A stretch of 64,000 nucleotides of DNA from Natronomonas moolapensis 8.8.11 (GTDB lineage Archaea; Halobacteriota; Halobacteria; Halobacteriales; Haloarculaceae): contig NC_020388.1 of the NCBI RefSeq assembly GCF_000591055.1, positions 1,178,001-1,242,000 of the forward strand. Direction: 5' to 3'. Below the pieces are notes generated by a model that worked only from the letters and a program-made list of their open reading frames with translations, made no database searches and was not told the DNA's origin. Positions 1 to 64,000 of the stretch are shown piece after piece. The number at the start of each line of letters is the position of its first letter. The first letter of the stretch is position 1. The position numbers and the translations under genes are program-made.

Positions 1-204
1 GTCGGAGACGTACCCCAAGGGAAGTTGTCCAGCGGTGACGACGAGGTTGACGACTCCGAGCGCGAGCCCGACGGCCGCCAGCGAGACGCCGAACTCCTCG
101 CCCAAGAGCGAAAACGCGGGAGCAAAGAGCAACAGGTACGCGTGGTTGACGGCGTGAGAGCCCGCTACGAGTCCGATCACGAGCGGTGCCGGGCGGCGCG
201 TCAC
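1..204 (-). CDS. MFS transporter, N-terminal part (cut by window edge)
   Basis: Reading the minus strand from a GTG at 204 gives 68 residues with two hydrophobic segments (about 8-34 and 42-62) and ends in GYVSD, which fits the cytoplasmic loop motif (G-x-x-x-D-R) between helices 2 and 3 of major facilitator transporters. A TATA-like box at 224-231 on the same strand lies about 24 bases upstream, so a leaderless transcript starting at the GTG is likely. Substrate cannot be told from this fragment. The rest of the gene lies outside the window. Confidence 0.75.
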   Translation of the reverse strand, partial: MTRRPAPLVIGLVAGSHAVNHAYLLLFAPAFSLLGEEFGVSLAAVGLALGVVNLVVTAGQLPLGYVSD

Positions 205-223
205 GGCGGCTGTTCGACACGGG

Positions 224-231
224 TATATAAG
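224..231 (-). promoter_or_regulatory. TATA box of the MFS gene
   Basis: TTATATAC on the minus strand about 24 bases before the GTG start at 204, the usual distance for a leaderless haloarchaeal transcript. A second TATATAA-like run at 276-283 is probably not used for this gene. Confidence 0.5.
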
Positions 232-314
232 TCGGTTCGGATCGCGTTGGGGACCGCCCGGAGCATCGCGGCCGTTTATATAACGAGCAACGCAGTCGCG
301 GTCGTCTACGGGGC

Positions 315-521
315 TCAGTCGGCGCCGACGGCGACCCGACCGGCGTCGACGTCGGGTGTCGGGACGGACCCGCCGGCGCGTCGGACGGCCCGGCGGAGGC
401 GGTCCTCGGAGACGCCGGCCCGGGTGGCGGCCGTCGGCAGGTCCAGTGTTCCGCCCTCGTACAGGGTCATCGCGGTCCGCAACGCGTGCTGTTGCATATC
501 TCCTCCGAGGGGACGGGACAT
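315..521 (-). CDS. small HTH-type conserved haloarchaeal protein
   Basis: Short protein of 68 residues (60 if it starts at the inner ATG MQQHALR). The middle, LDLPTAATRAGVSEDRLRRA, has the pattern of a helix-turn-helix: an alanine-rich helix, a turn at GVS, then a basic recognition helix. The C-terminus is Pro/Asp-rich. It resembles a small haloarchaeal family of unknown role (from memory DUF7317). An AT-rich TATA-like stretch lies at about 538-546. No partner gene is adjacent in the same orientation, so the target is unknown. Confidence 0.6.
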   Translation of the reverse strand: MSRPLGGDMQQHALRTAMTLYEGGTLDLPTAATRAGVSEDRLRRAVRRAGGSVPTPDVDAGRVAVGAD

Positions 522-652
522 AATAATAGTATCGAGAAATAAATTGTCAATCTATGACCTTATATGCCGACCCTCATAAAGGATCATTATATTAATGCCC
601 GAGGGGGCGCCGTCCGATCCCGCGAACGCACCGGCCACTCGTGGCTCGCAAC

Positions 653-660
653 GTTTTAGT
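653..660 (+). promoter_or_regulatory. TATA-like box of the Lrp gene
   Basis: GTTTTAGT about 25 bases before the ATG at 683, which fits leaderless transcription and supports that start over the upstream ATG at 641. Confidence 0.45.
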
Positions 661-682
661 TCGCGCTGCCGCCCTATACTGT

Positions 683-1171
683 ATGGAGCACGCCGACGAA
701 CTGTTGGAGCTTCTGTGCGAGAACGCTCGGTACTCGACGGCGGACCTCGCCCGCTTCACCGGGCTCTCCGAGGCGACCATCGAGGAGACGATCGCCGAAC
801 TCGAGGCCGAGGGGATCGTCCAGGGCTACACCGCGGTCGTCGACTGGGATGCCGTCGACGACGACCGGGTGCAAGCTCACGTCGAACTCAACGTCACCCT
901 GGATCGGGAGACGAGCTACCGCGACGTGGCCGAACGGGTCGCGGGCTTTCGGGAGGTCCAGGGGCTTCGGCTCGTCTCCGGCGACTACGACTTCGCCCTC
1001 GAGGTCGAGGGCGAGAATATGCGCGAGGTCTCACGGTTCATCAGCGACAAGGTGGCCCCGATCCCGGAGATCACCCAGACGGTCACCCACTACATCATGG
1101 AGACGTACAAACAGGGCGGCCATCGCTTCGACGACGGAGACGACGACGATCGTCTCTCGGTCACGCCATGA
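683..1171 (+). CDS. Lrp/AsnC family transcriptional regulator
   Basis: 162 residues with the two-domain Lrp/AsnC plan. An N-terminal winged helix (about 3-50; ARYSTADLARFTGLSEATIE) binds DNA and a C-terminal RAM-type alpha/beta domain (about 62-140) mediates oligomerisation and effector sensing; LVSGDYDFALEVEGEN is the typical RAM loop. The start at 683 leaves a normal-length N-terminus and sits about 25 bases after a TATA-like box; the upstream ATG at 641 would add a non-conserved stretch. Its stop overlaps the start of the aminotransferase by four bases (ATGA), so the pair is co-transcribed and the regulator probably controls amino acid metabolism including its neighbour. Confidence 0.85.
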   Translation: MEHADELLELLCENARYSTADLARFTGLSEATIEETIAELEAEGIVQGYTAVVDWDAVDDDRVQAHVELNVTLDRETSYRDVAERVAGFREVQGLRLVSGDYDFALEVEGENMREVSRFISDKVAPIPEITQTVTHYIMETYKQGGHRFDDGDDDDRLSVTP

Positions 1172-2316
1172 CGCTCGAACCCTCCGGGCGGGTCGCGGAC
1201 GTGCCGCCCTCGGGGATCAGACGCTTCTTCGAACTCGCCGAGGAGATGGACGACGTGATCTCCCTCGGCGTCGGCGAGCCGGACTTCTCGGCCCCGTGGT
1301 CGGCCCGAGAGGCCGCCATCACCGCCTTGGAACGCGGGCAGACCGCCTACACTGCCAACCGCGGCAAGCGGGAACTCCGCGAGGCGATCGCCGCCGACGT
1401 CCGCCGGTGGAACCTCGAGTACGATCCCGACAGCGAGGTGTTGGTCACCGCCGGGGCGAGCGAGGCGATCGATCTCGCCTTCCGCGCACTGGTCGACCCC
1501 GGCGACACTGTCGCCGTCGCCCAGCCGTGTTACGTCTCCTACACCCCCGGCGTCGCGTTCTCCGGCGGTGAGGTCCTCGACGTGCCGACGCGCGTCGAAG
1601 ACGAGTTCGCGCTGACGCCGGAGGCACTCCGGGCAGCGGGCGCGGAGTCCGCGGATCTGCTCGTCTACTGTTATCCGAACAACCCCACGGGGGCGACGAT
1701 GGACCGCTCGGAACTGGCCGATGTCGCTGCGTTCTGCCGCGAACACGATGTCGACGTCCTCTCCGACGAGATCTACGCCGACCTCACATACGAGGGCGAT
1801 CACGTCTCGATCGCCGAACTCGACGGAATGCGCGAGCGGACCGTCGTGTTCAACGGGTTCTCGAAGGCCTACGCGATGACGGGGCTCCGGCTCGGCTACG
1901 CGATGGCCCCCGAAGAAGTGATTGCAGCGATGAACCGAGTCCACCAATATACGATGCTGTCGGCCCCGACGACCGCCCAACACGCCGGCATCGAAGCGAT
2001 CCGGAACTGCCGCGAGGACGTCGAGGCGATGCGCTCGCAGTACGACCGGCGGCGGAATTTCGTCCTCTCGCGGTTCGAGGAGATGGGGATCGACTGCTTC
2101 GAGGCGACGGGAGCTTTTTATGTCTTCCCGGAGTGTCCCGGCGACGACGCCGAACGGTTCGCCGAGGACCTCCTCGAGGCCGAGTCCGTCGCGATGGTTC
2201 CCGGGACCGCCTTCGGGGCCGGCGCCGAGGGTCACCTTCGGGCCTCCTACGCGACGGGATTAGAGGAACTCCGCGAAGCGATGGATCGTCTCGAACGATT
2301 CGTCTCGCCGGCATAG
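1168..2316 (+). CDS. class I/II pyridoxal-phosphate aminotransferase
   Basis: 382 residues, normal length for fold-type I aminotransferases. The N-terminus has VISLGVGEPDF, the substrate-cap motif of the AspC/AlaT group; YPNNPTGATM contains the NPTG motif; the PLP Schiff-base lysine is in FNGFSKAYAMTG near residue 232; the C-terminal arginine-containing stretch GHLRASYATG binds the carboxylate. Overlap of ATGA with the Lrp gene indicates translational coupling. It transfers an amino group between an amino acid and a 2-oxo acid in the cytoplasm; the exact substrate (aspartate, alanine or aromatic) cannot be fixed from sequence alone. Confidence 0.85.
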   Translation: MTLEPSGRVADVPPSGIRRFFELAEEMDDVISLGVGEPDFSAPWSAREAAITALERGQTAYTANRGKRELREAIAADVRRWNLEYDPDSEVLVTAGASEAIDLAFRALVDPGDTVAVAQPCYVSYTPGVAFSGGEVLDVPTRVEDEFALTPEALRAAGAESADLLVYCYPNNPTGATMDRSELADVAAFCREHDVDVLSDEIYADLTYEGDHVSIAELDGMRERTVVFNGFSKAYAMTGLRLGYAMAPEEVIAAMNRVHQYTMLSAPTTAQHAGIEAIRNCREDVEAMRSQYDRRRNFVLSRFEEMGIDCFEATGAFYVFPECPGDDAERFAEDLLEAESVAMVPGTAFGAGAEGHLRASYATGLEELREAMDRLERFVSPA

Positions 2317-2427
2317 AGTCGAACGGTTCGTCCTGTCAGCGCGGCGATCCCCGATAGGCGCCGCTCGACCGCTTACACGACTCGACCCTGGGGAACCATT
2401 TTTCAACGAGCACGCGAAATATCCGGT

Positions 2428-4971
2428 ATGTCGACTGGTGGCTCGGACGACGGCGTCGACGCGCCCCCAGCGCCGGCGTCGTCCGGCGAGTCGGATTCCA
2501 CGTCGCCCGGCGCGTCCGGGGACGACGGGGATGCCGACCGCTCCGATCCGCCCGAAGAGGAGCCACCGAAACAGGCCGATTCGGACCCAATTGACGGGGG
2601 CGACGCCGGGACGGACGCCGGAGGCGTCGGCGATGGCACCGCCGACTCGACGTCGGAACTCCGCGACCGCCTCGAAGCCGGCAGCGACGCCGCCGCGGCG
2701 GTCAGCGCCCGGATCGAGGAACGGACGCTCCGGGTCGACCCCAACCTCGACGAGGACGCGTTCTTTTCGAATGACGACGGGACGACGACCGTCGTCACCA
2801 GATACGATCTCGAGCGGACGGTGCTGGCGGAAAAGAAAGACTACCTTCACGAGGTCGATCGATACTGGGTCAACAAACCATACGCGTTCGTCGTGATCTT
2901 TCACTCCGAGAAGGAAAACGAACGGAAATACTACCTCGTCGAGCCGCATCTCACCCCGCTGGAGACCGACCTCCGGGAGTTCCTCGTCGGAAAGCTCAAG
3001 ACGTCTATCAAGTACTCCGACGACGAGGTTGTCATGCAGGACGGCGAGGACGCCCGCGAGCGGGTCATCGAGACGGAGACCCACAACCTCCTCGACCGGT
3101 ACGACCTCTACGCCGACAGGGCGGGTTCGGACGGCGGCGGACGGTTCGAGTCGATACGGGCGGCCACAGAACTACTCGACCCGATCCGAGAGCGGCTGGG
3201 CTTCGGCGGCGACACCTCCGAGGCGGAACGCGACGCCCCCCGTGAACTCCGGGGGATCGCCGCCCGCCCCGAACCCGCCGTCCTAGAGGAGGGATCGAGG
3301 ACGCTCACAGAACACCAAATCGAGAAGCTGTTTTATTTTCTCAAGCGGGACTTCCTCGGGTTCGAGCGGATCGACGGGATCACACACGACATCAACGTCG
3401 AGGACATCTCCTGTGACGGGTACGACTCGCCCGTCTTCGTGTACCACTCCGAGTACGAACAGATCATCACGAACATCTATCACGGCACCGAGGAACTCGA
3501 CGAGTTCGTGGTCAAACTCGCCCAGCGCTCCGGGAAGGGGATCTCCAAGCGGAGTCCGCAGGTCGACGCGACGCTGCCGGACGGCTCCCGTGCCCAGTTG
3601 ACGCTCGGGCGGGAGGTCTCGGACCACGGAACGAACTACACTATTCGGCAGTTCAAGGAGGTCCCCCACACCCCGATCGACCTGATCAACTGGAACACCT
3701 TCTCGCTCGAACAGATGGCGTTCCTGTGGCTCAGCATCGAAAATCAAAAGTCGCTCATCTTCGCCGGCGGGACGGCGTCCGGGAAGACGACCTCGCTGAA
3801 TGCGGTTTCGCTTTTCATCCCGAGCAAGGCGAAGATCGTCTCGATCGAGGACACGCGCGAAGTCGAGTTGCCCCAGCGAAACTGGATCGCAAGCGTCACC
3901 CGACCCTCGTTCGGCGAGGACGACAAGGGCGACGTCGACGAGTTCGATCTGCTGGAGGCCGCCCTCCGGCAGCGCCCCGAATACATCGTTATGGGGGAGA
4001 TCCGTGGCGAGGAGGGGCGGACGCTGTTCCAAGTCATGTCGACCGGGCACACGACGCTGACGACGTTCCACGCCGATTCCGTCGGGGAGGTAATAAAACG
4101 GTTCACGACCGATCCGATCAACGTCTCGAAGACGATGTTCACGGCGCTGGATCTCGTCTCGGTCCAAAGCCAGACCCGGATCAGAGGCAACAAGGTCAGA
4201 CGGACCAAATCGATCACGGAAATCAACCATTACGATCCCGAAAACGACGAGATCAACGTCAAGGACGTCTACCAGTGGCAGGCCCAAAGCGACACGTTCC
4301 TCAGCATGGGCGATTCGAGCACGCTCGATACGATCGCCTTCGATCGGGGCTGGTCTCGAGAGGAACTCGACGAGGAAATATTCCTCCACGAACTCGTGTT
4401 GGCGTATCTGATCCACGAAGGGCTCAACACCTACACGCAGGTTGCGGCGACGCTGCAGGCGTTTATCAACGATCCCGAGACGATCCTCACGCTCATGGCG
4501 ACCGGACACCTCGAACGGTCTCTCGAGGACCTCCGGGAGATGGAGTCCGTCGAGATCGACATCGATCCCGAAAAGGAGGCGATGGTTCCACGCCCCGAGG
4601 CGAGCACCGAGATGCTCGAAAAGACCGCGGGGATCCTCGAGGAGGCCGAACCCCTCCTCGAGGAGTACCGTACCGGCGGGGTCGCCGAGGGGGTCGCCGA
4701 GGCGCTCGATATCGAGGCTGTCGACGATGTCGACGTGCTGGGCCCCCGACGGGAGGGCACCTCCGGGCCGATCGACGCCGCCGGTGTCGACGTCGAGTCC
4801 GGCGACGGCGCCGTCGATCGCGCAGGCGACCCGGACGGGACGGCGACGACGGACGGCGGGCGCGGGACGGGACAGGCGGACGGCACAGACACGGACCCGT
4901 CCACGGATTCGGAGCCGACTGATCGCTCTCCACCCGGCGACCGCGACGGCGAGGACGGCCGGGCCTCATGA
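2428..4971 (+). CDS. type IV pilus assembly / type II secretion ATPase (PilB3-like)
   Basis: 847 residues. The first ~90 are acidic, Ser/Gly/Pro-rich and probably disordered. The ATPase domain contains a Walker A (GGTASGKTTS, near 447), and a Walker B/Asp region YIVMGEIRGEEGR near 520. The last ~80 residues are again low-complexity Asp/Gly/Thr. The protein powers polymerisation of pilins at the cytoplasmic face of the membrane, working with the polytopic protein encoded next; the two genes overlap by four bases (ATGA). Order ATPase, TadC/PilC protein, then small pilin-like genes matches the haloarchaeal PilB3-PilC3 adhesion-pilus cluster rather than the archaellum (no arl genes here). Confidence 0.9.
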   Translation: MSTGGSDDGVDAPPAPASSGESDSTSPGASGDDGDADRSDPPEEEPPKQADSDPIDGGDAGTDAGGVGDGTADSTSELRDRLEAGSDAAAAVSARIEERTLRVDPNLDEDAFFSNDDGTTTVVTRYDLERTVLAEKKDYLHEVDRYWVNKPYAFVVIFHSEKENERKYYLVEPHLTPLETDLREFLVGKLKTSIKYSDDEVVMQDGEDARERVIETETHNLLDRYDLYADRAGSDGGGRFESIRAATELLDPIRERLGFGGDTSEAERDAPRELRGIAARPEPAVLEEGSRTLTEHQIEKLFYFLKRDFLGFERIDGITHDINVEDISCDGYDSPVFVYHSEYEQIITNIYHGTEELDEFVVKLAQRSGKGISKRSPQVDATLPDGSRAQLTLGREVSDHGTNYTIRQFKEVPHTPIDLINWNTFSLEQMAFLWLSIENQKSLIFAGGTASGKTTSLNAVSLFIPSKAKIVSIEDTREVELPQRNWIASVTRPSFGEDDKGDVDEFDLLEAALRQRPEYIVMGEIRGEEGRTLFQVMSTGHTTLTTFHADSVGEVIKRFTTDPINVSKTMFTALDLVSVQSQTRIRGNKVRRTKSITEINHYDPENDEINVKDVYQWQAQSDTFLSMGDSSTLDTIAFDRGWSREELDEEIFLHELVLAYLIHEGLNTYTQVAATLQAFINDPETILTLMATGHLERSLEDLREMESVEIDIDPEKEAMVPRPEASTEMLEKTAGILEEAEPLLEEYRTGGVAEGVAEALDIEAVDDVDVLGPRREGTSGPIDAAGVDVESGDGAVDRAGDPDGTATTDGGRGTGQADGTDTDPSTDSEPTDRSPPGDRDGEDGRAS

Positions 4972-6983
4972 GCGTCCGATCCGCCCCCACTTCGGGCACC
5001 GACGCGGTCGCGGACGTGTTTTATCCGCTGTATCAACGGCTCTTCGACGAGAACAGCGACTTCGTGGGCGACCTCGAGCGCAAACTAGCCGAAGCGCGGA
5101 TCCCCCGGACGGTGGAGTTTTATCTCTCGATATCGCTCGCTCTCGGCGTGTTTGCCGGGCTTTCGCTCTGGGCGGTCGGGACCGTCCTCGGGTGGGCGCT
5201 CGTCACGTTCGTCGTCACCGACCCGCCGATACTGCTCGGATTGCCCCTCCCCGAACCGTATCTCTCGGCGGTGAACGCGCTGAAGCTCCCGTTTTTGATC
5301 GTCTTTTCGGGTTTCTTCTTCGGTGCGTTGGGGTTCGGTGCGGGGTTCGGGGGTATGGTCGCCAGACCCTACCTGGCGTCCGACGCCCGCAAGCGCGAAA
5401 TCAATGTGTTGCTCTCCGATTCGGTCTCGTTCATGTACGCGCTCTCGGTCGGTGGTCTCAACCAGCTCGAGATCCTCGAGGCGATGGCGCGGGCCGACGA
5501 CACCTACGGTGAGGTCGCAAAGGAGTTCCAGTCGATCGTCCGCGAGACGGAGTACTTCGACACCGACTACCGGACGGCGGTCCGGAACCAGGCGATGCAG
5601 ACCCCCTCGGAGGACCTCAGTCAGTTCCTCACCGATATGCTTTCGATCATCAACTCGGGGGGCGACATGGAACGATTTCTCGAGGATCAAAAAGAAAAGC
5701 AGATGCGGACCTCCCGGCAGGAACAGGAGACGGTTCTCGAGACGCTCGAACTGTTCGGGGAGATGTACATGACGCTCTCGCTGTTCCCGTTGCTTTTGAT
5801 TATCATCCTGGTCATCATGTCGATGCTCGGGGAAGCACAGGATACGCTGTTGTACGGCACCGTCTACGGGCTGATCCCCCTCTTGGGTATCGGCTTTCTC
5901 GTGCTCGTCTCGACGGTCGTCCCCGACGAAATCGGCGACGGATACCTCCGAACAGAGGGCGAAACAGCAGAGGGATCGAGAGGGATGTTCGGGCTCGGCC
6001 TGGTCGACGCCTACGCTGGCCGGTATCCGATCTTCGACCGGATCAAATCCCGAGAGGGGACGCATCTGACGCTGTCGATCCTCCGACGGCCCCATCACTT
6101 CTTCCGGGAGTACCCGCTCGCGACGCTCGCGATCACCGTGCCGGCGTCGCTCGTGTTGGTCGTGATCGCCGTCCAGTCGGGCGTCGCGCCGACGGCACTG
6201 GAGGCGATGATCGCCGCCCCGATCCGGGGAACGTTCTTTTGGGTGTACGTCCCACTGTATCTCACGCTCGTTCCGGTGACGGTGTTCTACGAGTGGAACG
6301 TCCGCTCGCGGCGAGCGATCACGAACAACTTGTCCGACAACCTCCGGAAGCTCTCGAGCGCGAACGACACCGGCATGACGCTGCTCGAGTCGCTGAAAGT
6401 CGTCGCGGACACCTCCTCGGGGCGTCTCGCCAACGAGTTTCGGGTGATGTACGCGAAGGTCAACTACGGGACGAGTCTCCGGACCGCCCTCCGGAATTTC
6501 AACAACACCTACCACATTCCGCGGCTCGCCCGGACGGTCAAACTCATCTCGAAGGCCCAGGAGGCGTCGAGCCAGATCACGCAGGTGCTCTCGACGGCCG
6601 CCCAGGCCTCCGAGAATCAAGACGACATCGAGCGCGACCGGAAGTCGAAGACCCGGATGCAGATGGTCATCATCATCATGACCTACGTCACGTTACTCGG
6701 CGTGATGGCACTCCTGAAAGTCGAGTTCCTCGACACGATGGCGGGTCTCGTCGACCAGGCCGGGTCGGGCGGCGGGGGTGGGGGCGGTCCGGGCGCCGGT
6801 GGCGGGTTCGGCGGCGGTCTCGACATCGACGAGTTGACGATGCTGTTCTTCCACGCCGTGACGCTCCAGGGGATCATCTCGGGGGTCATCGCCGGGTACA
6901 TCCGCGAGGTCAGCGTGCTCGCGAGCCTGAAGTTCGTCGTCGTCCTGCCGACGCTCGCGCTGGTGGTGTTCATGTTCGTATGA
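4968..6983 (+). CDS. type II secretion system F / PilC3-like membrane platform protein
   Basis: 671 residues with two T2SSF domains (about 130-260 and 440-570), each an amphipathic four-helix bundle followed by paired membrane helices; hydrophobic clusters occur near 45-110, 255-315, 385-440 and 565-671. A Gly-rich linker (about 602-620) separates the last helices. It is the inner-membrane platform on which the ATPase builds the pilus. It overlaps both the ATPase gene upstream (ATGA) and the first pilin-like gene downstream (ATGA), showing one transcript. Confidence 0.9.
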   Translation: MSVRSAPTSGTDAVADVFYPLYQRLFDENSDFVGDLERKLAEARIPRTVEFYLSISLALGVFAGLSLWAVGTVLGWALVTFVVTDPPILLGLPLPEPYLSAVNALKLPFLIVFSGFFFGALGFGAGFGGMVARPYLASDARKREINVLLSDSVSFMYALSVGGLNQLEILEAMARADDTYGEVAKEFQSIVRETEYFDTDYRTAVRNQAMQTPSEDLSQFLTDMLSIINSGGDMERFLEDQKEKQMRTSRQEQETVLETLELFGEMYMTLSLFPLLLIIILVIMSMLGEAQDTLLYGTVYGLIPLLGIGFLVLVSTVVPDEIGDGYLRTEGETAEGSRGMFGLGLVDAYAGRYPIFDRIKSREGTHLTLSILRRPHHFFREYPLATLAITVPASLVLVVIAVQSGVAPTALEAMIAAPIRGTFFWVYVPLYLTLVPVTVFYEWNVRSRRAITNNLSDNLRKLSSANDTGMTLLESLKVVADTSSGRLANEFRVMYAKVNYGTSLRTALRNFNNTYHIPRLARTVKLISKAQEASSQITQVLSTAAQASENQDDIERDRKSKTRMQMVIIIMTYVTLLGVMALLKVEFLDTMAGLVDQAGSGGGGGGGPGAGGGFGGGLDIDELTMLFFHAVTLQGIISGVIAGYIREVSVLASLKFVVVLPTLALVVFMFV

Positions 6984-7504
6984 TCGACCGCGAACCGGAT
7001 CGGGTCGCCTGTGGCCCCGACCGCGGCCAGACGACGCTCGATTTCGCCATCGCGATGAGCGTCTTCCTGACGACGGTGCTGTTCGTCCTCGCCTACGCGC
7101 CGACGATGTTCGACCCCTTCGCGGGCGGGTCGGGGACGAAACTCGTCGTCGCCGACCGGGCCGCGACGACGCTCTCGACCGACGTGTTGGCCGCATCGAC
7201 GGCCGAACCGGGGGTTCTGTCGGCCAGCTGTTTGAAAGCGTTCTTCGGTGGCGGCGACGACGACTGCTCCACGGGGGATGATCTCGGCAGTAACGATATC
7301 CCTGCAGTCACGAACAGAAACTACAACGTCACCATTCACGATCTCGACGCCTCGGTCGACACCCCAGCAACGCCCCTCGATGAGCCGGACGATATCGAGC
7401 TGACCAAATCGAACTCCGGGTCGGTCCCCACCGACGTCGCCGTGGCGACCCGGACCGTCTCGATCGAGGGCGACCCGTACCGACTGACCGTGAGGGTGTG
7501 GTAG
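6980..7504 (+). CDS. pilin-like membrane protein (operon protein 1)
   Basis: 174 residues starting at the ATG that overlaps the stop of the platform gene. Residues 1-20 are charged and lead into RGQTTLDFAIAMSVFLTTVLFVL, a class III signal-peptide-like region: short positive end, Q-T-T-L-D-F and then a hydrophobic helix of about 20 residues. The remainder is an extracellular-type beta-rich stretch with a cysteine pair (CLKAFFGGGDDDCS). It is probably a minor pilin processed by the prepilin peptidase PibD. Resembles a haloarchaeal family of unknown function (from memory DUF7287). A longer frame extends upstream but lies inside the platform gene and is not used. Confidence 0.75.
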   Translation: MIDREPDRVACGPDRGQTTLDFAIAMSVFLTTVLFVLAYAPTMFDPFAGGSGTKLVVADRAATTLSTDVLAASTAEPGVLSASCLKAFFGGGDDDCSTGDDLGSNDIPAVTNRNYNVTIHDLDASVDTPATPLDEPDDIELTKSNSGSVPTDVAVATRTVSIEGDPYRLTVRVW

Positions 7505-7505
7505 C

Positions 7506-8093
7506 GTGCGCGGGCAGGCCCACACCGTCGAGGCGTTCGTAGCCGCCGTGTTGGTAGTCAGCGGGCTAGTCTTCGCCACGCAGGCGGCTGCCGTCACGCC
7601 GCTGTCGGCGAGCACCTCGAACCAACACATCGAGAACCAACAGCAGGCGACGGTCGAGGGACTGCTCGCGGCGTCGGCCGACAACGGCAACCTGACCGAG
7701 GCGGTGCTGTACTGGAACGCGAGCGCCGACGACGGCGACGGCGCGTTCGCCGGGGCGCCCGAGTCGGGCACCTACGCCACCGGGCCACAGAACGGCTTCG
7801 GTGCGGACCTGAACGGGACGCTGTCGAGCCGACAGATCGCGTTCAACGTCGTCGTCCGCTATCCCGACGGCGACGACACCGGCACCGACACCGAGCCGAT
7901 GGTTCGGATGGGCGAACCGAGCGACAACGCGGTGTCTGCAACTCGGACGGTCGGGCTGTACGACGAATCCAAGATAAAGAACGGCACCTCGCTCGGGGAC
8001 CTCGACGACGACGAGTTCTACGCGCCCGACGCCAACCCCGACAGTCAATTGTACACCGTCGTCGAGGTAGAGGTGATCGCGTGGCGCAAGTGA
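7506..8093 (+). CDS. pilin-like membrane protein (operon protein 2)
   Basis: 195 residues from a GTG one base after the preceding stop. The N-terminus is RGQAHTVEAFVAAVLVVSGL, with a hydrophobic helix to about residue 30, then a polar extracellular region rich in Asp, Gly and Thr. This matches the minor-pilin layout seen in the other genes of the operon (from memory DUF7288). It overlaps the next gene, so translation is coupled. Confidence 0.7.
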   Translation: MRGQAHTVEAFVAAVLVVSGLVFATQAAAVTPLSASTSNQHIENQQQATVEGLLAASADNGNLTEAVLYWNASADDGDGAFAGAPESGTYATGPQNGFGADLNGTLSSRQIAFNVVVRYPDGDDTGTDTEPMVRMGEPSDNAVSATRTVGLYDESKIKNGTSLGDLDDDEFYAPDANPDSQLYTVVEVEVIAWRK

Positions 8094-8926
8094 CCCGCCC
8101 CCGTGGCGGTGACGATGACGTTACTGACAGCGGCGACCGCGGCCAGATGATCCTCCTCATGGGGGTCGTCCTCGCCGTGATGTTCGTCGCGCTGGCGCTT
8201 CTGGTCAACGCCGCCATTTATACCGACAACGTGGCGACCCGCGGCGGGGACCCGGCGGGGGAGGCGCTCGAATATCAACACGGGGTAGTAGATTCGACAG
8301 AGGGACTGATCGAAGCCGAGAACGACGCAGGAAACGCTACTGCTGACGATGTCCGACCTGCACTCGAGAACATTAGCCGATATCACCGTCAGTACCACCT
8401 CAGACGTGGCGCGGCAACGGAGACGGAGTTCGACATTTATCAGGGAATAAATGAAACTGATCAAGACGGATTCAAAAACTGGACGGCAAACGCGAGCGAC
8501 GTCAGGGGTTTTGTAATATATATAGATGGAACGAGGATGGCGAACAGTGATTCGCCGTTCTCTATTTATGTCGGCGGGACCAAACTAAATGTTAACAGGA
8601 CTAGTGATGAGATTGTTGTCGAAGGCGAGAGCTGCTCGGAATCTGTGAGCAGTTCAATTGAGTTCAACGTTACTAGTGGAACCCTCGGTTCCGATTCCTG
8701 TGATTTTGATTTTCAGGATTTCGGCGGCGGAGAAATAGAAATTGAGGACGGGGACAACGGCGCTGGAAGCTACGAACTGATCGTCACGTCGGACGAAAAC
8801 ATCGGATCGTTTCCCTCGCCAGTGAAGACATTTATCCACAGCGTCGATCTGCATATCCGTATCGATACACCGGAATTGAGTTACGCTCGATCGGTGACTG
8901 TCGCACCGGAGGGCACCGATGCGTAG
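8081..8926 (+). CDS. pilin-like membrane protein (operon protein 3), AT-rich body
   Basis: 281 residues from a GTG that lies inside the preceding gene. DSGDRGQMILLMGVVLAVMF is the prepilin-like signal (GQM followed by a long hydrophobic helix to about 42). The first ~70 codons have the host's G/C-ending codon usage, but from about 8280 to 8890 the DNA is clearly AT-rich, with runs such as aatatatatagatgg and many A/T-ending codons. The body contains several cysteines (SCSES, DSCDFD) and acidic repeats. The split in composition suggests that the exposed part was exchanged or is under diversifying selection. From memory resembles DUF7261. Confidence 0.7.
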   Translation: MAQVTRPRGGDDDVTDSGDRGQMILLMGVVLAVMFVALALLVNAAIYTDNVATRGGDPAGEALEYQHGVVDSTEGLIEAENDAGNATADDVRPALENISRYHRQYHLRRGAATETEFDIYQGINETDQDGFKNWTANASDVRGFVIYIDGTRMANSDSPFSIYVGGTKLNVNRTSDEIVVEGESCSESVSSSIEFNVTSGTLGSDSCDFDFQDFGGGEIEIEDGDNGAGSYELIVTSDENIGSFPSPVKTFIHSVDLHIRIDTPELSYARSVTVAPEGTDA

Positions 8927-9392
8927 CGACGACCGCGGCGTCTCCGTCGCCGTCGGCTACGTCCTCGGCCTCGGCATCGCGACGCTCCTGTTTTCGGTAC
9001 TTTTGATCGGCGGGTCGGGGATGATCGAGAACCAGACGCAAACTGTCACCTACGACCAGCTCTCGGTGACGGGCCAGCAGCTCGCCGCGGATCTGTCGGG
9101 GGTAGATCGGTTGGTTCGGGCCGGCGGTGGCGGGGACGGCGCGGGGCTCTCGGAGGTGTCGCTGCGGACCGATCTCCCGAACAGCGTCGCTGCAGGCGGA
9201 TACACGATCGAGATCACGTACACTGAGGCCGACGACACCGGGACGATAGAGCTCCGGAGTTCGTCTCCCGACGTGGTCGTATCGGTCCCGTTCCGGAGCG
9301 TGACGCCGGTTCGGGGGACGACGATCGGCGGCGGCACCGTCGAGACGCACTACGACGGCAGCGAGGACGAGTTGGTGGTGGAGTCGGTATGA
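8919..9392 (+). CDS. pilin-like membrane protein (operon protein 4)
   Basis: 157 residues. MRSDDRGVSVAVGYVLGLGI is a typical archaellin/pilin N-terminus: D-R-G-V-S before a hydrophobic helix (about 8-32). The rest forms a small beta-rich domain with the polar composition of exposed haloarchaeal proteins. It overlaps the genes on both sides (8 bases and 4 bases). Likely a minor pilin or tip component of the pilus assembled by the ATPase and platform upstream (from memory DUF7266). Confidence 0.7.
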   Translation: MRSDDRGVSVAVGYVLGLGIATLLFSVLLIGGSGMIENQTQTVTYDQLSVTGQQLAADLSGVDRLVRAGGGGDGAGLSEVSLRTDLPNSVAAGGYTIEITYTEADDTGTIELRSSSPDVVVSVPFRSVTPVRGTTIGGGTVETHYDGSEDELVVESV

Positions 9393-10138
9393 GGACGACG
9401 TCTGCCATCGGCTCGGACGACCGCGCCGTCAGCGACGTCGTCGGCTACGTCCTCGTCTTCTCGCTCATCACGCTCTCGATCGGCGCGATCACTGTGGGTG
9501 GATTCTCGACGCTACAGGACCGACAGGACGCCGAACGGATCAACAACGCCGAGCGCGCTTTCGACGTCTTCGCCGGCAACGTGGAGGACGTCTATCGGGA
9601 CGGCGCGCCGAGTCGCGCGACGGAGATGCGGCTGTCGGGGGGGACGTTGCGGTACGGGGAGCCAGTCACTATCACCGTAGCGGACGCCACTAGCTCCGAT
9701 ATAAAAACTACTGTTCAGACAACGCCGCTGGTATACGCCAATGGTCGGACGGAGATCATCTACGTCGCTGGCGCAGTGATACGGAGTGAACGCGATTCAG
9801 CAGTAATGCTTCGCGAACCACCGTTTAAAATCACTGCTGACAGCACAGTCGTGCCAATTATCGCAATAACCGCTCCGTCTGATCAACCGACGATCTCCCG
9901 GGAGTTGGCGCACACAAGAGTCGAAAGTACACGTCGGAACCCCACCCCGAATCCGGATCTATCGGCAGACGGAAACCGTATTACAATCACTGTTGAATCT
10001 CCATGGAGTGACGCTTGGGAGCGGTATTTTGATCGTCAAGCTGAGCCCGAAGCTGTCAAAAGCGATGGGCAGTCAGTAGAAATCGAGACCGATCGCATCT
10101 CGACACCGGTATCGCGAATCGATCTACACATCAGGTAA
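9389..10138 (+). CDS. pilin-like membrane protein (operon protein 5), last gene of pilus operon
   Basis: 249 residues. DDRAVSDVVGYVLVFSLITL is the class III signal-like N-terminus (AVSDVVGYVLVF is close to the ArchaeN/pilin motif). After about residue 95 the DNA becomes AT-richer (9680-10138) and codon use departs from the first third. It is the last gene of the operon; ten bases later the convergent gene on the other strand ends. From memory related to DUF7289. Likely exported and membrane-anchored or built into the fibre. Confidence 0.7.
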   Translation: MRTTSAIGSDDRAVSDVVGYVLVFSLITLSIGAITVGGFSTLQDRQDAERINNAERAFDVFAGNVEDVYRDGAPSRATEMRLSGGTLRYGEPVTITVADATSSDIKTTVQTTPLVYANGRTEIIYVAGAVIRSERDSAVMLREPPFKITADSTVVPIIAITAPSDQPTISRELAHTRVESTRRNPTPNPDLSADGNRITITVESPWSDAWERYFDRQAEPEAVKSDGQSVEIETDRISTPVSRIDLHIR

Positions 10139-10148
10139 AATCGTATCC

Positions 10149-11573
10149 TCACCCAAATTCAACCTCGACAGAGCGTTCACTCACGTGGACGTAGTTTACT
10201 AGATCAGTACCCAATTCGGGGGTTATATTATTCATCGATTTATCATGGTTAAAAATAGCGCCTTTGTTTGTGATTCCAAACTCCCGAACCACGACCGACC
10301 CATCTACGGTGATAGTTCCCCCTTGATAAAGAGTTGCGTTCGGTGCGTAGATCCCGCCAGCGTAATTAACGGTGCCGGATAGTTTAATTTCTTTACTGTC
10401 CGAATGCACGTAAATTACGAACTGTTCAGGATCACCGTTGATATTTATATCATTATTACCGGATATATCAATTCCCCCACCGCTATTTAAATACACCTCC
10501 ACAGTCCCATCACCCTCAATGTCGATGTTTCCTGCATCCGTGATTCCGTCATTATCCACATCATCGATGACAATTTTAACATCGCCATCGGTAGTGTTTA
10601 TACTCAGGTCCTGAAACTCGTCGGGGTCTTCCGTACAGTGTGTTCCCGTTGATACTGACGACGCAATCGGTCCCCACTCGGAACACTCGCCAACCTGGGA
10701 TTCGATTTCGGAATCCGCGGGTGGTGCGTCGATACCCTCTCTGTGATTTTCAACAGTCGGATTGCCGTTACTAGTATTTTTATTCGATGTGATTGCCGCA
10801 CCGAACACCGGCGACAGCGACGCGTCTAACGCTATCTTGACGGTATCGTCTTCACCGCACTCCTCCCGTGGGCTCTCCTCCATCTGGCCCTCGAAGAACG
10901 ATTGCCAGCCGGTACAGTACTCGCTCTCGATTTCGACGTACACCGTGCCCCCGGAGAGTGGGTTGGTGAGCGGGCTGTCATCGGGGTACAGCCGCTGAGA
11001 CCCCTTTTCAGAGCTGACTGCCCCGCGAACGTCACCCGACGCCGCACCGCTACCGGTCACGTTTATAATGGGAAACGTCAGCGTTTCGGCGCGGTAGTGG
11101 AACTCCGGCGGCGAGAGCATCCGGCTAAAATCGCCCTGTCGCGCCCAGACGCCGCCGCCCTGATACGCGATCTCGCGGCCGTCGTTCTCGTAGACGAGTG
11201 CCCCCATCGTGGCGTCGGCAATACACGTTCGCTCACTATCGTCGCTAATATCGTCACAGTCGTCGAAATCGCCGCTACCATCGTCGCTCCGGTCCACCCA
11301 GATCCTGACGCGCCCGGCGTCCTCCCGGACGTCGACCTGACCCTGAGAAACTCGCCCCAACGAGAAGCGCTGGTGGCCGGACTCGCCCAGCCCGACGAGG
11401 CTGGCCTTCGAGGAGAACGCCGACATCGAGTTCTCCATCTGGGAGCGCTCGGCGTCCGCGCGCGTGTTGTCGATCACGGCACCGCCGGCCGCGAGCAGCG
11501 CCCCGACCGAGAGAACCGTCATCCCGAGGATGAGGATGACCCCGACAGGGTTCGAGACGGCGCGGGTTGTCAT
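10149..11573 (-). CDS. large pilin-like surface protein with AT-rich C-terminal domain
   Basis: 474 residues. TTRAVSNPVGVILILGMTVL is a prepilin-like N-terminus with a hydrophobic helix at about 8-33. The first two thirds (to about 10,800 in DNA) use normal codons and share the general plan of the last pilus-operon protein (AEALTF... PEFHYR, then an Asn/Cys region). The C-terminal third is AT-rich and has regularly spaced beta-strand-like segments with Asn/Asp (DGDVKIVIDDVDNDG, GGIDISGNNDIN), suggesting a right-handed beta-helix or autotransporter-like exposed domain. It converges on the pilus operon and has its own promoter region. Probably a pilus-associated adhesin; the role is inferred. 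Confidence 0.7.
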   Translation of the reverse strand: MTTRAVSNPVGVILILGMTVLSVGALLAAGGAVIDNTRADAERSQMENSMSAFSSKASLVGLGESGHQRFSLGRVSQGQVDVREDAGRVRIWVDRSDDGSGDFDDCDDISDDSERTCIADATMGALVYENDGREIAYQGGGVWARQGDFSRMLSPPEFHYRAETLTFPIINVTGSGAASGDVRGAVSSEKGSQRLYPDDSPLTNPLSGGTVYVEIESEYCTGWQSFFEGQMEESPREECGEDDTVKIALDASLSPVFGAAITSNKNTSNGNPTVENHREGIDAPPADSEIESQVGECSEWGPIASSVSTGTHCTEDPDEFQDLSINTTDGDVKIVIDDVDNDGITDAGNIDIEGDGTVEVYLNSGGGIDISGNNDININGDPEQFVIYVHSDSKEIKLSGTVNYAGGIYAPNATLYQGGTITVDGSVVVREFGITNKGAIFNHDKSMNNITPELGTDLVNYVHVSERSVEVEFG

Positions 11574-11716
11574 TCCCGCAGATTCGGGCTCGATCGGATA
11601 TGAACCCTACGGCCGATTCGGGCGTCGAGGTGGCCGTAGGCGGCTGTCGGCCCCCGGCCCCCGGCCACCGGCTACCGATCGAGGGATTCGTCGGTGAGGG
11701 CCAATCCACACAGCTG

Positions 11717-11724
11717 TTTATAAG
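11717..11724 (+). promoter_or_regulatory. TATA box before the small Cys protein gene
   Basis: TTTATAAG, with a GGGAGG Shine-Dalgarno-like run at 11741-11746 before the ATG at 11764. This gene would therefore have a short leader, unlike most in the window. Confidence 0.5.
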
Positions 11725-11763
11725 CCCGCGAGATTGAAGAGGGAGGCCCGCGGCTAATCCTGT

Positions 11764-11994
11764 ATGGACCTCGATACGGACGAACTGCTGGCGTCGTTGA
11801 CCCCCCGCGAGGAGAACCCGGCGATCAAGACCTACCAGAACACGGTGTCGGTCGCCTGTCCGGCCTGCGAGGAGCCCTTCGACGACCTCGTCGTCTGCAA
11901 GCAGGACCCGACGAGCCTGAACCTCTCGAAACAGCTCGATCTCTGCGTGGGCGTCGAGGACGGGCAGGCGTTCATTTTCACGCACAAACCCTGA
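11764..11994 (+). CDS. small conserved haloarchaeal protein with one CPxC pair
   Basis: 76 residues. VACPACEEPFDDLVVCK contains one zinc-knuckle CPxC plus a single later Cys, so it may bind metal alone or as a dimer. The C-terminus GQAFIFTHKP is well formed. A haloarchaeal family with this pattern is sometimes labelled flagella cluster protein (from memory DUF7385), and here it lies next to the pilus genes, but the label is not proof of function. The start is supported by the TATA box at 11717 and the GGGAGG motif. Confidence 0.65.
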   Translation: MDLDTDELLASLTPREENPAIKTYQNTVSVACPACEEPFDDLVVCKQDPTSLNLSKQLDLCVGVEDGQAFIFTHKP

Positions 11995-12011
11995 CAGCGG
12001 GCGGTCGGCGC

Positions 12012-12326
12012 TCAGTCTGTCCCCCTGTCCTCTCCGCCGTCGCTACCCGTTGGTTCGCCGTCAGCGGCTGCGCCGTTCGACGGCCCGTCCGCATCCGGTG
12101 TCCCGCTGTCGTCCGCCGTTTTCGTCCCGTCCGCCGCGCTGTCGGCCCACGGCCCGACGCCGAAGAGACGACCGACGGTCCACCCCAACAGCAGCGGCGT
12201 GACGACGACCAACCCGCCGACGCCGACGTAGCGGACCGGCGGCGGTCGGAGGGCCAGATACGACAGGTACGCCGCCCCCACGAACGGCCAAGCGTCGTGC
12301 AGGAACGACCGCAGACGATCGAGCAT
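12012..12326 (-). CDS. small membrane protein with acidic tail
   Basis: 104 residues. The start at 12326 (MLDRLRSFLHDAWPFVGAAY) is preferred over a longer frame because everything upstream is non-conserved. Two membrane helices are seen at about 12-32 and 36-57. The C-terminal half is a soluble Asp/Gly/Ala-rich low-complexity tail. Function unknown. Confidence 0.6.
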   Translation of the reverse strand: MLDRLRSFLHDAWPFVGAAYLSYLALRPPPVRYVGVGGLVVVTPLLLGWTVGRLFGVGPWADSAADGTKTADDSGTPDADGPSNGAAADGEPTGSDGGEDRGTD

Positions 12327-12370
12327 ACTGCATCGTCTGCGGCCCCGACCCTCAACGTTCCGGAGCGCGT

Positions 12371-12799
12371 CTACACGGTAAACACCGGGCATTCCGCGGT
12401 CCGCAACACGCGGTCGGCGACGCTTCCGACGTGTGGCGTCTCGGACCCGCCGCTGCCGTGTTTCCCCATCACGATGACGTCCGCGTCGATCGACTCGGCG
12501 TACTCGACGATCTCTTCGTGGGGGAACCCGCGGTGGAAGTACGTCTCGGCGTCGACGTCGTGTGTTTCGGCCCGCTCGGCCAGCTCCCGCAGGTCCGAGT
12601 TCGCCTCCGCTTCGAGTTCCTCGAGGGCGAGTTCGTAGTTCGACAGCGCCGGCGTCGTGCCGTGCCGCGCTTCGTCGATGATGCGCACGAAGTGGACGGC
12701 GGCCTCGTTGTCCCTCGCGATACCGAGCCCGTGTTCGATACCCCGTTCGGCCGAGTGACTTCCGTCAGTCGGGATCAGGATCGTCTCGTACTCAACCAT
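12371..12799 (-). CDS. universal stress protein (UspA family)
   Basis: 142 residues, the family's usual size. YETILIPTDGSHSAERGIEH is the N-terminal beta1/alpha1 with the Asp that contacts nucleotide, and DVIVMGKHGSGGSETPHVGS carries the G-x2-G-x9-G-S ATP-binding motif. The start at 12799 (MVEYET) is chosen over 12847 because the family begins with this strand. Cytoplasmic, probably ATP-binding and induced by stress; the partner is unknown. Confidence 0.9.
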   Translation of the reverse strand: MVEYETILIPTDGSHSAERGIEHGLGIARDNEAAVHFVRIIDEARHGTTPALSNYELALEELEAEANSDLRELAERAETHDVDAETYFHRGFPHEEIVEYAESIDADVIVMGKHGSGGSETPHVGSVADRVLRTAECPVFTV

Positions 12800-13019
12800 A
12801 CGTGTGACCGCAACGTTGTGGCACAAATGTGTGTCGGTGATTATCACTGCATACGAGGGCCGTCGGCCACCAGAAGGATTATATACGGGTCCCGTTCACA
12901 CCTATCCGGTTTCCGGCGGACGACACACATCCCTGTCCCGTCGTCGCGACGGAAACCGGGCAGTCGCGGCCACCGGGCCGCGCGCTTTGACACGTATCGG
13001 GGGACGCCGAACGGAGCAC

Positions 13020-13643
13020 TCACTCCGGTGAGGGCGGCGGGCAGCCCCGCCGTCTATCGAGGAACGTCCGCTCGCCCGTCGAAAGGTTCCGCGCCCGGTA
13101 GGCATCGAGACCCTCCTGATACGTCGTCTCCGAGCGGTCCTCGGCCGGTTTCGCTGCGGGGCGTTCGAGTACGAGTTCGGCGATGCCGGTCGTTTTGCCG
13201 GTGAAAGAAAACCCCGCGCGGTAGAGCGCCTGGTAGGCGAAGGGGTTGTTCACCGCGATGCGGAGCCGGTCGTAGCCGCGGTCGGCCCCACAACGGGCGA
13301 GAAACCGACAGAGTCGCGGGCCGAGACCCTCCCCCCGGAGGTCGTCCCGAACGGTGACGTACCGGAGCCAGAGAACGCCCGGATCGGTCCGATCCCCGTT
13401 GAACGCGACGGCGGCGAGGACGTCGGCATCGTACTCTCCGTCCGCGTTGTGACCGTCCCCGGGCGAGATCGATTCGTCCGGCGGTTCGGACACCGACGGC
13501 TCGGCCCGATCTGCCCGATCGGAAGCCCCGATCACTGCTTTCCCGGTGTTCGACATCACGAACTTCCCGGCGTAGCTGAACCGTCGGTGATCGAGCCGGA
13601 GCGTCGGGCCCTCCTCCGGCCACCCGAGCAAACGCGGTTCCAT
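13020..13643 (-). CDS. GNAT family N-acetyltransferase
   Basis: 207 residues. WLRYVTVRDDLRGEGLGPRL holds the acetyl-CoA binding motif A (V-x-x-x-x-R-G-x-G), followed by AYQALYRAGFSFTGK, motif B. An insertion of about 25 Asp/Ser-rich residues before motif A (residues 40-70) is typical of haloarchaea. It transfers an acetyl group from acetyl-CoA to an unknown amine. Divergent from the methyltransferase gene with only 51 bases between starts. Confidence 0.8.
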   Translation of the reverse strand: MEPRLLGWPEEGPTLRLDHRRFSYAGKFVMSNTGKAVIGASDRADRAEPSVSEPPDESISPGDGHNADGEYDADVLAAVAFNGDRTDPGVLWLRYVTVRDDLRGEGLGPRLCRFLARCGADRGYDRLRIAVNNPFAYQALYRAGFSFTGKTTGIAELVLERPAAKPAEDRSETTYQEGLDAYRARNLSTGERTFLDRRRGCPPPSPE

Positions 13644-13694
13644 ACCGGCGGTTGGAGGGCAACCGGGTTATGTCCGGCGCTCGATCCCCTGTTC

Positions 13695-14264
13695 ATGCGC
13701 TGGGACGTCCGTGCCTTCGATCTGTTCGCGCCGGTGTACGACTCGTTCATGCCGCCGACCGATGGGGTCGCCCTTCGGAAGGCCCTTGCCGTCGCCGACC
13801 GCGAGGTCGATCGAGTCCTCGACGTCGGTGGCGGTTCCGGGCGGGTCGCCGGCGAGACCGGGGCGACAGTCGTCGATCCGGCCCGGGGAATGCTCCGGCG
13901 TGCGCGACGCCGGGGGCTTGAATCCGTCCAGGCGAGCGCGACCGATCTCCCGCACCCTGACGGATCGGTCGACGCCGTCGTCGTGGTCGACGCGTTCCAT
14001 CACTTCCCCGCGGGACAGCGGTGTCTCTCGGAGATGGCTCGCGTCCTCGCGCCCGGGGGCGTCCTCGTGATCACTGACTTCGACCGCGGAACGCGGCTCG
14101 GATGGGCGCTCGATCGGGCCGAACGGCTCGTCGGGTTCGATTCGACGTTTTACACCGTCTCGGAGCTCGAATCCGCGATCGGATCGGCCGGGTTCGAGGT
14201 GAAACCGATCGAGTACGGCTTTGAGACGACTGTCGCGGGCGTGAAACCGCCCGCCGACCGTTGA
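13695..14264 (+). CDS. class I SAM-dependent methyltransferase
   Basis: 189 residues. VDRVLDVGGGSGRVAGE is motif I for S-adenosylmethionine binding; SATDLPHPDGSVDAVVVVDA holds motifs II/III; LSEMARVLAPGGVLVITDFD is the post-III strand typical of UbiE/Methyltransf_11 enzymes. The ATG at 13695 is chosen because an upstream in-frame extension lies antisense to the acetyltransferase gene. The substrate (small molecule or quinone type) is not evident. Confidence 0.85.
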   Translation: MRWDVRAFDLFAPVYDSFMPPTDGVALRKALAVADREVDRVLDVGGGSGRVAGETGATVVDPARGMLRRARRRGLESVQASATDLPHPDGSVDAVVVVDAFHHFPAGQRCLSEMARVLAPGGVLVITDFDRGTRLGWALDRAERLVGFDSTFYTVSELESAIGSAGFEVKPIEYGFETTVAGVKPPADR

Positions 14265-14294
14265 GGGAAGCGGAGATGCGGGCGCTGTGACCGC

Positions 14295-14708
14295 CTACCG
14301 GAGTTTGAAATAAATGAACCGCCAGGCAGACAGAGCGACGGTTCCACCGACGAGCATGACGACGGCGAACGCTACCTCGGCACCGCGTCCGCGGAGCGCA
14401 ACGACCCGGATCGCCATCCCGACGACCGCCGCCGGGATCCACGAGCGGATCGCGAGCGGGATCGAGGAGTTGGGCGCCGATCCCCCGCCCGGGGAGTACG
14501 CGCCGACGAGCGGCGCACATAGGAGCCATCCGAGGACGAACGGCCCGGCGGCCAGGAGGTAGATGCTCGGATCGGCCAACAGCTGTTCGGTGGTCGAGTG
14601 CTGGAGCGTCCCGGCAAGGAGAAACGCCAACAGGACCGCGACGTCACCGACCGCGATGGGCCAGGTGCCCGCGTCGAGGCGCTGTTGGAGGAACGACTGA
14701 TCTGCCAT
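14295..14708 (-). CDS. DUF3054 membrane protein
   Basis: 137 residues with four predicted membrane helices (about 16-35, 48-70, 85-104, 112-133). GDVAVLLAFLLAGTLQH and GPFVLGWLLCAPLVGAY match the DUF3054 family pattern. Starting at 14708 (MADQSF) leaves a short cytoplasmic N-terminus. The function of the family is unknown. The 110-bp repeat copy at 14748-14857 begins only 40 bases upstream of this start, so it overlaps the promoter region. Confidence 0.75.
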   Translation of the reverse strand: MADQSFLQQRLDAGTWPIAVGDVAVLLAFLLAGTLQHSTTEQLLADPSIYLLAAGPFVLGWLLCAPLVGAYSPGGGSAPNSSIPLAIRSWIPAAVVGMAIRVVALRGRGAEVAFAVVMLVGGTVALSAWRFIYFKLR

Positions 14709-14747
14709 ATCGGGCGTTCGGTGGCGGGGGTTCAAACCCTTGCGGAT

Positions 14748-14857
14748 TCGCGCTGGTGGCCGAACTCACATGACACCGGCGCACGAGTGAGCCGACGGTC
14801 GCTCCGTCGAACGGCGTGCGTCCCGTGCGTCGTGTACGTCCTTTCGTCCGTCAGTAT
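14748..14857 (-). mobile_element. 110-bp inverted-repeat element, copy A
   Basis: On the minus strand this runs from ATACTGACGGAC to CCACCAGCGCG and aligns without gaps over 110 bases to copies at 40652-40761 and 53282-53391. Shared core: ACGACGCACG, CGCCGTTCGACGG and TCACTCGTG. The ends are imperfect inverted repeats (consensus ATACTGgTGGACgAA). This copy is the most diverged and occupies the region upstream of the DUF3054 gene. Confidence 0.65.
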
Positions 14858-14909
14858 CACTCACGCGCCGACGGTGGCACCCGGATCACCGATCGGAGGT
14901 GACGTCCGG

Positions 14910-16217
14910 TCACGACCCGGCGTTTGTTCCCCCGAGGTCGGCCCCGGCCGGCGGCCGGAGGACGAGCGCCGCGAGGCCGGCCGCGAGCGCGAGCGCGCCG
15001 CCGAGGGCGAACGTCGGTACCCAGCCGAACGCCGCGACCAAGAATCCAGTCACCGTCCCGGCCAAGACGCCGCCGCCGACCTTCGCGGAGTAGATCACGG
15101 CGTAGTTGCTCGAGGAGTGCTCGGCGCCGTAGTAGTCCGAGACGATGGCCGGAAAGTAGACGTACAGTGGCGAGGAGAAGAACATCGCGCCGACCACTGT
15201 TCCGACGAACGCGACGGGCGCGTCGGCCGTCCCCGCGCCGATGAGCCCGAACCGGAAGAGCCCGGCGAGCGCAAAGGAGACGGCCATCACACGTACCCGG
15301 CCGAAGCGATCGGAGACCTCGCCGAGGACCATCCGCGAGACGCCCGCCGCGACCGGCAGGAGCGTGGCAGACACCGTGGCGACGACCGCCGCGAGCCCGA
15401 GCTGTTCGGCGAAGCGGACGACGTTCGCGACGACGAGGAGGTCCGCGCCGGCGGTCGCGACGAACATCGCGTAGAGTACCCAGAACTGCCACGTCTTCAG
15501 CATCTCCCGGGTCGTGTAGGCCCGCCCGCGGAGCGAGGCGGCCAACGCTCCGTCGCCGGTGTCGTCGGCCCCGTCCTCGCGGTCGAGCCAGTCCTCGGGC
15601 GGATCCCGCAGCAGGACCGCCCCGGCGAGCAGGACGACGAGGATAGCCACGCCGACGTTGCGGAGCACGTCGGTGTAGCCGGCGACGGTAGCGTTCGCCC
15701 GAACGTATGGCACGACGAGCGCGCTCCCGCCCGCAAAGGCCATCGTTCCGACTCCGGTCGTGAGTCCCATCCGGTCCGGGAACCACTTGACGGCGGTGTT
15801 GACCGCGATGGTGTAGATGATGCCGACGCCGATCGCCCCGAGCGAGTAGAGAACATACAGTTGCCAGACGCTCCTCGCGTAGGCGAGACCGACGTAACCG
15901 CCGCCCGCGAGGACGGCCGCGAGATAGATCAGGTTGCGGGGCCCACGACGGTCGCGCCACCATCCCGCCGGCATCTGCGACAGGGACTGAAACACGACAT
16001 AAAAAGAGAACACGGCACCGAGGGCGGGCAACGCGATGTCGAGGTTCTCGGCCAGCGGCCCCTCGATCGACGACCAGACGTACTGATAGGGACTGACCGC
16101 GGCCATCATCCCCGCGGCGGCGACGATCTGCCACCACCGCGAGAAGCCGAGGATCGCCTTCGCGCGCCGGGCGTAGTTGATGCCGGCTCCGTCGTCCGCC
16201 GGGGACGCTTCGTCCAT
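14910..16217 (-). CDS. OFA-type MFS transporter
   Basis: 435 residues with 12 membrane helices in two groups of six. GWWRDRRGPRNLI is MFS motif A between helices 2 and 3 and GEVSDRFGRVRVM is its repeat in the second half. SPYQYVWSSIEGPLAENL and the SYFPAI-like YFPAIVSDYYG resemble the oxalate/formate antiporter branch. The start at 16217 follows a TATA-like box (GATTTAAT, about 16242-16250 on this strand), indicating a leaderless transcript. Carries a small anion across the membrane; the substrate is inferred only from family. Confidence 0.8.
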   Translation of the reverse strand: MDEASPADDGAGINYARRAKAILGFSRWWQIVAAAGMMAAVSPYQYVWSSIEGPLAENLDIALPALGAVFSFYVVFQSLSQMPAGWWRDRRGPRNLIYLAAVLAGGGYVGLAYARSVWQLYVLYSLGAIGVGIIYTIAVNTAVKWFPDRMGLTTGVGTMAFAGGSALVVPYVRANATVAGYTDVLRNVGVAILVVLLAGAVLLRDPPEDWLDREDGADDTGDGALAASLRGRAYTTREMLKTWQFWVLYAMFVATAGADLLVVANVVRFAEQLGLAAVVATVSATLLPVAAGVSRMVLGEVSDRFGRVRVMAVSFALAGLFRFGLIGAGTADAPVAFVGTVVGAMFFSSPLYVYFPAIVSDYYGAEHSSSNYAVIYSAKVGGGVLAGTVTGFLVAAFGWVPTFALGGALALAAGLAALVLRPPAGADLGGTNAGS

Positions 16218-16632
16218 CAGTCGCGGCTTCTTTCCCAGGGGGATTAAATCGACTGGCTTCGATCGCGAGGTCGTGTTCGGATACACGAGCCGACAGCCGG
16301 AGCACGTCTCTCTGTGACCGCCTCCACGAACGACGTGGTGGCTTTTTTGAAGCACCGCGCGCTCCCGGCCGACGTACCGGCAAAGGAAACGAAGCCGCCG
16401 CGAGCGACGCGATTTCGGCCGGCGTGGCCGAGTACCTACAGAAGCAGCCCGGCACCAACCAGTGTCAACGCTTCGCCCACCGGACGAAAGACGCCGCCGG
16501 GGGCCACCGAAGCGCACGACGCACAAGACGCTCGACCGCGTTCGCTCGCTCGTCGCCGACGCCTCCGGAGCACCGATCGGGCCGGCTCCCGGCGGGACGC
16601 CGAAACCGGCGTTTGCGGGATGACAAGCGAGC
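16218..16632. other. non-coding stretch upstream of the MFS gene
   Basis: Apart from the MFS promoter region (16218-16260) I see no supportable gene. Short frames exist on both strands, but their composition is Arg/Ser/Pro-rich as expected from out-of-frame GC-rich DNA. Confidence 0.5.
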
Positions 16633-16839
16633 TCAAGCCTTAATTTTTGACATGGATTCAACCTCTCTCCCGAGAGCATCAAGATCCTTTTGACTGAACA
16701 AGAACGATGCTCCGGTCGCCTCTCCGTCCCTGTCTTGCACGATCGGGGTCTCACAGTAACATATCGTGTGACGTTCTATTGAGACTCCATCAGAACCAGT
16801 CTGTTGAACATAGAGGTCGTAGTTGGCACGAAAAATGCG
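16633..16839 (-). pseudogene. 5'-truncated fragment of an unknown gene
   Basis: An open frame of 68 codons ends with TGA at 16633-16635 but has no start: an in-frame TAA lies immediately upstream (16840-16842). The residues look coding rather than random (IFRANYDLYVQQTGS, ICYCETPIVQDR, GASFLFSQKDLDALG) and the DNA is AT-richer than the surroundings, suggesting a transferred gene that was truncated. No family recognised. The rest of 16218-16997 shows no convincing gene. Confidence 0.45.
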
Positions 16840-16997
16840 TTATTTTCCTAAAATGAATCCTGAATCGGCCGATAGAACGTGCCTGCGAACGTGCCGCTGT
16901 AGATCCTGCTAGAGTTCGTTGATTTTCAGAGGAGCGTGCTGAATAGAACCCAGACACCCCATTGGCGGCGGCGGTACACACACCGATCGCTGCTCGC

Positions 16998-18185
16998 TCA
17001 CTCGTTGCGGGGGTTCGATGGATGGTAGTCAGTGTCGTACTCGCCGGGACGGCCGTCGATCCGGTCCGGGTTGATCCGCCCGCCCAACAGCATGAAATCG
17101 AGCACTGTCAGATACAGCATGGCCTCGACGACCGGAACGCCCCGCGGCGGCAGGACGGGGTCGTGGCGGCCGATGACCTGTGCGTCGTCGACGACCTCGT
17201 CGGTCTCCCAGTCGGCGGTCTGTTGTTCTTTCGGGATCGACGTCGGCGCGTGCCAAGTCGCCTCCCCCCAGATCGGCTGGCCGGTTGTGATCCCGCCCTG
17301 AAGCCCGCCGTGGTCGTTGCCGACGGGGACGGGATCGCCTGCCTCACTCTCGGTTTCGGGATGGTCGCCCTCGTCGAACGTCCAGTCCTCGTTGCGTTTG
17401 GAGCCGGTTGCCGTCCGGGCCTCGGCCCCGAGGCCGAACTCGACGTGGGTCGTCGCGGGGATGGAGAACATCGCCTGCCCGAGTCGGGCGGGGAACGAGT
17501 CGAACCGCGGCGCACCGAGGCCCCGTGGAACGCCACGGACCTCGAAGGCGATCGAACCGCCGATGGAGTCGCCGGCCTGTTGGTACTCGTCGATCAACGC
17601 CCGCATCCGCTCGGCTGTCTCGGGGTGGCCACACCGGACCTCGTTGTCCTCGGCGTGTTCGCACATCTCCTCGAAGGAGACGTCCGGCGCCTCGACGTCG
17701 CCGATCTGGTTGACGTGGGCCTTGATCCGGACGTCGTGCTGTGACCGGTCGAGCACCTGTTTGGCGACCGCGCCGGCGGCGACCCAGTTGACCGTCTCGC
17801 GGGCCGACGACCGCCCGCCGCCACCCCAGTTTCTGGTGCCGAACTTCGCGGAGTAAGTGAAGTCGCCGTGGCTCGGTCGTGGGGCGGTGATAAACGGTTC
17901 GTACTTCCCCGATCGGGCGTCTTTGTTCTGGATGACCATCCCGATCGGCGTCCCGGTGGTGTACCCCTCAAGCGTCCCGGAGTTGATCCGGACCTCGTCG
18001 GGTTCGCCGCGACTCGTCGAGATCTTCGATTGCCCGGGCTTGCGCCGGTCGAGTTCGCGCTGGATCGCTTCCTCGTCGAGTTCGACGCCGGCCGGACAGC
18101 CCGAGACCGTGACACCCATCGCATCGCCGTGGCTCTCCCCGTACGTCGTCACCTGAAAGAGCCGCCCGAATCGGTTTCCGTTCAT
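16998..18185 (-). CDS. aroC: chorismate synthase
   Basis: 395 residues, full length. NRFGRLFQVTTYGESHGDAM is the conserved N-terminus with the catalytic His; GGGGRSSARETVNWVAAGAVA and RHDPVLPPRGVPVVEAM are the other two signatures. It converts 5-enolpyruvylshikimate-3-phosphate to chorismate with reduced FMN, the last step of the shikimate pathway. A cataaa-type TATA box at 18211-18216 (minus strand) about 26 bases upstream indicates a leaderless mRNA. aroA, the preceding enzyme, lies about 1.2 kb away in the same orientation. Confidence 0.97.
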   Translation of the reverse strand: MNGNRFGRLFQVTTYGESHGDAMGVTVSGCPAGVELDEEAIQRELDRRKPGQSKISTSRGEPDEVRINSGTLEGYTTGTPIGMVIQNKDARSGKYEPFITAPRPSHGDFTYSAKFGTRNWGGGGRSSARETVNWVAAGAVAKQVLDRSQHDVRIKAHVNQIGDVEAPDVSFEEMCEHAEDNEVRCGHPETAERMRALIDEYQQAGDSIGGSIAFEVRGVPRGLGAPRFDSFPARLGQAMFSIPATTHVEFGLGAEARTATGSKRNEDWTFDEGDHPETESEAGDPVPVGNDHGGLQGGITTGQPIWGEATWHAPTSIPKEQQTADWETDEVVDDAQVIGRHDPVLPPRGVPVVEAMLYLTVLDFMLLGGRINPDRIDGRPGEYDTDYHPSNPRNE

Positions 18186-18210
18186 TACTGGTCTGTACGG
18201 ACGGGGATGG

Positions 18211-18216
18211 TTTATG
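18211..18216 (-). promoter_or_regulatory. TATA box of aroC
   Basis: CATAAA on the minus strand, 26-31 bases before the aroC ATG at 18185, within the 160-base divergent region shared with the IMPDH/GMPR gene. Confidence 0.5.
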
Positions 18217-18345
18217 TTTTCTACTCGCGGGGGGCACCTCGGCGTCTGTTTGAGAGATTGTCGAAGCCATCTCTGCCTCGTGCGGTGTCGTCCGTCGATC
18301 GACGGTCTTATGTTCCGGAATTTGTTACCTGCGAAGGGTTTGTGT

Positions 18346-19380
18346 ATGCCCTACAAAACGGGACTCTCCTACGATGACGTACTCGCTGTCCCACAGCGCT
18401 CACCCGTCGACAGCCGCGACGACGTCGACCTGTCGACCGACCTGGCCGGCGGCCTCGAACTGTCACTCCCCATCGCAACCGCGGCGATGGACACCGTCAC
18501 CGAGGCTGAGATGGCCCGCGCCGTCGCCGAGGCCGGCGGCCTTGGCGTCGTTCACCGCTTTCTCCCGATCGACGAGCAGGCGCGGATGGTCGGTGGCGTC
18601 GCCGCCGACGGTCTCCCGGTCGCGGGCGCGGTCGGGATCGCCGAGTCGTACCTCGATCGAGCGGAGTCGCTCGTCGAATCGGGGGCGAGCGCGCTCGTTC
18701 TCGACGTCGCCCACGGTCACATGGACCGGGCAATCGAGGCGACCGCCGAGTTGTCGGGGACGTTCCCGGGGACGCCGATCTGCGCCGGCAACGTCGCCAC
18801 CGAGGCCGGCGTCGCCGACCTAGCCGAGGCGGGCGCGGACTGCGTGAAGATCGGCGTCGGCCCCGGGTCACACTGCACGACGCGGGAGGTGACTGGCTTC
18901 GGCGTTCCACAGTTCACCGCGGTCGAGCGCTGCTCGAGCGCCGCCCGCAAGCACGGCGTCACGACGATCGCCGATGGCGGGATCAGAGGCTCCGGCGACG
19001 CGGTCAAGGCGCTCTTGGCCGGCGCGGACGCCGTCATGATGGGTGGGTTCTTCGCTGGGTGTGCGGAGTCACCGGGGGAGATCATCGAAACGGACGGCCA
19101 ACGCTACAAGCGCTCGCGGGGGATGGCGACCGCCGCGGCCGCCGAGGACCGCGAGGACAAGGCCGGCGACGTCGAGGCCGAGGAGGGCGTCGAGGCCGTC
19201 ATGGAGTACAAAGGCCCCGTCGAACCGCGGCTGGCGGAGTTCGCCGCTGGCCTCCGTTCGGGGCTCTCCTACGCCGGTGCACACGACCTCGAAACCGCCC
19301 GCGAGAACGCCGAGTTCATGGAAGTCCGGCCGACGACGAACCGCCGGAACGGCGCGCACGGGTTCGCCGATCGGACCTAA
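18346..19380 (+). CDS. IMP dehydrogenase / GMP reductase family protein, no CBS domains
   Basis: 344 residues forming one TIM barrel. [16 protein letters not shown] starts the barrel; [20 protein letters not shown] contains the catalytic Cys loop; [21 protein letters not shown] and [15 protein letters not shown] bind phosphate. There are no CBS domains and I cannot find the Arg-Tyr dyad that marks the flap of IMP dehydrogenases, so GMP reductase-like activity (GMP to IMP, NADPH) is at least as likely as IMP oxidation. It is divergent from aroC and converges on aroA. Confidence 0.85.
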
Positions 19381-19407
19381 GAGCCTAGGCGTCGAGGGAC
19401 CCGATGC

Positions 19408-20721
19408 TCACGCTTCGACGAGGCCGACACCGATCTCCGAGAGCGCATCGAAGAAGCCGGGGAAGGAGACGTCGACGTCCTCCGCCCCCTCGATCGTCGT
19501 CTCCCCGTCGGCGACGAGGCCGGCGACGGCCAGCGACATGACGATCCGGTGGTCCTCGTGACCCCGGACGGTCGCGCCCTGCAACTCGCCGCCGTGGACG
19601 ACGAGTTCGTCCGCCGACTCCTCGGTCTCGATCCCCATGCGGCCGAGTTCGGTCGCCATCGCGGCCACGCGGTCCGTCTCTTTCAACCGGACGTGCGCGC
19701 AGTCGGTGATCCGGGTCGTCCCCGCCGCCGCCGCGCCGAGAGCCGCGATCGTCGGCAGCAGATCCGGGGTGTCCGCGACGCCGACCTCGATCCCCTCGAG
19801 GTCGGACCGGCCGACGACGATCTCGCCCGCGTTGCGGTCCCACTCGATCGCCGCCCCCATCGAGTCGAGCACCTCGACGATCGCGCTGTCGCCCTGGGCG
19901 CTCGGATGCGCGCCCTCGACGACGAGTTCGTCCTCGGCGGCGAGTGCGCCCGCGGCGAGGAGATACGACATCGACGAGAAGTCCCCGGGGACGTCGTAGC
20001 CCCCGCCCGCCGGCGCGTACGTCTGCCCCCCAGAAACGGCGAGTTGCTCGGCCCCGGACGCCCTGACCTCGGCGTCATCCCCGCCGCCGACCGACGCCTC
20101 GACGCCGAACGCCTCCAGCACCTCGAGGGTGATGTCGACGTATGGTGCGGACTTGAGCTCGGTGGTCAGTTCGATCTCGATCCCGTCCTCGGTCGCCGCG
20201 CCGGCCATCAACAGCCCAGTGACGTACTGCGAGGAGACGTCGCCGGGGATCGACACCGACCCGCCGGCCGTCCCGCCGCCGACGACCAGCGGGGCCTGCC
20301 CGTTGGCCCGCGTCGAGTCCGCCCGGATACCGAGTTGCCCGAGCGCATCGAGCAGCGGCCCCTGCGGCCGCGACCGAAGCGAGGCGTCGCCGGTCAACAC
20401 CGAGAGCCCCTCGACTAACCCGCCAGCCGCCGCCGTTAACCGCATCGTCGTCCCGCTGTTCGCGCAGTCGATCACGTCGGCGGGCGTTTCGGGCGTGCCG
20501 CCGAAGCCGACGACCTCGAAGTCACCGTCGACGCGCGAGGTCTCACCGCCGTAGGCCTCGACCGCCCGGGCCGTCGCCGCCGTATCGGCACTGAAAAGCG
20601 GGTTCCGGACGGTCGCGCCGTCTCCGTACCCCGCCGCGAGAACCGCCCGGTGGGTGTAGCTCTTCGAGGGAGGCGCGCGTGCGGTGCCGCGAACGCGTGA
20701 GGGGGAGATCCGAACGTCCAT
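19408..20721 (-). CDS. aroA: 3-phosphoshikimate 1-carboxyvinyltransferase (EPSP synthase)
   Basis: 437 residues, normal length. [20 protein letters not shown] and [20 protein letters not shown] near the N-terminus and [20 protein letters not shown] plus [20 protein letters not shown] near the C-terminus are the family signatures in both pseudo-symmetric domains. Joins shikimate-3-phosphate and PEP. The ATG at 20721 is chosen; a long upstream frame lies antisense to the peptidase gene. Confidence 0.97.
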
Positions 20722-20850
20722 ACCGGGGCGTCTCGGGCGGTCATCAAAGGCTTGCCGACTCGGGCGGACCGGCATAGAGCGCTCCGGAGAGTCGGTGTGG
20801 CTCCGGCGCCGCCGGGCAAGCGCTTTGTGCCCGCCGCCCCGGATACCGGT

Positions 20851-22032
20851 ATGGATCCGGATCTCTCGAAACTCGACGCCTTCCTCGCGGAGGCGGGCGT
20901 CGATGGCTACCTGATCGAGGCCGACGGCGAGACGGCCGACCAGCGGTACCTCTCGGGGTTTACCGCTCCCGACCCGTTCGTCACCCTCTACACTGGGGAG
21001 ACGACGCTTCTGGTCTCGGCACTGGAGTACGGCCGCGCGATGCGCACCGCCAGAGCCGACCGCATCGAGCGACACTCGACGTACGACCACCGGGCGAACG
21101 TCGCGGAGTACGGCTCGCCGGGCGGGAAGTATCGGACGCTCGCCGCGTTCCTCGATTCCCACAGCGCCGACTCGGTCGCGGTGCCGAGGGACTTTCCAGT
21201 CGGGACCGCCGACGGTCTCCGGGACCACGGGATCGCGGTCGAGGCCGACCCCGACGGCGTCGTCGGCTCCATCCGCGCCCGGAAGGTCGACGAGGAGATC
21301 GACCACGTCCGGGCGACACAGCGCGCCAACGAGGCGGCGATGGCGCGCGCCGAGGACCTGCTCGTCTCGGCGACGGTCGACGGCGGAACCTTGCGTCTCG
21401 ACGGCGACCCGCTGACGGCCGAACGGGTCAAACGCGCGATCGAAATAGAGCTACTGGCGCACGACTGCGCGCTCGACGAGACGATCGTCGCCTGCGGCGC
21501 CGACGCCGCCGATCCGCACGACCGCGGATCCGGGCCGCTCGCCGCCGACGAGGCGATCATCGTCGACATCTTCCCGCGCTCGAAGACGAGCGGCTACTAC
21601 GCCGACATGACGCGGACGTTCTGCGTCGGCGACCCGGGCGAAACGATCGAGCGCTGGTACGATCTCACGTACGAGGCCCAGCGGGCCGCCCTCGACACCA
21701 TCGAGGCCGGCGTCTCCGGCAGCGACGTCCACGACGCGGTCTGTGACGTCTACGAGGACGCGGGGCTCCCGACGCTCCGGGCCGACGAGACGACCGAGAC
21801 GGGATTTATTCACACCACGGGTCACGGCGTCGGCCTCGACATCCACGAGCACCCGCGGCTCTCCGAGGAGGAGACGGAACTCGAGGCCGGCAACGTCGTG
21901 ACGGTCGAACCAGGGCTGTACGACCCCGAGGTCGGCGGCGTCCGGATCGAGGACCTCGTCGTCGTCACCGAGGACGGCCACGAGAACCTCACCGAGTATC
22001 CGACGGAGTTGGCCGTCGGTTCGGGCGGGTGA
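20851..22032 (+). CDS. M24 family metallopeptidase (Xaa-Pro dipeptidase-like)
   Basis: 393 residues: a creatinase-type N-terminal domain (about 1-135) and a pita-bread catalytic domain (about 150-393). The metal ligands are visible as Asp in IIVDIFPRS and [10 protein letters not shown], His in [13 protein letters not shown], and Glu in [20 protein letters not shown]. It removes N-terminal residues before proline or acts on X-Pro dipeptides in the cytoplasm. Divergent from aroA with 129 bases between starts. Confidence 0.9.
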
Positions 22033-22093
22033 TCGGCCTCCGGCCGCGCGACGATGCGGTAAGCTACAAACCCCACCGCCCCATAGCCCCAAT

Positions 22094-22160
22094 GGCGGCT
22101 GTGATGACGCGTCTACCCCCGCTCCGAGCCCCGTGTGACGACGCACACCTCTGAGCCGCC
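22094..22160 (+). ncRNA. candidate C/D box guide sRNA
   Basis: A terminal stem GGCGGC (22094-22099) / GCCGCC (22155-22160) brackets a perfect C box GTGATGA (22101-22107) and D box CTGA (22151-22154). Between them are a one-mismatch D' (CCGA, 22124-22127) and C' (GTGACGA, 22135-22141). Size (67 nt) and order C-D'-C'-D fit archaeal 2'-O-methylation guides. The D guide would be about 22142-22150 and the D' guide 22108-22123. The gene set for the protein partners (flpA, nop5) is in this window at 34-35.6 kb. The two guide targets were not identified. Confidence 0.5.
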
Positions 22161-22218
22161 GTTTCCGGACGCGCGCCGAGACGAACCCCTTTTGAACGAC
22201 CGCGAGTAACCCGAATCC

Positions 22219-22947
22219 ATGCAACTGCTCGTCGTCGGCGCGGGTGAGATGGGTCGGTGGTTCGCCCGCCAAAGCGGCGCCGACGCGGTCGCGTTCGCTG
22301 ACCGCGACCCGGCGACAGCGCGTGCGGCGGCCGATATCGGGGACGCACGCGCCGTCGACCTCGACACCGACGAGACGTTCGACGCCGTCTGTCTCGCGGT
22401 GCCGATGTCCGCCACCCCGACCGCGATCGGGACTCACGCCGGCCGGGCGAGCGAGGCCGTCGTCGACGTGGCGGGGGAGATGCGCGACGCCGTGGCGGCG
22501 CTTCGGACCCACGCCGAGGGGCTCGAACGAGCCAGCTTTCACCCGCTGTTCTCGGCCGCGAACGCCCCGGGAAACGTTCCTGTCGTCGTCGATAACGCCG
22601 GGCCGACGGTCGATCGGTTCCGTGCGGCGCTCGAGGCGGCGGGCAACGAGGTCTTCGAGACGACGCCGGCGGCCCACGACCGCGCGATGGAGACCGTCCA
22701 GGCGAAGGCGCACACGGCCATCCTGGCGTACGCGCTCGCCGCCGAGGACGTCGACCCGCGGTTTCACACCTCCCTCTCGGGACCGCTGTCGACCCTCGTC
22801 GAGGGGACCCTCGACAACACACCAGAGGTGTACGCCGAGATCCAAGAGCGATTCGAGGGCGCGTCGTCGGTCGCCGAAGCCGCGGCCGAGATTGCCGACG
22901 CCGACCACAGGACGTTCGTCGACCTCTACGGGGAGGCGGGCGAGTGA
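22219..22947 (+). CDS. tyrA: prephenate dehydrogenase
   Basis: 242 residues. MQLLVVGAGEMGRWFARQSG is the Rossmann NAD(P)-binding motif (GAGEMG); the C-terminal helical domain contains RASFHPLFSAANAPGN, which carries the catalytic His and substrate contacts (SFHPLFS is typical of the haloarchaeal enzyme). It oxidatively decarboxylates prephenate in tyrosine synthesis, downstream of the aroA and aroC products. It is about 240 residues, shorter than fused bacterial TyrA, without chorismate mutase or ACT domains. Confidence 0.88.
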   Translation: MQLLVVGAGEMGRWFARQSGADAVAFADRDPATARAAADIGDARAVDLDTDETFDAVCLAVPMSATPTAIGTHAGRASEAVVDVAGEMRDAVAALRTHAEGLERASFHPLFSAANAPGNVPVVVDNAGPTVDRFRAALEAAGNEVFETTPAAHDRAMETVQAKAHTAILAYALAAEDVDPRFHTSLSGPLSTLVEGTLDNTPEVYAEIQERFEGASSVAEAAAEIADADHRTFVDLYGEAGE

Positions 22948-22969
22948 GTACGTACAGCGGAGCAAAGCG

Positions 22970-24391
22970 ATGACCGACACCGACGGCGTCCTCGACGCCG
23001 CGAAGTACCTCCGGCCGGTCCGGCCGATCGACCCCGAGGAGATATACGAGTACGTCGAGGGGCAACCCCACCCCGCGGTCGTCCGGCAGACGCTGCGCGA
23101 GCACGCCTTCGAGTTGGGAGTCGTCGAGCGCGAGGACGGGACCTTCGTCCCGGTCGAAGAGGGACCGATCGAGCCGGCGTTCCGAGGCGTCGAGCGGTTC
23201 CCGGACGCGTACGCGCGGCGCTTCGAGGACCTACTCGTCGAGCGCTACGGCTCCGGCTGGCCCGAGGGCGATGCGGGCGATCGGCTCCGCGAGCGCATCG
23301 ATGGGCTGAAAGTCGCGTACTTCGCCGACGAGTCCGTCACCTACGACGAGGAGACGGCGCTCGCCTACGCGCTGTATCACCTCCCGGACTACTACGCGGC
23401 GATCCAGTACGTCCTCGACGAACTCGGGCGGGCGGGGCTGCTCGACCGAACGCTCCGCGTGCTCGACGTCGGGGCGGGCGCGGGCGGGCCGGCGCTCGGT
23501 CTCTACGACTACCTGCCCGACGACAGCCTCGTCGAGTACGACGCCGTCGAACCCAGCGCCGCGGCCGACGTCTTCGAGACGATGCTCGACCCGACGCGAC
23601 CCGGGTTCGACGCGACCGTCCACCGCGAAACCGCGGAGGCGTTCGCTCCCGAGGGCGAGTACGACCTCGTCGTCTTCGGGAACGTCCTCTCGGAACTCGA
23701 AGCGCCGGTCCCGGTCGTCGAACGCTACCTCGAAGCGCTCGCGCCCGACGGGACCGTCCTCGCGCTCTCGCCGGCCGAGGAGCGGACGGCGACCCGCCTC
23801 CGCGACGTCGAGCGCGACCTTCTCGACCGAAATGAGGAGCTGTCGGTGTACGCGCCGACGATCCGGTTGTGGCCCGGTGAGTCGCCCGACGACCGTGGCT
23901 GGACGTTCACCCGAAAGCCCGACGTCGAGGCTCCGTCGTTCCAGCGACGCCTCGAGCGCGCCGCGTCGGACTCGCCGGGTGGGTCACCCGACAGCGGCGA
24001 CGGACGCTACACCAACTCCGCAGTCCAGTTCGCCTACCTCCTGTTGCGGACCGACGGCCGGCGGGCGATCGAGTACGACCCCGACCCGGGCCGGGTGGCG
24101 AAGATGGCCGAGAGCGAACGCCACGTCACCGAACGCATCGACATCGCGGCGCTGAAGCTGTCGCCGGACCTCGCCGACGACGGCCACCCGCTGTTCAAGA
24201 TCAGCGACGGGTCGGAAGCGATCGACCACTACGCCGTCCTCGCGGAGCGGTCGGGCCTCAACGAGTCCCTCGAGGCGGCCCCCTACGGCTCGTTGCTCCG
24301 CTTCGAGAACGTGCTCGTCCTCTGGAACGACGACGAGGGGGCCTACAACCTCGTCGTCGACGCCGAGACGGTTGTCGATCGGCTGGCCTGA
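22970..24391 (+). CDS. Rsm22-like ribosomal small subunit methyltransferase family protein
   Basis: 473 residues. The N-terminal third is a helical region (LRPVRPIDPEEIYEYVEGQP). A Rossmann methyltransferase domain begins near residue 160: TLRVLDVGAGAGGPALGLYD is motif I and EYDLVVFGNVLSEL is motif IV. The Rsm22 family (yeast mitochondrial) methylates or assembles the small ribosomal subunit. The C-terminal part has YTNSAVQFAYLLLRTDGR, a conserved family stretch. Starts 22 bases after tyrA. Confidence 0.75.
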   Translation: MTDTDGVLDAAKYLRPVRPIDPEEIYEYVEGQPHPAVVRQTLREHAFELGVVEREDGTFVPVEEGPIEPAFRGVERFPDAYARRFEDLLVERYGSGWPEGDAGDRLRERIDGLKVAYFADESVTYDEETALAYALYHLPDYYAAIQYVLDELGRAGLLDRTLRVLDVGAGAGGPALGLYDYLPDDSLVEYDAVEPSAAADVFETMLDPTRPGFDATVHRETAEAFAPEGEYDLVVFGNVLSELEAPVPVVERYLEALAPDGTVLALSPAEERTATRLRDVERDLLDRNEELSVYAPTIRLWPGESPDDRGWTFTRKPDVEAPSFQRRLERAASDSPGGSPDSGDGRYTNSAVQFAYLLLRTDGRRAIEYDPDPGRVAKMAESERHVTERIDIAALKLSPDLADDGHPLFKISDGSEAIDHYAVLAERSGLNESLEAAPYGSLLRFENVLVLWNDDEGAYNLVVDAETVVDRLA

Positions 24392-24502
24392 GGCGGGCCG
24401 TCCGGCGGTCGGACGGCCGACTGGACTGGAAAACAATCCGACCGCCAGAGGCGCCTCCGCCGGTTCCGGACAGGCTTTATTCGCTCCCGACGAACGTTCG
24501 AT

Positions 24503-24913
24503 GTGGCCTACATCACGCGAGCCCTCCTGACCGCCCTGCTCGAACTCGCGGCGGACCGCGACCCGACCGGCGTGACCGTCTCGCTCGCGGTGACGCCTGC
24601 CGAGGAACTCGACGCGTCGCTCCCCGACGATCGCGCCGTGTTCACCGATATGTACCTCCCCGATACCGGGGGGTCGGTTCGGGCGGTGTTCGGGATGGAC
24701 CTCTCGACGCCGGGGGCCGCCGGTCGGTTTATTTCCCACCCGGACGGGATGTTGGCGCTGACGAAGCGAGACGACCTCCACGAGGTCGTCTTCGTCGCGG
24801 TGCCGCCCTACGACGCCGAGGACGTCGCCGCCTTCGGCCGGTCGGGGTCGGGTCGGCCGGTCGACGTCGTCGACGTCGAACCGCCGGACGGCGAGATCGG
24901 ACTCCCGGAGTAG
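24503..24913 (+). CDS. conserved haloarchaeal protein of unknown function
   Basis: 136 residues. The GTG at 24503 is the start; the overlapping ATG at 24501 is out of frame. TRALLTALLELAADRDPTGV, then VFTDMYLP and RFISHPDGMLALTKRDDL have the strand/helix order of a JAB/MPN-like fold, and SHPDG recalls the His-x-His motif of JAMM proteases, but the usual catalytic set is not complete. So it may be an inactive MPN-type domain; weak inference. Confidence 0.5.
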   Translation: MAYITRALLTALLELAADRDPTGVTVSLAVTPAEELDASLPDDRAVFTDMYLPDTGGSVRAVFGMDLSTPGAAGRFISHPDGMLALTKRDDLHEVVFVAVPPYDAEDVAAFGRSGSGRPVDVVDVEPPDGEIGLPE

Positions 24914-24938
24914 ACAGCGTGGCGGTCAGCGCGACCGC

Positions 24939-25148
24939 TCACTCGAGGTAGCCGAGGTCGCGGAGCTGGTCGGTTATTTCGTCGAACTCCGCCTCCGAGA
25001 GCGAGCCCTGTTTTTGATGCTGGATGACGATGCTCCGGAGCAAAAATCGGACCAGGTCGCTGGTCGAGGAGAAACTCGTCCCCTCGATCGTCTCCTCGAC
25101 GCGCTCGGAGAGATCTTTCGGGATCGAGACCGTCGTGTATTCCGTCAT
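24939..25148 (-). CDS. ribbon-helix-helix (CopG-type) DNA-binding protein
   Basis: 69 residues. MTEYTTVSIPKDLSERVEE is the N-terminal beta strand and first helix of a ribbon-helix-helix (polar-hydrophobic alternation TVSIP, then SERVEETIEG). TSDLVRFLLRSIV is the second helix. The start at 25148 matches family length; the longer start at 25187 adds a non-conserved arm. May be an antitoxin or an autoregulator, but no toxin-like partner lies next to it. Confidence 0.75.
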   Translation of the reverse strand: MTEYTTVSIPKDLSERVEETIEGTSFSSTSDLVRFLLRSIVIQHQKQGSLSEAEFDEITDQLRDLGYLE

Positions 25149-25286
25149 GCTCGTCTCGTGGTGGCCGATCCGAATATGTCTGTCCACTGCCCATCGGACG
25201 CGCCACCTGAGGTCGTCGGCTGGAGGCCACCGGGGACTCGTCGTCGTCGGGGGACGGGGAATGCTCGCCCGCGACCGAGTCAGGGG

Positions 25287-25293
25287 TATTTAG
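25287..25293 (+). promoter_or_regulatory. TATA box of the 25.3-kb small gene
   Basis: TATTTAG about 26-32 bases before the ATG at 25319, which supports that start over the GTG at 25310. Confidence 0.5.
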
Positions 25294-25318
25294 GGGGTGT
25301 GGCGCGTACGTGTTCACA

Positions 25319-25648
25319 ATGGGAGTTCGGCCACCACAGCAAAGCGACGGCGACACCCCGGAGATCATCGCCTTTGGCATCGCGGCTCTCGACGAACACC
25401 TCGAACGGGCGGACGTCACGTTCCCAGTAACTGAGGAGGCGCTACTCGAAACCGTGGGTGATCCGAGCATTCCCTACGACGCGACGGGCAACGAGATTCG
25501 GCTCTCGGCGGCGCTCGAGGAACTCCCCCAAGCGAGATACGAGACCCGACAGGAGTTCATGAACGCCCTCCACCCGGTCTTCGAGGCCCGCCGCGAGCGG
25601 GGAAACAACAGCTTCGTCGGTCGGCTCCGGTCGTTGTTGCCGTTCTAG
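25319..25648 (+). CDS. small conserved haloarchaeal protein (DUF5789-like)
   Basis: 109 residues, one compact alpha/beta region: IAFGIAALDEHLERADVTFP, then a small hydrophobic core ending in FVGRLRSLLPF. The ATG at 25319 has a leaderless TATA box. From memory it resembles DUF5789, a family of unknown role. Its 3' end meets the 3' end of the aglJ gene with a 4-base overlap. Confidence 0.5.
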   Translation: MGVRPPQQSDGDTPEIIAFGIAALDEHLERADVTFPVTEEALLETVGDPSIPYDATGNEIRLSAALEELPQARYETRQEFMNALHPVFEARRERGNNSFVGRLRSLLPF

Positions 25649-26622
25649 TCCTCGAGGTCGTCGAGTCGGTCATCGAGGCCCTCAAGTCGGTCATCGAGAC
25701 CCTCAAGTCGGTCATCGAGACCCTCGAGGCGGCGGGTCTGTTCGCGGTTGACCGAGACCAACACGTCGGTCAGAAACCCGAACATCAGAAGCTGTACCGA
25801 CAGCAACACCAGAAACGCCGCCAGCAACGCTAGGACTTCGTGTGAGATGCCCACGACGAAGTATCGGTAGGCGACGAACCCCGCGACCGACACCCCCGCG
25901 AGCGTTCCGAACGCCGCGACGCTACCGAAATAAAAGATCGGGTTGTTAGTCTTCGCGAGCGCGTACAACGTCAGGACGATGCGGCCGCCGTCGGCCAGCG
26001 GCCGGAGGTTCGTCTCGGAGCTCTCCGGCCGGGCGAGATACCGGATCGGGACCACTTCGGTGTCGACGCCGTGGCGGACGCACTCGGCGGCGAGCTCGGT
26101 TTCGATGCCGAAGCCGTCGGCCTCGAGGCGGAACCGCTCGAAGGAGTCGCGCGTGAACGCCCGGTATCCCGAGAGGATGTCCCGGAGGTACCGACCGTGA
26201 ACGGTACCGAACAGCCGGTTGATCAGGCGGTTGCCGACGCGGTTGAGCCTGGTCATCGCCCCCGGTTCCATATCGGCGAAGCGATCGCCGATGACGTGCT
26301 CGGCACGGCCGTCGAACAGCGGTTCGAGCATCACGTCTGCGTCCTCGGGACAGTAGGTGCCGTCGCCGTCGGCCATCAACACGTACGGTTTCTCGACGTA
26401 CTCGAGCGCCTCCCGGACGGCCTGTCCCTTGCCCGTCCCCGACTGGGTCCGGACGCGGGCACCGTTGGCGTCGGCGATCGAGCGGGTGTCGTCGTCGGAG
26501 CCGCCGTCGATGACAAAGACGTCCTCGAAGCCAGCGTTCCGAAAGCCCGACACGACCTCGCCGACGGTGGCGGCCTCCTCGAGCGTCGGAATCAGCACGC
26601 AGACGTCCGTCCGGTCGGGCAT
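25645..26622 (-). CDS. aglJ: dolichyl-phosphate hexosyltransferase (AglJ-like)
   Basis: 325 residues, GT2 family. DVCVLIPTLEEAATVGEVV is the nucleotide-sugar binding start; VLMADGDGTYCPEDAD has the D-x-D-type metal motif; GYRAFTRDSFERF and RYLARPESSETNLRPL follow the pattern of haloarchaeal AglJ, which adds the first hexose to dolichol phosphate for S-layer N-glycosylation. Two membrane helices near 235-300 anchor it to the cytoplasmic membrane face. The C-terminal 25 residues are three near-exact heptads RLEGLDD, encoded by 21-base repeats (25660-25730), likely a short coiled coil. Confidence 0.8.
   Translation of the reverse strand: MPDRTDVCVLIPTLEEAATVGEVVSGFRNAGFEDVFVIDGGSDDDTRSIADANGARVRTQSGTGKGQAVREALEYVEKPYVLMADGDGTYCPEDADVMLEPLFDGRAEHVIGDRFADMEPGAMTRLNRVGNRLINRLFGTVHGRYLRDILSGYRAFTRDSFERFRLEADGFGIETELAAECVRHGVDTEVVPIRYLARPESSETNLRPLADGGRIVLTLYALAKTNNPIFYFGSVAAFGTLAGVSVAGFVAYRYFVVGISHEVLALLAAFLVLLSVQLLMFGFLTDVLVSVNREQTRRLEGLDDRLEGLDDRLEGLDDRLDDLED
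25660..25730 (-). repeat. 21-base in-frame repeat at the aglJ 3' end
   Basis: Three near-identical 21-base units (unit like tcaagtcggtcatcgagacc) encode the RLEGLDD heptads. Differences between units are mainly synonymous, consistent with tandem slippage that kept the reading frame. Confidence 0.7.
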
Positions 26623-26689
26623 TAGAGACGACTGCGCCACCGGAGATAAAAAAACGGCCGGATCGGACCGCCGGGAGGACCGACACCGA

Positions 26690-27181
26690 TCACTCCCGAA
26701 GCGGCGATCTGCCGTTCGAGTCTGGCGTGAGGTTGCCGTGTTCGTCGATCTCGCCGGCGATGATCCGAGTCGAGGAGATCACGTCACCGTCCTCGGCATA
26801 CCGGTGTTCGACGACCTCGATGTCGAGCGGCGCGAGCCCCCTCCGTTTCCTGATGTCGTTGACCGTCTCACCGCCGTCTTTCGTCTCCGGGGAAACCACG
26901 AGGACGTCGAACCCCGGGTCGGTCGCGACGCCCGTGGGTTCGGTCAACGGTCGGATCTCGAACGTCCGGTCGTACTCCTCGGCGAACGCCCGGAGCTCCG
27001 AGTTGAGGTCAGCCTTTCGTTCCTCGAAGGAACGGACGTGCCGGTCGACGCTCCGCGTCTCCGGGGCGAGGTCGTCATCAGTCAGCCCGACGGTCACGTC
27101 CCCGAGTTCGAACGCGCGTTCGAGCAGCGCCCGGTGACCGTCGTGGACCGGATCGAACGTCCCGCCCAATACGACGTCCAT
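26690..27181 (-). CDS. coaD: phosphopantetheine adenylyltransferase (archaeal type)
   Basis: 163 residues. VVLGGTFDPVHDGHRALLER has the T/HxGH nucleotidyltransferase motif near the N-terminus and VISSTRIIAG is the ISSTxI motif near the C-terminus. Makes dephospho-CoA from 4'-phosphopantetheine and ATP in the cytoplasm. The start at 27181 places the first strand of the fold at the N-terminus; a longer frame to 27202 is possible. Confidence 0.9.
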   Translation of the reverse strand: MDVVLGGTFDPVHDGHRALLERAFELGDVTVGLTDDDLAPETRSVDRHVRSFEERKADLNSELRAFAEEYDRTFEIRPLTEPTGVATDPGFDVLVVSPETKDGGETVNDIRKRRGLAPLDIEVVEHRYAEDGDVISSTRIIAGEIDEHGNLTPDSNGRSPLRE

Positions 27182-27230
27182 ACCGCCGGAATGTGCGGCC
27201 ACTGTTTAGTGGCTTCGGTGGTGGACCGCC

Positions 27231-27827
27231 TCAGGCGTCGTCCGGCGTTTCGGCGTCGTTGTCAGCCGCGGATTCGGCGTCGTTGTCAGCCGCGGGTTCG
27301 GCGTCGTTGTCAGCCGCGGGTTCGGCGTCGTTGTCAGCCGCGGGTTCGGCGTCGTTGACGCTGATCGTGACCGGCTCGTCGCCGCCCGAGTTCCCAACCC
27401 CGAGGTGGCAATCGAGGTTGAACACGGTGTTCAGTTCGTCTTGGACGTCCTCGACGACGCTTCCAACGAGTTCACTCGGCGCCATCGCGGTGTACTCGTA
27501 GGGATTGTTGCCCGCCCCGTCGGACTCGCGCTTGCGCCGTTCGACCTTTCCGTCCTCGTTGAGTTCCGCGAGCGATTCCCGGACGGTGCTCGGGTACAAC
27601 CCCGTTCCGTCGGCGACTTCCTCGCTCGTACTGGCCGGGTGCTGGCGGAGATAGACGTAGATCCGGGCCCGCGTTTCGGTGTCGAGCATCCACGACAGCA
27701 GATCCACGATCCCGTCGTCGAACTCCTCGGTGGCCCGCTCTGCCTCCTGTTCCAGTCGGTCCCGCACGCCCTCGCGGTCGTCGCTGGACCCCTCGGGGCC
27801 GTCTTCGGGGGAATCATCCGTAGACAT
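27231..27827 (-). CDS. winged-helix transcriptional regulator with acidic tandem-repeat tail
   Basis: 198 residues. An acidic N-terminal region (1-45), then a winged helix (about 48-115; ARIYVYLRQHPASTSEEVAD and LYPSTVRESLAELNEDGKV are the helices) and AGNNPYEYTAM before an acidic helix. Residues about 155-190 are five copies of an eight-residue unit like NDAEPAAD, from 24-base DNA repeats at about 27249-27357. The family is common in haloarchaea; targets are unknown. The repeat tail is extremely acidic and probably disordered. Confidence 0.8.
   Translation of the reverse strand: MSTDDSPEDGPEGSSDDREGVRDRLEQEAERATEEFDDGIVDLLSWMLDTETRARIYVYLRQHPASTSEEVADGTGLYPSTVRESLAELNEDGKVERRKRESDGAGNNPYEYTAMAPSELVGSVVEDVQDELNTVFNLDCHLGVGNSGGDEPVTISVNDAEPAADNDAEPAADNDAEPAADNDAESAADNDAETPDDA
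27249..27357 (-). repeat. 24-base in-frame tandem repeat in regulator gene
   Basis: Five units close to gtcgttgtcagccgcgggtt, 24 bases apart, inside the 3' end of the winged-helix gene. Copy number is probably variable between strains. Confidence 0.75.
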
Positions 27828-27940
27828 GTGTTGTGTTCAGTCGGACACAAGGTGTAGCAATAGATAAACGCTGTGACGCCGGTCGAAGCCGCGGCAACGG
27901 TCGTCCCTGAAGCCGACAGGGGCGACCGACCGAAAGCGAG

Positions 27941-27969
27941 CGGACGCGGGCCTTCGGGGGCCGCGTCCG
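27941..27969 (-). terminator. hairpin after the RND exporter gene
   Basis: CGGACGCGG and CCGCGTCCG form a perfect 9-bp stem around an 11-base loop, 7 bases beyond the exporter stop codon on the minus strand. Position and strength fit a transcript-end signal, though no long U-run follows. Confidence 0.5.
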
Positions 27970-27975
27970 CCGGAC

Positions 27976-30435
27976 TCACTCGGAGAGATCCGGCGCGTGT
28001 CGACCCCACAGCAGAAGCGTCGGCGGCAACACCAGGATCGAGGAGACGTACGAAAAGAACACGCTCACGGCCATCAACAACCCGAAGTTCCCGAGGATGG
28101 GCGTGATGGCCAACGCGAGCGCGCCGGTTCCGATCGAGGTCGTGAGCATACTGCCGGTCAGCGCCCCGCCGGTCCCGCTGAGCGTCGTCACGAGCGACCC
28201 GTAGGTCTCGCCGCTTTCGTTGTACTCGTCGACGAACCGGTGGGTGATGTGTACGGTATAGGCGACCCCTACCCCGACGGTGATCGAAAGTAACGTCGCC
28301 GTCAAGGCGTTCAACGGGAGACCGATCGCCCGCATCGTCGCCAACAGCAACGCGATCGTCACCAGGATCGGAAAGAGGTTCACGAGACCGAGCAGGGGCC
28401 GTCGTTCCAAAGCGCCGTAGACGATCACGAGGAACACGCTCGTGAGTATGACCGCGGTGACGAGACTCTGGATCGCCGAGGAGAATATCAGATCGGAGAC
28501 GGCGTTGAACACGACAACGCCCCCGGTGGCCGTCGCGGTGTAGCGGAACTCCTCCGCGAAGGCTCGAGCATCGGCCGAGACGTCGGCTTGGCCGGCGTCG
28601 GCCTCGATATCGTATTCGATCTTCGCGGCCCGGTGATCCGACGTGAGGAACTCGTTGGCCCGCCCGTCGCCGGTCTCGAGCTCGTCGTAGATCCGATCGA
28701 GATTCCGGTCGGGAACGCCGTTGTCGTTTCGGTCGTTGCGCTCGACGAGGGCGGCGAACTCCGGATCCCGCGCCGCGCGGTCTTGGATGACCGTGATGAT
28801 GCTCGTCGATTCGGCCCGACGGTCCTCCTCGATGAAGCTCTCCGGTGGGTCACGGTTCGTCCGGTGGATAGATTCGAGGGCGCCGTTGTCCTCGAAGGGG
28901 CCGACGAGGTATATGGTGGCTGTATCCTCCTGGCTCGCCTCGAAGCGGTCCTCAATCAGGTTGAGGTTTTTCGTTGCGGTGTACTCACTCGGTGCGAGCG
29001 GCTCGGGGAGAACGTCGATGTACACGGGGATCTCTTCGGGGGGCAGGAAGTCGTCGGTGTCGAAGGATCGATCGACGTCCTGGCCGTACGCCGCCGCGCC
29101 GCCGCCGATCACGAGCGTGAGGACGACGAACGCCGCCGGCGCGACCCGCGAGACCGTCGCGCCGATCGCCAGCAGCTGACCGAACTCCGAGTCCTCCGAG
29201 GAGATCGGCCCCGACCCGAACTCCGGGAGCGAAAGCCGATCCCGCATCCGATCGGCGGCTATTTTCAGCGCCGGAAGGAAGATGCCGAAAATAAAGAACG
29301 TGTACGAGATTCCGATGGCAGCGACCAGCCCGAAGTTGCTTATTGGCCCCAGATCGCTGATCACGTTCGCGCCGAACCCGAAGACGGTCGTGACGGTGAC
29401 AATGAAGAAGGCGACGATCAGCTGTCGATTCGCCGTCTTCATCGCCGCCCGGGGGGCGACGCCATTGACGCGTTCCTCCCGATAGCGGTTGATAATGTGG
29501 ATGCCGAAGTCGATCCCGACCGCGAGCAACAACACCGGGACGGCGATCATGTTCTGGTCGAACGGGATGCCGGCGTAGCCGACGGTCCCGAACGTCCACA
29601 CGAGCGTCACGACGAGCGCGATCAGCCCCAACACCAGATCGATCGGGTCGCGGTAGGCGACGATCAAAAAGGCGAGGATCAAAAGCAACACGAGCGGCAT
29701 AACGATCGTCAGCGAATCGCCGATGACGTTCGCGTTCTCGGCGCTTATAATTCCCGACCCGAACACCCGGATGTCGCCCTCGGTGCCCTCGACGACGGGC
29801 TGCATCGACGTCTGGATCTCCTCGATCTGGCCGCCGCCTTGGTCCGGCCCGCCGCCACTGCTGCTCGGCACGTCGTGTGTGACGACGGTGAGCGAGGCCG
29901 ACGCCGACGCCGAGGCGGCGTTGAAATCGTCCGACAGGAGCGCCCGGAACCGCGATTCGTCGGCCAACTCGCGGATCGTCTCTCGGATCTCGCGTTCGGA
30001 GGCCCGCTCGACGACCCGCAGTTGCGCCTCGGGCGTAGTCGCAGTCGGATCGAGTGCTCTGGCGACGATGACTGCCGGCCCCGCGGCCCCCTCGTATCTG
30101 AGCTCGGCCCGGCGATCGGTCCGATCCAGGGCCGTGAGGCTGCGGCGCAGTTCCGTCTTCGCAAGCACGTTGTCGCCGGCGTGGATCAGCTGCGTCGTCG
30201 CCTGGTCCTCCTCGAAGCGGTCGCCGAACTCGTCGTTGACCGCGTCCAAGGCCTCCTGCTCGGGAAGCCCCTCGGTGAACGCGTCAGTCGCCTCCGAGTC
30301 GGTCGTAATGAGCGGCATTCCGCCGGCGAGGAGGGCGGTCACGAGCACGAACACGCCGATGACCGCGATCGGACGGTCCAGGATGATCTCGTTGACCTGC
30401 TCGACGGCCGCTTCGAACGACTGGCCGAAGTCCAT
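27976..30435 (-). CDS. RND/MMPL-type exporter
   Basis: 819 residues with 12 membrane helices: helix 1 at about 18-38, a large external loop (about 45-230), helices 2-6 (about 232-405), a second large loop (about 450-650), and helices 8-12 (about 655-810). GIDFGIHIINRYREE and GVGVAYTVHITHRF are the two family motifs in helices 4 and 10. It is of the archaeal HAE3/MMPL type and probably moves lipids or hydrophobic compounds using the ion gradient. The COG1361 gene ends 4 bases before it; both lie downstream of a divergent TetR gene. Confidence 0.88.
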   Translation of the reverse strand: MDFGQSFEAAVEQVNEIILDRPIAVIGVFVLVTALLAGGMPLITTDSEATDAFTEGLPEQEALDAVNDEFGDRFEEDQATTQLIHAGDNVLAKTELRRSLTALDRTDRRAELRYEGAAGPAVIVARALDPTATTPEAQLRVVERASEREIRETIRELADESRFRALLSDDFNAASASASASLTVVTHDVPSSSGGGPDQGGGQIEEIQTSMQPVVEGTEGDIRVFGSGIISAENANVIGDSLTIVMPLVLLLILAFLIVAYRDPIDLVLGLIALVVTLVWTFGTVGYAGIPFDQNMIAVPVLLLAVGIDFGIHIINRYREERVNGVAPRAAMKTANRQLIVAFFIVTVTTVFGFGANVISDLGPISNFGLVAAIGISYTFFIFGIFLPALKIAADRMRDRLSLPEFGSGPISSEDSEFGQLLAIGATVSRVAPAAFVVLTLVIGGGAAAYGQDVDRSFDTDDFLPPEEIPVYIDVLPEPLAPSEYTATKNLNLIEDRFEASQEDTATIYLVGPFEDNGALESIHRTNRDPPESFIEEDRRAESTSIITVIQDRAARDPEFAALVERNDRNDNGVPDRNLDRIYDELETGDGRANEFLTSDHRAAKIEYDIEADAGQADVSADARAFAEEFRYTATATGGVVVFNAVSDLIFSSAIQSLVTAVILTSVFLVIVYGALERRPLLGLVNLFPILVTIALLLATMRAIGLPLNALTATLLSITVGVGVAYTVHITHRFVDEYNESGETYGSLVTTLSGTGGALTGSMLTTSIGTGALALAITPILGNFGLLMAVSVFFSYVSSILVLPPTLLLWGRHAPDLSE

Positions 30436-30439
30436 CGGC

Positions 30440-32134
30440 TTATCCTCGCCGCCGCCAGAGTACACCGGCTCCGATCGCGACGATCACGGCGAGGCCGCCG
30501 ACGAGGAGCCACGGGACGCCGCCGCCCTCGGCCTCGGTGACGTCGATGGCCGCCCGGTAGGTCTCCGAAACCTTGCTCGTGCCGTCCTCATCGTCGTATC
30601 TGAAGTCCATCTCGACCGAGTACGTCCGCGGCGCCGCACCGCCGTCGGCGCTGATCCGGAACGAGGTTGTCGTCGACTCGCCCGGTTCGAGGGACTCGGC
30701 GTAGGCCTCGTCGTCGTCGCCGGCACCGATCGGGCTGTCGGTGTACAGTTTGGCCTCGACGTCGCTGACGGGTTCGTCGAGGTTGTTCGTCACGGTCACG
30801 TTGACGAGTCGCTCCGAGCCGGCGGCGATGTTGTCGTCCTCGATGTCGAGGAGGAACTGATCGCGGCGTTCGGCGACCTCGGCGACGGCGTCGACGTCGT
30901 CGTAGCGGTTGAGCTCGTTGTCGTTGTTGCGGTAGGTGACCGCCATCGCGATCGACTTCGCGACGGGGTCGGCCTCGCGGGTGACCTCGAGCGGGAGCCG
31001 GAATTCCGCGGACTCGCCGGGGGCGAGCCTCCCGACCGCGACGTCGCGTTCGATCGCGACGACGTTCGGGTAGTCGTCGGCGTACCGGACGACGACGTTC
31101 TCGGCGGCGACGGGGCCGGTGTTGGTGACGGTGCCGGTGAGATCGCCGTCCTCGCCGACGCGGAGCGTCGAGTCGGTGTCGGTGATCTCGAAGGTCTGCT
31201 CGGCCATCGGCGTCACGTCCAGCGTCGGCTGTGTGTCCGTCCCGGGGATGCCGTTGGAGTCCTCGTAGCCGACGGTCGCGTTAAGTGGATACGCTCGCTC
31301 GCTTGCGCGCGGGCCGAACCGGACGTCGTACTCGATCGTCGCGGTCTCGCCGGGGGCGAGCGAGGAGACGCTTGCCGTCTCGCTCGTGCTGTCGCCGAAG
31401 CTGACCCGCTGGCTCGTCGACGTGAGTTCGACGGTGAGGTCCTCCGCGCGTTCGCCGCCCACGTTTTCGATTTCGGCCGTCGTCGCGCCCGAGTCGTCGA
31501 TCTGGGCGGCCGTGTCGAGTTCGGTGATGTCGAAGCGGGGGGCGTCGTCGATGACGATGTCGACCTCGCGGGTGACGGTGTGTGAGCGATCACCCTGGGT
31601 GCCGCCGACGTCGAAGACGCGGGAAGTGTGTCGGTACTCGAGTTCGACCTCGATCTCGTATTCGCCCTCCTCTGCGTCCTCGGGTACGTCGATCTCGATG
31701 GGTACGTCCCTCGGCTCCTCGGTGGTGATGCTGCCGACGGATCGCTCGCCCGTCTCGACGGAGATCGGCGCGCGCTGTTTGTCGACCTCGACGCGGACGT
31801 TGCGGGCGGTGGTGGTGACGTCGGTCGAGTCGGGCGAACTGCCGTCGTTCACCTCGCCGTCGTTTGCGATCTGCAGCGTCAACTCGCTCGTCTGCCCGGG
31901 CGTGAACGTGTCGTCGGGGACGAACACGTCCAGGTCGACGTCGCCCGAAGAAAAGCCCGTCTGGGCGCTTGCCGTCCCCGGACCGAGGGCGATTGCCCCG
32001 ACACCCGTCGCGGTGACCAACAGAAACACCGCGGCGACGACGCCGAGCGACCCGAGGCCCCCACCACTCCATCGCGGTTCGGCAGTCGTGTTCGAATCGA
32101 TGCGGTTTCGGGGACCGTCGGGGCCGTCGTCCAT
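30440..32134 (-). CDS. S-layer-type (COG1361) secreted protein of an RND module
   Basis: 564 residues. A signal or anchor helix at about 30-55 (GVVAAVFLLVTATGVGAI, then a cleavage-like ASAQ), then several beta-sandwich repeats of about 110 residues with NVTVTN-type ends, and a C-terminal membrane helix (about 540-560, LLVGGLAVIVAIGAGVL) followed by RRRG. This is the COG1361 architecture commonly encoded beside archaeal RND exporters, where it may be an external adaptor. Co-transcribed with the exporter (4-base gap). A leaderless promoter TATA box lies at about 32160-32166. Confidence 0.8.
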   Translation of the reverse strand: MDDGPDGPRNRIDSNTTAEPRWSGGGLGSLGVVAAVFLLVTATGVGAIALGPGTASAQTGFSSGDVDLDVFVPDDTFTPGQTSELTLQIANDGEVNDGSSPDSTDVTTTARNVRVEVDKQRAPISVETGERSVGSITTEEPRDVPIEIDVPEDAEEGEYEIEVELEYRHTSRVFDVGGTQGDRSHTVTREVDIVIDDAPRFDITELDTAAQIDDSGATTAEIENVGGERAEDLTVELTSTSQRVSFGDSTSETASVSSLAPGETATIEYDVRFGPRASERAYPLNATVGYEDSNGIPGTDTQPTLDVTPMAEQTFEITDTDSTLRVGEDGDLTGTVTNTGPVAAENVVVRYADDYPNVVAIERDVAVGRLAPGESAEFRLPLEVTREADPVAKSIAMAVTYRNNDNELNRYDDVDAVAEVAERRDQFLLDIEDDNIAAGSERLVNVTVTNNLDEPVSDVEAKLYTDSPIGAGDDDEAYAESLEPGESTTTSFRISADGGAAPRTYSVEMDFRYDDEDGTSKVSETYRAAIDVTEAEGGGVPWLLVGGLAVIVAIGAGVLWRRRG

Positions 32135-32159
32135 TGGATATAATATAAAACCAAAAATT

Positions 32160-32166
32160 CATAAAC
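32160..32166 (-). promoter_or_regulatory. TATA box of the RND/S-layer operon
   Basis: TTTATGA on the minus strand, 26-32 bases before the ATG at 32134. The second TATA-like run at 32139-32150 is too close to the ATG. Confidence 0.5.
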
Positions 32167-32176
32167 CTTCTGTTCT

Positions 32177-32188
32177 TGCATTTTTGCA
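32177..32188. promoter_or_regulatory. candidate TetR operator
   Basis: TGCATTTTTGCA, two TGCA half-sites around TTTT, lies in the 139-base divergent region between the TetR gene and the RND operon, directly upstream of the RND TATA box. Its position fits repression by TetR; the pairing is inferred. Confidence 0.35.
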
Positions 32189-32273
32189 TGTGCCCGACGG
32201 GACGCTCGCGACGCGATCATGCACCCAGCATCGCTGTCGGTGTTGACGACCCTGACGGCCGGGGACGGGGCGA

Positions 32274-32879
32274 ATGAAGGGATTCAGCGACGCCGAACGC
32301 GACCGGATCCGCGAGGGGTTGATCGAGGCCGGCCGCGAGCAGTTCTCGGCGCTCGGCCACGACCGGACCCGGATCAGCGACCTGACTGACGCGGTCGACA
32401 TCGCGACGAGCACGTTTTATCAGTTCTTCGACTCGAAGGAGGCGCTGTACCTGGAGATACTCGGCCGCGAGCAGAGCCGGATGGCCGACGAACTCGAGGG
32501 CATCCTGAACGACACCTCGGACCTGCGATCGGAGGTTCTGGCCGGCTTCGAGTACTTTTTCAACGAACTGGAGACGAACCCCCTCTACTACCGGCTCATC
32601 GTCGAGGACGACATCCGACCGCTCCACGTCGAGGCGAGCGAGGCAGGCCTCGAAGCGTACTACGAAGAACAGTTTCGGATGTTCGAGCCCCACGCCGAGC
32701 GGTGGACAAAAAAGGACGCCTTCCGAGTCGACGACCCCGAGGAGCTGGTCGGGCTCTTCCGGTTGCTCTCTTTTACGATCGTAGCGAAGGAGACGTTCGA
32801 GGGCGTCGGTCCCTCGAGGATCGACGACGCCCACGGGTCGCTCGTCGCGTCGCTCGTCGACGGGCTTTTCGTCGAATAA
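32274..32879 (+). CDS. TetR/AcrR family regulator
   Basis: 201 residues. FSDAERDRIREGLIEAGREQ is helix 1, then TRISDLTDAVDIATSTFYQF and FDSKEALYLEIL form the helix-turn-helix of TetR regulators (residues about 28-60). The C-terminal ligand domain (about 70-195) is helical. Divergent from the RND/S-layer operon, so it is probably the local repressor responding to an exported compound. Confidence 0.9.
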   Translation: MKGFSDAERDRIREGLIEAGREQFSALGHDRTRISDLTDAVDIATSTFYQFFDSKEALYLEILGREQSRMADELEGILNDTSDLRSEVLAGFEYFFNELETNPLYYRLIVEDDIRPLHVEASEAGLEAYYEEQFRMFEPHAERWTKKDAFRVDDPEELVGLFRLLSFTIVAKETFEGVGPSRIDDAHGSLVASLVDGLFVE

Positions 32880-32897
32880 GAGCGACCAGGGGCGAGC

Positions 32898-33974
32898 TCA
32901 CTCCAACACGAGCGACGCACAGAGCGCGTCGAGACCCGCCTCCTCGCGGAGGCGGCGCTGTCTTGTGGCTCCACTTTCGCCGTCGTACAGGTCTGCGATC
33001 CCCGAGACGCCGAGGCGGCTTCGCTCGCGGTCGACCAACTCCCCGAGCGACACCGTCTCCGCCGGATCGGCGGCGAGCAGTTCGGCGTCGTGTCCATACC
33101 GGAGCGCACGCCACTTGTTCTCGTCGAGGAACTCCCGGCGGTGGTCGCTCCCGGCCTCGCCGTCGTCGTAGCGCGCGCCGAGGTCCTCGACGAGCGCCTC
33201 GGTGTACTCGACGAACGCCAGCACCCGGTCGGGGTCGGCCTGCCCGTCCGGCGTCCGGACTTCGACGGTGCCGTGTTCGGAGTGGGGGCGGACGTCGAAC
33301 CACAACTCGCCGCGATCGTTTATCGACCCGGTCTCGACCATCGTCCGCTCGAAGGCCCGAAACGACTCGAAGTCCTCGAAGGCGGTCGGGACGCCCGTGT
33401 TCGGGAGCGCCTCGAAGATCTTCGCCCGGGCCGATTGCAGCCCCGTGTCGAAGCCGTTCCAGTACGGCGAGTTCGCCGACAGCGCGAGCATGATCGGCAG
33501 GTACCACCGGAGTTCGTTGGCGATCCAGACGGCCTTGTCGGCATCGTCGACGCCGACGTGGACGTGGACGCCGGCGGTCGTGTTTCGGTGTTGGGGGTAC
33601 TGGATGCGCTCGAGTTGTTCGCGGTAGCGCGGCTTCTCGGCGTGGTCGAGTTCGCGCCACTTCGCCGCCGGGTGCAGCCCGGCCGCCGCGATGTCGAACC
33701 CGTGTCGGTTCGCGTGCTCGACGAGCGCGCTCCGGACGTCGTCGAGGGCCTCGTGGGCCGCCCTGAGCGAGTCGACCGTCGGCGTCTGCGTCTCGATGAC
33801 GAACCTGAACAGTTCGTGATCGAGTCGGCCCTCGAGGAGTTCGGGCGGTTCGCTCCCGTAGACGAGTTCGTCGATCCCCGAGGTGGGACGTCCGTCAGCG
33901 TCGACAATAAAGAACTCCTCTTCGATGCCGAGCGTTCCGGCCCGGTCGAACGCGTCGCGCGAACCCAGATCCAT
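32898..33974 (-). CDS. gshA: glutamate-cysteine ligase (GCS2 family)
   Basis: 358 residues. [20 protein letters not shown] is the N-terminal strand with the Glu residues that bind Mg-[22 protein letters not shown] and [20 protein letters not shown] are GCS2 signatures; VEVRTPDGQ is the last strand. It joins Glu and Cys with ATP to gamma-glutamylcysteine, the main small thiol in haloarchaea. Leaderless: TATA box at about 34000-34005. A second GCS2-family gene lies at 58439-59563, and the two are clearly diverged. Confidence 0.85.
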
Positions 33975-33999
33975 CGTGGTCGTATTCAGCGTGCGCCGT

Positions 34000-34005
34000 T
34001 AAATA
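34000..34005 (-). promoter_or_regulatory. TATA box of gshA
   Basis: TATTTA on the minus strand 26-31 bases before the ATG at 33974. Confidence 0.5.
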
Positions 34006-34101
34006 CCATGTGACCGCGGCCGACTCCGACGGAATCGCACGCTACCGCGTCGAACCGCTCGCACGCGGCTTCCATCGGCGCCGCAGACGTCTGCCGCCCC
34101 G

Positions 34102-34737
34102 TCAGCGCGGCGTCGCGACAACGCCGAAGTGATCCTCGTGAAACGGCTCCAGCGACCGCGTTTCGAGGACCTCGTACCCCTCCGAGAGCGTTTCCAGTAC
34201 CGACTCGAGGACGGCATCCGGATCGGCGACGACGTCCTCGCTTCGCGTTTTGACCGCCAACAGCAGCCGGCCGCCCTCGCGGAGGAAGCGCCGGTTCGTC
34301 ACCGCGACGTCGGCCTGTCCGCGCGTCGCGACGTCCTGGACGATCGCGTCGACCGGTTCGACGACGTGGGCGTACGTCTCCGGGGCTCTCGCGTCTTTCA
34401 ACAGCGAAAAGAGGTTCGGCCGGGGCTCGGCGGCGTCGAGCAGGTCGCGGGTCGGCCGGGCCGCGAACTCGACGGCGTAGGTCGGCCCGGCGAAGTCGGC
34501 GACGTGGCTGACGGTCGTCCCCGCCGCGGCGCCGAGGTACAGCACGGTCTCGCCGCCCTCGAGGCCGTGTTCGACCCCGCGCTCGAACATCGCCCCGAGC
34601 TTCGATCGACGGGCGTCCCAGCGACGCCACTCGCCGTCGGTCGGCTCGCCGTACACCGGGTCGCCGCGGGTCGCGAGCCACTCGTCGTCGCCGCCGAAGG
34701 TGCGCCGCTCGACGCCGTCGGGGAGGGCGGGCGTCAT
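34102..34737 (-). CDS. flpA: fibrillarin-like rRNA/tRNA 2'-O-methyltransferase
   Basis: 211 residues. The N-terminus ALPDGVERRTFGGDDEWLAT is the family start; ETVLYLGAAAGTTVSHVADF is SAM motif I; TYAVEFAARPTRDLLDAAEP and VDAIVQDVATRGQADVAVTN are the following strands with the Asp and Lys/Asn contacts; LLAVKTRSEDV holds the catalytic Lys. It is the catalytic subunit of the C/D box sRNP. Its start overlaps the nop5 stop by four bases. Confidence 0.95.
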   Translation of the reverse strand: MTPALPDGVERRTFGGDDEWLATRGDPVYGEPTDGEWRRWDARRSKLGAMFERGVEHGLEGGETVLYLGAAAGTTVSHVADFAGPTYAVEFAARPTRDLLDAAEPRPNLFSLLKDARAPETYAHVVEPVDAIVQDVATRGQADVAVTNRRFLREGGRLLLAVKTRSEDVVADPDAVLESVLETLSEGYEVLETRSLEPFHEDHFGVVATPR

Positions 34738-35570
34738 TCGACATCACGCGCCTGGATGCGCTCGATGCGGTCGTGGAGTTCGGTCTCCAGTTCGGGACGC
34801 CGGTCGCCGGCGTAGTGGTCGATCCGCGCCGCGATGGAGAGCTTCCCGGCGAGCGCCCGCGCCGCCGACCCCCGGTGTTCGGGGTGGGTACCGCTCACGG
34901 CTTCGTGGGTGAAGATGATTCCGTGTTTCGGCGACGGCGCCCGCCCGCGGAGGTGGGCGAACAGCGCCTCCTCCGCTCCGAGGACCTGCACGGTCCCGGC
35001 CGGCTTCCGGGCGAGTTGTTTCAGCCCGCCCGCGAGTGCGATGAGCCGGGCGGCGAGTACGGCACCCGCCAGCGCAGTGAGGTTCGGCGCGACCTCCGGG
35101 GCGGTCCGCTCGATGTGGCTCCGCAGCGCCGCGGCCTCGTCGTCGAGCCCCGCGGCCCGCTCGGCGAGCGAGGCGAGCCGGCGGTCTTCGGGCTCCTCCT
35201 CGCCGGCCAGCGTCCGCGCGTAGGCGACGCCGGAGCCCGCCTCCTCGCGCTTTCGGCCCGCCCACTCGGCGACCCGCTCGGCGAGTTCGTTCGCGACGCG
35301 CTCGCAGTCGTCCATCGCCCGGACGCTGCTCACGAGGTCCCGGTCCGCCGCCGTCTCCGCCTCCCGGACGGCCGCCCGCGTCGCCGACGTCGTCGCGTCG
35401 TGAAGCAGGTCGTAGTAGTCGTCCTCGTCGGCGGCGAAGCCCGCCTCGACCGCCCGCGCGGGCCACTCGGCCGGCTCCTCGGCGGTCCCGCGTTCGATCG
35501 CCTCGCGGGCCTCCTCGAGGTCGGCCGGGTCGACGTCCTCGAACCACCCCCTCCCAGTATTTTCGGTCAT
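34734..35570 (-). CDS. nop5: Nop5/Nop56-like C/D sRNP core protein
   Basis: 278 residues. An N-terminal fibrillarin-interacting region is reduced (GWFEDVDPADLEEAREAIER), then a coiled coil (about 75-180) and the Nop domain: TERTAPEVAPNLTALAGAVL-type stretch, LIALAGGLKQLARKPAGTVQ and VLGAEEALFAHLRGRAPSPK followed by GIIFTHEAV. The Nop domain binds the K-turn formed by C/D boxes together with L7Ae. A TATA box at about 35606-35617 precedes the ATG. Coding for both Nop5 and fibrillarin from one transcript is usual in archaea. Confidence 0.92.
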   Translation of the reverse strand: MTENTGRGWFEDVDPADLEEAREAIERGTAEEPAEWPARAVEAGFAADEDDYYDLLHDATTSATRAAVREAETAADRDLVSSVRAMDDCERVANELAERVAEWAGRKREEAGSGVAYARTLAGEEEPEDRRLASLAERAAGLDDEAAALRSHIERTAPEVAPNLTALAGAVLAARLIALAGGLKQLARKPAGTVQVLGAEEALFAHLRGRAPSPKHGIIFTHEAVSGTHPEHRGSAARALAGKLSIAARIDHYAGDRRPELETELHDRIERIQARDVE

Positions 35571-35605
35571 ACCGGGGCTTTCGTCCCCACTGTTGTTAGT
35601 TGTCG

Positions 35606-35617
35606 CTTTTTATATCG
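35606..35617 (-). promoter_or_regulatory. TATA box of the nop5-flpA operon
   Basis: CGATATAAAAAG on the minus strand about 36-47 bases before the ATG at 35570, leaving room for a short leader. Confidence 0.5.
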
Positions 35618-35677
35618 ACCGGGGGAGCGGGCGCTCGCCGGTCTCCGGCCTCGGTACCCGATTCCCGACGGCCCGTC

Positions 35678-35983
35678 CTACAGTTCCAGTTCGGTCGCCG
35701 ACTCGACCTCGAACCGGAGGACCTCGGGCTCCCCCGCGAGCAGGTCCGGGAGCGCCGCCTCGAACGCCTCGAAGTGCTCCGTCTCCGTGTGGGTCTCGAA
35801 CGCGTCGGCGTCCTCGTAGCGCTCGGCGAACCGAACCGTGTTCGGCTCCGAGACGTCCATCGCGGCCCGATACTCGATCGTTCCTGCCTCCGCCTGCGAC
35901 TGTTCGACGAGGTCCTCGATCGTTTCGAGGGCCTCCTCGCGCTTCGCCGGGTCGAGCGGAAATGTCGCGTGTACGAGTATCAT
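35678..35983 (-). CDS. antibiotic biosynthesis monooxygenase-type protein
   Basis: 101 residues, an ABM-fold ferredoxin-like dimer protein. MILVHATFPLDPAKREEALE and then SQAEAGTIEYRAAMDVSEPN, ERYEDADAFETHTETEHFEA match the quinol monooxygenase/YgiN pattern. The substrate is unknown; small ABM proteins oxidise quinols or serve as heme-related enzymes. TATA box at 36008-36016 (minus strand) gives a leaderless start. Confidence 0.8.
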   Translation of the reverse strand: MILVHATFPLDPAKREEALETIEDLVEQSQAEAGTIEYRAAMDVSEPNTVRFAERYEDADAFETHTETEHFEAFEAALPDLLAGEPEVLRFEVESATELEL

Positions 35984-36007
35984 CCGGGTGGATTCGAAAG
36001 GGGACGT

Positions 36008-36016
36008 AATATAAAT
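36008..36016 (-). promoter_or_regulatory. TATA box of the monooxygenase gene
   Basis: ATTTATATT on the minus strand 25-33 bases before the ATG at 35983. Confidence 0.5.
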
Positions 36017-36172
36017 CCACGCCGGGTGGGTGAGTTGGGTGGATCACCGGCTCGTGTCGAGAGCTGGCTGCTGGTCCGAGAAGACGAACAGGACGCTGGG
36101 GGTAACGGACTGCCACAAGTAGGGATCGGTGGCGAGCGCGTTAATAAAAGGCTTCGATCCCTCTCGAGTCGT

Positions 36173-36510
36173 TGTGACATCCTCCCGCGCCTAAAAGCGC
36201 GGGCCTCCCACCCGGTGTTGGCCGGGCAGGTCAATCCTGAACGTTGGGAGTCTCAGGTTTGCTGGACAGTCAGCCAGTGGCTCTGCCACGAAGCCGTTAC
36301 TCGTACCCGCTGAAGGGCTTCGAGATAGCTGATTGTTTTACGACTGTCGGCGTGGTCGGCTTACTTTTTGATTCCGGTTAAAAACCGTGGCAAACACCGA
36401 GTCAACTGCCAGTTCTCCACGCACAATTATATTTACTGTGTCTATACATAAACTTTTATCGGATTCATCTGGTGGCTAAAGCCACCAGTATTCTCCTTGT
36501 ATCTCTATAA
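36173..36510 (-). mobile_element. 338-bp IS200/IS605-type non-autonomous element, copy 1
   Basis: Identical to 37921-38258 except at one base (36458 A versus 38206 G). Read on the minus strand, the left end begins TTAT and has the hairpin TGGTGGC-TTTA-GCCACCA (36470-36487), and the right end has CCCGG/CCGGG (36211-36226) and CCCGCGC/GCGCGGG (36184-36203) hairpins and ends GAGGATGTCACA. Such imperfect-palindrome ends without terminal inverted repeats and the 'gaggatgtcac' right end are typical of IS200/IS605 (tnpB-type) elements and of the PATE short elements described in haloarchaea. No transposase gene is present in it. Confidence 0.75.
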
Positions 36511-36663
36511 TGGGCTCTGCCGACGTTCACGAGCAGTGATGTCGCGGGACAGCGATAGAGGCGTTCGGAACACGGACGCGACACGCGACGGACGGCCGCG
36601 GAGCAACCTCCCGCGGTTCCTCGACCACTACGCTCATGAGGCGTTCGTCCCTAACATACGTTC
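36511..36663. other. leader between repeat and acyl-CoA dehydrogenase
   Basis: About 150 bases without a gene. The 36560-36660 part is GC-rich host-like sequence. I see no convincing TATA box except weak AT runs near 36500-36510 in the element end. Confidence 0.4.
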
Positions 36664-37818
36664 GTGAACTTGCTCACCGACACGCCGATCCCCGATGGAT
36701 CACACGATATCAAAGCCCGCGCGCGGACGTTCGCCGACGAGCGGATCCGACCCGAGGCGATGGCCCACGACGCGACCGGCGAGTTCCCGATCGAGATCCT
36801 GCGGGCGGCCCAGGAGGCCGGCCTCGCGGGACGGTACTTTTCCGAGGCGTACGGCGGTTCGGGATGGACGCTCGCGGACCGACTCGCGATCATCGAGGAG
36901 TGGTTCCGGGCCGACGGGGGGATCGGGCTCGCGCTCCAGCTGGCCGACTTCGGCGCAAAAGTCGTCGCCATGCACGGCAGCGACGAGCAGCGATCGGAGT
37001 GGCTCCCGCCGGTCGCCGAAGAGAACCTGATCACCGGCCTCGCCGCGACGGAGCCCCGCGGTGGCTCCGACCTCGCGGGGATGGGGACGACGGCACGGCG
37101 GGCGGGCGACGAGTACGTCCTCGACGGCGAAAAGTACTGGACGAGCAACGGCGTCGTCGCCGACTGGGTCGTCGTCTACGCCCGGACCGGCGACGACGGG
37201 GGCCACGACGCGTACTCGCTTTTCATCGTGCCGACGGACAGCCCGGGCTACGAGGCCGAGGCCATCGACGACAAGACGGGCCTGCGTGCCAGCCAGCAGG
37301 CTCGCGTCGAACTCGATGGGGTCCGGGTTCCAGCGTCGAATCTGCTCGGTGAGCCGAACCGGGGGTTCTACCGGATCGCCGAGTTCTTCAATTACGGCCG
37401 GATCGTGGTCGCGGGCCACGGGATCGGGCTGGCCGCGGCCGCCATCGAGGCGGCGTGGGACTACGTCCACGACCGGGAGCTGTACGACGGGGTGGTCGCG
37501 GACAAACAGACGGTCCGTCACGAACTGATCGACATGCGCGAGCGGTTCGAAGCCGCCCGGGCACTGACGTGGACGGCGTGTCGACGCGTCGCCGCCGGCG
37601 AGGATCCAGCCTTCTGGGCCAGCCTCGCGAAGCGCCGGGCCACCGAGGCCGCCGAATCGATCGCCGGCGACGCCGCACAGCTCCACGGTGGTGAGGGCCT
37701 CCGGGAGGAAAACCGGATCAACAAGATCCACCGGGACAGCTCGTATCCAAGCGTCTACGAGGGGGCCAACGCCGTCCAGCGCGACATCGCCTACGGCCAC
37801 TGGCCCGATAGGAACTGA
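36664..37818 (+). CDS. acyl-CoA dehydrogenase family protein
   Basis: 384 residues, from a GTG start at 36664. ITGLAATEPRGGSDLAGMGT is the FAD-binding/acyl-CoA motif (TEPxxGSD), WTSNGVVADWVVVYARTG matches the beta-domain, and GEGLREENRINKIHRDSSYP plus VYEGANAVQRDIAYG carry the C-terminal active site region (YEG-type). Oxidises an acyl-CoA to the enoyl-CoA; the chain length is unknown. No neighbour of a beta-oxidation pathway is present: it sits alone between the two 338-bp repeats, so transfer as part of a mobile unit is plausible. Confidence 0.85.
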   Translation: MNLLTDTPIPDGSHDIKARARTFADERIRPEAMAHDATGEFPIEILRAAQEAGLAGRYFSEAYGGSGWTLADRLAIIEEWFRADGGIGLALQLADFGAKVVAMHGSDEQRSEWLPPVAEENLITGLAATEPRGGSDLAGMGTTARRAGDEYVLDGEKYWTSNGVVADWVVVYARTGDDGGHDAYSLFIVPTDSPGYEAEAIDDKTGLRASQQARVELDGVRVPASNLLGEPNRGFYRIAEFFNYGRIVVAGHGIGLAAAAIEAAWDYVHDRELYDGVVADKQTVRHELIDMRERFEAARALTWTACRRVAAGEDPAFWASLAKRRATEAAESIAGDAAQLHGGEGLREENRINKIHRDSSYPSVYEGANAVQRDIAYGHWPDRN

Positions 37819-37920
37819 TGCCGCCGCGGACGGCGACACTCCCGGGTACCGGCAATTGCGGTTCGATAGCCACAGACATCCCCGCGTGTTCCGATGACCT
37901 CCCGGCCGCAAGCGGTGGGA

Positions 37921-38258
37921 TGTGACATCCTCCCGCGCCTAAAAGCGCGGGCCTCCCACCCGGTGTTGGCCGGGCAGGTCAATCCTGAACGTTGGGAGTC
38001 TCAGGTTTGCTGGACAGTCAGCCAGTGGCTCTGCCACGAAGCCGTTACTCGTACCCGCTGAAGGGCTTCGAGATAGCTGATTGTTTTACGACTGTCGGCG
38101 TGGTCGGCTTACTTTTTGATTCCGGTTAAAAACCGTGGCAAACACCGAGTCAACTGCCAGTTCTCCACGCACAATTATATTTACTGTGTCTATACATAAA
38201 CTTTTGTCGGATTCATCTGGTGGCTAAAGCCACCAGTATTCTCCTTGTATCTCTATAA
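37921..38258 (-). mobile_element. 338-bp IS200/IS605-type non-autonomous element, copy 2
   Basis: Second copy, same orientation as 36173-36510. Flanking sequences differ: minus-strand right end is followed by host sequence 37905-37920 here and 36157-36172 in copy 1. The left end TTAT (38255-38258) lies 24 bases before the receiver-kinase start at 38283, so the element may supply or disrupt its promoter. Confidence 0.75.
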
Positions 38259-38282
38259 CACGATAGCTTGCTATACGATATT

Positions 38283-40484
38283 ATGACTGTCCCGATTACT
38301 GTCCTGCACGTCGACGACGATCCGGCGGTCGCGGACGTGACTGCGGAGTTCCTCAAGCGCGAGAACGACTACCTAGACGTCGAGGCGACGACCAGCGCCG
38401 AGGAAGCCCTGCGGATACTCGCGGACCGGCCTCCCGACTGCATCGTCTCCGATTACGATATGCCGGGCACGGACGGTATCGAGTTCCTCGACGATGTCCG
38501 CGAGCGGTATCCGGAGTTGCCGTTCGTCCTCTACACCGGCAAGGGAAGCGAAGAGATCGCTGCGGAGGCCATTTCGGCCGGCGTCACCGACTACATTCAA
38601 AAACAGGGTGGAAACGAGCGCTACCTGCTTCTCGCGACCCGGATCCGAAACGCGGTCAAGAGGTACCGGGCCGAGAAGGCCACCGAAGAACAAAAAGAGC
38701 AGCTTCGATTGTTCTTTCAGGAATCGTCAATCGGGGCGATACAGTGGGACGACACGTTCCGGTTCAAGCGCCTGAACGACCGGGCCGAGGAGATTCTCGG
38801 CTACGAGGAAGCCGAACTGCGCGGCGAGTCCTGGGAGACGATCGTCGCCGCCGACGACCGCGGACGCGTCGGCGACGTCGTTTCGGACCTCCTCGACGCC
38901 GACGGAGGGAGGAACATCCTCAACAGAAACGTCCGAAAGGACGGCGACGTCCGGATCTGCGAGTGGTACAATCGGGTCGTCACGAACGAGGACGGCGAGG
39001 TCGAGGCCATCTTCTCGCAGTTTCAGGACGTAACGGAGCGCGAGCGACGCAAGCGGGAACTGGCGGAGCACGAGACCATCGTCAGCGCGTTGCCCGACGC
39101 GGTGTACGTGATCGATGAGGACGGGCGGTTCACACACGTGAACGAGGAGCTCGTCGAGTTGGTGGGGTACGACCGGGAGACGATCATCGGCAACACACCG
39201 TCGTTGTTCAAAGACGATGACGCGGTCGAGCAAGCCGAGGGGCAACTGCGGCGACTGTTGTCGAGTGACGGCCCGGAGACAGTTTCGTTCGAAGTGACGC
39301 TACAGCCACGGGACGGAACCCCGGTGGTCTGTGAGGACCACATGGGCGTACTCCCTTACAACGGCGAGTGCTTCGAGGGCTCGGTCGGAACCCTCCGGGA
39401 CGTCACCGACCAGAAGCAACGGCGCGAGGAACTCGACCGCCGGACCGAGGAACTCAAGGCGTTGAACACCCGCCTCGAAGCCCAGTACCGGCAGCTCTTC
39501 GAGGAAGCGCCGGTCATGGCGGTCGTGACGGAAATGGAGGGGGACACGCCGATCATCGAGGACTGCAACCGGCTGTTCGCCGAGCGGTTGGGCTACGAGA
39601 GGGCGGCGGTCGTCGACGAACCCCTCGAGTCGTTCTACGCACCCGAGTCGCGCCGACGGTTGCTGGATCGCGGCGGGTACGAGCGGGCGCTGGACGGCGA
39701 GTTCGCGCGCGAGCGCCGGAAGCTGCTGACCGCCGACGGTGAGACGATCGAGACGCTCCTTCGGGCAGTTCCTCGGCGGGAGACGGACGAAGACGCGGAC
39801 AGCACGCTCAGGCTATACGTCGGTCTCGACGGGAGCGAACAGCTCTTTCGGGAGCGAGAGCGCTTAGACGAGTTCAGCAGCATCGTCGGCCACGACCTTC
39901 GGAGTCCGTTGCAGGTCGCCGAGGGGCGGCTGGAACTCGCCAGCGAAGCGCACAGTAGCGAACATCTCGACACGGCGCGGGCCGCCCTCGACCGGATGGA
40001 TCGGATCATCGAGGACGTGCTGTGGCTGGCGCGCAACGGCCGGGACATCGGGTCGGTGAACCCGGTCCCGGTCGGCGAGCCGATCGAGGCGTCGTGGGGG
40101 CTGGTGAGCGATGCCGCCGAGGGGGCGACGCTGCGGTACGCGGACGGGCTCTCGGAGGCGACGATACGGGTCGACGAGGACCGATTCCGCCAGCTGCTCG
40201 AGAACCTGTTCGGAAACGCGATCGAACACGGCGGCGAGGGAGTGACAGTCACCGTCGGGCGGGTGGACGACGGGTTGTACGTCGAAGACGACGGTCCCGG
40301 TGTCGCTCCCGCAGCGCGCGACGAGATATTCGGCGCGGGGTACTCGACGAGTGAGGACGGGACCGGCTTCGGGCTGCGCATCGTCGAGCGGGTCGCCGAG
40401 GCTCACGGCTGGGCGGTTCGCGTCGTGGAAGGGTCCGACGGCGGGGCGCGGTTCGAAATAACCGGGATCGATTCCCTCGAGTAG
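38283..40484 (+). CDS. receiver-PAS-histidine kinase hybrid
   Basis: 733 residues. N-terminal receiver (about 1-125) with the acidic pair in VLHVDDDPAVAD and the phosphoacceptor Asp in CIVSDYDMPGTDGIEFL, Lys in DYIQKQGG. Then at least three PAS domains (about 140-260, 265-385, 400-515). HisKA: FSSIVGHDLRSPLQVAEGRL with the phosphorylated His. HATPase: NLFGNAIEHGGEGV (N box), EDDGPGVAP (G1), GTGFGLRIVERVAE (G2). No membrane helix, so cytoplasmic. The ATG at 38283 is 24 bases after the 338-bp element. Confidence 0.9.
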   Translation: MTVPITVLHVDDDPAVADVTAEFLKRENDYLDVEATTSAEEALRILADRPPDCIVSDYDMPGTDGIEFLDDVRERYPELPFVLYTGKGSEEIAAEAISAGVTDYIQKQGGNERYLLLATRIRNAVKRYRAEKATEEQKEQLRLFFQESSIGAIQWDDTFRFKRLNDRAEEILGYEEAELRGESWETIVAADDRGRVGDVVSDLLDADGGRNILNRNVRKDGDVRICEWYNRVVTNEDGEVEAIFSQFQDVTERERRKRELAEHETIVSALPDAVYVIDEDGRFTHVNEELVELVGYDRETIIGNTPSLFKDDDAVEQAEGQLRRLLSSDGPETVSFEVTLQPRDGTPVVCEDHMGVLPYNGECFEGSVGTLRDVTDQKQRREELDRRTEELKALNTRLEAQYRQLFEEAPVMAVVTEMEGDTPIIEDCNRLFAERLGYERAAVVDEPLESFYAPESRRRLLDRGGYERALDGEFARERRKLLTADGETIETLLRAVPRRETDEDADSTLRLYVGLDGSEQLFRERERLDEFSSIVGHDLRSPLQVAEGRLELASEAHSSEHLDTARAALDRMDRIIEDVLWLARNGRDIGSVNPVPVGEPIEASWGLVSDAAEGATLRYADGLSEATIRVDEDRFRQLLENLFGNAIEHGGEGVTVTVGRVDDGLYVEDDGPGVAPAARDEIFGAGYSTSEDGTGFGLRIVERVAEAHGWAVRVVEGSDGGARFEITGIDSLE

Positions 40485-40651
40485 CGAATCCGCTGTTGAC
40501 GGTGCCAGATCGCTCCGCCTTCTTCTGGTCTCGGAGCAGTCCGTTCATTTGTCGCCCGTCGTTACCGACCCCGATGCCCTCCACTGCAGGAGTCTTCTCG
40601 ACGCGGGGTAGCCGGCGAGTGGAGCTGCTCGGTATCCCCCTCGTCGACCTG
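40485..40651. other. non-coding gap after the receiver-kinase gene
   Basis: About 165 bases without a supportable gene before the 110-bp element; 40762-40844 is also empty. The two kinase genes converge here. Confidence 0.4.
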
Positions 40652-40761
40652 ATACTGACAGACAAACGAATATACACACGACGCACGAGGATCACGCCGT
40701 TCGACGGAACGACCGGCGGATCACTCGTGAGTCGGTGTTATTTGATTTCGTCCACCAGCAT
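40652..40761 (+). mobile_element. 110-bp inverted-repeat element, copy B
   Basis: Starts ATACTGACAGACAAACG and ends TTCGTCCACCAGCAT; ungapped 110-base match to copy C (about 13 differences seen over 114 bases) and copy A. Lies in the convergent gap between the two kinase genes. Confidence 0.7.
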
Positions 40762-40844
40762 GAGCGGTCGCGACGGTTCGTGCCCGAGGCCTCTCGCCTG
40801 CCCGGCTGAACCGCCCGGGATCGGGGCCTGGACGCACGATGCGT

Positions 40845-41948
40845 TCACTCCACGCGCTCGAGGCCCGTCAGTTCGATGCGCGCCCCCCCGAGAGAGGCCT
40901 CGGAGACCGCAACGTTCCAGCGGTGGGCCGCAGCGACGTGTCGAACGCGAGCCAGCCCGAATCCGGCGTGGCCTCGGGCGTCGGACATCCCGGTTCGGAA
41001 CGCGTCGTTTCGTTTGTCCTCGGGGATCCCCGGGCCGTCGTCGGCGACGTAGAACCCATCGGGGAGGGCGCCGACCTCGACGGTCACTCCCGGCTCCGAG
41101 TGTTCGATGGCGTTTCGATACAGTTCCCCGAACACCCCCCGGAGCCGCTCGCGGTCGGCGACGACCGTCCCGAACGCCGCGTTCCCGTCGAGACCACGGC
41201 GGTCAGCGTCGCCGGTGTCGAGATCCACCCAAGCGGATCGGGCTGTCGACGCCAGATCGACGGCGTCGGCCGAGACGACCGGACGACCCTGCTGGACCAA
41301 CGCGTTCAGCTCGTCGAGAAACGAGTCGATGCGGTCGAGGGCGTCAAGCCCCTTTCGAACCGCCTCGGGGGTGTCGTCCTCGCGGGCCGCGTCGGTCCCG
41401 TCGCCGAGATACTGGAGATAGCCGGTTGCGACGTTCAACGGGCTCCGCAGATCGTGCGAGAGGGCGTGCCTGACGTCCTCGAGTCGTTCCCGTTCCTGTT
41501 TGGCGGCCCGTCGATGGACGGCCACACCCCCGGCAGTCGTGTCCCCGGGCGGGCGGCCGGGGCCGAGCGTCCGCCGAACCCGCTCGATCAATCGGTCGAT
41601 CGGATCGGGCGTCCCCCGACGGACGTATCCGGAGACGCCGGCTTCGAGTGCAGCGGCCGCGAGCCCCTCGGATCCGTCGGTGACGAACAGCACGAACGGA
41701 GCGGTCGGCGACGCGAGGCGGCGTGTCCGCTCTCTGGAGAGCTCGACACCGTCCATCCCCGGGAGGGAAGCGGCGCTGACGATGCAGTCGACCGGTTCCG
41801 CGAGCGCCCGAAGGGACGCAAGCGCGGACTCCGCGTCGGGCTCCGAGAGCACCTCGACTGCCGTTTCGAGCTGTGAGAGTCGCGCCGTTATCGCAGCGTT
41901 GTCTTCCGATTCGATCCCGACGAGCAGCACGCGGCGTGTCGACCCCAT
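40845..41948 (-). CDS. histidine kinase with degenerate receiver domain
   Basis: 367 residues, start at 41948 (MGSTRRVLLVGIES); the longer frame adds a basic, non-conserved 57 residues. Residues about 6-120 align with a receiver, but the site that should be CIVSD is CIVSAASLPGMDGVEL, and the acidic pair and Lys are also replaced (GIESED; YVRRGTPD), so phosphorylation of this domain is unlikely. HisKA: ALSHDLRSPLNVATGYLQYL. HATPase: ELYRNAIEHSEPGV, ADDGPGIPED and GHAGFGLARVRHVAA. The kinase half is complete. No membrane helix. Confidence 0.85.
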   Translation of the reverse strand: MGSTRRVLLVGIESEDNAAITARLSQLETAVEVLSEPDAESALASLRALAEPVDCIVSAASLPGMDGVELSRERTRRLASPTAPFVLFVTDGSEGLAAAALEAGVSGYVRRGTPDPIDRLIERVRRTLGPGRPPGDTTAGGVAVHRRAAKQERERLEDVRHALSHDLRSPLNVATGYLQYLGDGTDAAREDDTPEAVRKGLDALDRIDSFLDELNALVQQGRPVVSADAVDLASTARSAWVDLDTGDADRRGLDGNAAFGTVVADRERLRGVFGELYRNAIEHSEPGVTVEVGALPDGFYVADDGPGIPEDKRNDAFRTGMSDARGHAGFGLARVRHVAAAHRWNVAVSEASLGGARIELTGLERVE

Positions 41949-42118
41949 TACGACGGGATACGTGCCATCGCAACCAATACGCTTCGGGTCGGCACGGGGT
42001 ATCTGGAGCCCGCGGCACGCGTGTTTCGATCGGCGGCGGACTCGCGCCCGATGGAATCGATATTGATTCAAAAAACCGTAGAAACAATCATATCCCGTCG
42101 GCTCACAGCAGTCATACA

Positions 42119-43168
42119 TTGCCGGGGTCTATCGTTGCGGACTTTCGAGCCGACGTGGACGTAGACGGTCGCTTCGAGGAGGTTACCGACCGGACGCGGG
42201 TCGTTCTGAACGAGTCGAAGTTGGGTTTCGAGTTCGATGGCGAAAAACAGGTGTTCGAGCTATCGAGCGTCTTCGACGTCGTGCAGGGTGTTTCGCGGGG
42301 CCAAGAATCCGGATCGACCGGAACCGTCACCCTCGCGTCCCGAACCGATGGCCACCGAACGGCCATCTCGATCAACGCCGGCGTCGAGCGGTTGGTCACG
42401 TTCCAACAGGTCCTCTACAAACAGCTCCTGAGCGGAACGGACGTCGTGTTTCGGTGTCGGGACCGCGCCGGCACTGTCAACGGCGGACCACACGAGGGGA
42501 CGCTGGCCGTCAGCCCCTCGTGGATCCGGCTTTGCCCCGACGGGACGGGCAAGTCGGTCAGCATCGCCAGAGACGAAATAATCAGCTTCGAGACGCCGTC
42601 CAGCGTGTCCGGGCAGGACGACAAGCGGCCGGCAGTAGCTATCTACGCTGACACCGGCGATCGGGTTCTCAAGGTGACCACGAGTCTGCCGTCGTTTCGG
42701 CTTCTCAATCTGTTCGGGCGGTATCTGCGGGCCGACCTGTTGTCCACCGACGCGATCGGGACCGCATCCGACGACGTCGACACGATCGACCTCCTGTTCG
42801 TCGACGACGATCCACACGATATCGAGATGGCGGGCGTGTTTCTGCGTCAGCACCTCGAGGGGCTATCCATGACTACGGCCACGGGCGCCGCGGACGCACT
42901 CGACGTTCTCGAAGACACTCCGAACGACGGCGGGATCAACTGCATCGTCAGCGACTACCAAATGCCCGGGATGGACGGCATCGAGTTCCTCAACGAGGTC
43001 CGCGAGCGGTATCCGGAGTTGCCGTTCATCCTCTACACCGGCCAGGGCAGCGAGACGGTCGCAAAGCAAGCGATTCTCGACAACGTCACCGACTACGTCG
43101 AAAAAGACGTCGGGCGCGGGCAATACGAGGTGCTCGCCGAGCGGATCCGAAAGGCAATCCGCTCCTGA
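42119..43168 (+). CDS. CheF-like domain fused to a receiver domain
   Basis: 349 residues, probably from a TTG at 42119, since no ATG or GTG occurs in frame near the domain start (GSIVADFRADVDVDGRFEEV). Residues 1-230 follow the CheF pattern from memory: VADF start, KLGFEFDGEKQVFELSSVFD, VTFQQVLYKQLLSGTDVVFR, and LNLFGRYLRADL at the end. Residues about 235-349 form a complete receiver: LLFVDDDPHDIEM, phosphoacceptor Asp in CIVSDYQMPGMDGIEFLNEV, TGQGSETVAKQA and DYVEKDVG with the Lys. CheF links CheY-family signalling to the archaellum motor. The receiver resembles that of the 38.3-kb kinase closely. Confidence 0.75.
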   Translation: MPGSIVADFRADVDVDGRFEEVTDRTRVVLNESKLGFEFDGEKQVFELSSVFDVVQGVSRGQESGSTGTVTLASRTDGHRTAISINAGVERLVTFQQVLYKQLLSGTDVVFRCRDRAGTVNGGPHEGTLAVSPSWIRLCPDGTGKSVSIARDEIISFETPSSVSGQDDKRPAVAIYADTGDRVLKVTTSLPSFRLLNLFGRYLRADLLSTDAIGTASDDVDTIDLLFVDDDPHDIEMAGVFLRQHLEGLSMTTATGAADALDVLEDTPNDGGINCIVSDYQMPGMDGIEFLNEVRERYPELPFILYTGQGSETVAKQAILDNVTDYVEKDVGRGQYEVLAERIRKAIRS

Positions 43169-43235
43169 CGGGTCCACCTGTCGACTCCCGGAACCAAGGT
43201 TCTTATTCGGTGCCGCACCAAAGGTAGATACTCAA

Positions 43236-46200
43236 ATGGCTCGCGCGGAGGACACCGAGGTCATCGACAAGTTCGAGACGTTCTATCGGGACTACTACCG
43301 GAACGAGATCGGCCAACTCGCACAGAAGTACCCCAACGAGAAGCGGTCGCTGTACGTCGATTGGAACGACCTCTATCGGTTCGACCCGGACCTCGCGGAC
43401 GACTTCATCGCCCAGCCCGATCAGATGCTCGAGTACGCCGAGGAGGCGCTCCGGCTCTACGACCTGCCGGTGGACGTGAAGCTGGGACAGGCCCACGTCC
43501 GGGTGCAAAACCTCCAGCGCACGACCGGTATCCGTGACATCCGCGCGCGCCACCGCGGCCAACTCGTCGAGGTGAGCGGCATCGTCCGGAAAGCGACTGA
43601 CGTCCGCCCGAAAGTGATCGAGGCGGCCTTCGAGTGCCAACGCTGTGGCACGCTGACGCGGATCCCACAGACTTCCGGGGAGTTCTACGAACCCCACGAG
43701 TGCCAGGGCTGTGAACGACAGGGTCCCTTCGACATCAATTTCGATCAATCGGAGTTCGTCGACGCCCAGAAACTCCGGGTTCAAGAATCCCCCGAGGGCC
43801 TCCGCGGCGGCGAGACGCCCCAGAGCATCGACGTCCACATCGACGACGACATCACGGGGCGGGTCACCGCCGGCGACCACGTCCGCGTGACGGGCGTTCT
43901 CCACCTCGAACAGCAGGGCTCGAACCAGGAGAAATCGCCGGTCTTCGACGTGTATATGGACGGGATGGCCGTCGAGATCGAGGACGAGCAGTTCGAGGAC
44001 ATGGACATCACCGACGAGGACAAAAAACGGATCATCGAACTCTCCAACGAGTCCGACATCTACGAGAAGATGATCGCCTCGATGGCGCCCTCCATCTACG
44101 GTTACGACCAGGAGAAACTCGCCATCATCATGCAGTTGTTCTCCGGTGTGACGAAGCATCTGCCCGACGGCTCCCGGACGCGTGGCGATTTGCACATGCT
44201 TCTAATTGGAGATCCGGGTACGGGTAAGTGTCTAAAATCTGATACGAAAGTCTCACTTCCGGACGGAACGCAACGGGAAATCGGTAAACTAGTCGAAGGG
44301 AACCTCGATGATCCCACCCCAGTTGACGACGGTTTTTATCAGAAATGCTTCATACCGGTGCTGACGACTGACGGCCGACGGATCGTTCCCGGTACCGCGA
44401 GCAAACTCTGGAAGCGACAGACACCGGAACGGATGTACAACATTCGAACCGAAAGCGGCAACACACTCGAAGTGACTCCCTCGCATCCGCTCTTCAGGCA
44501 GATCGAGGGGAGGTTGGAGCCGACTACTGCGTCGGAGTTGGAGGAAGGCGATTTTATCGCAACACCGACTGAACTCCCGAGCGAACCGGACGAGTCGATC
44601 GACATCCAGTACGCGCCGTCCGAGTCACCGAACGCGAACAGGTTACATGCTCCCGAGACGCTCACCGACGGGGTTGCGAGGCTCATAGGCTACGTCGTCG
44701 GCGAGGGGCACATCTCCGGCGGGGAGTTCAGTCAGGAGGTCACGGTCACGAATGCGGACGAGGAGATTCTCGAGGACGTCAGCACCGTACTCGGGAGTTT
44801 GGGGCTGCGATACCGGCGGCAACCACATCAGACGAAGCCGAGCGTCTCGACAGTTAGATGCTCGTCCGTGGAGCTCGCCCGATTCTTTGAGGCGTTGGAA
44901 CCGAACATGCTCGAGCGCTCCGCCCACCAGCGCGTGCCGGATGTCGTCCTTCGCGCAAGGCCACAGCGGAAAGCCGAATTCCTCCGAGCGTACGTCGACG
45001 GGGAATGTACGGTGTCCCCGAAGGAACGGGAGATAGTCGTCGCGTCGATGAGCGAGGAGCTGCTCGAAGACGTGCAGAGCCTGCTTCTCTCGTTCGGGAT
45101 CCAGAGCCAACTCCATCCCCGTAATAACGACAGCTACCGGCTCAGAATCAGCGGGGCCGATTTCGAGCGTTACGTCGGCCGAATCGGGTTCGTCACGGAA
45201 CGGAAGGCCGTCTCGGCCGCCGAGTTCGACGACGTCGAGGCGAACACGAACACGGACGTCGTTCCGAACGTGGGGGGAACGCTCCGGGACGTCCGCGAAG
45301 CCCTCGCCCTCTCGCAGTTCGACTGCGGCGTCCCCCGAACGACGTATCAACACTACGAACGCGGGGACCGAAACCCGAGTCGATCCACCCTGCACACTGT
45401 CCTCAATGCGTTTGAGGCGCGCACGGAGCGGCTGTCGGCGCTCCGCGAACGGGTCACCGACGGCGGGTGGGACGCGATCGTCACCGCCCGCGACGAACTC
45501 GGCATCTCGCAGGCGGCGTTGGCCGACGGCATGGACGTCTCCCAGACGGCTATCAGCTACTACGAACGAAACGAGGTCGCCCCCGACGGCGGCTGCGTGA
45601 TGGACGCAAGCGGGGTCGTCTTGGATCGACTCGACGCGGCGCTCTCGGTCGCGGAAGACATCGACCGACTCAGAGCGCTCGCCGAAAGCGACATCGGGTG
45701 GGACCGGATCGACTCGATCGAGGCTGTCGACCCGGACTACGAGTGGGTCTACGACCTTGAGGTCGAGGGGACACACACGTACATCTCCAACAACGTCGTC
45801 TCGCACAACTCCCAGTTGCTCCAGTACATTCGCAACCTTGCTCCACGATCTGTTTATACATCTGGCAAAGGATCGTCCAGTGCCGGTCTCACCGCTGCGG
45901 CTGTCAGAGACGACTTCGGCGACGGCCAACAGTGGACGCTCGAGGCCGGCGCGCTCGTGCTCGCCGATCAGGGGATCGCGGCTGTCGACGAACTCGATAA
46001 GATGCGGTGTGTTACCGGTGATACGCTTGTGCATCTATCTGACGGACGTCTCTCCCGGATTAATGAGCTCGCACGCGAGGCAAAACAGGGAGGAACCATC
46101 GAAGAGCTTCCTAACGGGCGTACGATCCGTAATATCGATCTGACGGCGTGGACGATGTCCGATACTGGTCGTCTCGTCGAGCGTCCGATAACTGCCATTC

Positions 46201-49200
46201 ACGAGTACGGAGCGCCGGAAGAACTCACCGAAATCACCCTTGAGTCGGGGGAACGGATCTCCGCGACTCACGATCATCCGTTCTTCGTATTCGAGGATGG
46301 GAAACGCCACAAGCGACCGGCGACCGATCTCGAGCCAGGCGACTGGACGTACGTCCCCAAGCAACTCTCGGAACCGACAACCGACGGAGGGATAGCTTCG
46401 GACAGCGGTGGAGGTTCGATATCAAGCCACAACGTCCAACCCTCCTTCGGTGCGGTACTTGGGTATCTTTCGGGGGACGGTAACGTCTATTACAACCGCC
46501 ACGAGGAACGCTACGGGATTCGTTTTATTAATAATCAAGAAGAGCTTTTGCAGGATTTCGAACAGGCCTGCATAGATGCCTTCGGTAAAGTGCCCGTGCG
46601 ACACCCGAGCGGGCAGCGGAATGATGGGGTTGAGACGGTCCGACTCCACGGTCGCGAATACGCTGACAGAGTTCTTGACGCCGGAATGAACGTCGAAACG
46701 CACGATGACAAATCGTTCCCAACCCGTGTCACAACTGGCACGAGACGAACGAAAGCAGCGTTTATTCGAGCGTTCGCTGACAGCGAAGGTAACGTCGATT
46801 CCAGCACAGGAAATGTACGAATGTACTCCGCAAGCGGGGAGATTCTCTTAGGAATAAAAAGTCTCTTGTTGGAGTTCGGCATTTCCTGTCAGATCCGAAC
46901 TCGGGAGCGGAGTGAAAAGCGTGACATCCACGTCCTTGGGATTACATCAGCGGAGTCGATTCGATCGTATAACCGACATATCGGCTTCACTCTCGAGCGA
47001 AAACAGGATGCACTTGCTGAAGTCTGTGCCTCCGTCGATGGAGATCGGACGACCATAGACGTGCTTCCTGACTGCGGCGATCTACTTAGAGACGTTCGGG
47101 CCTCGCTACGACTACACCAGTCCGAATGCGGGATCGACGGCACGACCTACTGTAATTTCGAAAACGGTGACGCGAACTGTTCACTTCACCGCGCCAGCAC
47201 GATCTTAGAGGCGTTCGAAAAGCGGATCGAAACTGCGAACCGGGATACAGAGGTGTTGGTCGATGATTGTAATTGGGATTCCCTCCAGCGTCTCAAAGAT
47301 CGCTATCACGTCTCACAGGGGGAACTTGCAAACGGTACAGCACTCAGCCAGCAACAAATCTCTAAGGGGTGGGAAAATAGTGAGGACGTTCGTGAGATCG
47401 TTCGAGCTGAACTGCACAGGCTCGTTGTGGACGTCTCTAATACGGAACTGTCCCCACTCGATGATCTGATCAACGGAGATGTAAAATGGAGACGAGTCAG
47501 ATCCGTCGATACGGTTGTATCCGGGCCGAAAAACGACCGAATCCCGATTCTACAGCAGGAACTTGCGGACGTACTTGATTCTCCGCCAGCCGAAGTAACG
47601 TCTCGGGCACAGGAGCTCCTTGATCGAAACTGCAAGATTGAGTCGTGGACGACACTTCGCGACGAGCTTGACACATACGGAATCCCGTTGTGGGTCCTCG
47701 GGTCGGATCTCGGTGTGACTGGTTTGACGATCTCTCGGTGGTCGAACGGCATCGTCGAGACTGATCGATTCGAAGAAGTCAAAACCGCCGCAGAGAACCG
47801 GATTTCGGAGAAGTGTTCTAAAATTCGAAAGCTCCTAAACGAGATCGAGTCTCGACGAGAGGCGAACGTTTATGATCTGACTGTCGAGGGAACACACAAT
47901 TTCGTCGCGAACGGAATGGTCGTGCACAATTCCGAGGACCGCTCGGCGATGCACGAAGCGCTCGAGCAGCAGTCCTACCACCCCGACACCGAACTCCTGC
48001 TGGCGGACGGTCGTCGCGTCGACATCGGCGAGTTCGTCGACACCCGTATGCAGGAACATCCGGAGCGGGTCACCGACGGCGTCGATTGCGAGATCCTCCC
48101 CGTCGAGGACGTCCGGGTCCACTCGACTGATTTCGAGACCAACGAGACGACGAAACTGCCTGTCGATCGCGTGAGCAGACACGAGGCACCCGAGGAGTTC
48201 GTCCGGGTGTCGTTCTCCAACGGCCGGGAGGTGACAGTCACGCCCGAGCATCCGATGTTCGTCGATGACGGTGGCGAGATCGGTACCGTCGAGGCCGACG
48301 ACATCGAGGTGGGCGCGTTCGTCCCCGCGCCGCGAAAGCTGCCTAATTCGAGCGCCGCAGTCGAACTCGACGGCGAACCACACCGCGGCAAGGAGAAGGA
48401 CGTACGCCTGCCGGCGGAGCTCTCGGGCGATCTCGCGGAGATCCTCGGCTTCCTCGTCGCGGAGGGACACGCCTACGCCGGCTCGACCCACGAGATCGGC
48501 TTCTCCAGTCACGACGAGCGGTTACTGGAGCGGATGGACCGACTCGTGCAGTCGGTGTTCGGCGTAGAGAGCACCGACACGACGAACGCCGCCGGGACGG
48601 TGACCAAACGGTGGGTCTCGACGGAGCTCTACCGGTGGTTCCAGCGCAACGTCCCCGGCGTCATGGAGACGGCCCGCGACAGGCGGGTCCCGGACCGAGT
48701 GCTGGGCGCCTCCGAGGAGGCGATCCGCCGGTTCCTCGTCGGCGCGTTCGCGGGCGACGGCGGCGTCGAGAGCGAGGCGATGTCCTTCTCGACCGCCTCG
48801 GACGGTCTCGCGGAGGACTACGCCGACGCGCTGGCGAAGGTCGGCGTCGCCTCTCGGATCCACCACGACGCGACCGAGGACTCCTGGAAGGTGTACGTGA
48901 TGGGTGATTCGACCGAGCGGTTCGTCGATTCGATCGTCGATCCCGCCGACGAGCGATACGAGGAGGCACAGGCGTTCGTCGAACGGAGCAACGAAGCGAG
49001 ACGACACCACGACGTCCTTCCGACGAGCGCCGCGCGCGAGCTCCGAGACCTCAAGCGATTGCTCGGCGTCGGACGCACCGGGAAATTCCGGACGCATTTC
49101 GACGAAGGCTACGGTATCCAAATCGAAACGGTGCGCGAGGAGCTCGAAGCACTCCGGACCCGAGCTGAGGAGGTCGAACGAGCGATACAGCAGGCCGAGA

Positions 49201-50405
49201 CCCTTGCCGAGATCAGAGCGGTAGTTGGCTGGTCGGGCCGACAGTTGGCGGACCGGATCGAGGGAGCAACGACGGGAACGATACACTACGCCGAGAGCGG
49301 CGGATACGACGCGGCTCGGCGCTCCGAGTTGGCCGACCACGCAAGGAATGCCGCATACGCTGCCCTCGATGAGTTCGACAATAGAGCCGGGCGACTGGAT
49401 GATCGCTGTGACCTCCGATACTACCGCGTCACGGACGTCGAGACGATCCCAAACGAGGGCGAAGACGCCTGCGAGTGGGTCTACGACGTGACCGTCGAGC
49501 CGACGAACACGTTCGTGAGCCGGGGCGTCGTGCTTCACAACTCGATCTCCATCTCCAAGGCCGGAATCAACGCCACCCTCAAATCGCGGTGCTCGCTTTT
49601 GGGTGCTGCGAACCCCAAGTACGGCCGCTTCGACCAGTACGAGCCGATCGGCGAGCAGATCGACCTCGAACCGGCACTCATTTCGCGGTTCGATCTGATC
49701 TTCACGGTCACCGATCAGCCGGACGCCGAGGAGGACGCGAACCTCGCCGAGCACATCATCAACACCAACTACGCGGGCGAGTTGCACACCCACCGCGAGA
49801 ACACGACGACCTCGAACGTTTCCGAGGAGGAGGTCGAAAACGTCACCGAGGACGTCGAGCCAGAGATCGACGCCGAGTTGCTCCGGAAGTACGTCGCCTA
49901 CGCCAAGCGGAACTGCTACCCGATGATGACCGAGGAAGCCAAAGCGGAGATCCGGGACTTCTACGTCGACCTGCGCGCGAAGGGTCAAGACGAGGACGCC
50001 CCGGTCCCGGTGACGGCCCGGAAGCTGGAGGCGCTGGTGCGGCTCGCGGAGGCCTCCGCGCGGATGCGGCTGTCCGATACCGTCGACAGCGGGGACGCCG
50101 AGCGCGTCATCGAGATCGTCCGCTCGTGTCTCCAGGACATCGGCGTCGACCCCGAGACCGGCGAGTTCGACGCCGACGTCGTCGAGACCGGCCAGAGCAA
50201 GACCCAACGCGACCGCATCAAGAACGTCAAGTCGCTGATCGCCGAGATCGAGTCCGAGTACGACGAGGGTGCGCCGATAGAGACGATCCTCGACCGCGCC
50301 GAGGAGGTCGGCATGGAGCGCTCCCAGGCCGAACACGAGATCGAGAAGCTCCGTCGACAGGGCGACGTGTACGAACCGACGACGGACCATCTGAGGACGG
50401 TGTGA
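43236..50405 (+). CDS. mcm: MCM replicative helicase precursor with three inteins
   Basis: 2389 residues, which reduce to 698 after removal of three inteins (residues 332-858, 925-1565, 1580-2102), the normal haloarchaeal MCM length. Extein features: N-terminal domain with zinc-binding Cys pairs (CQRCGTLTRI, CQGCERQG), Walker A IGDPGTGK completed by Ser after intein 1, Walker B LADQGIAAVDELDKMR interrupted by inteins 2 and 3, then KSRCSLLGAANPKYGRFDQY, the arginine finger ALISRFDLIF and a C-terminal winged helix. All splice junctions have C or S at +1 and HN at the end followed by S, so splicing should restore GDPGTGKSQLLQY and DELDKMRSEDRSAMHEALEQQS. Unwinds DNA at replication forks. Confidence 0.97.
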   Translation: MARAEDTEVIDKFETFYRDYYRNEIGQLAQKYPNEKRSLYVDWNDLYRFDPDLADDFIAQPDQMLEYAEEALRLYDLPVDVKLGQAHVRVQNLQRTTGIRDIRARHRGQLVEVSGIVRKATDVRPKVIEAAFECQRCGTLTRIPQTSGEFYEPHECQGCERQGPFDINFDQSEFVDAQKLRVQESPEGLRGGETPQSIDVHIDDDITGRVTAGDHVRVTGVLHLEQQGSNQEKSPVFDVYMDGMAVEIEDEQFEDMDITDEDKKRIIELSNESDIYEKMIASMAPSIYGYDQEKLAIIMQLFSGVTKHLPDGSRTRGDLHMLLIGDPGTGKCLKSDTKVSLPDGTQREIGKLVEGNLDDPTPVDDGFYQKCFIPVLTTDGRRIVPGTASKLWKRQTPERMYNIRTESGNTLEVTPSHPLFRQIEGRLEPTTASELEEGDFIATPTELPSEPDESIDIQYAPSESPNANRLHAPETLTDGVARLIGYVVGEGHISGGEFSQEVTVTNADEEILEDVSTVLGSLGLRYRRQPHQTKPSVSTVRCSSVELARFFEALEPNMLERSAHQRVPDVVLRARPQRKAEFLRAYVDGECTVSPKEREIVVASMSEELLEDVQSLLLSFGIQSQLHPRNNDSYRLRISGADFERYVGRIGFVTERKAVSAAEFDDVEANTNTDVVPNVGGTLRDVREALALSQFDCGVPRTTYQHYERGDRNPSRSTLHTVLNAFEARTERLSALRERVTDGGWDAIVTARDELGISQAALADGMDVSQTAISYYERNEVAPDGGCVMDASGVVLDRLDAALSVAEDIDRLRALAESDIGWDRIDSIEAVDPDYEWVYDLEVEGTHTYISNNVVSHNSQLLQYIRNLAPRSVYTSGKGSSSAGLTAAAVRDDFGDGQQWTLEAGALVLADQGIAAVDELDKMRCVTGDTLVHLSDGRLSRINELAREAKQGGTIEELPNGRTIRNIDLTAWTMSDTGRLVERPITAIHEYGAPEELTEITLESGERISATHDHPFFVFEDGKRHKRPATDLEPGDWTYVPKQLSEPTTDGGIASDSGGGSISSHNVQPSFGAVLGYLSGDGNVYYNRHEERYGIRFINNQEELLQDFEQACIDAFGKVPVRHPSGQRNDGVETVRLHGREYADRVLDAGMNVETHDDKSFPTRVTTGTRRTKAAFIRAFADSEGNVDSSTGNVRMYSASGEILLGIKSLLLEFGISCQIRTRERSEKRDIHVLGITSAESIRSYNRHIGFTLERKQDALAEVCASVDGDRTTIDVLPDCGDLLRDVRASLRLHQSECGIDGTTYCNFENGDANCSLHRASTILEAFEKRIETANRDTEVLVDDCNWDSLQRLKDRYHVSQGELANGTALSQQQISKGWENSEDVREIVRAELHRLVVDVSNTELSPLDDLINGDVKWRRVRSVDTVVSGPKNDRIPILQQELADVLDSPPAEVTSRAQELLDRNCKIESWTTLRDELDTYGIPLWVLGSDLGVTGLTISRWSNGIVETDRFEEVKTAAENRISEKCSKIRKLLNEIESRREANVYDLTVEGTHNFVANGMVVHNSEDRSAMHEALEQQSYHPDTELLLADGRRVDIGEFVDTRMQEHPERVTDGVDCEILPVEDVRVHSTDFETNETTKLPVDRVSRHEAPEEFVRVSFSNGREVTVTPEHPMFVDDGGEIGTVEADDIEVGAFVPAPRKLPNSSAAVELDGEPHRGKEKDVRLPAELSGDLAEILGFLVAEGHAYAGSTHEIGFSSHDERLLERMDRLVQSVFGVESTDTTNAAGTVTKRWVSTELYRWFQRNVPGVMETARDRRVPDRVLGASEEAIRRFLVGAFAGDGGVESEAMSFSTASDGLAEDYADALAKVGVASRIHHDATEDSWKVYVMGDSTERFVDSIVDPADERYEEAQAFVERSNEARRHHDVLPTSAARELRDLKRLLGVGRTGKFRTHFDEGYGIQIETVREELEALRTRAEEVERAIQQAETLAEIRAVVGWSGRQLADRIEGATTGTIHYAESGGYDAARRSELADHARNAAYAALDEFDNRAGRLDDRCDLRYYRVTDVETIPNEGEDACEWVYDVTVEPTNTFVSRGVVLHNSISISKAGINATLKSRCSLLGAANPKYGRFDQYEPIGEQIDLEPALISRFDLIFTVTDQPDAEEDANLAEHIINTNYAGELHTHRENTTTSNVSEEEVENVTEDVEPEIDAELLRKYVAYAKRNCYPMMTEEAKAEIRDFYVDLRAKGQDEDAPVPVTARKLEALVRLAEASARMRLSDTVDSGDAERVIEIVRSCLQDIGVDPETGEFDADVVETGQSKTQRDRIKNVKSLIAEIESEYDEGAPIETILDRAEEVGMERSQAEHEIEKLRRQGDVYEPTTDHLRTV
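44229..45809 (+). other. intein 1 of MCM (after Walker A Lys)
   Basis: 527 residues inserted between GDPGTGK and SQLLQY. Starts CLKSDTKVSLPDG, block B is VTPSHPLF, LAGLIDADG-type motifs are RLIGYVVGEGHIS (about 44680-44715) and LRAYVDGECTV (about 44975-45010), and the end is GTHTYISNNVVSHN. After the second motif come two helix-turn-helix modules (GVPRTTYQHYERGDRNPSRS near 45340 and LGISQAALADGMDVSQTAIS near 45500). Acidic endonuclease residues are kept, so it may still be an active homing endonuclease. Confidence 0.93.
46008..47930 (+). other. intein 2 of MCM (after Walker B DELDKMR)
   Basis: 641 residues between DELDKMR and SEDRSAM. Starts CVTGDTLVHLSDGRL, block B ISATHDHPFFV, endonuclease motifs LGYLSGDGNVYYN and FIRAFADSEGNV, end GTHNFVANGMVVHN. 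It is visibly AT-richer than the extein and than intein 3. It shares with intein 1 the helix-turn-helix tail (GIDGTTYCNFENGDANCSLH and RYHVSQGELANGTALSQQQI), and adds a third (PLWVLGSDLGVTGLTISRWS). Confidence 0.93.
47973..49541 (+). other. intein 3 of MCM (after HEALEQQ)
   Basis: 523 residues between HEALEQQ and SISISKAG. Starts with Ser (SYHPDTELLLADGRRVDI), block B VTPEHPMFV, endonuclease motifs EILGFLVAEGHAYAG and FLVGAFAGDGGVE, end EPTNTFVSRGVVLHN. G+C and codon use match the host, suggesting long residence. A C-terminal region (about residues 1930-2040 of the precursor) has another possible helix-turn-helix (VVGWSGRQLADRIEGATTGT). Only 14 extein residues separate it from intein 2. Confidence 0.93.
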
Positions 50406-50660
50406 ATGGACCGAATCGCAGCCCTTCGTCGGATCGAGGCGTCGCTATCGGCGTTCGAGTCCGGCGAGACCGACCTCGAGACGTGCGAACGGCGTGTCCG
50501 CGCCGTCGTTCGAACGTTTGCGACGGAGTTCGACGGCGACTTCTCGGCGTATCGCGCGGACGACGGGACCGTCGTCGTCGCCGCCTCCGAGCGTGAGGCC
50601 CGCAAGCGGGTCCGCGAACTGACCGACGCCGACGCGCCGACGGTTCGGCCGGTCGAATGA
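50406..50660 (+). CDS. small conserved haloarchaeal protein after mcm
   Basis: 84 residues starting on the base after the mcm stop codon. MDRIAALRRIEASLSAFESG opens a helix and VRAVVRTFATEFDGDFSAYR gives a second, then a strand TVVVAASEREARKRVRELT. The composition is acidic but balanced. Function unknown; likely translated with mcm (from memory DUF7854-like). Confidence 0.6.
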   Translation: MDRIAALRRIEASLSAFESGETDLETCERRVRAVVRTFATEFDGDFSAYRADDGTVVVAASEREARKRVRELTDADAPTVRPVE

Positions 50661-50667
50661 GCGCGTA

Positions 50668-50676
50668 GTTTTAATA
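50668..50676 (+). promoter_or_regulatory. TATA box before the 50.7-kb gene
   Basis: GTTTTAATA lies about 25-33 bases before the GTG at 50701, suggesting an independent leaderless promoter for the small cluster after mcm. Confidence 0.5.
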
Positions 50677-50700
50677 TCGAAACCGTCGGAAAATTAGGCC

Positions 50701-51039
50701 GTGCTGTTGGTTGTGACGTACTCACAGGCCGCTCGGACGTCGCTTCGGAACGTCTGTCGGACGCACGCCTCGAGTGTCGTTCGACGACTCGGGCGAGCGG
50801 CGCTGCTCGAGGAGACCGAACACGGCGCGTTTTTGGCGCTTCGGCTGCGCGAGAAGCACCCCGAGACGGTTCGACTCGAGCGGACGGAGCCGCTCAACGA
50901 GTTCCGAGACGTCCCCGAGTCGGTCCGCGACGCCGCACGCGCCTACGAGGACCGGGCGAACGACACCACGCCGTACTCGGCGTTCGCTGTCGGGTCTGTG
51001 CATCCGGCACCGTCGACGCTGAAGAGCCGGGACCTGTGA
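50701..51039 (+). CDS. conserved haloarchaeal protein of unknown function
   Basis: 112 residues from GTG. MLLVVTYSQAARTSLRNVCR and HGAFLALRLREKHPETVRLE form a compact alpha/beta protein; the end is PYSAFAVGSVHPAPSTLKSR. Overlaps the possible upstream start of the next gene. No family function known to me (from memory DUF7855-like). Confidence 0.55.
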   Translation: MLLVVTYSQAARTSLRNVCRTHASSVVRRLGRAALLEETEHGAFLALRLREKHPETVRLERTEPLNEFRDVPESVRDAARAYEDRANDTTPYSAFAVGSVHPAPSTLKSRDL

Positions 51040-51074
51040 GCCTGTATGCACACGTCCGGCTGATCGTCCCGGGT

Positions 51075-51710
51075 ATGTCGGTATCCCGCCGCGACGCGCT
51101 CGCGGCAGTGGGCCGATCGCTGGGTATCGAGACGAGCGTCGACGACGAACTGCGGACGCTGCGGGCGGAACTCGAGTCGACTCCGGCGGCGGTCCCGTCG
51201 CGAGCGACGGCACGCCGTCGCGTCGCCGAGACCGCCGCCGAACTCGAAGCGAAGCGCGAGCGTGTGGCGGCGCTTCGGGGGCGCATGCAGGCCGACGACG
51301 GGGACGCCGGCACCGCCTACCGGGATGCGATTCGGACACTCTCCGAGGCCGAAACGGAGTACGCAGCCGCGAGGGAGGCCCTCGACGACGCTCGCGAGCG
51401 GGCACGAACCGCACTGGACGACCGCGACCGTCGCTTGCGTTTGGAGGACCGCCTCGGGAACGCCGAGCGGACGGCTCGCCGGGAGCTGTTATCAGCGATC
51501 CGTCCGCGCGTCGACGACGCGGTGGCGGACGCGCCGGGAAGCGAGGCCGACGGGGTCGACGATGCCGACGCGGTGTCGGCTGCGCTCGCGCTCGCGAAGG
51601 TGGGCCGGATTCGACGCCCGGTCGTCCTCGCCTGCGGTCGGTTCCCGAGCCGCGACGCCGCCGAGCGCTGGCTCGGGACACCGGCGTACCGGATCCCGCC
51701 GCAGGGGTGA
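51075..51710 (+). CDS. coiled-coil conserved haloarchaeal protein
   Basis: 211 residues from ATG 51075 (a GTG at 51036, overlapping the previous gene, is an alternative). Residues about 20-130 are highly helical with Glu/Arg/Ala heptads (LRTLRAELEST, ELEAKRERVAALRGRMQA), a coiled coil. The C-terminal part RPVVLACGRFPSRDAAERWL is a short alpha/beta region. Part of the four-gene string after mcm; function unknown. Confidence 0.55.
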   Translation: MSVSRRDALAAVGRSLGIETSVDDELRTLRAELESTPAAVPSRATARRRVAETAAELEAKRERVAALRGRMQADDGDAGTAYRDAIRTLSEAETEYAAAREALDDARERARTALDDRDRRLRLEDRLGNAERTARRELLSAIRPRVDDAVADAPGSEADGVDDADAVSAALALAKVGRIRRPVVLACGRFPSRDAAERWLGTPAYRIPPQG

Positions 51711-51748
51711 TCCGGCGGTTTATTACTCAGCACGCGGGAAAGCCGGAT

Positions 51749-52306
51749 ATGCCGACGCTGAGTGCCGCCGTCGTCGAAGGGGAACGGGCGACGTTCGTCG
51801 AGGCGATCGTTCGGGCCGACCAGCCCCACAGGGTCCGGCTCGAACCGTGTTTTCGAGGCGTAATCTGGCCGCCCCGGACGGAGGGTCGGCCCGCGATAGG
51901 GTGGGACGAGCACGGCCTGACGACGACGGTCGGCGTCGGATCGACGGCAGTCGGCTTCGCGACGCCCGCCAGTTTCGACGGGCCCCCCGTCTCGATCGTC
52001 CGTTCGGAGCCGCTCTCGGATGACCTCCCCGTCGGCGTCACGGCGTGGCTCGATCGCATCGAAAGCCGTCTCGACGCGGCCGAGCGGCTCGCGGAGGCTC
52101 CGGATCTGCGTGCCGCCGCCGAGGCGGTGGCGTCGGTCGGCGGACTCGCCGCGGTCGAGCGACTCGCGGGAAAACTCGCCCGGGACCGGCGGCTCGCGGC
52201 CCGGCTCTCGATCGTTCCGAGCCGGATACAGACGCGGCTGGAGGGAGTCGAGATACCGACGACGGAGTTCGCCCGGCTTGCCGCCCGGCCATCGGAGACG
52301 GAATGA
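51749..52306 (+). CDS. conserved haloarchaeal protein of unknown function
   Basis: 185 residues. A beta-rich N-terminal half (MPTLSAAVVEGERATFVEAI; VRLEPCFRGVIWPP) and a helical C-terminal half (RIESRLDAAERLAEAPDLRA to ARLAARPSETE). A TTTATTAC TATA-like box about 25 bases upstream supports the ATG at 51749. Function unknown; last gene of the small cluster after mcm. Confidence 0.55.
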   Translation: MPTLSAAVVEGERATFVEAIVRADQPHRVRLEPCFRGVIWPPRTEGRPAIGWDEHGLTTTVGVGSTAVGFATPASFDGPPVSIVRSEPLSDDLPVGVTAWLDRIESRLDAAERLAEAPDLRAAAEAVASVGGLAAVERLAGKLARDRRLAARLSIVPSRIQTRLEGVEIPTTEFARLAARPSETE

Positions 52307-52360
52307 CGGCCGTTCGAACCGTCCGATGGCGTGTCCACGGGAGCGATCCGAGCCCCGAAG

Positions 52361-52628
52361 CGTCACGAACACGCCAGTAGCGATCGCGATCGTGCCCGCC
52401 GTCGTCGGCGCGGCCGCACGCCTGGGCGCGAACGGCTTTGCGCTCCTGCTCGCGGTGTTGTTCGCCTCGGCGACGTCGTTCAGCACGCCCGTCGGGTACC
52501 GGACCAACCTGGTGGTGTACGGTCCCGGCGGCTACGAGTTCGCCGACTTCGTTCGGGTCAGCGGGCCGCTGCAGTTGCTGTTGGGGGTCGTGATGACCGT
52601 CGGAAGCGCCACCCTGTGGGGGCTGTGA
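52361..52628 (+). pseudogene. C-terminal remnant of an SLC13/DASS-type transporter
   Basis: The frame reads VTNTPVAIAIVPAVVGAAAR, then FASATSFSTPVGYRTNLVVY and GPGGYEFADFVRVSGPLQLL before a final membrane helix and stop. SxSTPxGYxTNxxxYGPGGYxFxDF is the C-terminal signature of SLC13/DASS (NadC-type) sodium-dicarboxylate transporters. Only about 90 codons of an expected ~600 are present, with no start, so this is a deletion remnant. The frame could be opened from ATG 52325 but the extra residues do not fit the family. Confidence 0.65.
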
Positions 52629-52697
52629 TCTGGCCAACTGCGACGTCCGCTCTCCCGTCGGCGCCGTGGCGACCCGAAGCCGGAGGTGGGGGCCGCA

Positions 52698-53141
52698 CTA
52701 GAACTTCGCGTTGCCGCCCGCCGCGAGGCCGGCCGGCCCGAGGTCCTCTCTCGCCTGCTGGAGGTCGGTCGGTGTGTCACAGATAACGAGCGTCTCCCGG
52801 TTGTCGAGCGCGTGAAACTGATAGCGATCGGGGTCCGAGAGGCTCCGGAGCGCGTGGTGGTACGCCCGAACCGGAAACCGCGACGACCCCGGCCCCCACA
52901 GGCTCAGATCGTGGACAGCCGGGTCCCCGTGGAGCGCCTGAAAGACCTCGGCGAACGCGTCGATGTCGTCGATCGCGAGGGCCTTCTCCGGGACCACGAC
53001 GCCCGGCCGGTCGTCCGAATCGACGGTCGACGCCTCGTAGGCGACCGAATCGTATTCGTCGACGAAAGGACCGAACAGGTCCTCGACATCGTCGGGTGAC
53101 TCGTCCTCGAGCAGTTGCACGTAGAGAGTGAACTCAGCCAT
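52698..53141 (-). CDS. conserved haloarchaeal protein of unknown function
   Basis: 147 residues starting MAEFTLYVQLLEDESPDDVE (start 53141). The order of strands and helices (FTLYVQLLE, VAYEASTVD, VVVPEKALAIDDIDAF, FHALDNRETLVICDTPTD) suggests a ferredoxin-like alpha/beta fold. The ending GLAAGGNAKF is polar. No recognised family. Confidence 0.6.
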   Translation of the reverse strand: MAEFTLYVQLLEDESPDDVEDLFGPFVDEYDSVAYEASTVDSDDRPGVVVPEKALAIDDIDAFAEVFQALHGDPAVHDLSLWGPGSSRFPVRAYHHALRSLSDPDRYQFHALDNRETLVICDTPTDLQQAREDLGPAGLAAGGNAKF

Positions 53142-53281
53142 ATTCCCACATAGGAGCGAGACGCTCATACCGTTTCTGGACGTGGGACAGGTAGTGTTCA
53201 GATACGCTGATTCCATGCGAAGCTGAACGGTCCGAGCCAGCTGTCGGCCGTTCGCGCTTTGGCGTTGCCAAACAGGTGTTG
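53142..53281. other. non-coding gap with promoter of the 52.7-kb gene
   Basis: 140 bases without a gene between the minus-strand start at 53141 and the 110-bp element. Confidence 0.4.
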
Positions 53282-53391
53282 ATACTGATGGACAAACGAA
53301 CGGACACACGACGCACGAGGCGCACGCCGTTCGACGGAACGACCGGCGGGTCACTCGTGATCCGGTGTCGTTTGATTTCGTCCACCAGTAT
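53282..53391 (+). mobile_element. 110-bp inverted-repeat element, copy C
   Basis: Starts ATACTGATGGACAAACG and ends TTCGTCCACCAGTAT. It carries the best-preserved imperfect terminal inverted repeat: ATACTGATGGACAAA against ATACTGGTGGACGAA. No open frame of transposase length. It lies in the unusual non-coding stretch of 53142-53721. Confidence 0.7.
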
Positions 53392-53498
53392 GAGGCAGTC
53401 GTTTTTGACATAGATCACCCGGAAAACGCACCGCCTCACCCCTTATGCGTATCTGAACACCGTCGTCCGATACCCCCGGTCGGCTTCATCCCCGTCCT

Positions 53499-53628
53499 CG
53501 AAAAGCGGAGCTTTTCGGTTGTGGTTCGAGACGCGGAGCGTCTCGTCATCACGAGGGACGTACGTCTCTCGAACGACAGCGAGAGCTACGCTCTCGCCAT
53601 GCCCCTGAAAGGCGAGGCTTTCGCCTCG
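53499..53628 (+). repeat. row of five short hairpins
   Basis: Successive perfect or near-perfect stems: CGAAAAGC-GGA-GCTTTTCG (53499-53517), CGAGACGC-GGA-GCGTCTCG (53527-53545), CGAGGGACG-TA-CGTCTCTCG (53552-53571), CGAGAGC-TAC-GCTCTCG (53580-53596) and CGAGGC-TTTC-GCCTCG (53613-53628). The first two share the same 3-base loop. The short frames crossing it on either strand are not supported. Confidence 0.7.
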
Positions 53629-53721
53629 AATTTTCCGCAATTAAATACGTGACCGGTGTGTGTGCTTCGGCGGGCTGTCGCCTCCGACATCGCGGGACGG
53701 CACCGACCCGGCGTCGGTCGT

Positions 53722-54288
53722 TCACTTCGCGCTGTTCGTCTCTCCCGCCGAGCCGTCGGTGTCGGTTCCGTTCCCGACCGCATCGCCGGACCCGGCAGTC
53801 GCCCGTTGGCGCGCCTGTTCGAAGCGATCACGGTGGGCGACGGCGGAGAGAAGCGGCTCTTCGAGCAGGTCGATCAACGCGAGTGGATCGCCTTCGACCA
53901 GCAACGTCCCGTTTGGTTCGACCGTGTCGAGGTGCTCGGCGTCCGCCGAATCGATCGCGCTGCTAGCGGCCTCGACCGCCTCCGCCAGGAGCTCCTGTTC
54001 GCGCTCGGCCAGCCGGCTTCTCGCCTCTTCGCGGCCGATTTCGCCCTCGTCGAGCGCCGTCTTGACCTCGAGTTGGGCTTCGCGCAGCGCCCCGGGATCG
54101 GGCTGGACGATTATCGAGACGGTTCGAGTGGGGTCTGCCCCCTGAGGTGTGGGTTCGGGCGCGCTGTCTTGGGCCTCCGGCGTGCGCTCGCTTCGGAGTT
54201 CCGAACAGCCCGCGAGTCCGGCGGCGCCGGTGGTCGTCAGCGCGAGGAACCGTCGGCGATCGGCGTCGAGGTCGTGTTCGGTGTCCAT
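53722..54288 (-). CDS. putative lipoprotein with Tat signal
   Basis: 188 residues. DRRRFLALTTTGAAGLAGCS has the twin-arginine-type motif (RRRFLAL), a hydrophobic stretch and a lipobox (LAGC), so the mature protein would be anchored outside through a lipid-modified Cys. Rest: Thr/Pro-rich linker, then a helical region with many Glu/Arg (about 60-150), then a polar Asp/Gly/Ser tail. Role unknown. Confidence 0.75.
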   Translation of the reverse strand: MDTEHDLDADRRRFLALTTTGAAGLAGCSELRSERTPEAQDSAPEPTPQGADPTRTVSIIVQPDPGALREAQLEVKTALDEGEIGREEARSRLAEREQELLAEAVEAASSAIDSADAEHLDTVEPNGTLLVEGDPLALIDLLEEPLLSAVAHRDRFEQARQRATAGSGDAVGNGTDTDGSAGETNSAK

Positions 54289-54377
54289 CGCTCCGGATTG
54301 GGATGGGGAGTGAAAAAACCCCGCGATCGGTCCCGCCGACTCCGTAGCCCGACCGCGGTACGGAGCGACCAGCGAGG

Positions 54378-54866
54378 TCAGGCTCGCGGCCCGGCGTCCC
54401 GGACGGCGACCGCGGTGACGCGGCGACAGATCGCGAAGACGGCCCCGGCAACAGACCCGAGGGCCGCCCCGGCAGCCGTGCCGACGGCGACTACCCCGAA
54501 CACCGACCGGAACCCGGGATCGATCGGGGTCGGAAGCGGCGAGACGAACCCGACGACGAGGGCGATCGTCAGGTAGATCGACGCGACCGCGGCGCCTCCG
54601 GCGGCCGCCCGGCCCAGCCACACCGTCGAACTCGCGGTATCGGGGGTCGATGAGATCACGACCCCGGCGGCCACGACGGCGAGGAGCCACAGGTAGCCGA
54701 ATAGAAGAGTGGCGACAGCGGTCCCGACCGCCGGGAGGGCGACCGGGAGCGATCCGTCGAGGTGACTCGCGAGGATCACCCCGACGACGACGAGGACGGT
54801 CGTCGCGGTCCCGACGACCCACGCCTCGAGATGGCGGGTTCCCGGGGTAGCGTGACGGTCAGCCAC
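54378..54866 (-). CDS. four-helix membrane protein
   Basis: 162 residues with four membrane segments: about 18-36, 42-64, 80-104 and 122-150. The rest is short polar loops. Its start overlaps the 3' end of the CopD-like gene by eight bases, so the two are in one transcript and the products may work together. Function unknown. Confidence 0.65.
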   Translation of the reverse strand: MADRHATPGTRHLEAWVVGTATTVLVVVGVILASHLDGSLPVALPAVGTAVATLLFGYLWLLAVVAAGVVISSTPDTASSTVWLGRAAAGGAAVASIYLTIALVVGFVSPLPTPIDPGFRSVFGVVAVGTAAGAALGSVAGAVFAICRRVTAVAVRDAGPRA

Positions 54867-55281
54867 GGGCGAGCACCCCCGCCAGCGGGACGATCACGGC
54901 CGACAAAAGCGTGGTCGCCGCGTACAGCCACCGGAGGCCGCGGGCCGTCGACGGCTCGCGATCCCGGCGGCGGAGTTCGAGCACAGAGAGCGCCCGGACC
55001 ACGGAGACGGCCGCGAGCAGGAGAATACACACGAGTTTGATCGAGAACGCGCTCGCCCGGACCCCAGTGGTCGGGATGCCGAACCCGACCAGGTTGCCGA
55101 GGCCGGTGAATATCATGACCCCGAGGACGGCCCAGAACCCGGCTTCGAACCACGAGAGCGGTCGGGCCGACTTCGGCTCGCCGACGCGGAGTGCGAGCCA
55201 CAGGACGGCCGACCCGCCGATCACGAAGCCCGAACCGAGGACGTGGATCGAGCGGACGGCGACGTACTGCGTCACTGCCAT
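54859..55281 (-). CDS. CopD-like membrane protein
   Basis: 140 residues with four membrane helices (about 10-30, 45-66, 75-97, 118-137). VRSIHVLGSGFVIGGSAVLW and AVLGVMIFTGLGNLVGFGIP match the CopD/DUF2269 helix pattern with a conserved His in helix 1 and a Gly-rich helix 2. Starts at 55281; the frame further upstream is antisense to the promoter of lpdA. A metal or heme role is possible but unproven. Confidence 0.6.
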   Translation of the reverse strand: MAVTQYVAVRSIHVLGSGFVIGGSAVLWLALRVGEPKSARPLSWFEAGFWAVLGVMIFTGLGNLVGFGIPTTGVRASAFSIKLVCILLLAAVSVVRALSVLELRRRDREPSTARGLRWLYAATTLLSAVIVPLAGVLARG

Positions 55282-55371
55282 CGGGTCGTTTTGGTGGCGC
55301 GTCGACAAGTACGTACGGTTCCGCGGCGCCCGCCCCCTTTTTAATCCCCGGCGTCGTGGGACCGACAACGC

Positions 55372-56796
55372 ATGGTCGTCGGAGACGTCCCGACCGGAAC
55401 CGAACTGCTGGTGATCGGTGGTGGCCCCGGCGGCTACGCCGCTGCAATCCGGGGCGGCCAACTCGGCCTCGACGTGACGCTCGTCGAGGCCGACGCCTAC
55501 GGCGGCACCTGCCTGAACGAGGGCTGTATCCCCTCGAAGGCGCTCGTCCACGCGAGTAGCTTAGCCCACGCGGTCGAACACGCCGAATCGATGGGGATCC
55601 ACGCCCGCGCCGACGTCGACTTCCGGGAGCTCGTCGGCTGGAAAGACGGCGTCGTCGACCGGCTGACCGGCGGCGTCGAGGCGCTCTGTGAGGCCAACGG
55701 CGTCACCCTACTCGAGGGGCGCGCGGAGTTCGTCGACGGGGACACGGCGAGGGTTGCCCACGGCGGCGAGGGCCAAGGCAGCGAGTCGGTCGAGTTCGAA
55801 CGCGCCGTCGTCGCCACGGGGAGCCGGCCGATTGAGGTTTCCGGGTTCGACACCGACGACGAGCGGATTCTGAGCTCGGGCGACGCGCTCTCGCTCGAGA
55901 CGCTCCCGGAGTCGCTCTGTGTCGTCGGCGGCGGCTACATCGGCATGGAGCTGTCGACGGTCTTCGCGAAACTGGGCACGGACGTGACGGTCGTCGAGGC
56001 TCTCGACGACGTCCTCCCGGGCTACGGCGACGACGTTACCGGTATCGTCCGCGACCGGGCCGAGGAACTCGGGATCGAGTTCCGGCTCGGCGAGGCCGCC
56101 CGGGGCTGGACGGAGGTAGACGGCGGCGCGCGCGTCGAGACCGAGACGGAAGACGGGGCGACGAACACCTACACCGCCGAGCGCGTCCTCGTCGCCGTCG
56201 GTCGGGAACCCGCTGCCGACACCTGCAACCTCGAGGCAGTCGGCGTCGAACCGAGCGCGGACGGGCACATCGAAACCGACGACGCGACCCGGACCGCCGT
56301 GGAGGGCGTCCACGCTGTCGGCGACGTGGCCGGCGACCCGATGTTGGCACACGCGGCCTACCGGGAGGGCCACGTCGCCGCCGAAGTCGTCGCGGGCGAG
56401 CCGGCGCGGCTCGACTGTCAGGCGACCCCGGCGGCAGTCTTCACCGACCCCGAGATCGGGGCTGTCGGGCTGGACGCCGGGGAGGCCGAGGCCGAGGGGT
56501 TCGACCCCCTTGTCGGGGAGATGCCGATGCGGTCGTCTGGACGGGCGCTCACGCTCGGGGCCGAGACGGGGTTCGTCCGGATCGTCGCCGACGCGGAGAC
56601 GGGGTTCGTCCTCGGCGCGCGGATCGTCGGTCCCGACGCCTCGGAACTGATCGCAGAGGTCGGGTTGGCGATCGAGATGGGCGCGCGGCTCGGGGACGTC
56701 GTCGGGACGACCCACGTCCACCCGACGCTGTCGGAGGCGGTCGCGGAGGCGGCCGCGAACGCGCAGGGGGTGGCGATTCACACCTCGAAGCGCTGA
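55372..56796 (+). CDS. lpdA: dihydrolipoyl dehydrogenase
   Basis: 474 residues, normal length. ELLVIGGGPGGYAAAIRGGQ is the FAD motif; GGTCLNEGCIPSKALVHASS holds the redox Cys pair (47 and 52); CVVGGGYIGMELSTVFAKLG is the NAD motif; GTTHVHPTLSEAVAEAA has the catalytic His-Glu pair. It re-oxidises dihydrolipoyl groups of 2-oxoacid dehydrogenase complexes. No E1 or E2 gene is adjacent, so it is encoded alone here. Confidence 0.95.
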   Translation: MVVGDVPTGTELLVIGGGPGGYAAAIRGGQLGLDVTLVEADAYGGTCLNEGCIPSKALVHASSLAHAVEHAESMGIHARADVDFRELVGWKDGVVDRLTGGVEALCEANGVTLLEGRAEFVDGDTARVAHGGEGQGSESVEFERAVVATGSRPIEVSGFDTDDERILSSGDALSLETLPESLCVVGGGYIGMELSTVFAKLGTDVTVVEALDDVLPGYGDDVTGIVRDRAEELGIEFRLGEAARGWTEVDGGARVETETEDGATNTYTAERVLVAVGREPAADTCNLEAVGVEPSADGHIETDDATRTAVEGVHAVGDVAGDPMLAHAAYREGHVAAEVVAGEPARLDCQATPAAVFTDPEIGAVGLDAGEAEAEGFDPLVGEMPMRSSGRALTLGAETGFVRIVADAETGFVLGARIVGPDASELIAEVGLAIEMGARLGDVVGTTHVHPTLSEAVAEAAANAQGVAIHTSKR

Positions 56797-56884
56797 CTCG
56801 GGCGACGCCGAAACGAGGCGAACGCCGGAGCGGGAACCCACCGCCGACCCCTGCCCCTATGTCCGCTGCCGCCGACCAGTCGGT

Positions 56885-57949
56885 ATGGAGATCTCCCCCT
56901 TCGAACTCGAACGGTGGTTCGCCGAGGTCGAGGCCGATGCCGACGTGATGTTGGCCGAAAGCGGCGTCCGGCCGCTATCGGTCGATCGCTTCGACACCGA
57001 TCCCGGAACGCTCGGATACGTCGTCCCCACCTCCGGCGACCCCGAGTTCAGGGCCGCCGTCGGCGCCCACCACGACCGCGACGCCAGCGAGACGATCTTC
57101 ACCTGCGGCACCCAGGAAGCAAACCTACTGGCGATGCTTTCGGTTCTCGACGATCACGCCGTGGTCGTGACGCCGACCTACGGCTCCTTTGTCGGCCTCG
57201 GCGACGCGCTCGGGGACGTGACTCGGGTCCCGTTGTCGGAGCCGGACTGGACACTCGACTCCGAGGCGGTCGGGGAGGCGCTGTGTCCCGACACCGACCT
57301 CGTCGTCGTCGTGAACCCGAACAACCCGACCGGGCGGTATCACGACGAGACGACGATACGGGCGCTCTACGAGCGGTGTGCGGACAACGGCACCTACCTG
57401 CTCTGTGATGAGGTGTACCGGCTGCTGGCCGAGGAGCCGATCCCACCGGTCGCGAGCTTCGGCCGATACGGGGTCTCGACGGGCGGCGTCTCGAAGGCGT
57501 TCGGGCTCGCCGGGCTCCGGTTCGGGTGGCTCTGTGGGCCGCGTGCGGTCGTCGCGGCCGCGGAGAACTGGAAGGACTACACGACGATCGCACCGCCCGC
57601 GTTCGGTCAACATATCGCCGAGCAGGCGTTCGAGCGACGCGCCGAGATCCTCGCCGAGAACCGCGAGCACACCGCGGAAAACCGCGCCGTCGTGGAAGCG
57701 TTCCTCGAGACGCACGGTCTCGGGTGGTCCGCTCCGGACTGCGGCGTCAACGGCTTCCTCCGCGTCCCCGAGGGCTTCGCCGGCGGAGAGTCGTTCTGTC
57801 GGAGCCTCCTCGCCGAGGAGTCGGTCGTTCTGGCGCCGGGCGAGGCGTTTGGCCGCCCGCAGTGGGTCCGGATCGGCTTCGGGCTCCCGGGCGCCGAGCT
57901 CGACGAGGGGCTGGCCCGGGTCGGCGCGTTCTTGGATCGGCACCGGTGA
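56885..57949 (+). CDS. class I/II aminotransferase, second copy type
   Basis: 354 residues. TLGYVVPTSGDPEFRAAVGA and NPNNPTGRYH (NPTG motif) are the substrate and PLP regions; the Schiff-base Lys is in TGGVSKAFGLAGLRFGWLCG near residue 204; QWVRIGFGLP is the C-terminal Arg stretch. It shares fold but only limited residues with the 1.2-kb enzyme, so it is another subgroup. Ends with a hairpin region at 58001. Confidence 0.88.
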   Translation: MEISPFELERWFAEVEADADVMLAESGVRPLSVDRFDTDPGTLGYVVPTSGDPEFRAAVGAHHDRDASETIFTCGTQEANLLAMLSVLDDHAVVVTPTYGSFVGLGDALGDVTRVPLSEPDWTLDSEAVGEALCPDTDLVVVVNPNNPTGRYHDETTIRALYERCADNGTYLLCDEVYRLLAEEPIPPVASFGRYGVSTGGVSKAFGLAGLRFGWLCGPRAVVAAAENWKDYTTIAPPAFGQHIAEQAFERRAEILAENREHTAENRAVVEAFLETHGLGWSAPDCGVNGFLRVPEGFAGGESFCRSLLAEESVVLAPGEAFGRPQWVRIGFGLPGAELDEGLARVGAFLDRHR

Positions 57950-58000
57950 ACTACCCTACCGTACTGTGCTACTCGGCCGCTCCGCCCCTGCGTTGTCGTC

Positions 58001-58019
58001 CGAGAGACGCAGTCTCTCG
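58001..58019 (+). terminator. hairpin after the aminotransferase gene
   Basis: CGAGAGAC-GCA-GTCTCTCG, perfect 8-bp stem, 52 bases after the stop codon. It resembles the hairpins at 53527-53596. It might help end transcription or belong to the same repeat class. Confidence 0.45.
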
Positions 58020-58079
58020 TGCTCACGAAACTCTCCGATTTTCGAACGACTCCTCGAGGAAGGGGCGGTAGCGCCCGCG

Positions 58080-58199
58080 TTCGGTCAAAAAGACATACAT
58101 CTAATTAACACGAAATAGACTGCTTAATTGCTGTTATTTGTATGCTTTATTTACCTACTCGAAAACTTTAGTAGAGTATAGTGTGACAACTCGGTTGTA
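58080..58199 (+). promoter_or_regulatory. AT-rich promoter region of the zinc ribbon/GCS2-like operon
   Basis: AT-rich upstream of the ATG at 58200, with CTTTAGTAGA at about 58166-58175 as a TATA-like box 25-33 bases before the start. The flanking TACTC...GAGTA (about 58156-58178) is an inverted repeat around the box and could be an operator. Confidence 0.4.
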
Positions 58200-58442
58200 A
58201 TGTCTGTGCAACCCCCGGGCGAGGTGGTCGAACCCGACCGACCAGTAGAGAAGGGAACGTTGTTCTGTCTCTCGTGTCCGTATCGCGACGCTATCGACGG
58301 TGCGTGGACAGTCGTCGAGACGAACGACAGTGTCCACTACCTGTGCCCGAACTGCGGCACCGGACTGCCGGCCCGGCGTCGGTTATCGGGAGACGCCAGC
58401 GAGCGGCCACAGCGCCCTGTACTCGACGGACCGGGGCGATGA
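58200..58442 (+). CDS. small zinc ribbon protein
   Basis: 80 residues. CLSCPYRDAIDGAW and YLCPNCGTGLPARR give two pairs of cysteines (CxxC...CPxC) for one zinc ribbon. A disordered basic tail follows. It overlaps the GCS2-like gene by four bases (ATGA), so it may be a partner or regulator for that enzyme. Confidence 0.65.
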   Translation: MSVQPPGEVVEPDRPVEKGTLFCLSCPYRDAIDGAWTVVETNDSVHYLCPNCGTGLPARRRLSGDASERPQRPVLDGPGR

Positions 58443-59563
58443 CCGGCGACGTCGACGCCACGACCGGCGGGGCTCGGGTCCGCCGGAGCGTCGAGGTCGA
58501 GTACTGGGTGATCGACGGGTCGGGGCGGTTGGTCGACCCCGGCGACCTCGTCGAGTGCCCCGGCGCGGAACGGGAGTTCGTCGTTCCGATGCTCGAGATC
58601 AAGACGACGCCCTGCGAGACGACGGCCGGACTCCGGGCGGAGCTGTTCGAGCGGATCGGCGACGTCCTCGAGCGCGCCGACGAGCGCGGTCTCGGGCTCG
58701 TTCCCCTGTCGACGCCGGTGTCGGCCGACTCGGTACGGGACCTCCCGAGCGAGCGAACCCGGATCCAAGACCGCGTCGTCGGCGATCGCTTCGAGTACGT
58801 CCGCCACTGTGCGGGTACGCACATCCACGTCGAGCAACAGCCGGACAGCGCGGTCGATCAGTTGAACACGCTCACCGCGCTCGATCCCGCCTTGGCGCTC
58901 GTGAACTCCTCGCCGTACTTCGGGGGCGAACGCCTGGCGACGGGCGCGCGCTCGCTGCTCTACCGGCGGATGGCCTACGCCGACCTCCCACACCAGGGAC
59001 AGCTGTGGCCCTACGTCGACGACACCGAGGAGTGGGCCAAACGGCTCGAGCGCCGCTGTGCCGAGTTCAAGACGGCGGCGACTATCGCCGGGATCGACAC
59101 GGAGGCGACCGAGGCGGCGTTCGATCCCGAGAGCGCGGTCTGGACGCCGGTGAAACTGCGCGCGGCCTTTTCGACCGTCGAGTGGCGCTCGCCGGACACC
59201 GCACTCCCGAGTCAGGTCGTCCGCCTGGCCGACGACGTCGTCGACGTCGTCGAACGGGCGAGCGCGACCGAGCCGCGGATCGAGGGGCGCGCCGGCCATC
59301 TCAGCGACACCGACCTCGTGTTGCCGGAGTTCGACGCCGTCAAGGAGTATGTCGAGCGCGCGATACGCGACGGACTCGCCGACGACTCGGTCCGGGCGTA
59401 CCTCGACCGGATGGGCTTCGATGTGGCCGCCTACGACCCCCTCGCCGCCGAAGTCGGGGGCGGCGAGGAACTCTCGCCCGGCGAGACCCGGGAGATCCGC
59501 CTCGAGTACGCCGACCGCCTCCGGGACGACATCCGAGCGCGCAGCAAGGTCCATGCGGACTGA
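58439..59563 (+). CDS. GCS2-family carboxylate-amine ligase, diverged paralogue
   Basis: 374 residues. SVEVEYWVIDGSGRLVDPGD replaces the usual IExEF of GshA with VEYW, but EFVVPMLEIKTTPCETTAGL, YVRHCAGTHIHVEQQPDSAV and ALVNSSPYFGGERLATGARS keep the GCS2 fold and His-x-His. The divergence at the metal-binding Glu stretch suggests a different acid substrate or lost activity. Follows the zinc ribbon gene by overlap. Confidence 0.7.
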   Translation: MTGDVDATTGGARVRRSVEVEYWVIDGSGRLVDPGDLVECPGAEREFVVPMLEIKTTPCETTAGLRAELFERIGDVLERADERGLGLVPLSTPVSADSVRDLPSERTRIQDRVVGDRFEYVRHCAGTHIHVEQQPDSAVDQLNTLTALDPALALVNSSPYFGGERLATGARSLLYRRMAYADLPHQGQLWPYVDDTEEWAKRLERRCAEFKTAATIAGIDTEATEAAFDPESAVWTPVKLRAAFSTVEWRSPDTALPSQVVRLADDVVDVVERASATEPRIEGRAGHLSDTDLVLPEFDAVKEYVERAIRDGLADDSVRAYLDRMGFDVAAYDPLAAEVGGGEELSPGETREIRLEYADRLRDDIRARSKVHAD

Positions 59564-59688
59564 TTGCGTCGTCTCCGCACGCTCCGCTGTGTCCCCCGTC
59601 TCGGGACCGTGCCCCCCCGCCGAGACCGGAGAGTACCGGCAAACGATGGCGGGACGCGGCGCTATTTTATCCGGACCGAGTTAGCACA

Positions 59689-60399
59689 ATGGAGATGAAA
59701 CAGCCACGCATCGCGCTGTTGAACGCCGCTCACGCCGCCGCCGACACCCGCCGGAACTTCCGGCGGGAACTCGACGCCGACGTCGTCGAGTTCCACTGTC
59801 CCTCCGGGGAGTTCCCTGAAGGGTTCCGATACGACGGATTCGTCGTTACGGGGTCGCGGGCCTCCGTCTACTGGGACCGCGAGTGGATCGGACGGCTGAA
59901 GGAGTGGGTCGGGGACGCCCTCGAGGCCGGCGTGCCGGCCCTCGGCGTCTGCTACGGCCACCAGCTGCTTGCCGACGTCCTCGGTGGGAGCGTCGAGAGC
60001 ATGGGCGAGTACGAGATTGGCTACCGGACTGTCGAACAAGACGGAAAAAACCGGCTTCTGGAGGGCGTCAGCGAGGAGATGACGGTATTCACAACCCACT
60101 CGGATCACGTCCAGGAGGCCCCGCCGGGGGCGACCGTCTTCGCGAGAAACGAGTACGGTGTCCACGGCTTCCGGAAGGGCCACGCCTTCGCGGTCCAGTT
60201 CCACCCCGAATACGACATGGAGACCGCCGAGTCCGTCGCGCGCGGCAAGGACGACGAACTCCCGGCCGAACGGATCGAGGCCGTGATCGACGGTATCCAC
60301 GCCGACAACTACGAGATGGCCTGTGAGGCGAAGGCGCTCTTCGACAACTTCCTCGAGTACGTCGAGGAGCTCCACGTGGGGCGCGTCGACGCGGACTGA
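59689..60399 (+). CDS. class I glutamine amidotransferase-like protein
   Basis: 236 residues. GVPALGVCYGHQLLADVLGG contains the nucleophile Cys, and FAVQFHPEYDMETAES holds the His and Glu of the triad. TVFTTHSDHVQEAPPGATVF matches the GATase middle region. It resembles the GuaA amidotransferase-related standalone family (GMP synthase-glutamine amidotransferase domain), releasing ammonia from glutamine or hydrolysing a gamma-glutamyl bond. It lies 125 bases after the GCS2-like gene, suggesting the two may be linked in gamma-glutamyl chemistry (inference). Confidence 0.8.
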   Translation: MEMKQPRIALLNAAHAAADTRRNFRRELDADVVEFHCPSGEFPEGFRYDGFVVTGSRASVYWDREWIGRLKEWVGDALEAGVPALGVCYGHQLLADVLGGSVESMGEYEIGYRTVEQDGKNRLLEGVSEEMTVFTTHSDHVQEAPPGATVFARNEYGVHGFRKGHAFAVQFHPEYDMETAESVARGKDDELPAERIEAVIDGIHADNYEMACEAKALFDNFLEYVEELHVGRVDAD

Positions 60400-60431
60400 T
60401 CGGAACCGTCCTGACGAGCGCCCGGGTCCCC

Positions 60432-62057
60432 TCACTCGACTCCGGTGACGTCGCGCACGGTGCCGACGCCCTTCGAACTGCCCTCCCGGAAGACGAACCG
60501 CTGGCCCTCCTCGACCACGTAAGGGCGGAATTTGAATCGGATTCGCGCTCGCCCACTATCGCCGGGAAGCAGTTGCCCCCCCTCCGGGTGGATCGAGGCG
60601 GTCTCGCTGGCGGTTTCGAGGTGGACGACTGGCTCGTAGCCGTCGTCGATCCGGGTCGGGTGGTTCAACACCATCACCTCGGCCTCGAACTCCCTGACGG
60701 CGGTCGGATCGGAACCGCGGGGCAAAAGCACCATCCCGCGCTCGAGGTCGGCCTCGTTAATCCCCTTCAGGGCGATGCCGACGATTCGCCCGGCGGCGGC
60801 CTCGTCGACGCGGTGATAGTGCATCTCGATGGACCGGACCTCGACGGGTCGAAAGCCCCCGTCCGGAAGGGGACCGACGAGCAACTCGTCGCCGGCCTCG
60901 ACGCTGCCCGAGCGGATCGTCCCCGAGGCGACCGCGCCGACGCCGGTCACGTTGTAGGTCCGATCGACGTACATCGAGAACGCGCCGGACTCGGCGCCCG
61001 TCTTCGGGAGGTGCTCGAACAGTTCGTCGAGGACGTCGAGACCGGCCTTCGTCACCGCGCTCGTCGCCACGATCGGAACGACCTGTTCGCCGATCTCGTC
61101 GATCGCGGCCGAGACGCCGTGTCGCGCGACCGACAGCGGCGTCCGCTCGGCGTTGCGCAACAGTCGCTCGACCTCGCGTTCGACCTCGTGGACGCGCTCC
61201 TCGGGGACCATATCCACCTTTGTGATAGCGACGACAGTCGGGAGTTCGGTCGCCAACAGGATGCCGAGGTGTTCGCGGGTCGTCTTCGTCGGGCCGTCGT
61301 CGGCGGCGACCACGAGCAGCCCGTAATCGAGTTTCTGGCCGACCAGCCCCCGGATGGTCGTCCGCAGCCACGGCTCGTGGCCGACGGTGTCGACGAACGA
61401 AACCAGCCGGTCGGCTTCCTCGACGATGCGGGCGCGGTCCGACTTCCGGTGGGGGTTGTCCATCCGGATCGCGCCGTCGCCGTCGAAGCCGTAGACGCCG
61501 TAGGAGAGATCCGCCGACAGCCCCCGTTCCATCTCGTGGGGTCGGACATCGAGGAAGCTCCGGGTGCCGCCCTGGCCGTCGTCCGCGGAACCGGTCACGA
61601 GCGAGCCGACGAGCGTCGACTTGCCGTGGTCGACGTGGCCCGCGGTGCCGACGACGATGTGGTCGTCGTCGGCCTCCAGCATGGAGCCTTCGCGCAGCGT
61701 GGCGACGCCGACCAGTCCCGCCTCGTGGGCGGCCGTCTCGCCGCCGTCGACGCCCCACGTCTCCACGTCGTCGATGTGGGCCCCCGCCTCGTCGGCCAGA
61801 AGCGAGAGGACGTCCATCGACTCCGAAAAGGCGTCGGCGGAGATGCCCGCGATCCCGCCGTCGTCGGTGACGCCGACGACGTAGGTCGCCTCGCCGTCGC
61901 CCGAGAGGATCCGGTGTCGCAACTGGGCGACGAGCGATTCGAGGCGGCCGTCGGCCAGGTGGGTTGCCCGCGTGAGCCGTTCCTTGAATTCGACGCTGCC
62001 GCCCTCCCGTTCGCCCTGTTCGAGGGCGCTTCGGAGGGCCGCGCGGTCGGCACTCAT
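60432..62057 (-). CDS. GTPBP1-like elongation factor-type GTPase
   Basis: 541 residues. N-terminal region (about 1-135) with EREGGSVEFKERLTRATHLA, then a G domain: VGTAGHVDHGKSTLVGSLVT (G1), FVDTVGHEPWLRTTIRGLVG (G3), VAITKVDMVPEE (G4 TKVD). Then two beta-barrel domains like EF-Tu II/III (SMYVDRTYNVTGVGAVASGT, ARIRFKFRPYVVEEGQRFVF). Archaeal GTPBP1-type proteins are linked to translation or mRNA decay. Start chosen at 62057. Confidence 0.85.
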   Translation of the reverse strand: MSADRAALRSALEQGEREGGSVEFKERLTRATHLADGRLESLVAQLRHRILSGDGEATYVVGVTDDGGIAGISADAFSESMDVLSLLADEAGAHIDDVETWGVDGGETAAHEAGLVGVATLREGSMLEADDDHIVVGTAGHVDHGKSTLVGSLVTGSADDGQGGTRSFLDVRPHEMERGLSADLSYGVYGFDGDGAIRMDNPHRKSDRARIVEEADRLVSFVDTVGHEPWLRTTIRGLVGQKLDYGLLVVAADDGPTKTTREHLGILLATELPTVVAITKVDMVPEERVHEVEREVERLLRNAERTPLSVARHGVSAAIDEIGEQVVPIVATSAVTKAGLDVLDELFEHLPKTGAESGAFSMYVDRTYNVTGVGAVASGTIRSGSVEAGDELLVGPLPDGGFRPVEVRSIEMHYHRVDEAAAGRIVGIALKGINEADLERGMVLLPRGSDPTAVREFEAEVMVLNHPTRIDDGYEPVVHLETASETASIHPEGGQLLPGDSGRARIRFKFRPYVVEEGQRFVFREGSSKGVGTVRDVTGVE

Positions 62058-62205
62058 ACGCGAGTGAGTAACCCCCACACCGACAAAAGCTTTCCCCGGG
62101 TAGCGGCGGAATCGGCAACGCTGCGGTCCCACGACGCTGTTTTGCCTCCGTTCGACCGGGAAGCGTTCGGGAGCGCTATGGACCATCCTGTACCTCCACG
62201 GCGAC

Positions 62206-62886
62206 CTACGCCGATGCCCGGAACCGATCGAGCGCCTCGAGGAATCCGTCCGCGAAGGCGGCCTCGGTCACCCCGTCGGCCGCCGCCATCGCCGTCTCGT
62301 CGGCGTTCGCGACGGCGACGGAGTGGCCGACGCGTTCGAACAACTCGGCGTCGTTCTCGGAGTCCCCGACCGCGACGAACGATCCCGGATCGACATCGAG
62401 TGTCGCCGCGGCCGTCTCGAGGCCCCGGCCCTTGTCGACGTCCGGGGCTTTGACGTGGTAGGCGTAGCCGGTGTCGACGACGACCATGCCGTGATCGGCG
62501 GCGATGTCGACGAGGGGGTCGAGGGGTTGCTCGCGGGCGACGGCGAGTTCGGTCTCGCGCCAGCGGTTCGTCGGGTCGACCGACCCCCACCCGAGGTCGT
62601 AGCCGGCCGCTATGTACGCCGCGCCGACGGCCTCTGCGCCCTCCGGATCGCCGTCGTAGACGACTGCGTCGGCCGACCCGACGTAGGTTGCGCCGCCGTT
62701 CTCGGCAACGACGTTGATCGGAATGCCGACGAAATCGCACAGGCCGATCGGATACGGAAAGGATTTGCCGGTCGCGATCACGACCGGGGCGTCCCACGCC
62801 CGAAGCGCGTCGAACACGCGGGGATCGATCGAGTCGTCGGGGCGGGTCAGCGTGCCGTCGATGTCGACGGCGAGCGGCGGAACCAT
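62206..62886 (-). CDS. phosphoglycolate phosphatase (HAD, archaeal TA0175 type)
   Basis: 226 residues. PLAVDIDGTLTRPDDSIDPR gives motif I (DIDGT) and VIATGKSFPYPIGLCDF motif II; DVDKGRGLETAAATLDVDPG provides the Lys and VAVGDSENDAELFERVG the motif IV Asp pair. The C2 cap is of the Cof type. Removes phosphate from 2-phosphoglycolate. The start VPPLAVDIDG fits the family. Confidence 0.88.
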   Translation of the reverse strand: MVPPLAVDIDGTLTRPDDSIDPRVFDALRAWDAPVVIATGKSFPYPIGLCDFVGIPINVVAENGGATYVGSADAVVYDGDPEGAEAVGAAYIAAGYDLGWGSVDPTNRWRETELAVAREQPLDPLVDIAADHGMVVVDTGYAYHVKAPDVDKGRGLETAAATLDVDPGSFVAVGDSENDAELFERVGHSVAVANADETAMAAADGVTEAAFADGFLEALDRFRASA

Positions 62887-63005
62887 CGGGCGGGGTTTCG
62901 AGCGCCGGGCGTATCAACGCCCCGCTCGCGCGGCGGGCGACACGGACGCTCCGTGCGCCCGCGAGTCGGGGACAGATTTAGAACGCTCGGGACGCAAGGC
63001 CCGAT

Positions 63006-63203
63006 ATGAGCGTCGCGGGGCGCTGTGAGATCTGCGGGACCGGAGAGATCGAAGACGGCTGTGACCGTTGTGGGCAGTTGGTCTGTTCCGACCACTTCGA
63101 CGAATCGACCGGCCTCTGTACGGAGTGTCTCGCGGAGTTCGGCGAGGCCCCCGAGCGGGGCCGCGACGGCTACCCCGACGGGGTCGACGAGCACCGGTTC
63201 TAA
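63006..63203 (+). CDS. small double zinc-finger-type protein
   Basis: 65 residues. CEICGTGEIEDGCDRCGQLV and CSDHFDESTGLCTECLAEFG contain eight ligands (Cys x7, His) arranged as two CxxC-type pairs, enough for two zinc sites. Similar tiny zinc proteins are common in haloarchaea. Lies between phosphatase gene (divergent) and the TATA array. Function unknown. Confidence 0.65.
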   Translation: MSVAGRCEICGTGEIEDGCDRCGQLVCSDHFDESTGLCTECLAEFGEAPERGRDGYPDGVDEHRF

Positions 63204-63252
63204 GCGTGACGAGGGGTATATATATTCGCGAGTCCGCTCGCGGTCGTCGACG

Positions 63253-63362
63253 TATAAATGTCGGCCGTCGGTATATAAGTACTAGCCGCAGATATATAAA
63301 TAATAGCCATTAATATATAAATACGGACGTCGGTATATAAATATGTCTACTGACGTATAAAT
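63253..63362 (+). repeat. six phased TATA motifs (20-21 bp period)
   Basis: TATAA motifs start at 63253, 63274, 63295, 63316, 63336 and 63356, spaced 21, 21, 21, 20 and 20 bases; consensus unit about TATATAAATACNNNCCGTCGG. Another TATATAT lies at 63217. The array occupies the convergent gap after the zinc-finger gene and the aIF1A gene. Reading frames through it contain stops, so it is not coding. No spacers of CRISPR type. Confidence 0.7.
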
Positions 63363-63439
63363 ACGACCGCCAGCGTACACGTTCCGGTCGTGCTGTCCGC
63401 GTCGCTTCGTGCCCCGCTCGGACGGCGAAAAACGGCGTC

Positions 63440-63724
63440 TCAGTCGATGTGGCCTTCGCGCCGGAGCTGCTCGGCGTCTTGGCTGTCGTAGCGCCACTCG
63501 ATGTTGGCTTTCTCGTCCTGCCAGTCCCACGGCTCGACGATGACGGTGTCGCCCTCCTCGATCCAGACGCGGTACTTCATGCGACCGGGGATCCGGCCCA
63601 TGCGGCTCTTGCCGTCCTCACACTGCACGCGGACGTGGTTCCCGCCGTCGTGCTGGGTGACGACCGCGAACAGCTCGTCGTCGTTGGGCATTCGCAAGTT
63701 CTTGCGCCCTGTCTCTTCGCTCAC
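63440..63724 (-). CDS. eif1A: translation initiation factor aIF1A
   Basis: 94 residues, from GTG at 63724. [20 protein letters not shown] and [20 protein letters not shown] plus [20 protein letters not shown] form the OB-fold with the conserved R-x-P-G-x-M pattern. It stimulates mRNA and initiator tRNA binding to the small subunit. A GGAGG (about 63738-63742) and TATA-like TTTTAATA (about 63747-63754) precede it on this strand. Very close to family size. Confidence 0.95.
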
Positions 63725-63884
63725 ATTTTATATATGTACCTCCAATATTAAAATGATGCGGGAGTAGTGAGACCTCGTAGCACGGACCATCAAACCCGCG
63801 ACCGCCGGCGAACGGGCCCGCGGCGCGAAACCACTCTCTCATCGCGGGTGTCACTCACATCCACTCCGGGGGCGTGTAACAACG

Positions 63885-63890
63885 CTTTAG
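63885..63890 (+). promoter_or_regulatory. TATA-like box of ychF
   Basis: CTTTAG 26-31 bases before the ATG at 63916, consistent with a leaderless start. Confidence 0.4.
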
Positions 63891-63915
63891 CGGCTCGTTC
63901 GACTCCGTAGGTGTA

Positions 63916-64000
63916 ATGAGCTACACGATCGGACTCGTCGGCAAACCCTCCGTCGGCAAGTCCACCTTCTTCAACGCGGCGACGATGAACGACGTGCCCG
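63916..64000 (+). CDS. ychF: YchF/OLA1-family GTPase, N-terminal part (cut by window edge)
   Basis: The first 28 codons are visible. MSYTIGLVGKPSVGKSTFFN is the G1 (GKPSVGKST) P-loop and the opening of the YchF family, a ribosome-associated ATP-binding GTPase. The remainder lies beyond the window. Confidence 0.8.
   Translation, partial: MSYTIGLVGKPSVGKSTFFNAATMNDVP

Follow-up and report, generated by a model that had tools for sequence, protein, structure and literature searches.

The stretch of DNA analysed here (64 kb from Natronomonas moolapensis, hereafter the window) carries in the gap between an M24 peptidase gene and tyrA an element of 67 bases that is almost certainly a genuine C/D box sRNA gene. 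It probably is a free-standing gene that originated as a duplicate of the haloarchaeal Gm1950 guide and that would guide the methyltransferase FlpA to G1943 of 23S rRNA (E. coli 1907). Its box architecture, the covariation of its stem, its conservation, its paralogy to a known guide and its complementarity to rRNA are all visible at the level of sequence, in agreement with the preliminary description, which had proposed a candidate C/D box sRNA at this location. The features of the element and of its neighbourhood are listed in Table 1.

Table 1. The class B sRNA gene, its parts and the relevant neighbouring genes (positions in the window)
Feature	Positions	Strand	Basis and remarks
M24 peptidase gene, upstream	20848..22032	+	Pfam PF00557, E 3.5e-48; start codon is a choice made within the ORF, stop at 22032
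Promoter-like element GGTAAGCTACAAACC	22058..22072	+	Ends 21 bases upstream of the sRNA stem; putative promoter
C/D box sRNA gene (almost certain), class B (probable register-shifted paralogue of the haloarchaeal Gm1950 guide)	22094..22160	+	Architecture, conservation, covariation
Terminal stem, 5' arm GGCGGC	22094..22099	+	Covariation
C box GTGATGA	22101..22107	+	Sequence; a 1-nt spacer separates the stem from the C box
D' antisense element TACCCCCGCT	22114..22123	+	Pairs with 23S rRNA 1939-1948; predicted methylation of G1943
D' box CCGA	22124..22127	+	Sequence and family comparison
D'-C' spacer GCCCCGTG, 8 bases	22128..22135	+	Kept in most relatives
C' box TGACGA	22136..22141	+	Sequence and family comparison
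D guide CGCACACCT, 9 bases	22142..22150	+	No target above chance in 16S, 23S and 39 tRNA-gene loci
D box CTGA	22151..22154	+	Sequence and family comparison
Terminal stem, 3' arm GCCGCC	22155..22160	+	Covariation
Promoter-like element of tyrA CCTTTTGAAC	22188..22197	+	Also before tyrA in relatives without the sRNA; putative promoter
TyrA-like gene, downstream	22219..22947	+	Prephenate dehydrogenase domain PF02153, 20.9 bits, below the Pfam cut-off of 26.5
FlpA (archaeal fibrillarin), expected methyltransferase partner	34102..34737	-	E 1.5e-51
Nop5, expected protein partner	34734..35570	-	Nop domain, E 2.9e-39

The C, D', C' and D boxes follow one another in the order and with the spacing of an archaeal C/D box sRNA. 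The GC terminal stem, the C and D boxes and the internal D'/C' pair that had been noted earlier could all be read within the 67 bases, with CCGA rather than CTGA as the D' box; this D' box and the C' box TGACGA are frequent variants within the family. The interval between the C and D' boxes is long (16 nt versus 12-13 nt in the class A relatives defined below). A composite motif of six stem pairs and all four boxes, sought on both strands with archaeal-like spacings whose limits were fixed after the sequence was known, was found at a single place in the window and in none of 200 first-order Markov sequences. Rfam gave no match in the window at the gathering score; at a relaxed threshold all seven matches between 22040 and 22220 belonged to C/D snoRNA families and lay inside 22093-22161, each below the gathering score.

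The terminal stem shows compensatory changes. Among 51 aligned sequences, 303 of 306 cells (99.0%) of the six-pair stem were paired, and changes on both sides occurred at five of the six pairs, in 27 cells, against a mean of 4.6 in shuffled controls (none of 500 as high); these covariation counts are inflated by relatedness, and slid controls stay below the observed values. The single-strand fold predicted for the window RNA is a rod (z = -2.4), which differs from the sRNP form.

A DNA search of 195 genomes detected the sRNA (E values from 1e-36 to 1e-13) in 16 of the 20 Natronomonas genomes covered, its own among them. Weaker matches were spread over the order; at E values around 0.01 or higher, most of them are noise. 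The family pattern was matched in 318 of 392 genomes and 83 of 95 genera in an order-wide search, and a covariance model (R1) applied to 79 genomes (74 missed by the pattern and five of the genus) recovered the family in 74, with a match in all 63 genomes of 90% or higher completeness and no more than 5% contamination. In the loci read from the covariance model genomes, GTTACCCCC adjoins D' in 33 of 34, the exception being a weak second model match (L249), which has no recognisable guide and is excluded from the count. Since the model was trained on such sequences, it measures presence, and conservation only in part. Judged from these searches, the family is present in nearly all haloarchaea searched. 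The window genome has exactly two model matches, one at C1:2707752-2707814 on the minus strand (80.9 bits) and the window copy (66.4 bits, E 1.2e-14), the latter a homologue of the former by a score that is partly circular, since the window's own copy (L002) is among the 51 building sequences, whereas the BLAST matches are free of circularity.

Parsing reduced 127 places to 105 distinct sRNAs; 11 further places, in which a strict C box, a D box or a four-pair stem was missing, were left out; among them are 6 to 8 apparently genuine members whose C boxes take forms like ATGAAGA. On the basis of the distance from ACCCC to D', the 105 sRNAs were divided into class A (75), class B (24, including the window copy) and class C (6). 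In class A, GTTACCCCC is followed by one free base and D'. In class B, TACCCCC is followed by GC, a T (or A) and D', so that two extra bases separate the antisense element from the box, and the window copy has TACCCCCGCT directly before CCGA. In class C, GTTACCCC is followed by one base and D'. The other copy in the window genome belongs to class A, which is taken to be the known Gm1950 guide, because its register gives exactly the Gm1950 site.

The position of the conserved block relative to D' differs between the two larger classes. It spans -2 to -10 in class A (C75 five times, A75, T75, T75, G74; 75 sequences) and about -1 to -10 in class B (T21, C22, G24, C24 five times, A24, T22; 24 sequences), with positions -11 and -12 variable; in this comparison, ACCCC and the spacing are part of the parsing rule and the other positions are free, except in three sequences (L183, L185 and L186) fetched by a pattern containing the G. 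The kept complementarity has thus shifted with the box by two bases on the rRNA, and on these sequences the two-base register shift looks selected.

The target was sought in the organism's own 16S, 23S and tRNA loci. Its 23S numbering equals that of E. coli plus 36 (1907 = G1943, 1909 = G1945, 1915 = U1951, 1917 = U1953), which agrees with the report of Gm1950 in H. marismortui (E. coli 1909) and puts a U at each of the two reported pseudouridine sites, E. coli 1915 and 1917 (PMC2584109). The best match of the window D' guide is 23S 1939-1948, conserved in relatives, with nine Watson-Crick pairs and one G-U pair and with its fifth base opposite G1943; taken alone the match is not significant, as 44 of 300 shuffled guides equal it in 16S and 23S. 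The added GC of class B pairs with C1941 and G1940. The organism's own class A guide forms ten pairs with 23S 1942-1951 and places position 5 on G1945, the equivalent of G1950. Because the fifth base of class B faces G1943 and not G1945, class B is a paralogue and not a strict member of the Gm1950 guides. The helix 69 target was located in 23 of 33 genomes searched and was identical in 22 of them, the remaining one (G197) having one change. The D guide yielded no target above chance in 16S and 23S (222 of 300 shuffles were as good), and its best match in the 39 tRNA-gene loci had seven pairs, at most equal to that in 16S; candidate D guide targets in all three sets were rejected, and the D guide is probably idle. 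The earlier expectation that the guides would match rRNA or tRNA was borne out for the D' guide, and a role for both guides, which had been implied, found no backing on the D side.

Taken together, these data allow a mechanism to be proposed. The RNA would fold through its GC terminal stem and the C/D and C'/D' kink-turns and bind L7Ae, Nop5 and FlpA, and the D' guide would pair with the 5' strand of helix 69, after which FlpA would be expected to methylate the 2'-O of G1943 by the D'+5 rule. Class B probably arose as a duplicate of the guide for Gm1950 (G1945 here), the two extra bases before D' shifting the predicted site two bases 5'. That the class B sRNA is transcribed, assembles into an sRNP and directs methylation, and where exactly it does so, is inferred. 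The motif statistics, the stem covariation, the paralogy, the neighbouring registers, the moved block, the constant target and the presence of genes for FlpA and Nop5 (the partner proteins already named in the preliminary description, and indeed encoded in the window) speak for a G1943 guide. Against it may be counted the weak D' match taken alone, the long C-D' interval, the CCGA form of D' (common in the family), the D guide without a target and the lack of class B in four of the 20 Natronomonas genomes. The H. marismortui map, as given in PMC2584109, has Gm1950 and no Gm at 1948, which weighs against a G1943 guide only if class B is present in that organism.

Several other functions may be considered. 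An unlikely one is that class B is a redundant guide, with G1945 still methylated despite the shift through a non-canonical reading of D': the class B guide also spans G1945, and in yeast two adjacent sites can be modified by snoRNAs whose C'/D' motifs are unusual (PMC5389607). However, the added bases pair with the rRNA and are kept, box and conserved block have shifted together, the genome already contains a canonical class A copy, and a base inserted between guide and D' in yeast displaced the site by one (PMC5389607). Slightly less likely still is an sRNP that would base-pair with helix 69 yet methylate it inefficiently or not at all, and would either assist rRNA folding or compete with the class A guide. 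The length of the C-D' interval and the overlap of the two antisense elements in one genome, both covering 23S 1942-1948, would favour this; on the other hand, all boxes are retained in the 24 class B sequences counted, though most of them were demanded by the search. It is improbable that the D guide, or the 5' portion of the D' interval, directs the sRNA to another RNA (tRNA or mRNA), given that the 16S, 23S and tRNA matches of the D guide described above do not rise above chance, despite a D guide composition that is non-random within the genus (C13 G13 C11 C11 C9 A10 C12 T7 C8 of 13).

A simple hairpin, a terminator or a regulator in the tyrA leader, already disfavoured, is very improbable. 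The preliminary description had placed the element in the leader of tyrA and had offered an inner hairpin, GTGTG...CACAC, as an alternative structure. This hairpin is present in the window copy, whose single-strand fold has the z score given above, and of the 16 Natronomonas genomes with class B, 14 carry it at most about 400 bases upstream of tyrA. Yet only the window's own sequence, out of 24 in class B, keeps all five pairs, and the hairpin was rejected; moreover, class B lies elsewhere in the other two genomes (G017 and G018) and precedes other genes outside the genus. In addition, the sRNA lies upstream of the promoter-like element of tyrA and has such an element of its own, which recurs in variants at 13 of 16 Natronomonas class B loci (two are without it and one was not correctly read), and in two genomes (G003 and G005) from a clade devoid of class B a short M24-tyrA gap lacks the sRNA and retains a TTTTGA-like element ahead of tyrA. 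For these reasons the leader reading was rejected, and the element is probably outside the tyrA leader. The sRNA-free gaps and the differing neighbours therefore point to gain or loss of a self-contained unit and to an sRNA that is dispensable for tyrA; the two gaps (L193 and L209) are possible empty sites. A short ORF of 20 codons (ATG at 22092, stop inside the D box) is open in the window but hardly credible and was rejected, the ATG being present in four of 24 class B sequences, the frame broken or its stop displaced in 11 of 24, and the stem changes compensatory.

The G1943 guide proposed here has close counterparts among known RNAs. A C/D sRNA of Haloferax volcanii has been predicted for 23S Gm1934 (Gm1950 in H. 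marismortui), with Pyrococcus sR41 as a suggested relative, and the predicted guide for this site has relatives in 25 archaeal genomes (PMC2584109). The Haloferax RNA shares with the window copy the 23S helix and an almost equal antisense sequence. In the window copy, D' is preceded by two additional bases, the predicted site lies two bases 5' and the C-D' interval is 16 instead of 12-13. The duplicated sRNA genes sR24/sR25 of Methanopyrus kandleri likewise have a predicted site shifted by guide indels, which were proposed as a general source of neighbouring sites, but differ in their 16S target, hyperthermophilic host, use of the D guide and retention of a common target by the other guide; helix 69 is named there as a hotspot in hyperthermophiles (PMC4644070). 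In yeast, snR13, snR48 and U18 also methylate neighbouring nucleotides in one target region, and a base inserted before D' shifts the site, in this case through a single RNA with an unusual C'/D' motif as opposed to two paralogous RNAs (PMC5389607). The principle of target shift by guide indels is therefore already known. Searches of an open-access library, limited to main texts, turned up nothing on a haloarchaeal helix 69 guide with a shifted register.

A wider reading, whose chances we hold to be evenly poised, is that haloarchaea have repeatedly duplicated the helix 69 guide and slipped its register, by +2 in Natronomonas, Halorarius, Halosegnis and a few others and by -1 in several other genera, so that the ribosomes of these lineages would bear additional ribose methylations of their own (E. 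coli 1907 or 1910) next to the universal one at 1909, at subunit bridge B2a and the tRNA contact. A slipped duplicate guide would predict that a functional centre of the ribosome carries a new, precisely placed methylation particular to the lineage, in a group for which very few rRNA ribose methylations have been reported (PMC2584109). The class A/B pair may also offer a natural experiment on the five-nucleotide rule and on the way guides acquire targets, in a group with cultivable species, and the covarying stem and the two classes yield a model with which an RNA family absent from Rfam at the gathering score can be annotated.

With regard to distribution, the class B pattern occurs on named contigs of Natronomonas, Halorarius, Halosegnis and others. 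Within Natronomonas, four genomes (G003, G005, G007 and G011) have class A only, class B being absent by covariance model or BLAST, and three of these group together in the TyrA tree, for which only midpoint rooting is available. A near-identical copy of the window sRNA (L183) lies on a contig labelled uncultured Bacteroidetes, which is probably a mis-binned Natronomonas contig, and a class B-like sRNA with GCA ahead of D' (L186) lies on a 293-kb plasmid record of Halospeciosus flavus. Class C copies (GTTACCCC N followed by CYGA, with one base fewer before D'; L041, L052, L063, L075, L077 and L089, and also in G203, G241, G273, G197 and G090) are usually accompanied by a class A copy and have E. 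coli 1910 as their predicted site. One of them (L261, G241:C5) lies on a 150-kb contig about 1.6 kb from the 23S helix 69 sequence, on the opposite strand. It seems that the helix 69 guide has shifted on more than one occasion.

The D'-C' spacer, GCCCC(G/T)TG, is retained across most haloarchaea, which goes beyond what a loop should require. Pattern searches with a fixed GAGCCCC (one regular expression additionally demanded CCCC in the guide) are silent on its conservation, and the covariance model revealed divergent spacers (GCTCAGTG, GCCCAAGTG and GCCTGAGAG) in distant genomes only. An extension of the D' pairing through the spacer into 23S was rejected, as no such pairing exists, and rRNA pairing thus fails to explain the spacer.

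Position 5 of the C box and position 2 of the D box face each other in the kink-turn. Among the 105 sRNAs the two bases are, with few exceptions, either both U or both C. Class A has CC in 66, UU in 5 and mixed pairs in 4 of 75 sequences, class B has UU in 14 and CC in 10 of 24, and all six class C sequences have CC.

Follow-up and report, generated by a model that had tools for sequence, protein, structure and literature searches.

A CheF-type adaptor module joined to a receiver domain in Natronomonas moolapensis and other haloarchaea

Can a CheF-type adaptor carry its own receiver domain, and would such a protein bring signals to the archaellum by a route outside CheA and CheY? CheF is the protein known to couple a chemotaxis system of bacterial type to the unrelated motor of archaea, and the question is raised by a gene of Natronomonas moolapensis 8.8.11, a motile strain with cheA, cheY, archaellins and one 2.9-Mb chromosome (PMC3623002). 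The window analyzed here, 64,000 nucleotides in length, covers positions 1,178,001-1,242,000 of one 2,912,573-base contig. On that contig, a tRNA-Glu at 1,545,788 adjoins the prophage end that the genome paper places at nt 1,545,787 (PMC3623002). The original prediction, made from these letters, described a CheF-like adaptor fused to a receiver, two adjoining histidine kinases and a possible kinase-to-motor pathway.

A CheF-type module and a receiver in one protein

The fusion gene occupies 42119..43168 on the plus strand as a single open frame, which opens with a TTG at 42119 and is closed by the stop at 43168 (349 residues in the translation of the window). The TTG start is supported, because the orthologs start a few residues ahead of the VADF motif, in most cases with TTG, and because a conserved GAAACAATCATA-like element, recognizable across seven aligned intergenic regions, lies approximately 26 nt upstream of the window TTG. 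This promoter-like element falls within the intergenic region (41949..42118) common to the fusion gene and a divergent kinase gene, and its spacing to the TTG would fit a leaderless transcript. The uncommon start codon is kept in most of the fusion orthologs and in several genera (42119 in the window; L034, L037, L039, L136, L200 and others), which may reflect low expression by design. Downstream, a frame for an MCM helicase of 2389 residues starts 67 bp after the fusion (43236-50405, plus strand), apparently with three intein insertions as read by eye from the translation; elsewhere in the window, a gene run at 2428-11573 resembles, as judged by reading, an archaeal type IV pilus or secretion cluster, with a large ATPase, a membrane protein and several small pilin-like proteins.

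That the receiver would be produced separately from an internal start, such as the linker TTG at residue 208 of the window gene, leaving no functional fusion, is hardly credible. The frame is uninterrupted, both halves each form one clade, and the linker of seven orthologs contains no ATG, GTG or TTG; the receiver therefore does not have a start of its own, and two separate proteins are ruled out.

The motifs quoted in the original prediction (VADF, LYKQLLSG, LNLFGRYLRADL, CIVSDYQMPGMDGIEFL and VRERYPELPF) are all present, and the family match that it had set as a test was found: PF04283 (CheF-arch) matches residues 6-205 (42134..42733, plus strand) with 54.7 bits against a gathering cut-off of 25. 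Each of the 18 aligned orthologs likewise matches both PF04283 (at E <= 0.001) and PF00072. When the N-terminal part was compared by sequence with PDB chains, no significant match was obtained, and the tie of this part to a solved structure therefore rests on Pfam and on structure comparison. The AlphaFold2 model, built from the 18-row alignment, shows two PH-like domains, a disordered linker (residues 207-220) and a receiver (mean pLDDT 78.9; 84.6 for a model of the first 210 residues alone). With the latter model, the best Foldseek match is the crystallized CheF 7ovp (E 4e-8), and VIA-align superposes the N-terminal model on 7ovp with Z 15.3 and 3.2 A over 191 residues, covering both PH domains, while the next rows have Z 12.9 or less and mostly cover a single PH domain. 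VIA-align on the full-length model returned receivers only and is uninformative for the N-terminal part. The double PH fold of CheF, for which a structure prediction had been proposed, is thus the predicted fold of this module.

The module is nevertheless altered. All 24 canonical CheF1 and CheF2 proteins in the alignment have the motif HPAxxGGxV, which none of the 18 fusions retains; on the model, its position would fall within the second PH domain (PH2), in the first loop, and a conserved His of PH2 is also lost in the fusions. Together, these losses indicate a changed PH2 surface, so that docking may differ from that of CheF.

The receiver spans residues 222-349 (42782..43165, plus strand) and is complete, as originally described: PF00072 (Response_reg) matches residues 226-334 with 63.5 bits, and the acidic pair D229/D230, the phospho-Asp D279, T307 and K329 are invariant in the 18 orthologs. 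Between the two parts lies a linker of approximately residues 206-221 (42734..42781, plus strand), with pLDDT below 50 across residues 207-220, where canonical CheFs have the start of their C-terminal domain. In CheF, that domain comprises approximately 83 residues and is responsible for both dimerization and CheY-P binding (PMC9126983). In the fusion it is missing, as only about 17 residues separate the PF04283 match from the receiver, which means that the receiver sits where the CheY-P-binding tail would be. Without this tail and without HPAxxGGxV, the fusion is not a canonical CheF. No CheW match to the fusion protein was found in Pfam down to E 1.

Origin and distribution of the fusion

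A survey of haloarchaea, as the original prediction had suggested, gave 19 full-length orthologs with a patchy distribution. Within the family, 9 of 146 genomes have one, and a class-wide sample of 391 genomes includes 12 carriers. Carriers include Natronomonas, Halorientalis, Halorubrum, Haloglomus and Haloplanus, and in Halorubrum two of the copies are on plasmids; phage records contained no match to the fusion. The alignment and the trees comprise 18 of the orthologs, and L200 (Halorubrum ezzemoulense) is an additional locus. A further sequence, G123:C1:831351-832145, matches fusion residues 66-347 with two internal stop codons; it may be a second copy in decay, or else a receiver match that was extended too far.

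In the tree of CheF modules, the 18 aligned fusions form one clade (100/99), which joins haloarchaeal CheF2 with support 100/100, apart from CheF1. The identity of the module is approximately 26% to CheF2 and 16% to CheF1, and an NLxGRY/F-type helix leading into the tail is common to the fusions and CheF2. The fusion receivers also form one clade, placed inside the hybrid-histidine-kinase group with a branch support of 99 against CheY and CheB, which rules out CheY as the source of the receiver. The two trees thus point to a single event in which the PH domains of a CheF2-type protein acquired a kinase-type receiver. The fusion of CheF with a receiver is thus real and conserved, but the original description needs amendment in that a CheF2-type protein has here exchanged its tail for the receiver.

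The special likeness that had been noted between this receiver and that of the kinase at 38.3 kb did not hold up; the two are 54% identical, but dozens of haloarchaeal kinase receivers show 50-58% identity to the fusion receiver, and many are equally similar.

The window genome keeps a canonical CheF1 in its che region and a CheF2 directly after ArlJ, and the fusion gene (at 1.22 Mb) lies outside both the che region (1.67 Mb) and the arl/CheF2/CheY region (2.15-2.17 Mb). ArlD/E, CheA and canonical CheF were each found in all 15 fusion genomes searched. With two more genomes reached via named loci, ArlD/E is present in 17 of 17, a count that leaves out the genome of Haloglomus irregulare and may represent 16 distinct genomes, as one of these two (Halorubrum kocurii) has a contig of the same size as G426, counted before, and appears to duplicate it. 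Given that ArlD/E is found in 305 of the 391 haloarchaea, the association between fusion and archaellum is consistent but statistically weak.

Histidine kinase neighbors

Two histidine kinase genes adjoin the fusion in the window, as originally noted, but only the divergent one is a conserved partner. This gene (40845..41948, minus strand) encodes a protein of 367 residues with a pseudo-receiver-HisKA-HATPase architecture in Pfam, and has orthologs in seven loci. Its true start is probably 41948 and not 42119, leaving a shared intergenic region of 170 bp. The kinase is soluble and has no recognizable sensor domain; in the alignment, the phospho-Asp of the pseudo-receiver is replaced by Ala in seven of seven orthologs. 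The other neighbor (38268..40484, plus strand) is a hybrid histidine kinase, REC-PASx3-HisKA-HATPase in Pfam. We rejected it as the conserved partner, since it does not flank the fusion in L034, the nearest ortholog, and its kinase core falls outside the partner clade.

Leaving aside one of the 19 loci, which stops at a contig edge, 18 are informative for neighbors, and in 12 of these a histidine kinase gene is found immediately beside the fusion, with gaps of 19-296 bp. These kinases represent five kinds or arrangements: the divergent soluble pseudo-receiver-HisKA-HATPase kinase (seven loci), a shorter divergent kinase (L038), a convergent 7TM-PAS-GAF kinase (L039 and L040), a divergent REC-GAF-PAS kinase (L138) and a divergent REC-PAS kinase in H. 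ezzemoulense (L200). The latter locus (471800-484822) is on the 607-kb megaplasmid NZ_CP034941.1, and its fusion gene is flanked by two MCP (chemoreceptor) genes as well as by the kinase gene. Six loci from two lineages (L041, L047 and L139-L142) have no adjacent kinase; at L139, transposase-like genes are found nearby.

With 22 HisKA matches above the cut-off in the genome (25 at E 0.001) and a proteome of approximately 2,846 proteins (PMC3623002), adjacency by chance would be near 2% per locus. Within the seven-locus group, the kinase tree is congruent with the fusion tree, including members of a second family (G306 and G396), which is the pattern that transfer of the pair as a unit would leave. 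Synteny and congruent trees thus make the link between kinase and fusion well supported, and suggest that the adjacent kinase would transfer phosphate to the receiver.

A candidate second input to the archaellum switch

The explanation that we favor, with modest confidence, is that a CheF2-type archaellum adaptor has been turned into a response regulator, the fusion, in which a dedicated kinase would phosphorylate D279 and the PH module would act on the archaellum switch. The pair of PH-like domains is kept from the CheF2-type adaptor; in CheF these domains are thought to contact ArlCDE, sitting on the switch ring (PMC9126983). The dimerizing, CheY-P-binding C-terminal domain has been swapped for a hybrid-kinase-type receiver, which would be phosphorylated by a dedicated histidine kinase, here the divergent soluble one. 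Phosphorylation of the receiver may then alter dimerization or the angle at which the PH module is held, and the module may in turn bias, brake or compete at the switch, in parallel to the CheA-CheY-CheF1 route kept by the same genome. Tail-deleted CheF retains its polar localization, for which the tail is not needed (PMC9126983), so that localization at the motor could persist in a PH module that has acquired a different tail. We infer docking on ArlCDE from homology and from this published localization, an argument weakened by the loss of HPAxxGG, and the sign of the effect on reversals is likewise conjectural. The original interpretation is thus partly supported. A kinase route outside CheA and CheY is favored by the hybrid-kinase-type receiver, the adjacent kinase in 12 of 18 loci and the absence of the CheY-P-binding tail, but direct action on the archaellum is conjectural and an unchanged docking on the motor is uncertain.

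Several observations count against this explanation. Deletion of CheF2 in Halobacterium had only minimal effects (PMC2666748), a C-terminal GFP on CheF abolished its function (PMC9126983), and Haloglomus irregulare, a carrier species, has been described as non-motile (PMC7074781). The low identity of the module to CheF2 and the six loci without an adjacent kinase should be added to these.

The alternative that survives best, though it seems unlikely to us, is that the PH module no longer works at the motor and, after the loss of HPAxxGG, binds another partner (e.g., CheD/CheC, a chemoreceptor array or the kinase itself), tuning the chemotaxis network rather than the switch. This would agree with the absence of the motif from all fusions and with the low identity to CheF2, with the reported interaction of CheF1 and CheF2 with CheD and CheC2 (PMC3579733), and with the MCP genes adjoining the Halorubrum copy. 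Against it, the double-PH fold is retained, as are CheF2-like residues of the first PH domain and the relay helix.

Less probable still, and in our judgment doubtful, is a CheV-like adaptor, in which CheA would phosphorylate the fused receiver to provide adaptation feedback or a phosphate sink for normal chemotaxis. Bacterial CheV, a CheW-like domain with a receiver, offers a precedent (PMC12691637); CheA is encoded in all 15 fusion genomes examined, and one species has MCP neighbors. However, the receiver is of the hybrid-kinase type, neither CheY- nor CheB-like, the fusion gene lies outside the che and arl clusters of the window genome, and dedicated kinases are adjacent instead. CheV and the fusion share the logic of a chemotaxis adaptor domain followed by a C-terminal phosphorylatable receiver; in CheV the adaptor is CheW, on the side of the receptors, whereas in the fusion it is CheF, on the side of the archaellum motor, and the phosphate is likely to come from a non-CheA kinase.

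When compared with CheF itself (DUF439, PF04283), and especially with the CheF2 proteins of the OE2404R group, the fusion has the same double PH fold, PF04283 match, VADF N-terminus and NLxGRY/F-type relay helix. In contrast to CheF, it lacks the dimerizing, CheY-P-binding C-terminal domain and HPAxxGG, carries its own receiver and is encoded outside the che/arl cluster of the window genome; in the 2009 CheF paper, the family was confined to che regions except for two paralogs (PMC2666748). Archaeal response regulators in which the receiver is associated with lineage-specific domains (HalOD1, HalOD2, MetOD5-REC and others) similarly combine a haloarchaeal receiver with an output domain acting by protein contact, but in the fusion the output is CheF (Galperin, 2018). 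CheF goes unmentioned in the main text of that survey of two-component proteins in archaea, and we found no description of a CheF-receiver fusion in the open-access papers searched. The only annotated homolog that we looked at closely, in H. ezzemoulense, bears just the name 'response regulator', under which such proteins are easily overlooked.

Returning to the reading of the fusion as a response regulator of the archaellum switch, an exchange of tail for receiver would be a natural version of CheY-CheF coupling, and provides a self-contained protein in which to study the movement of the PH module on ArlCDE upon phosphorylation. A wider suggestion, plausible though more tentative than the preferred explanation itself, is that haloarchaea carrying the fusion have a second input to the archaellum, in which ordinary sensor kinases (soluble, PAS/GAF or 7TM) would act through the CheF-receiver protein on the switch, without CheA, CheY or receptor arrays. 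If this is true, the archaeal motor would be addressable by other kinases.
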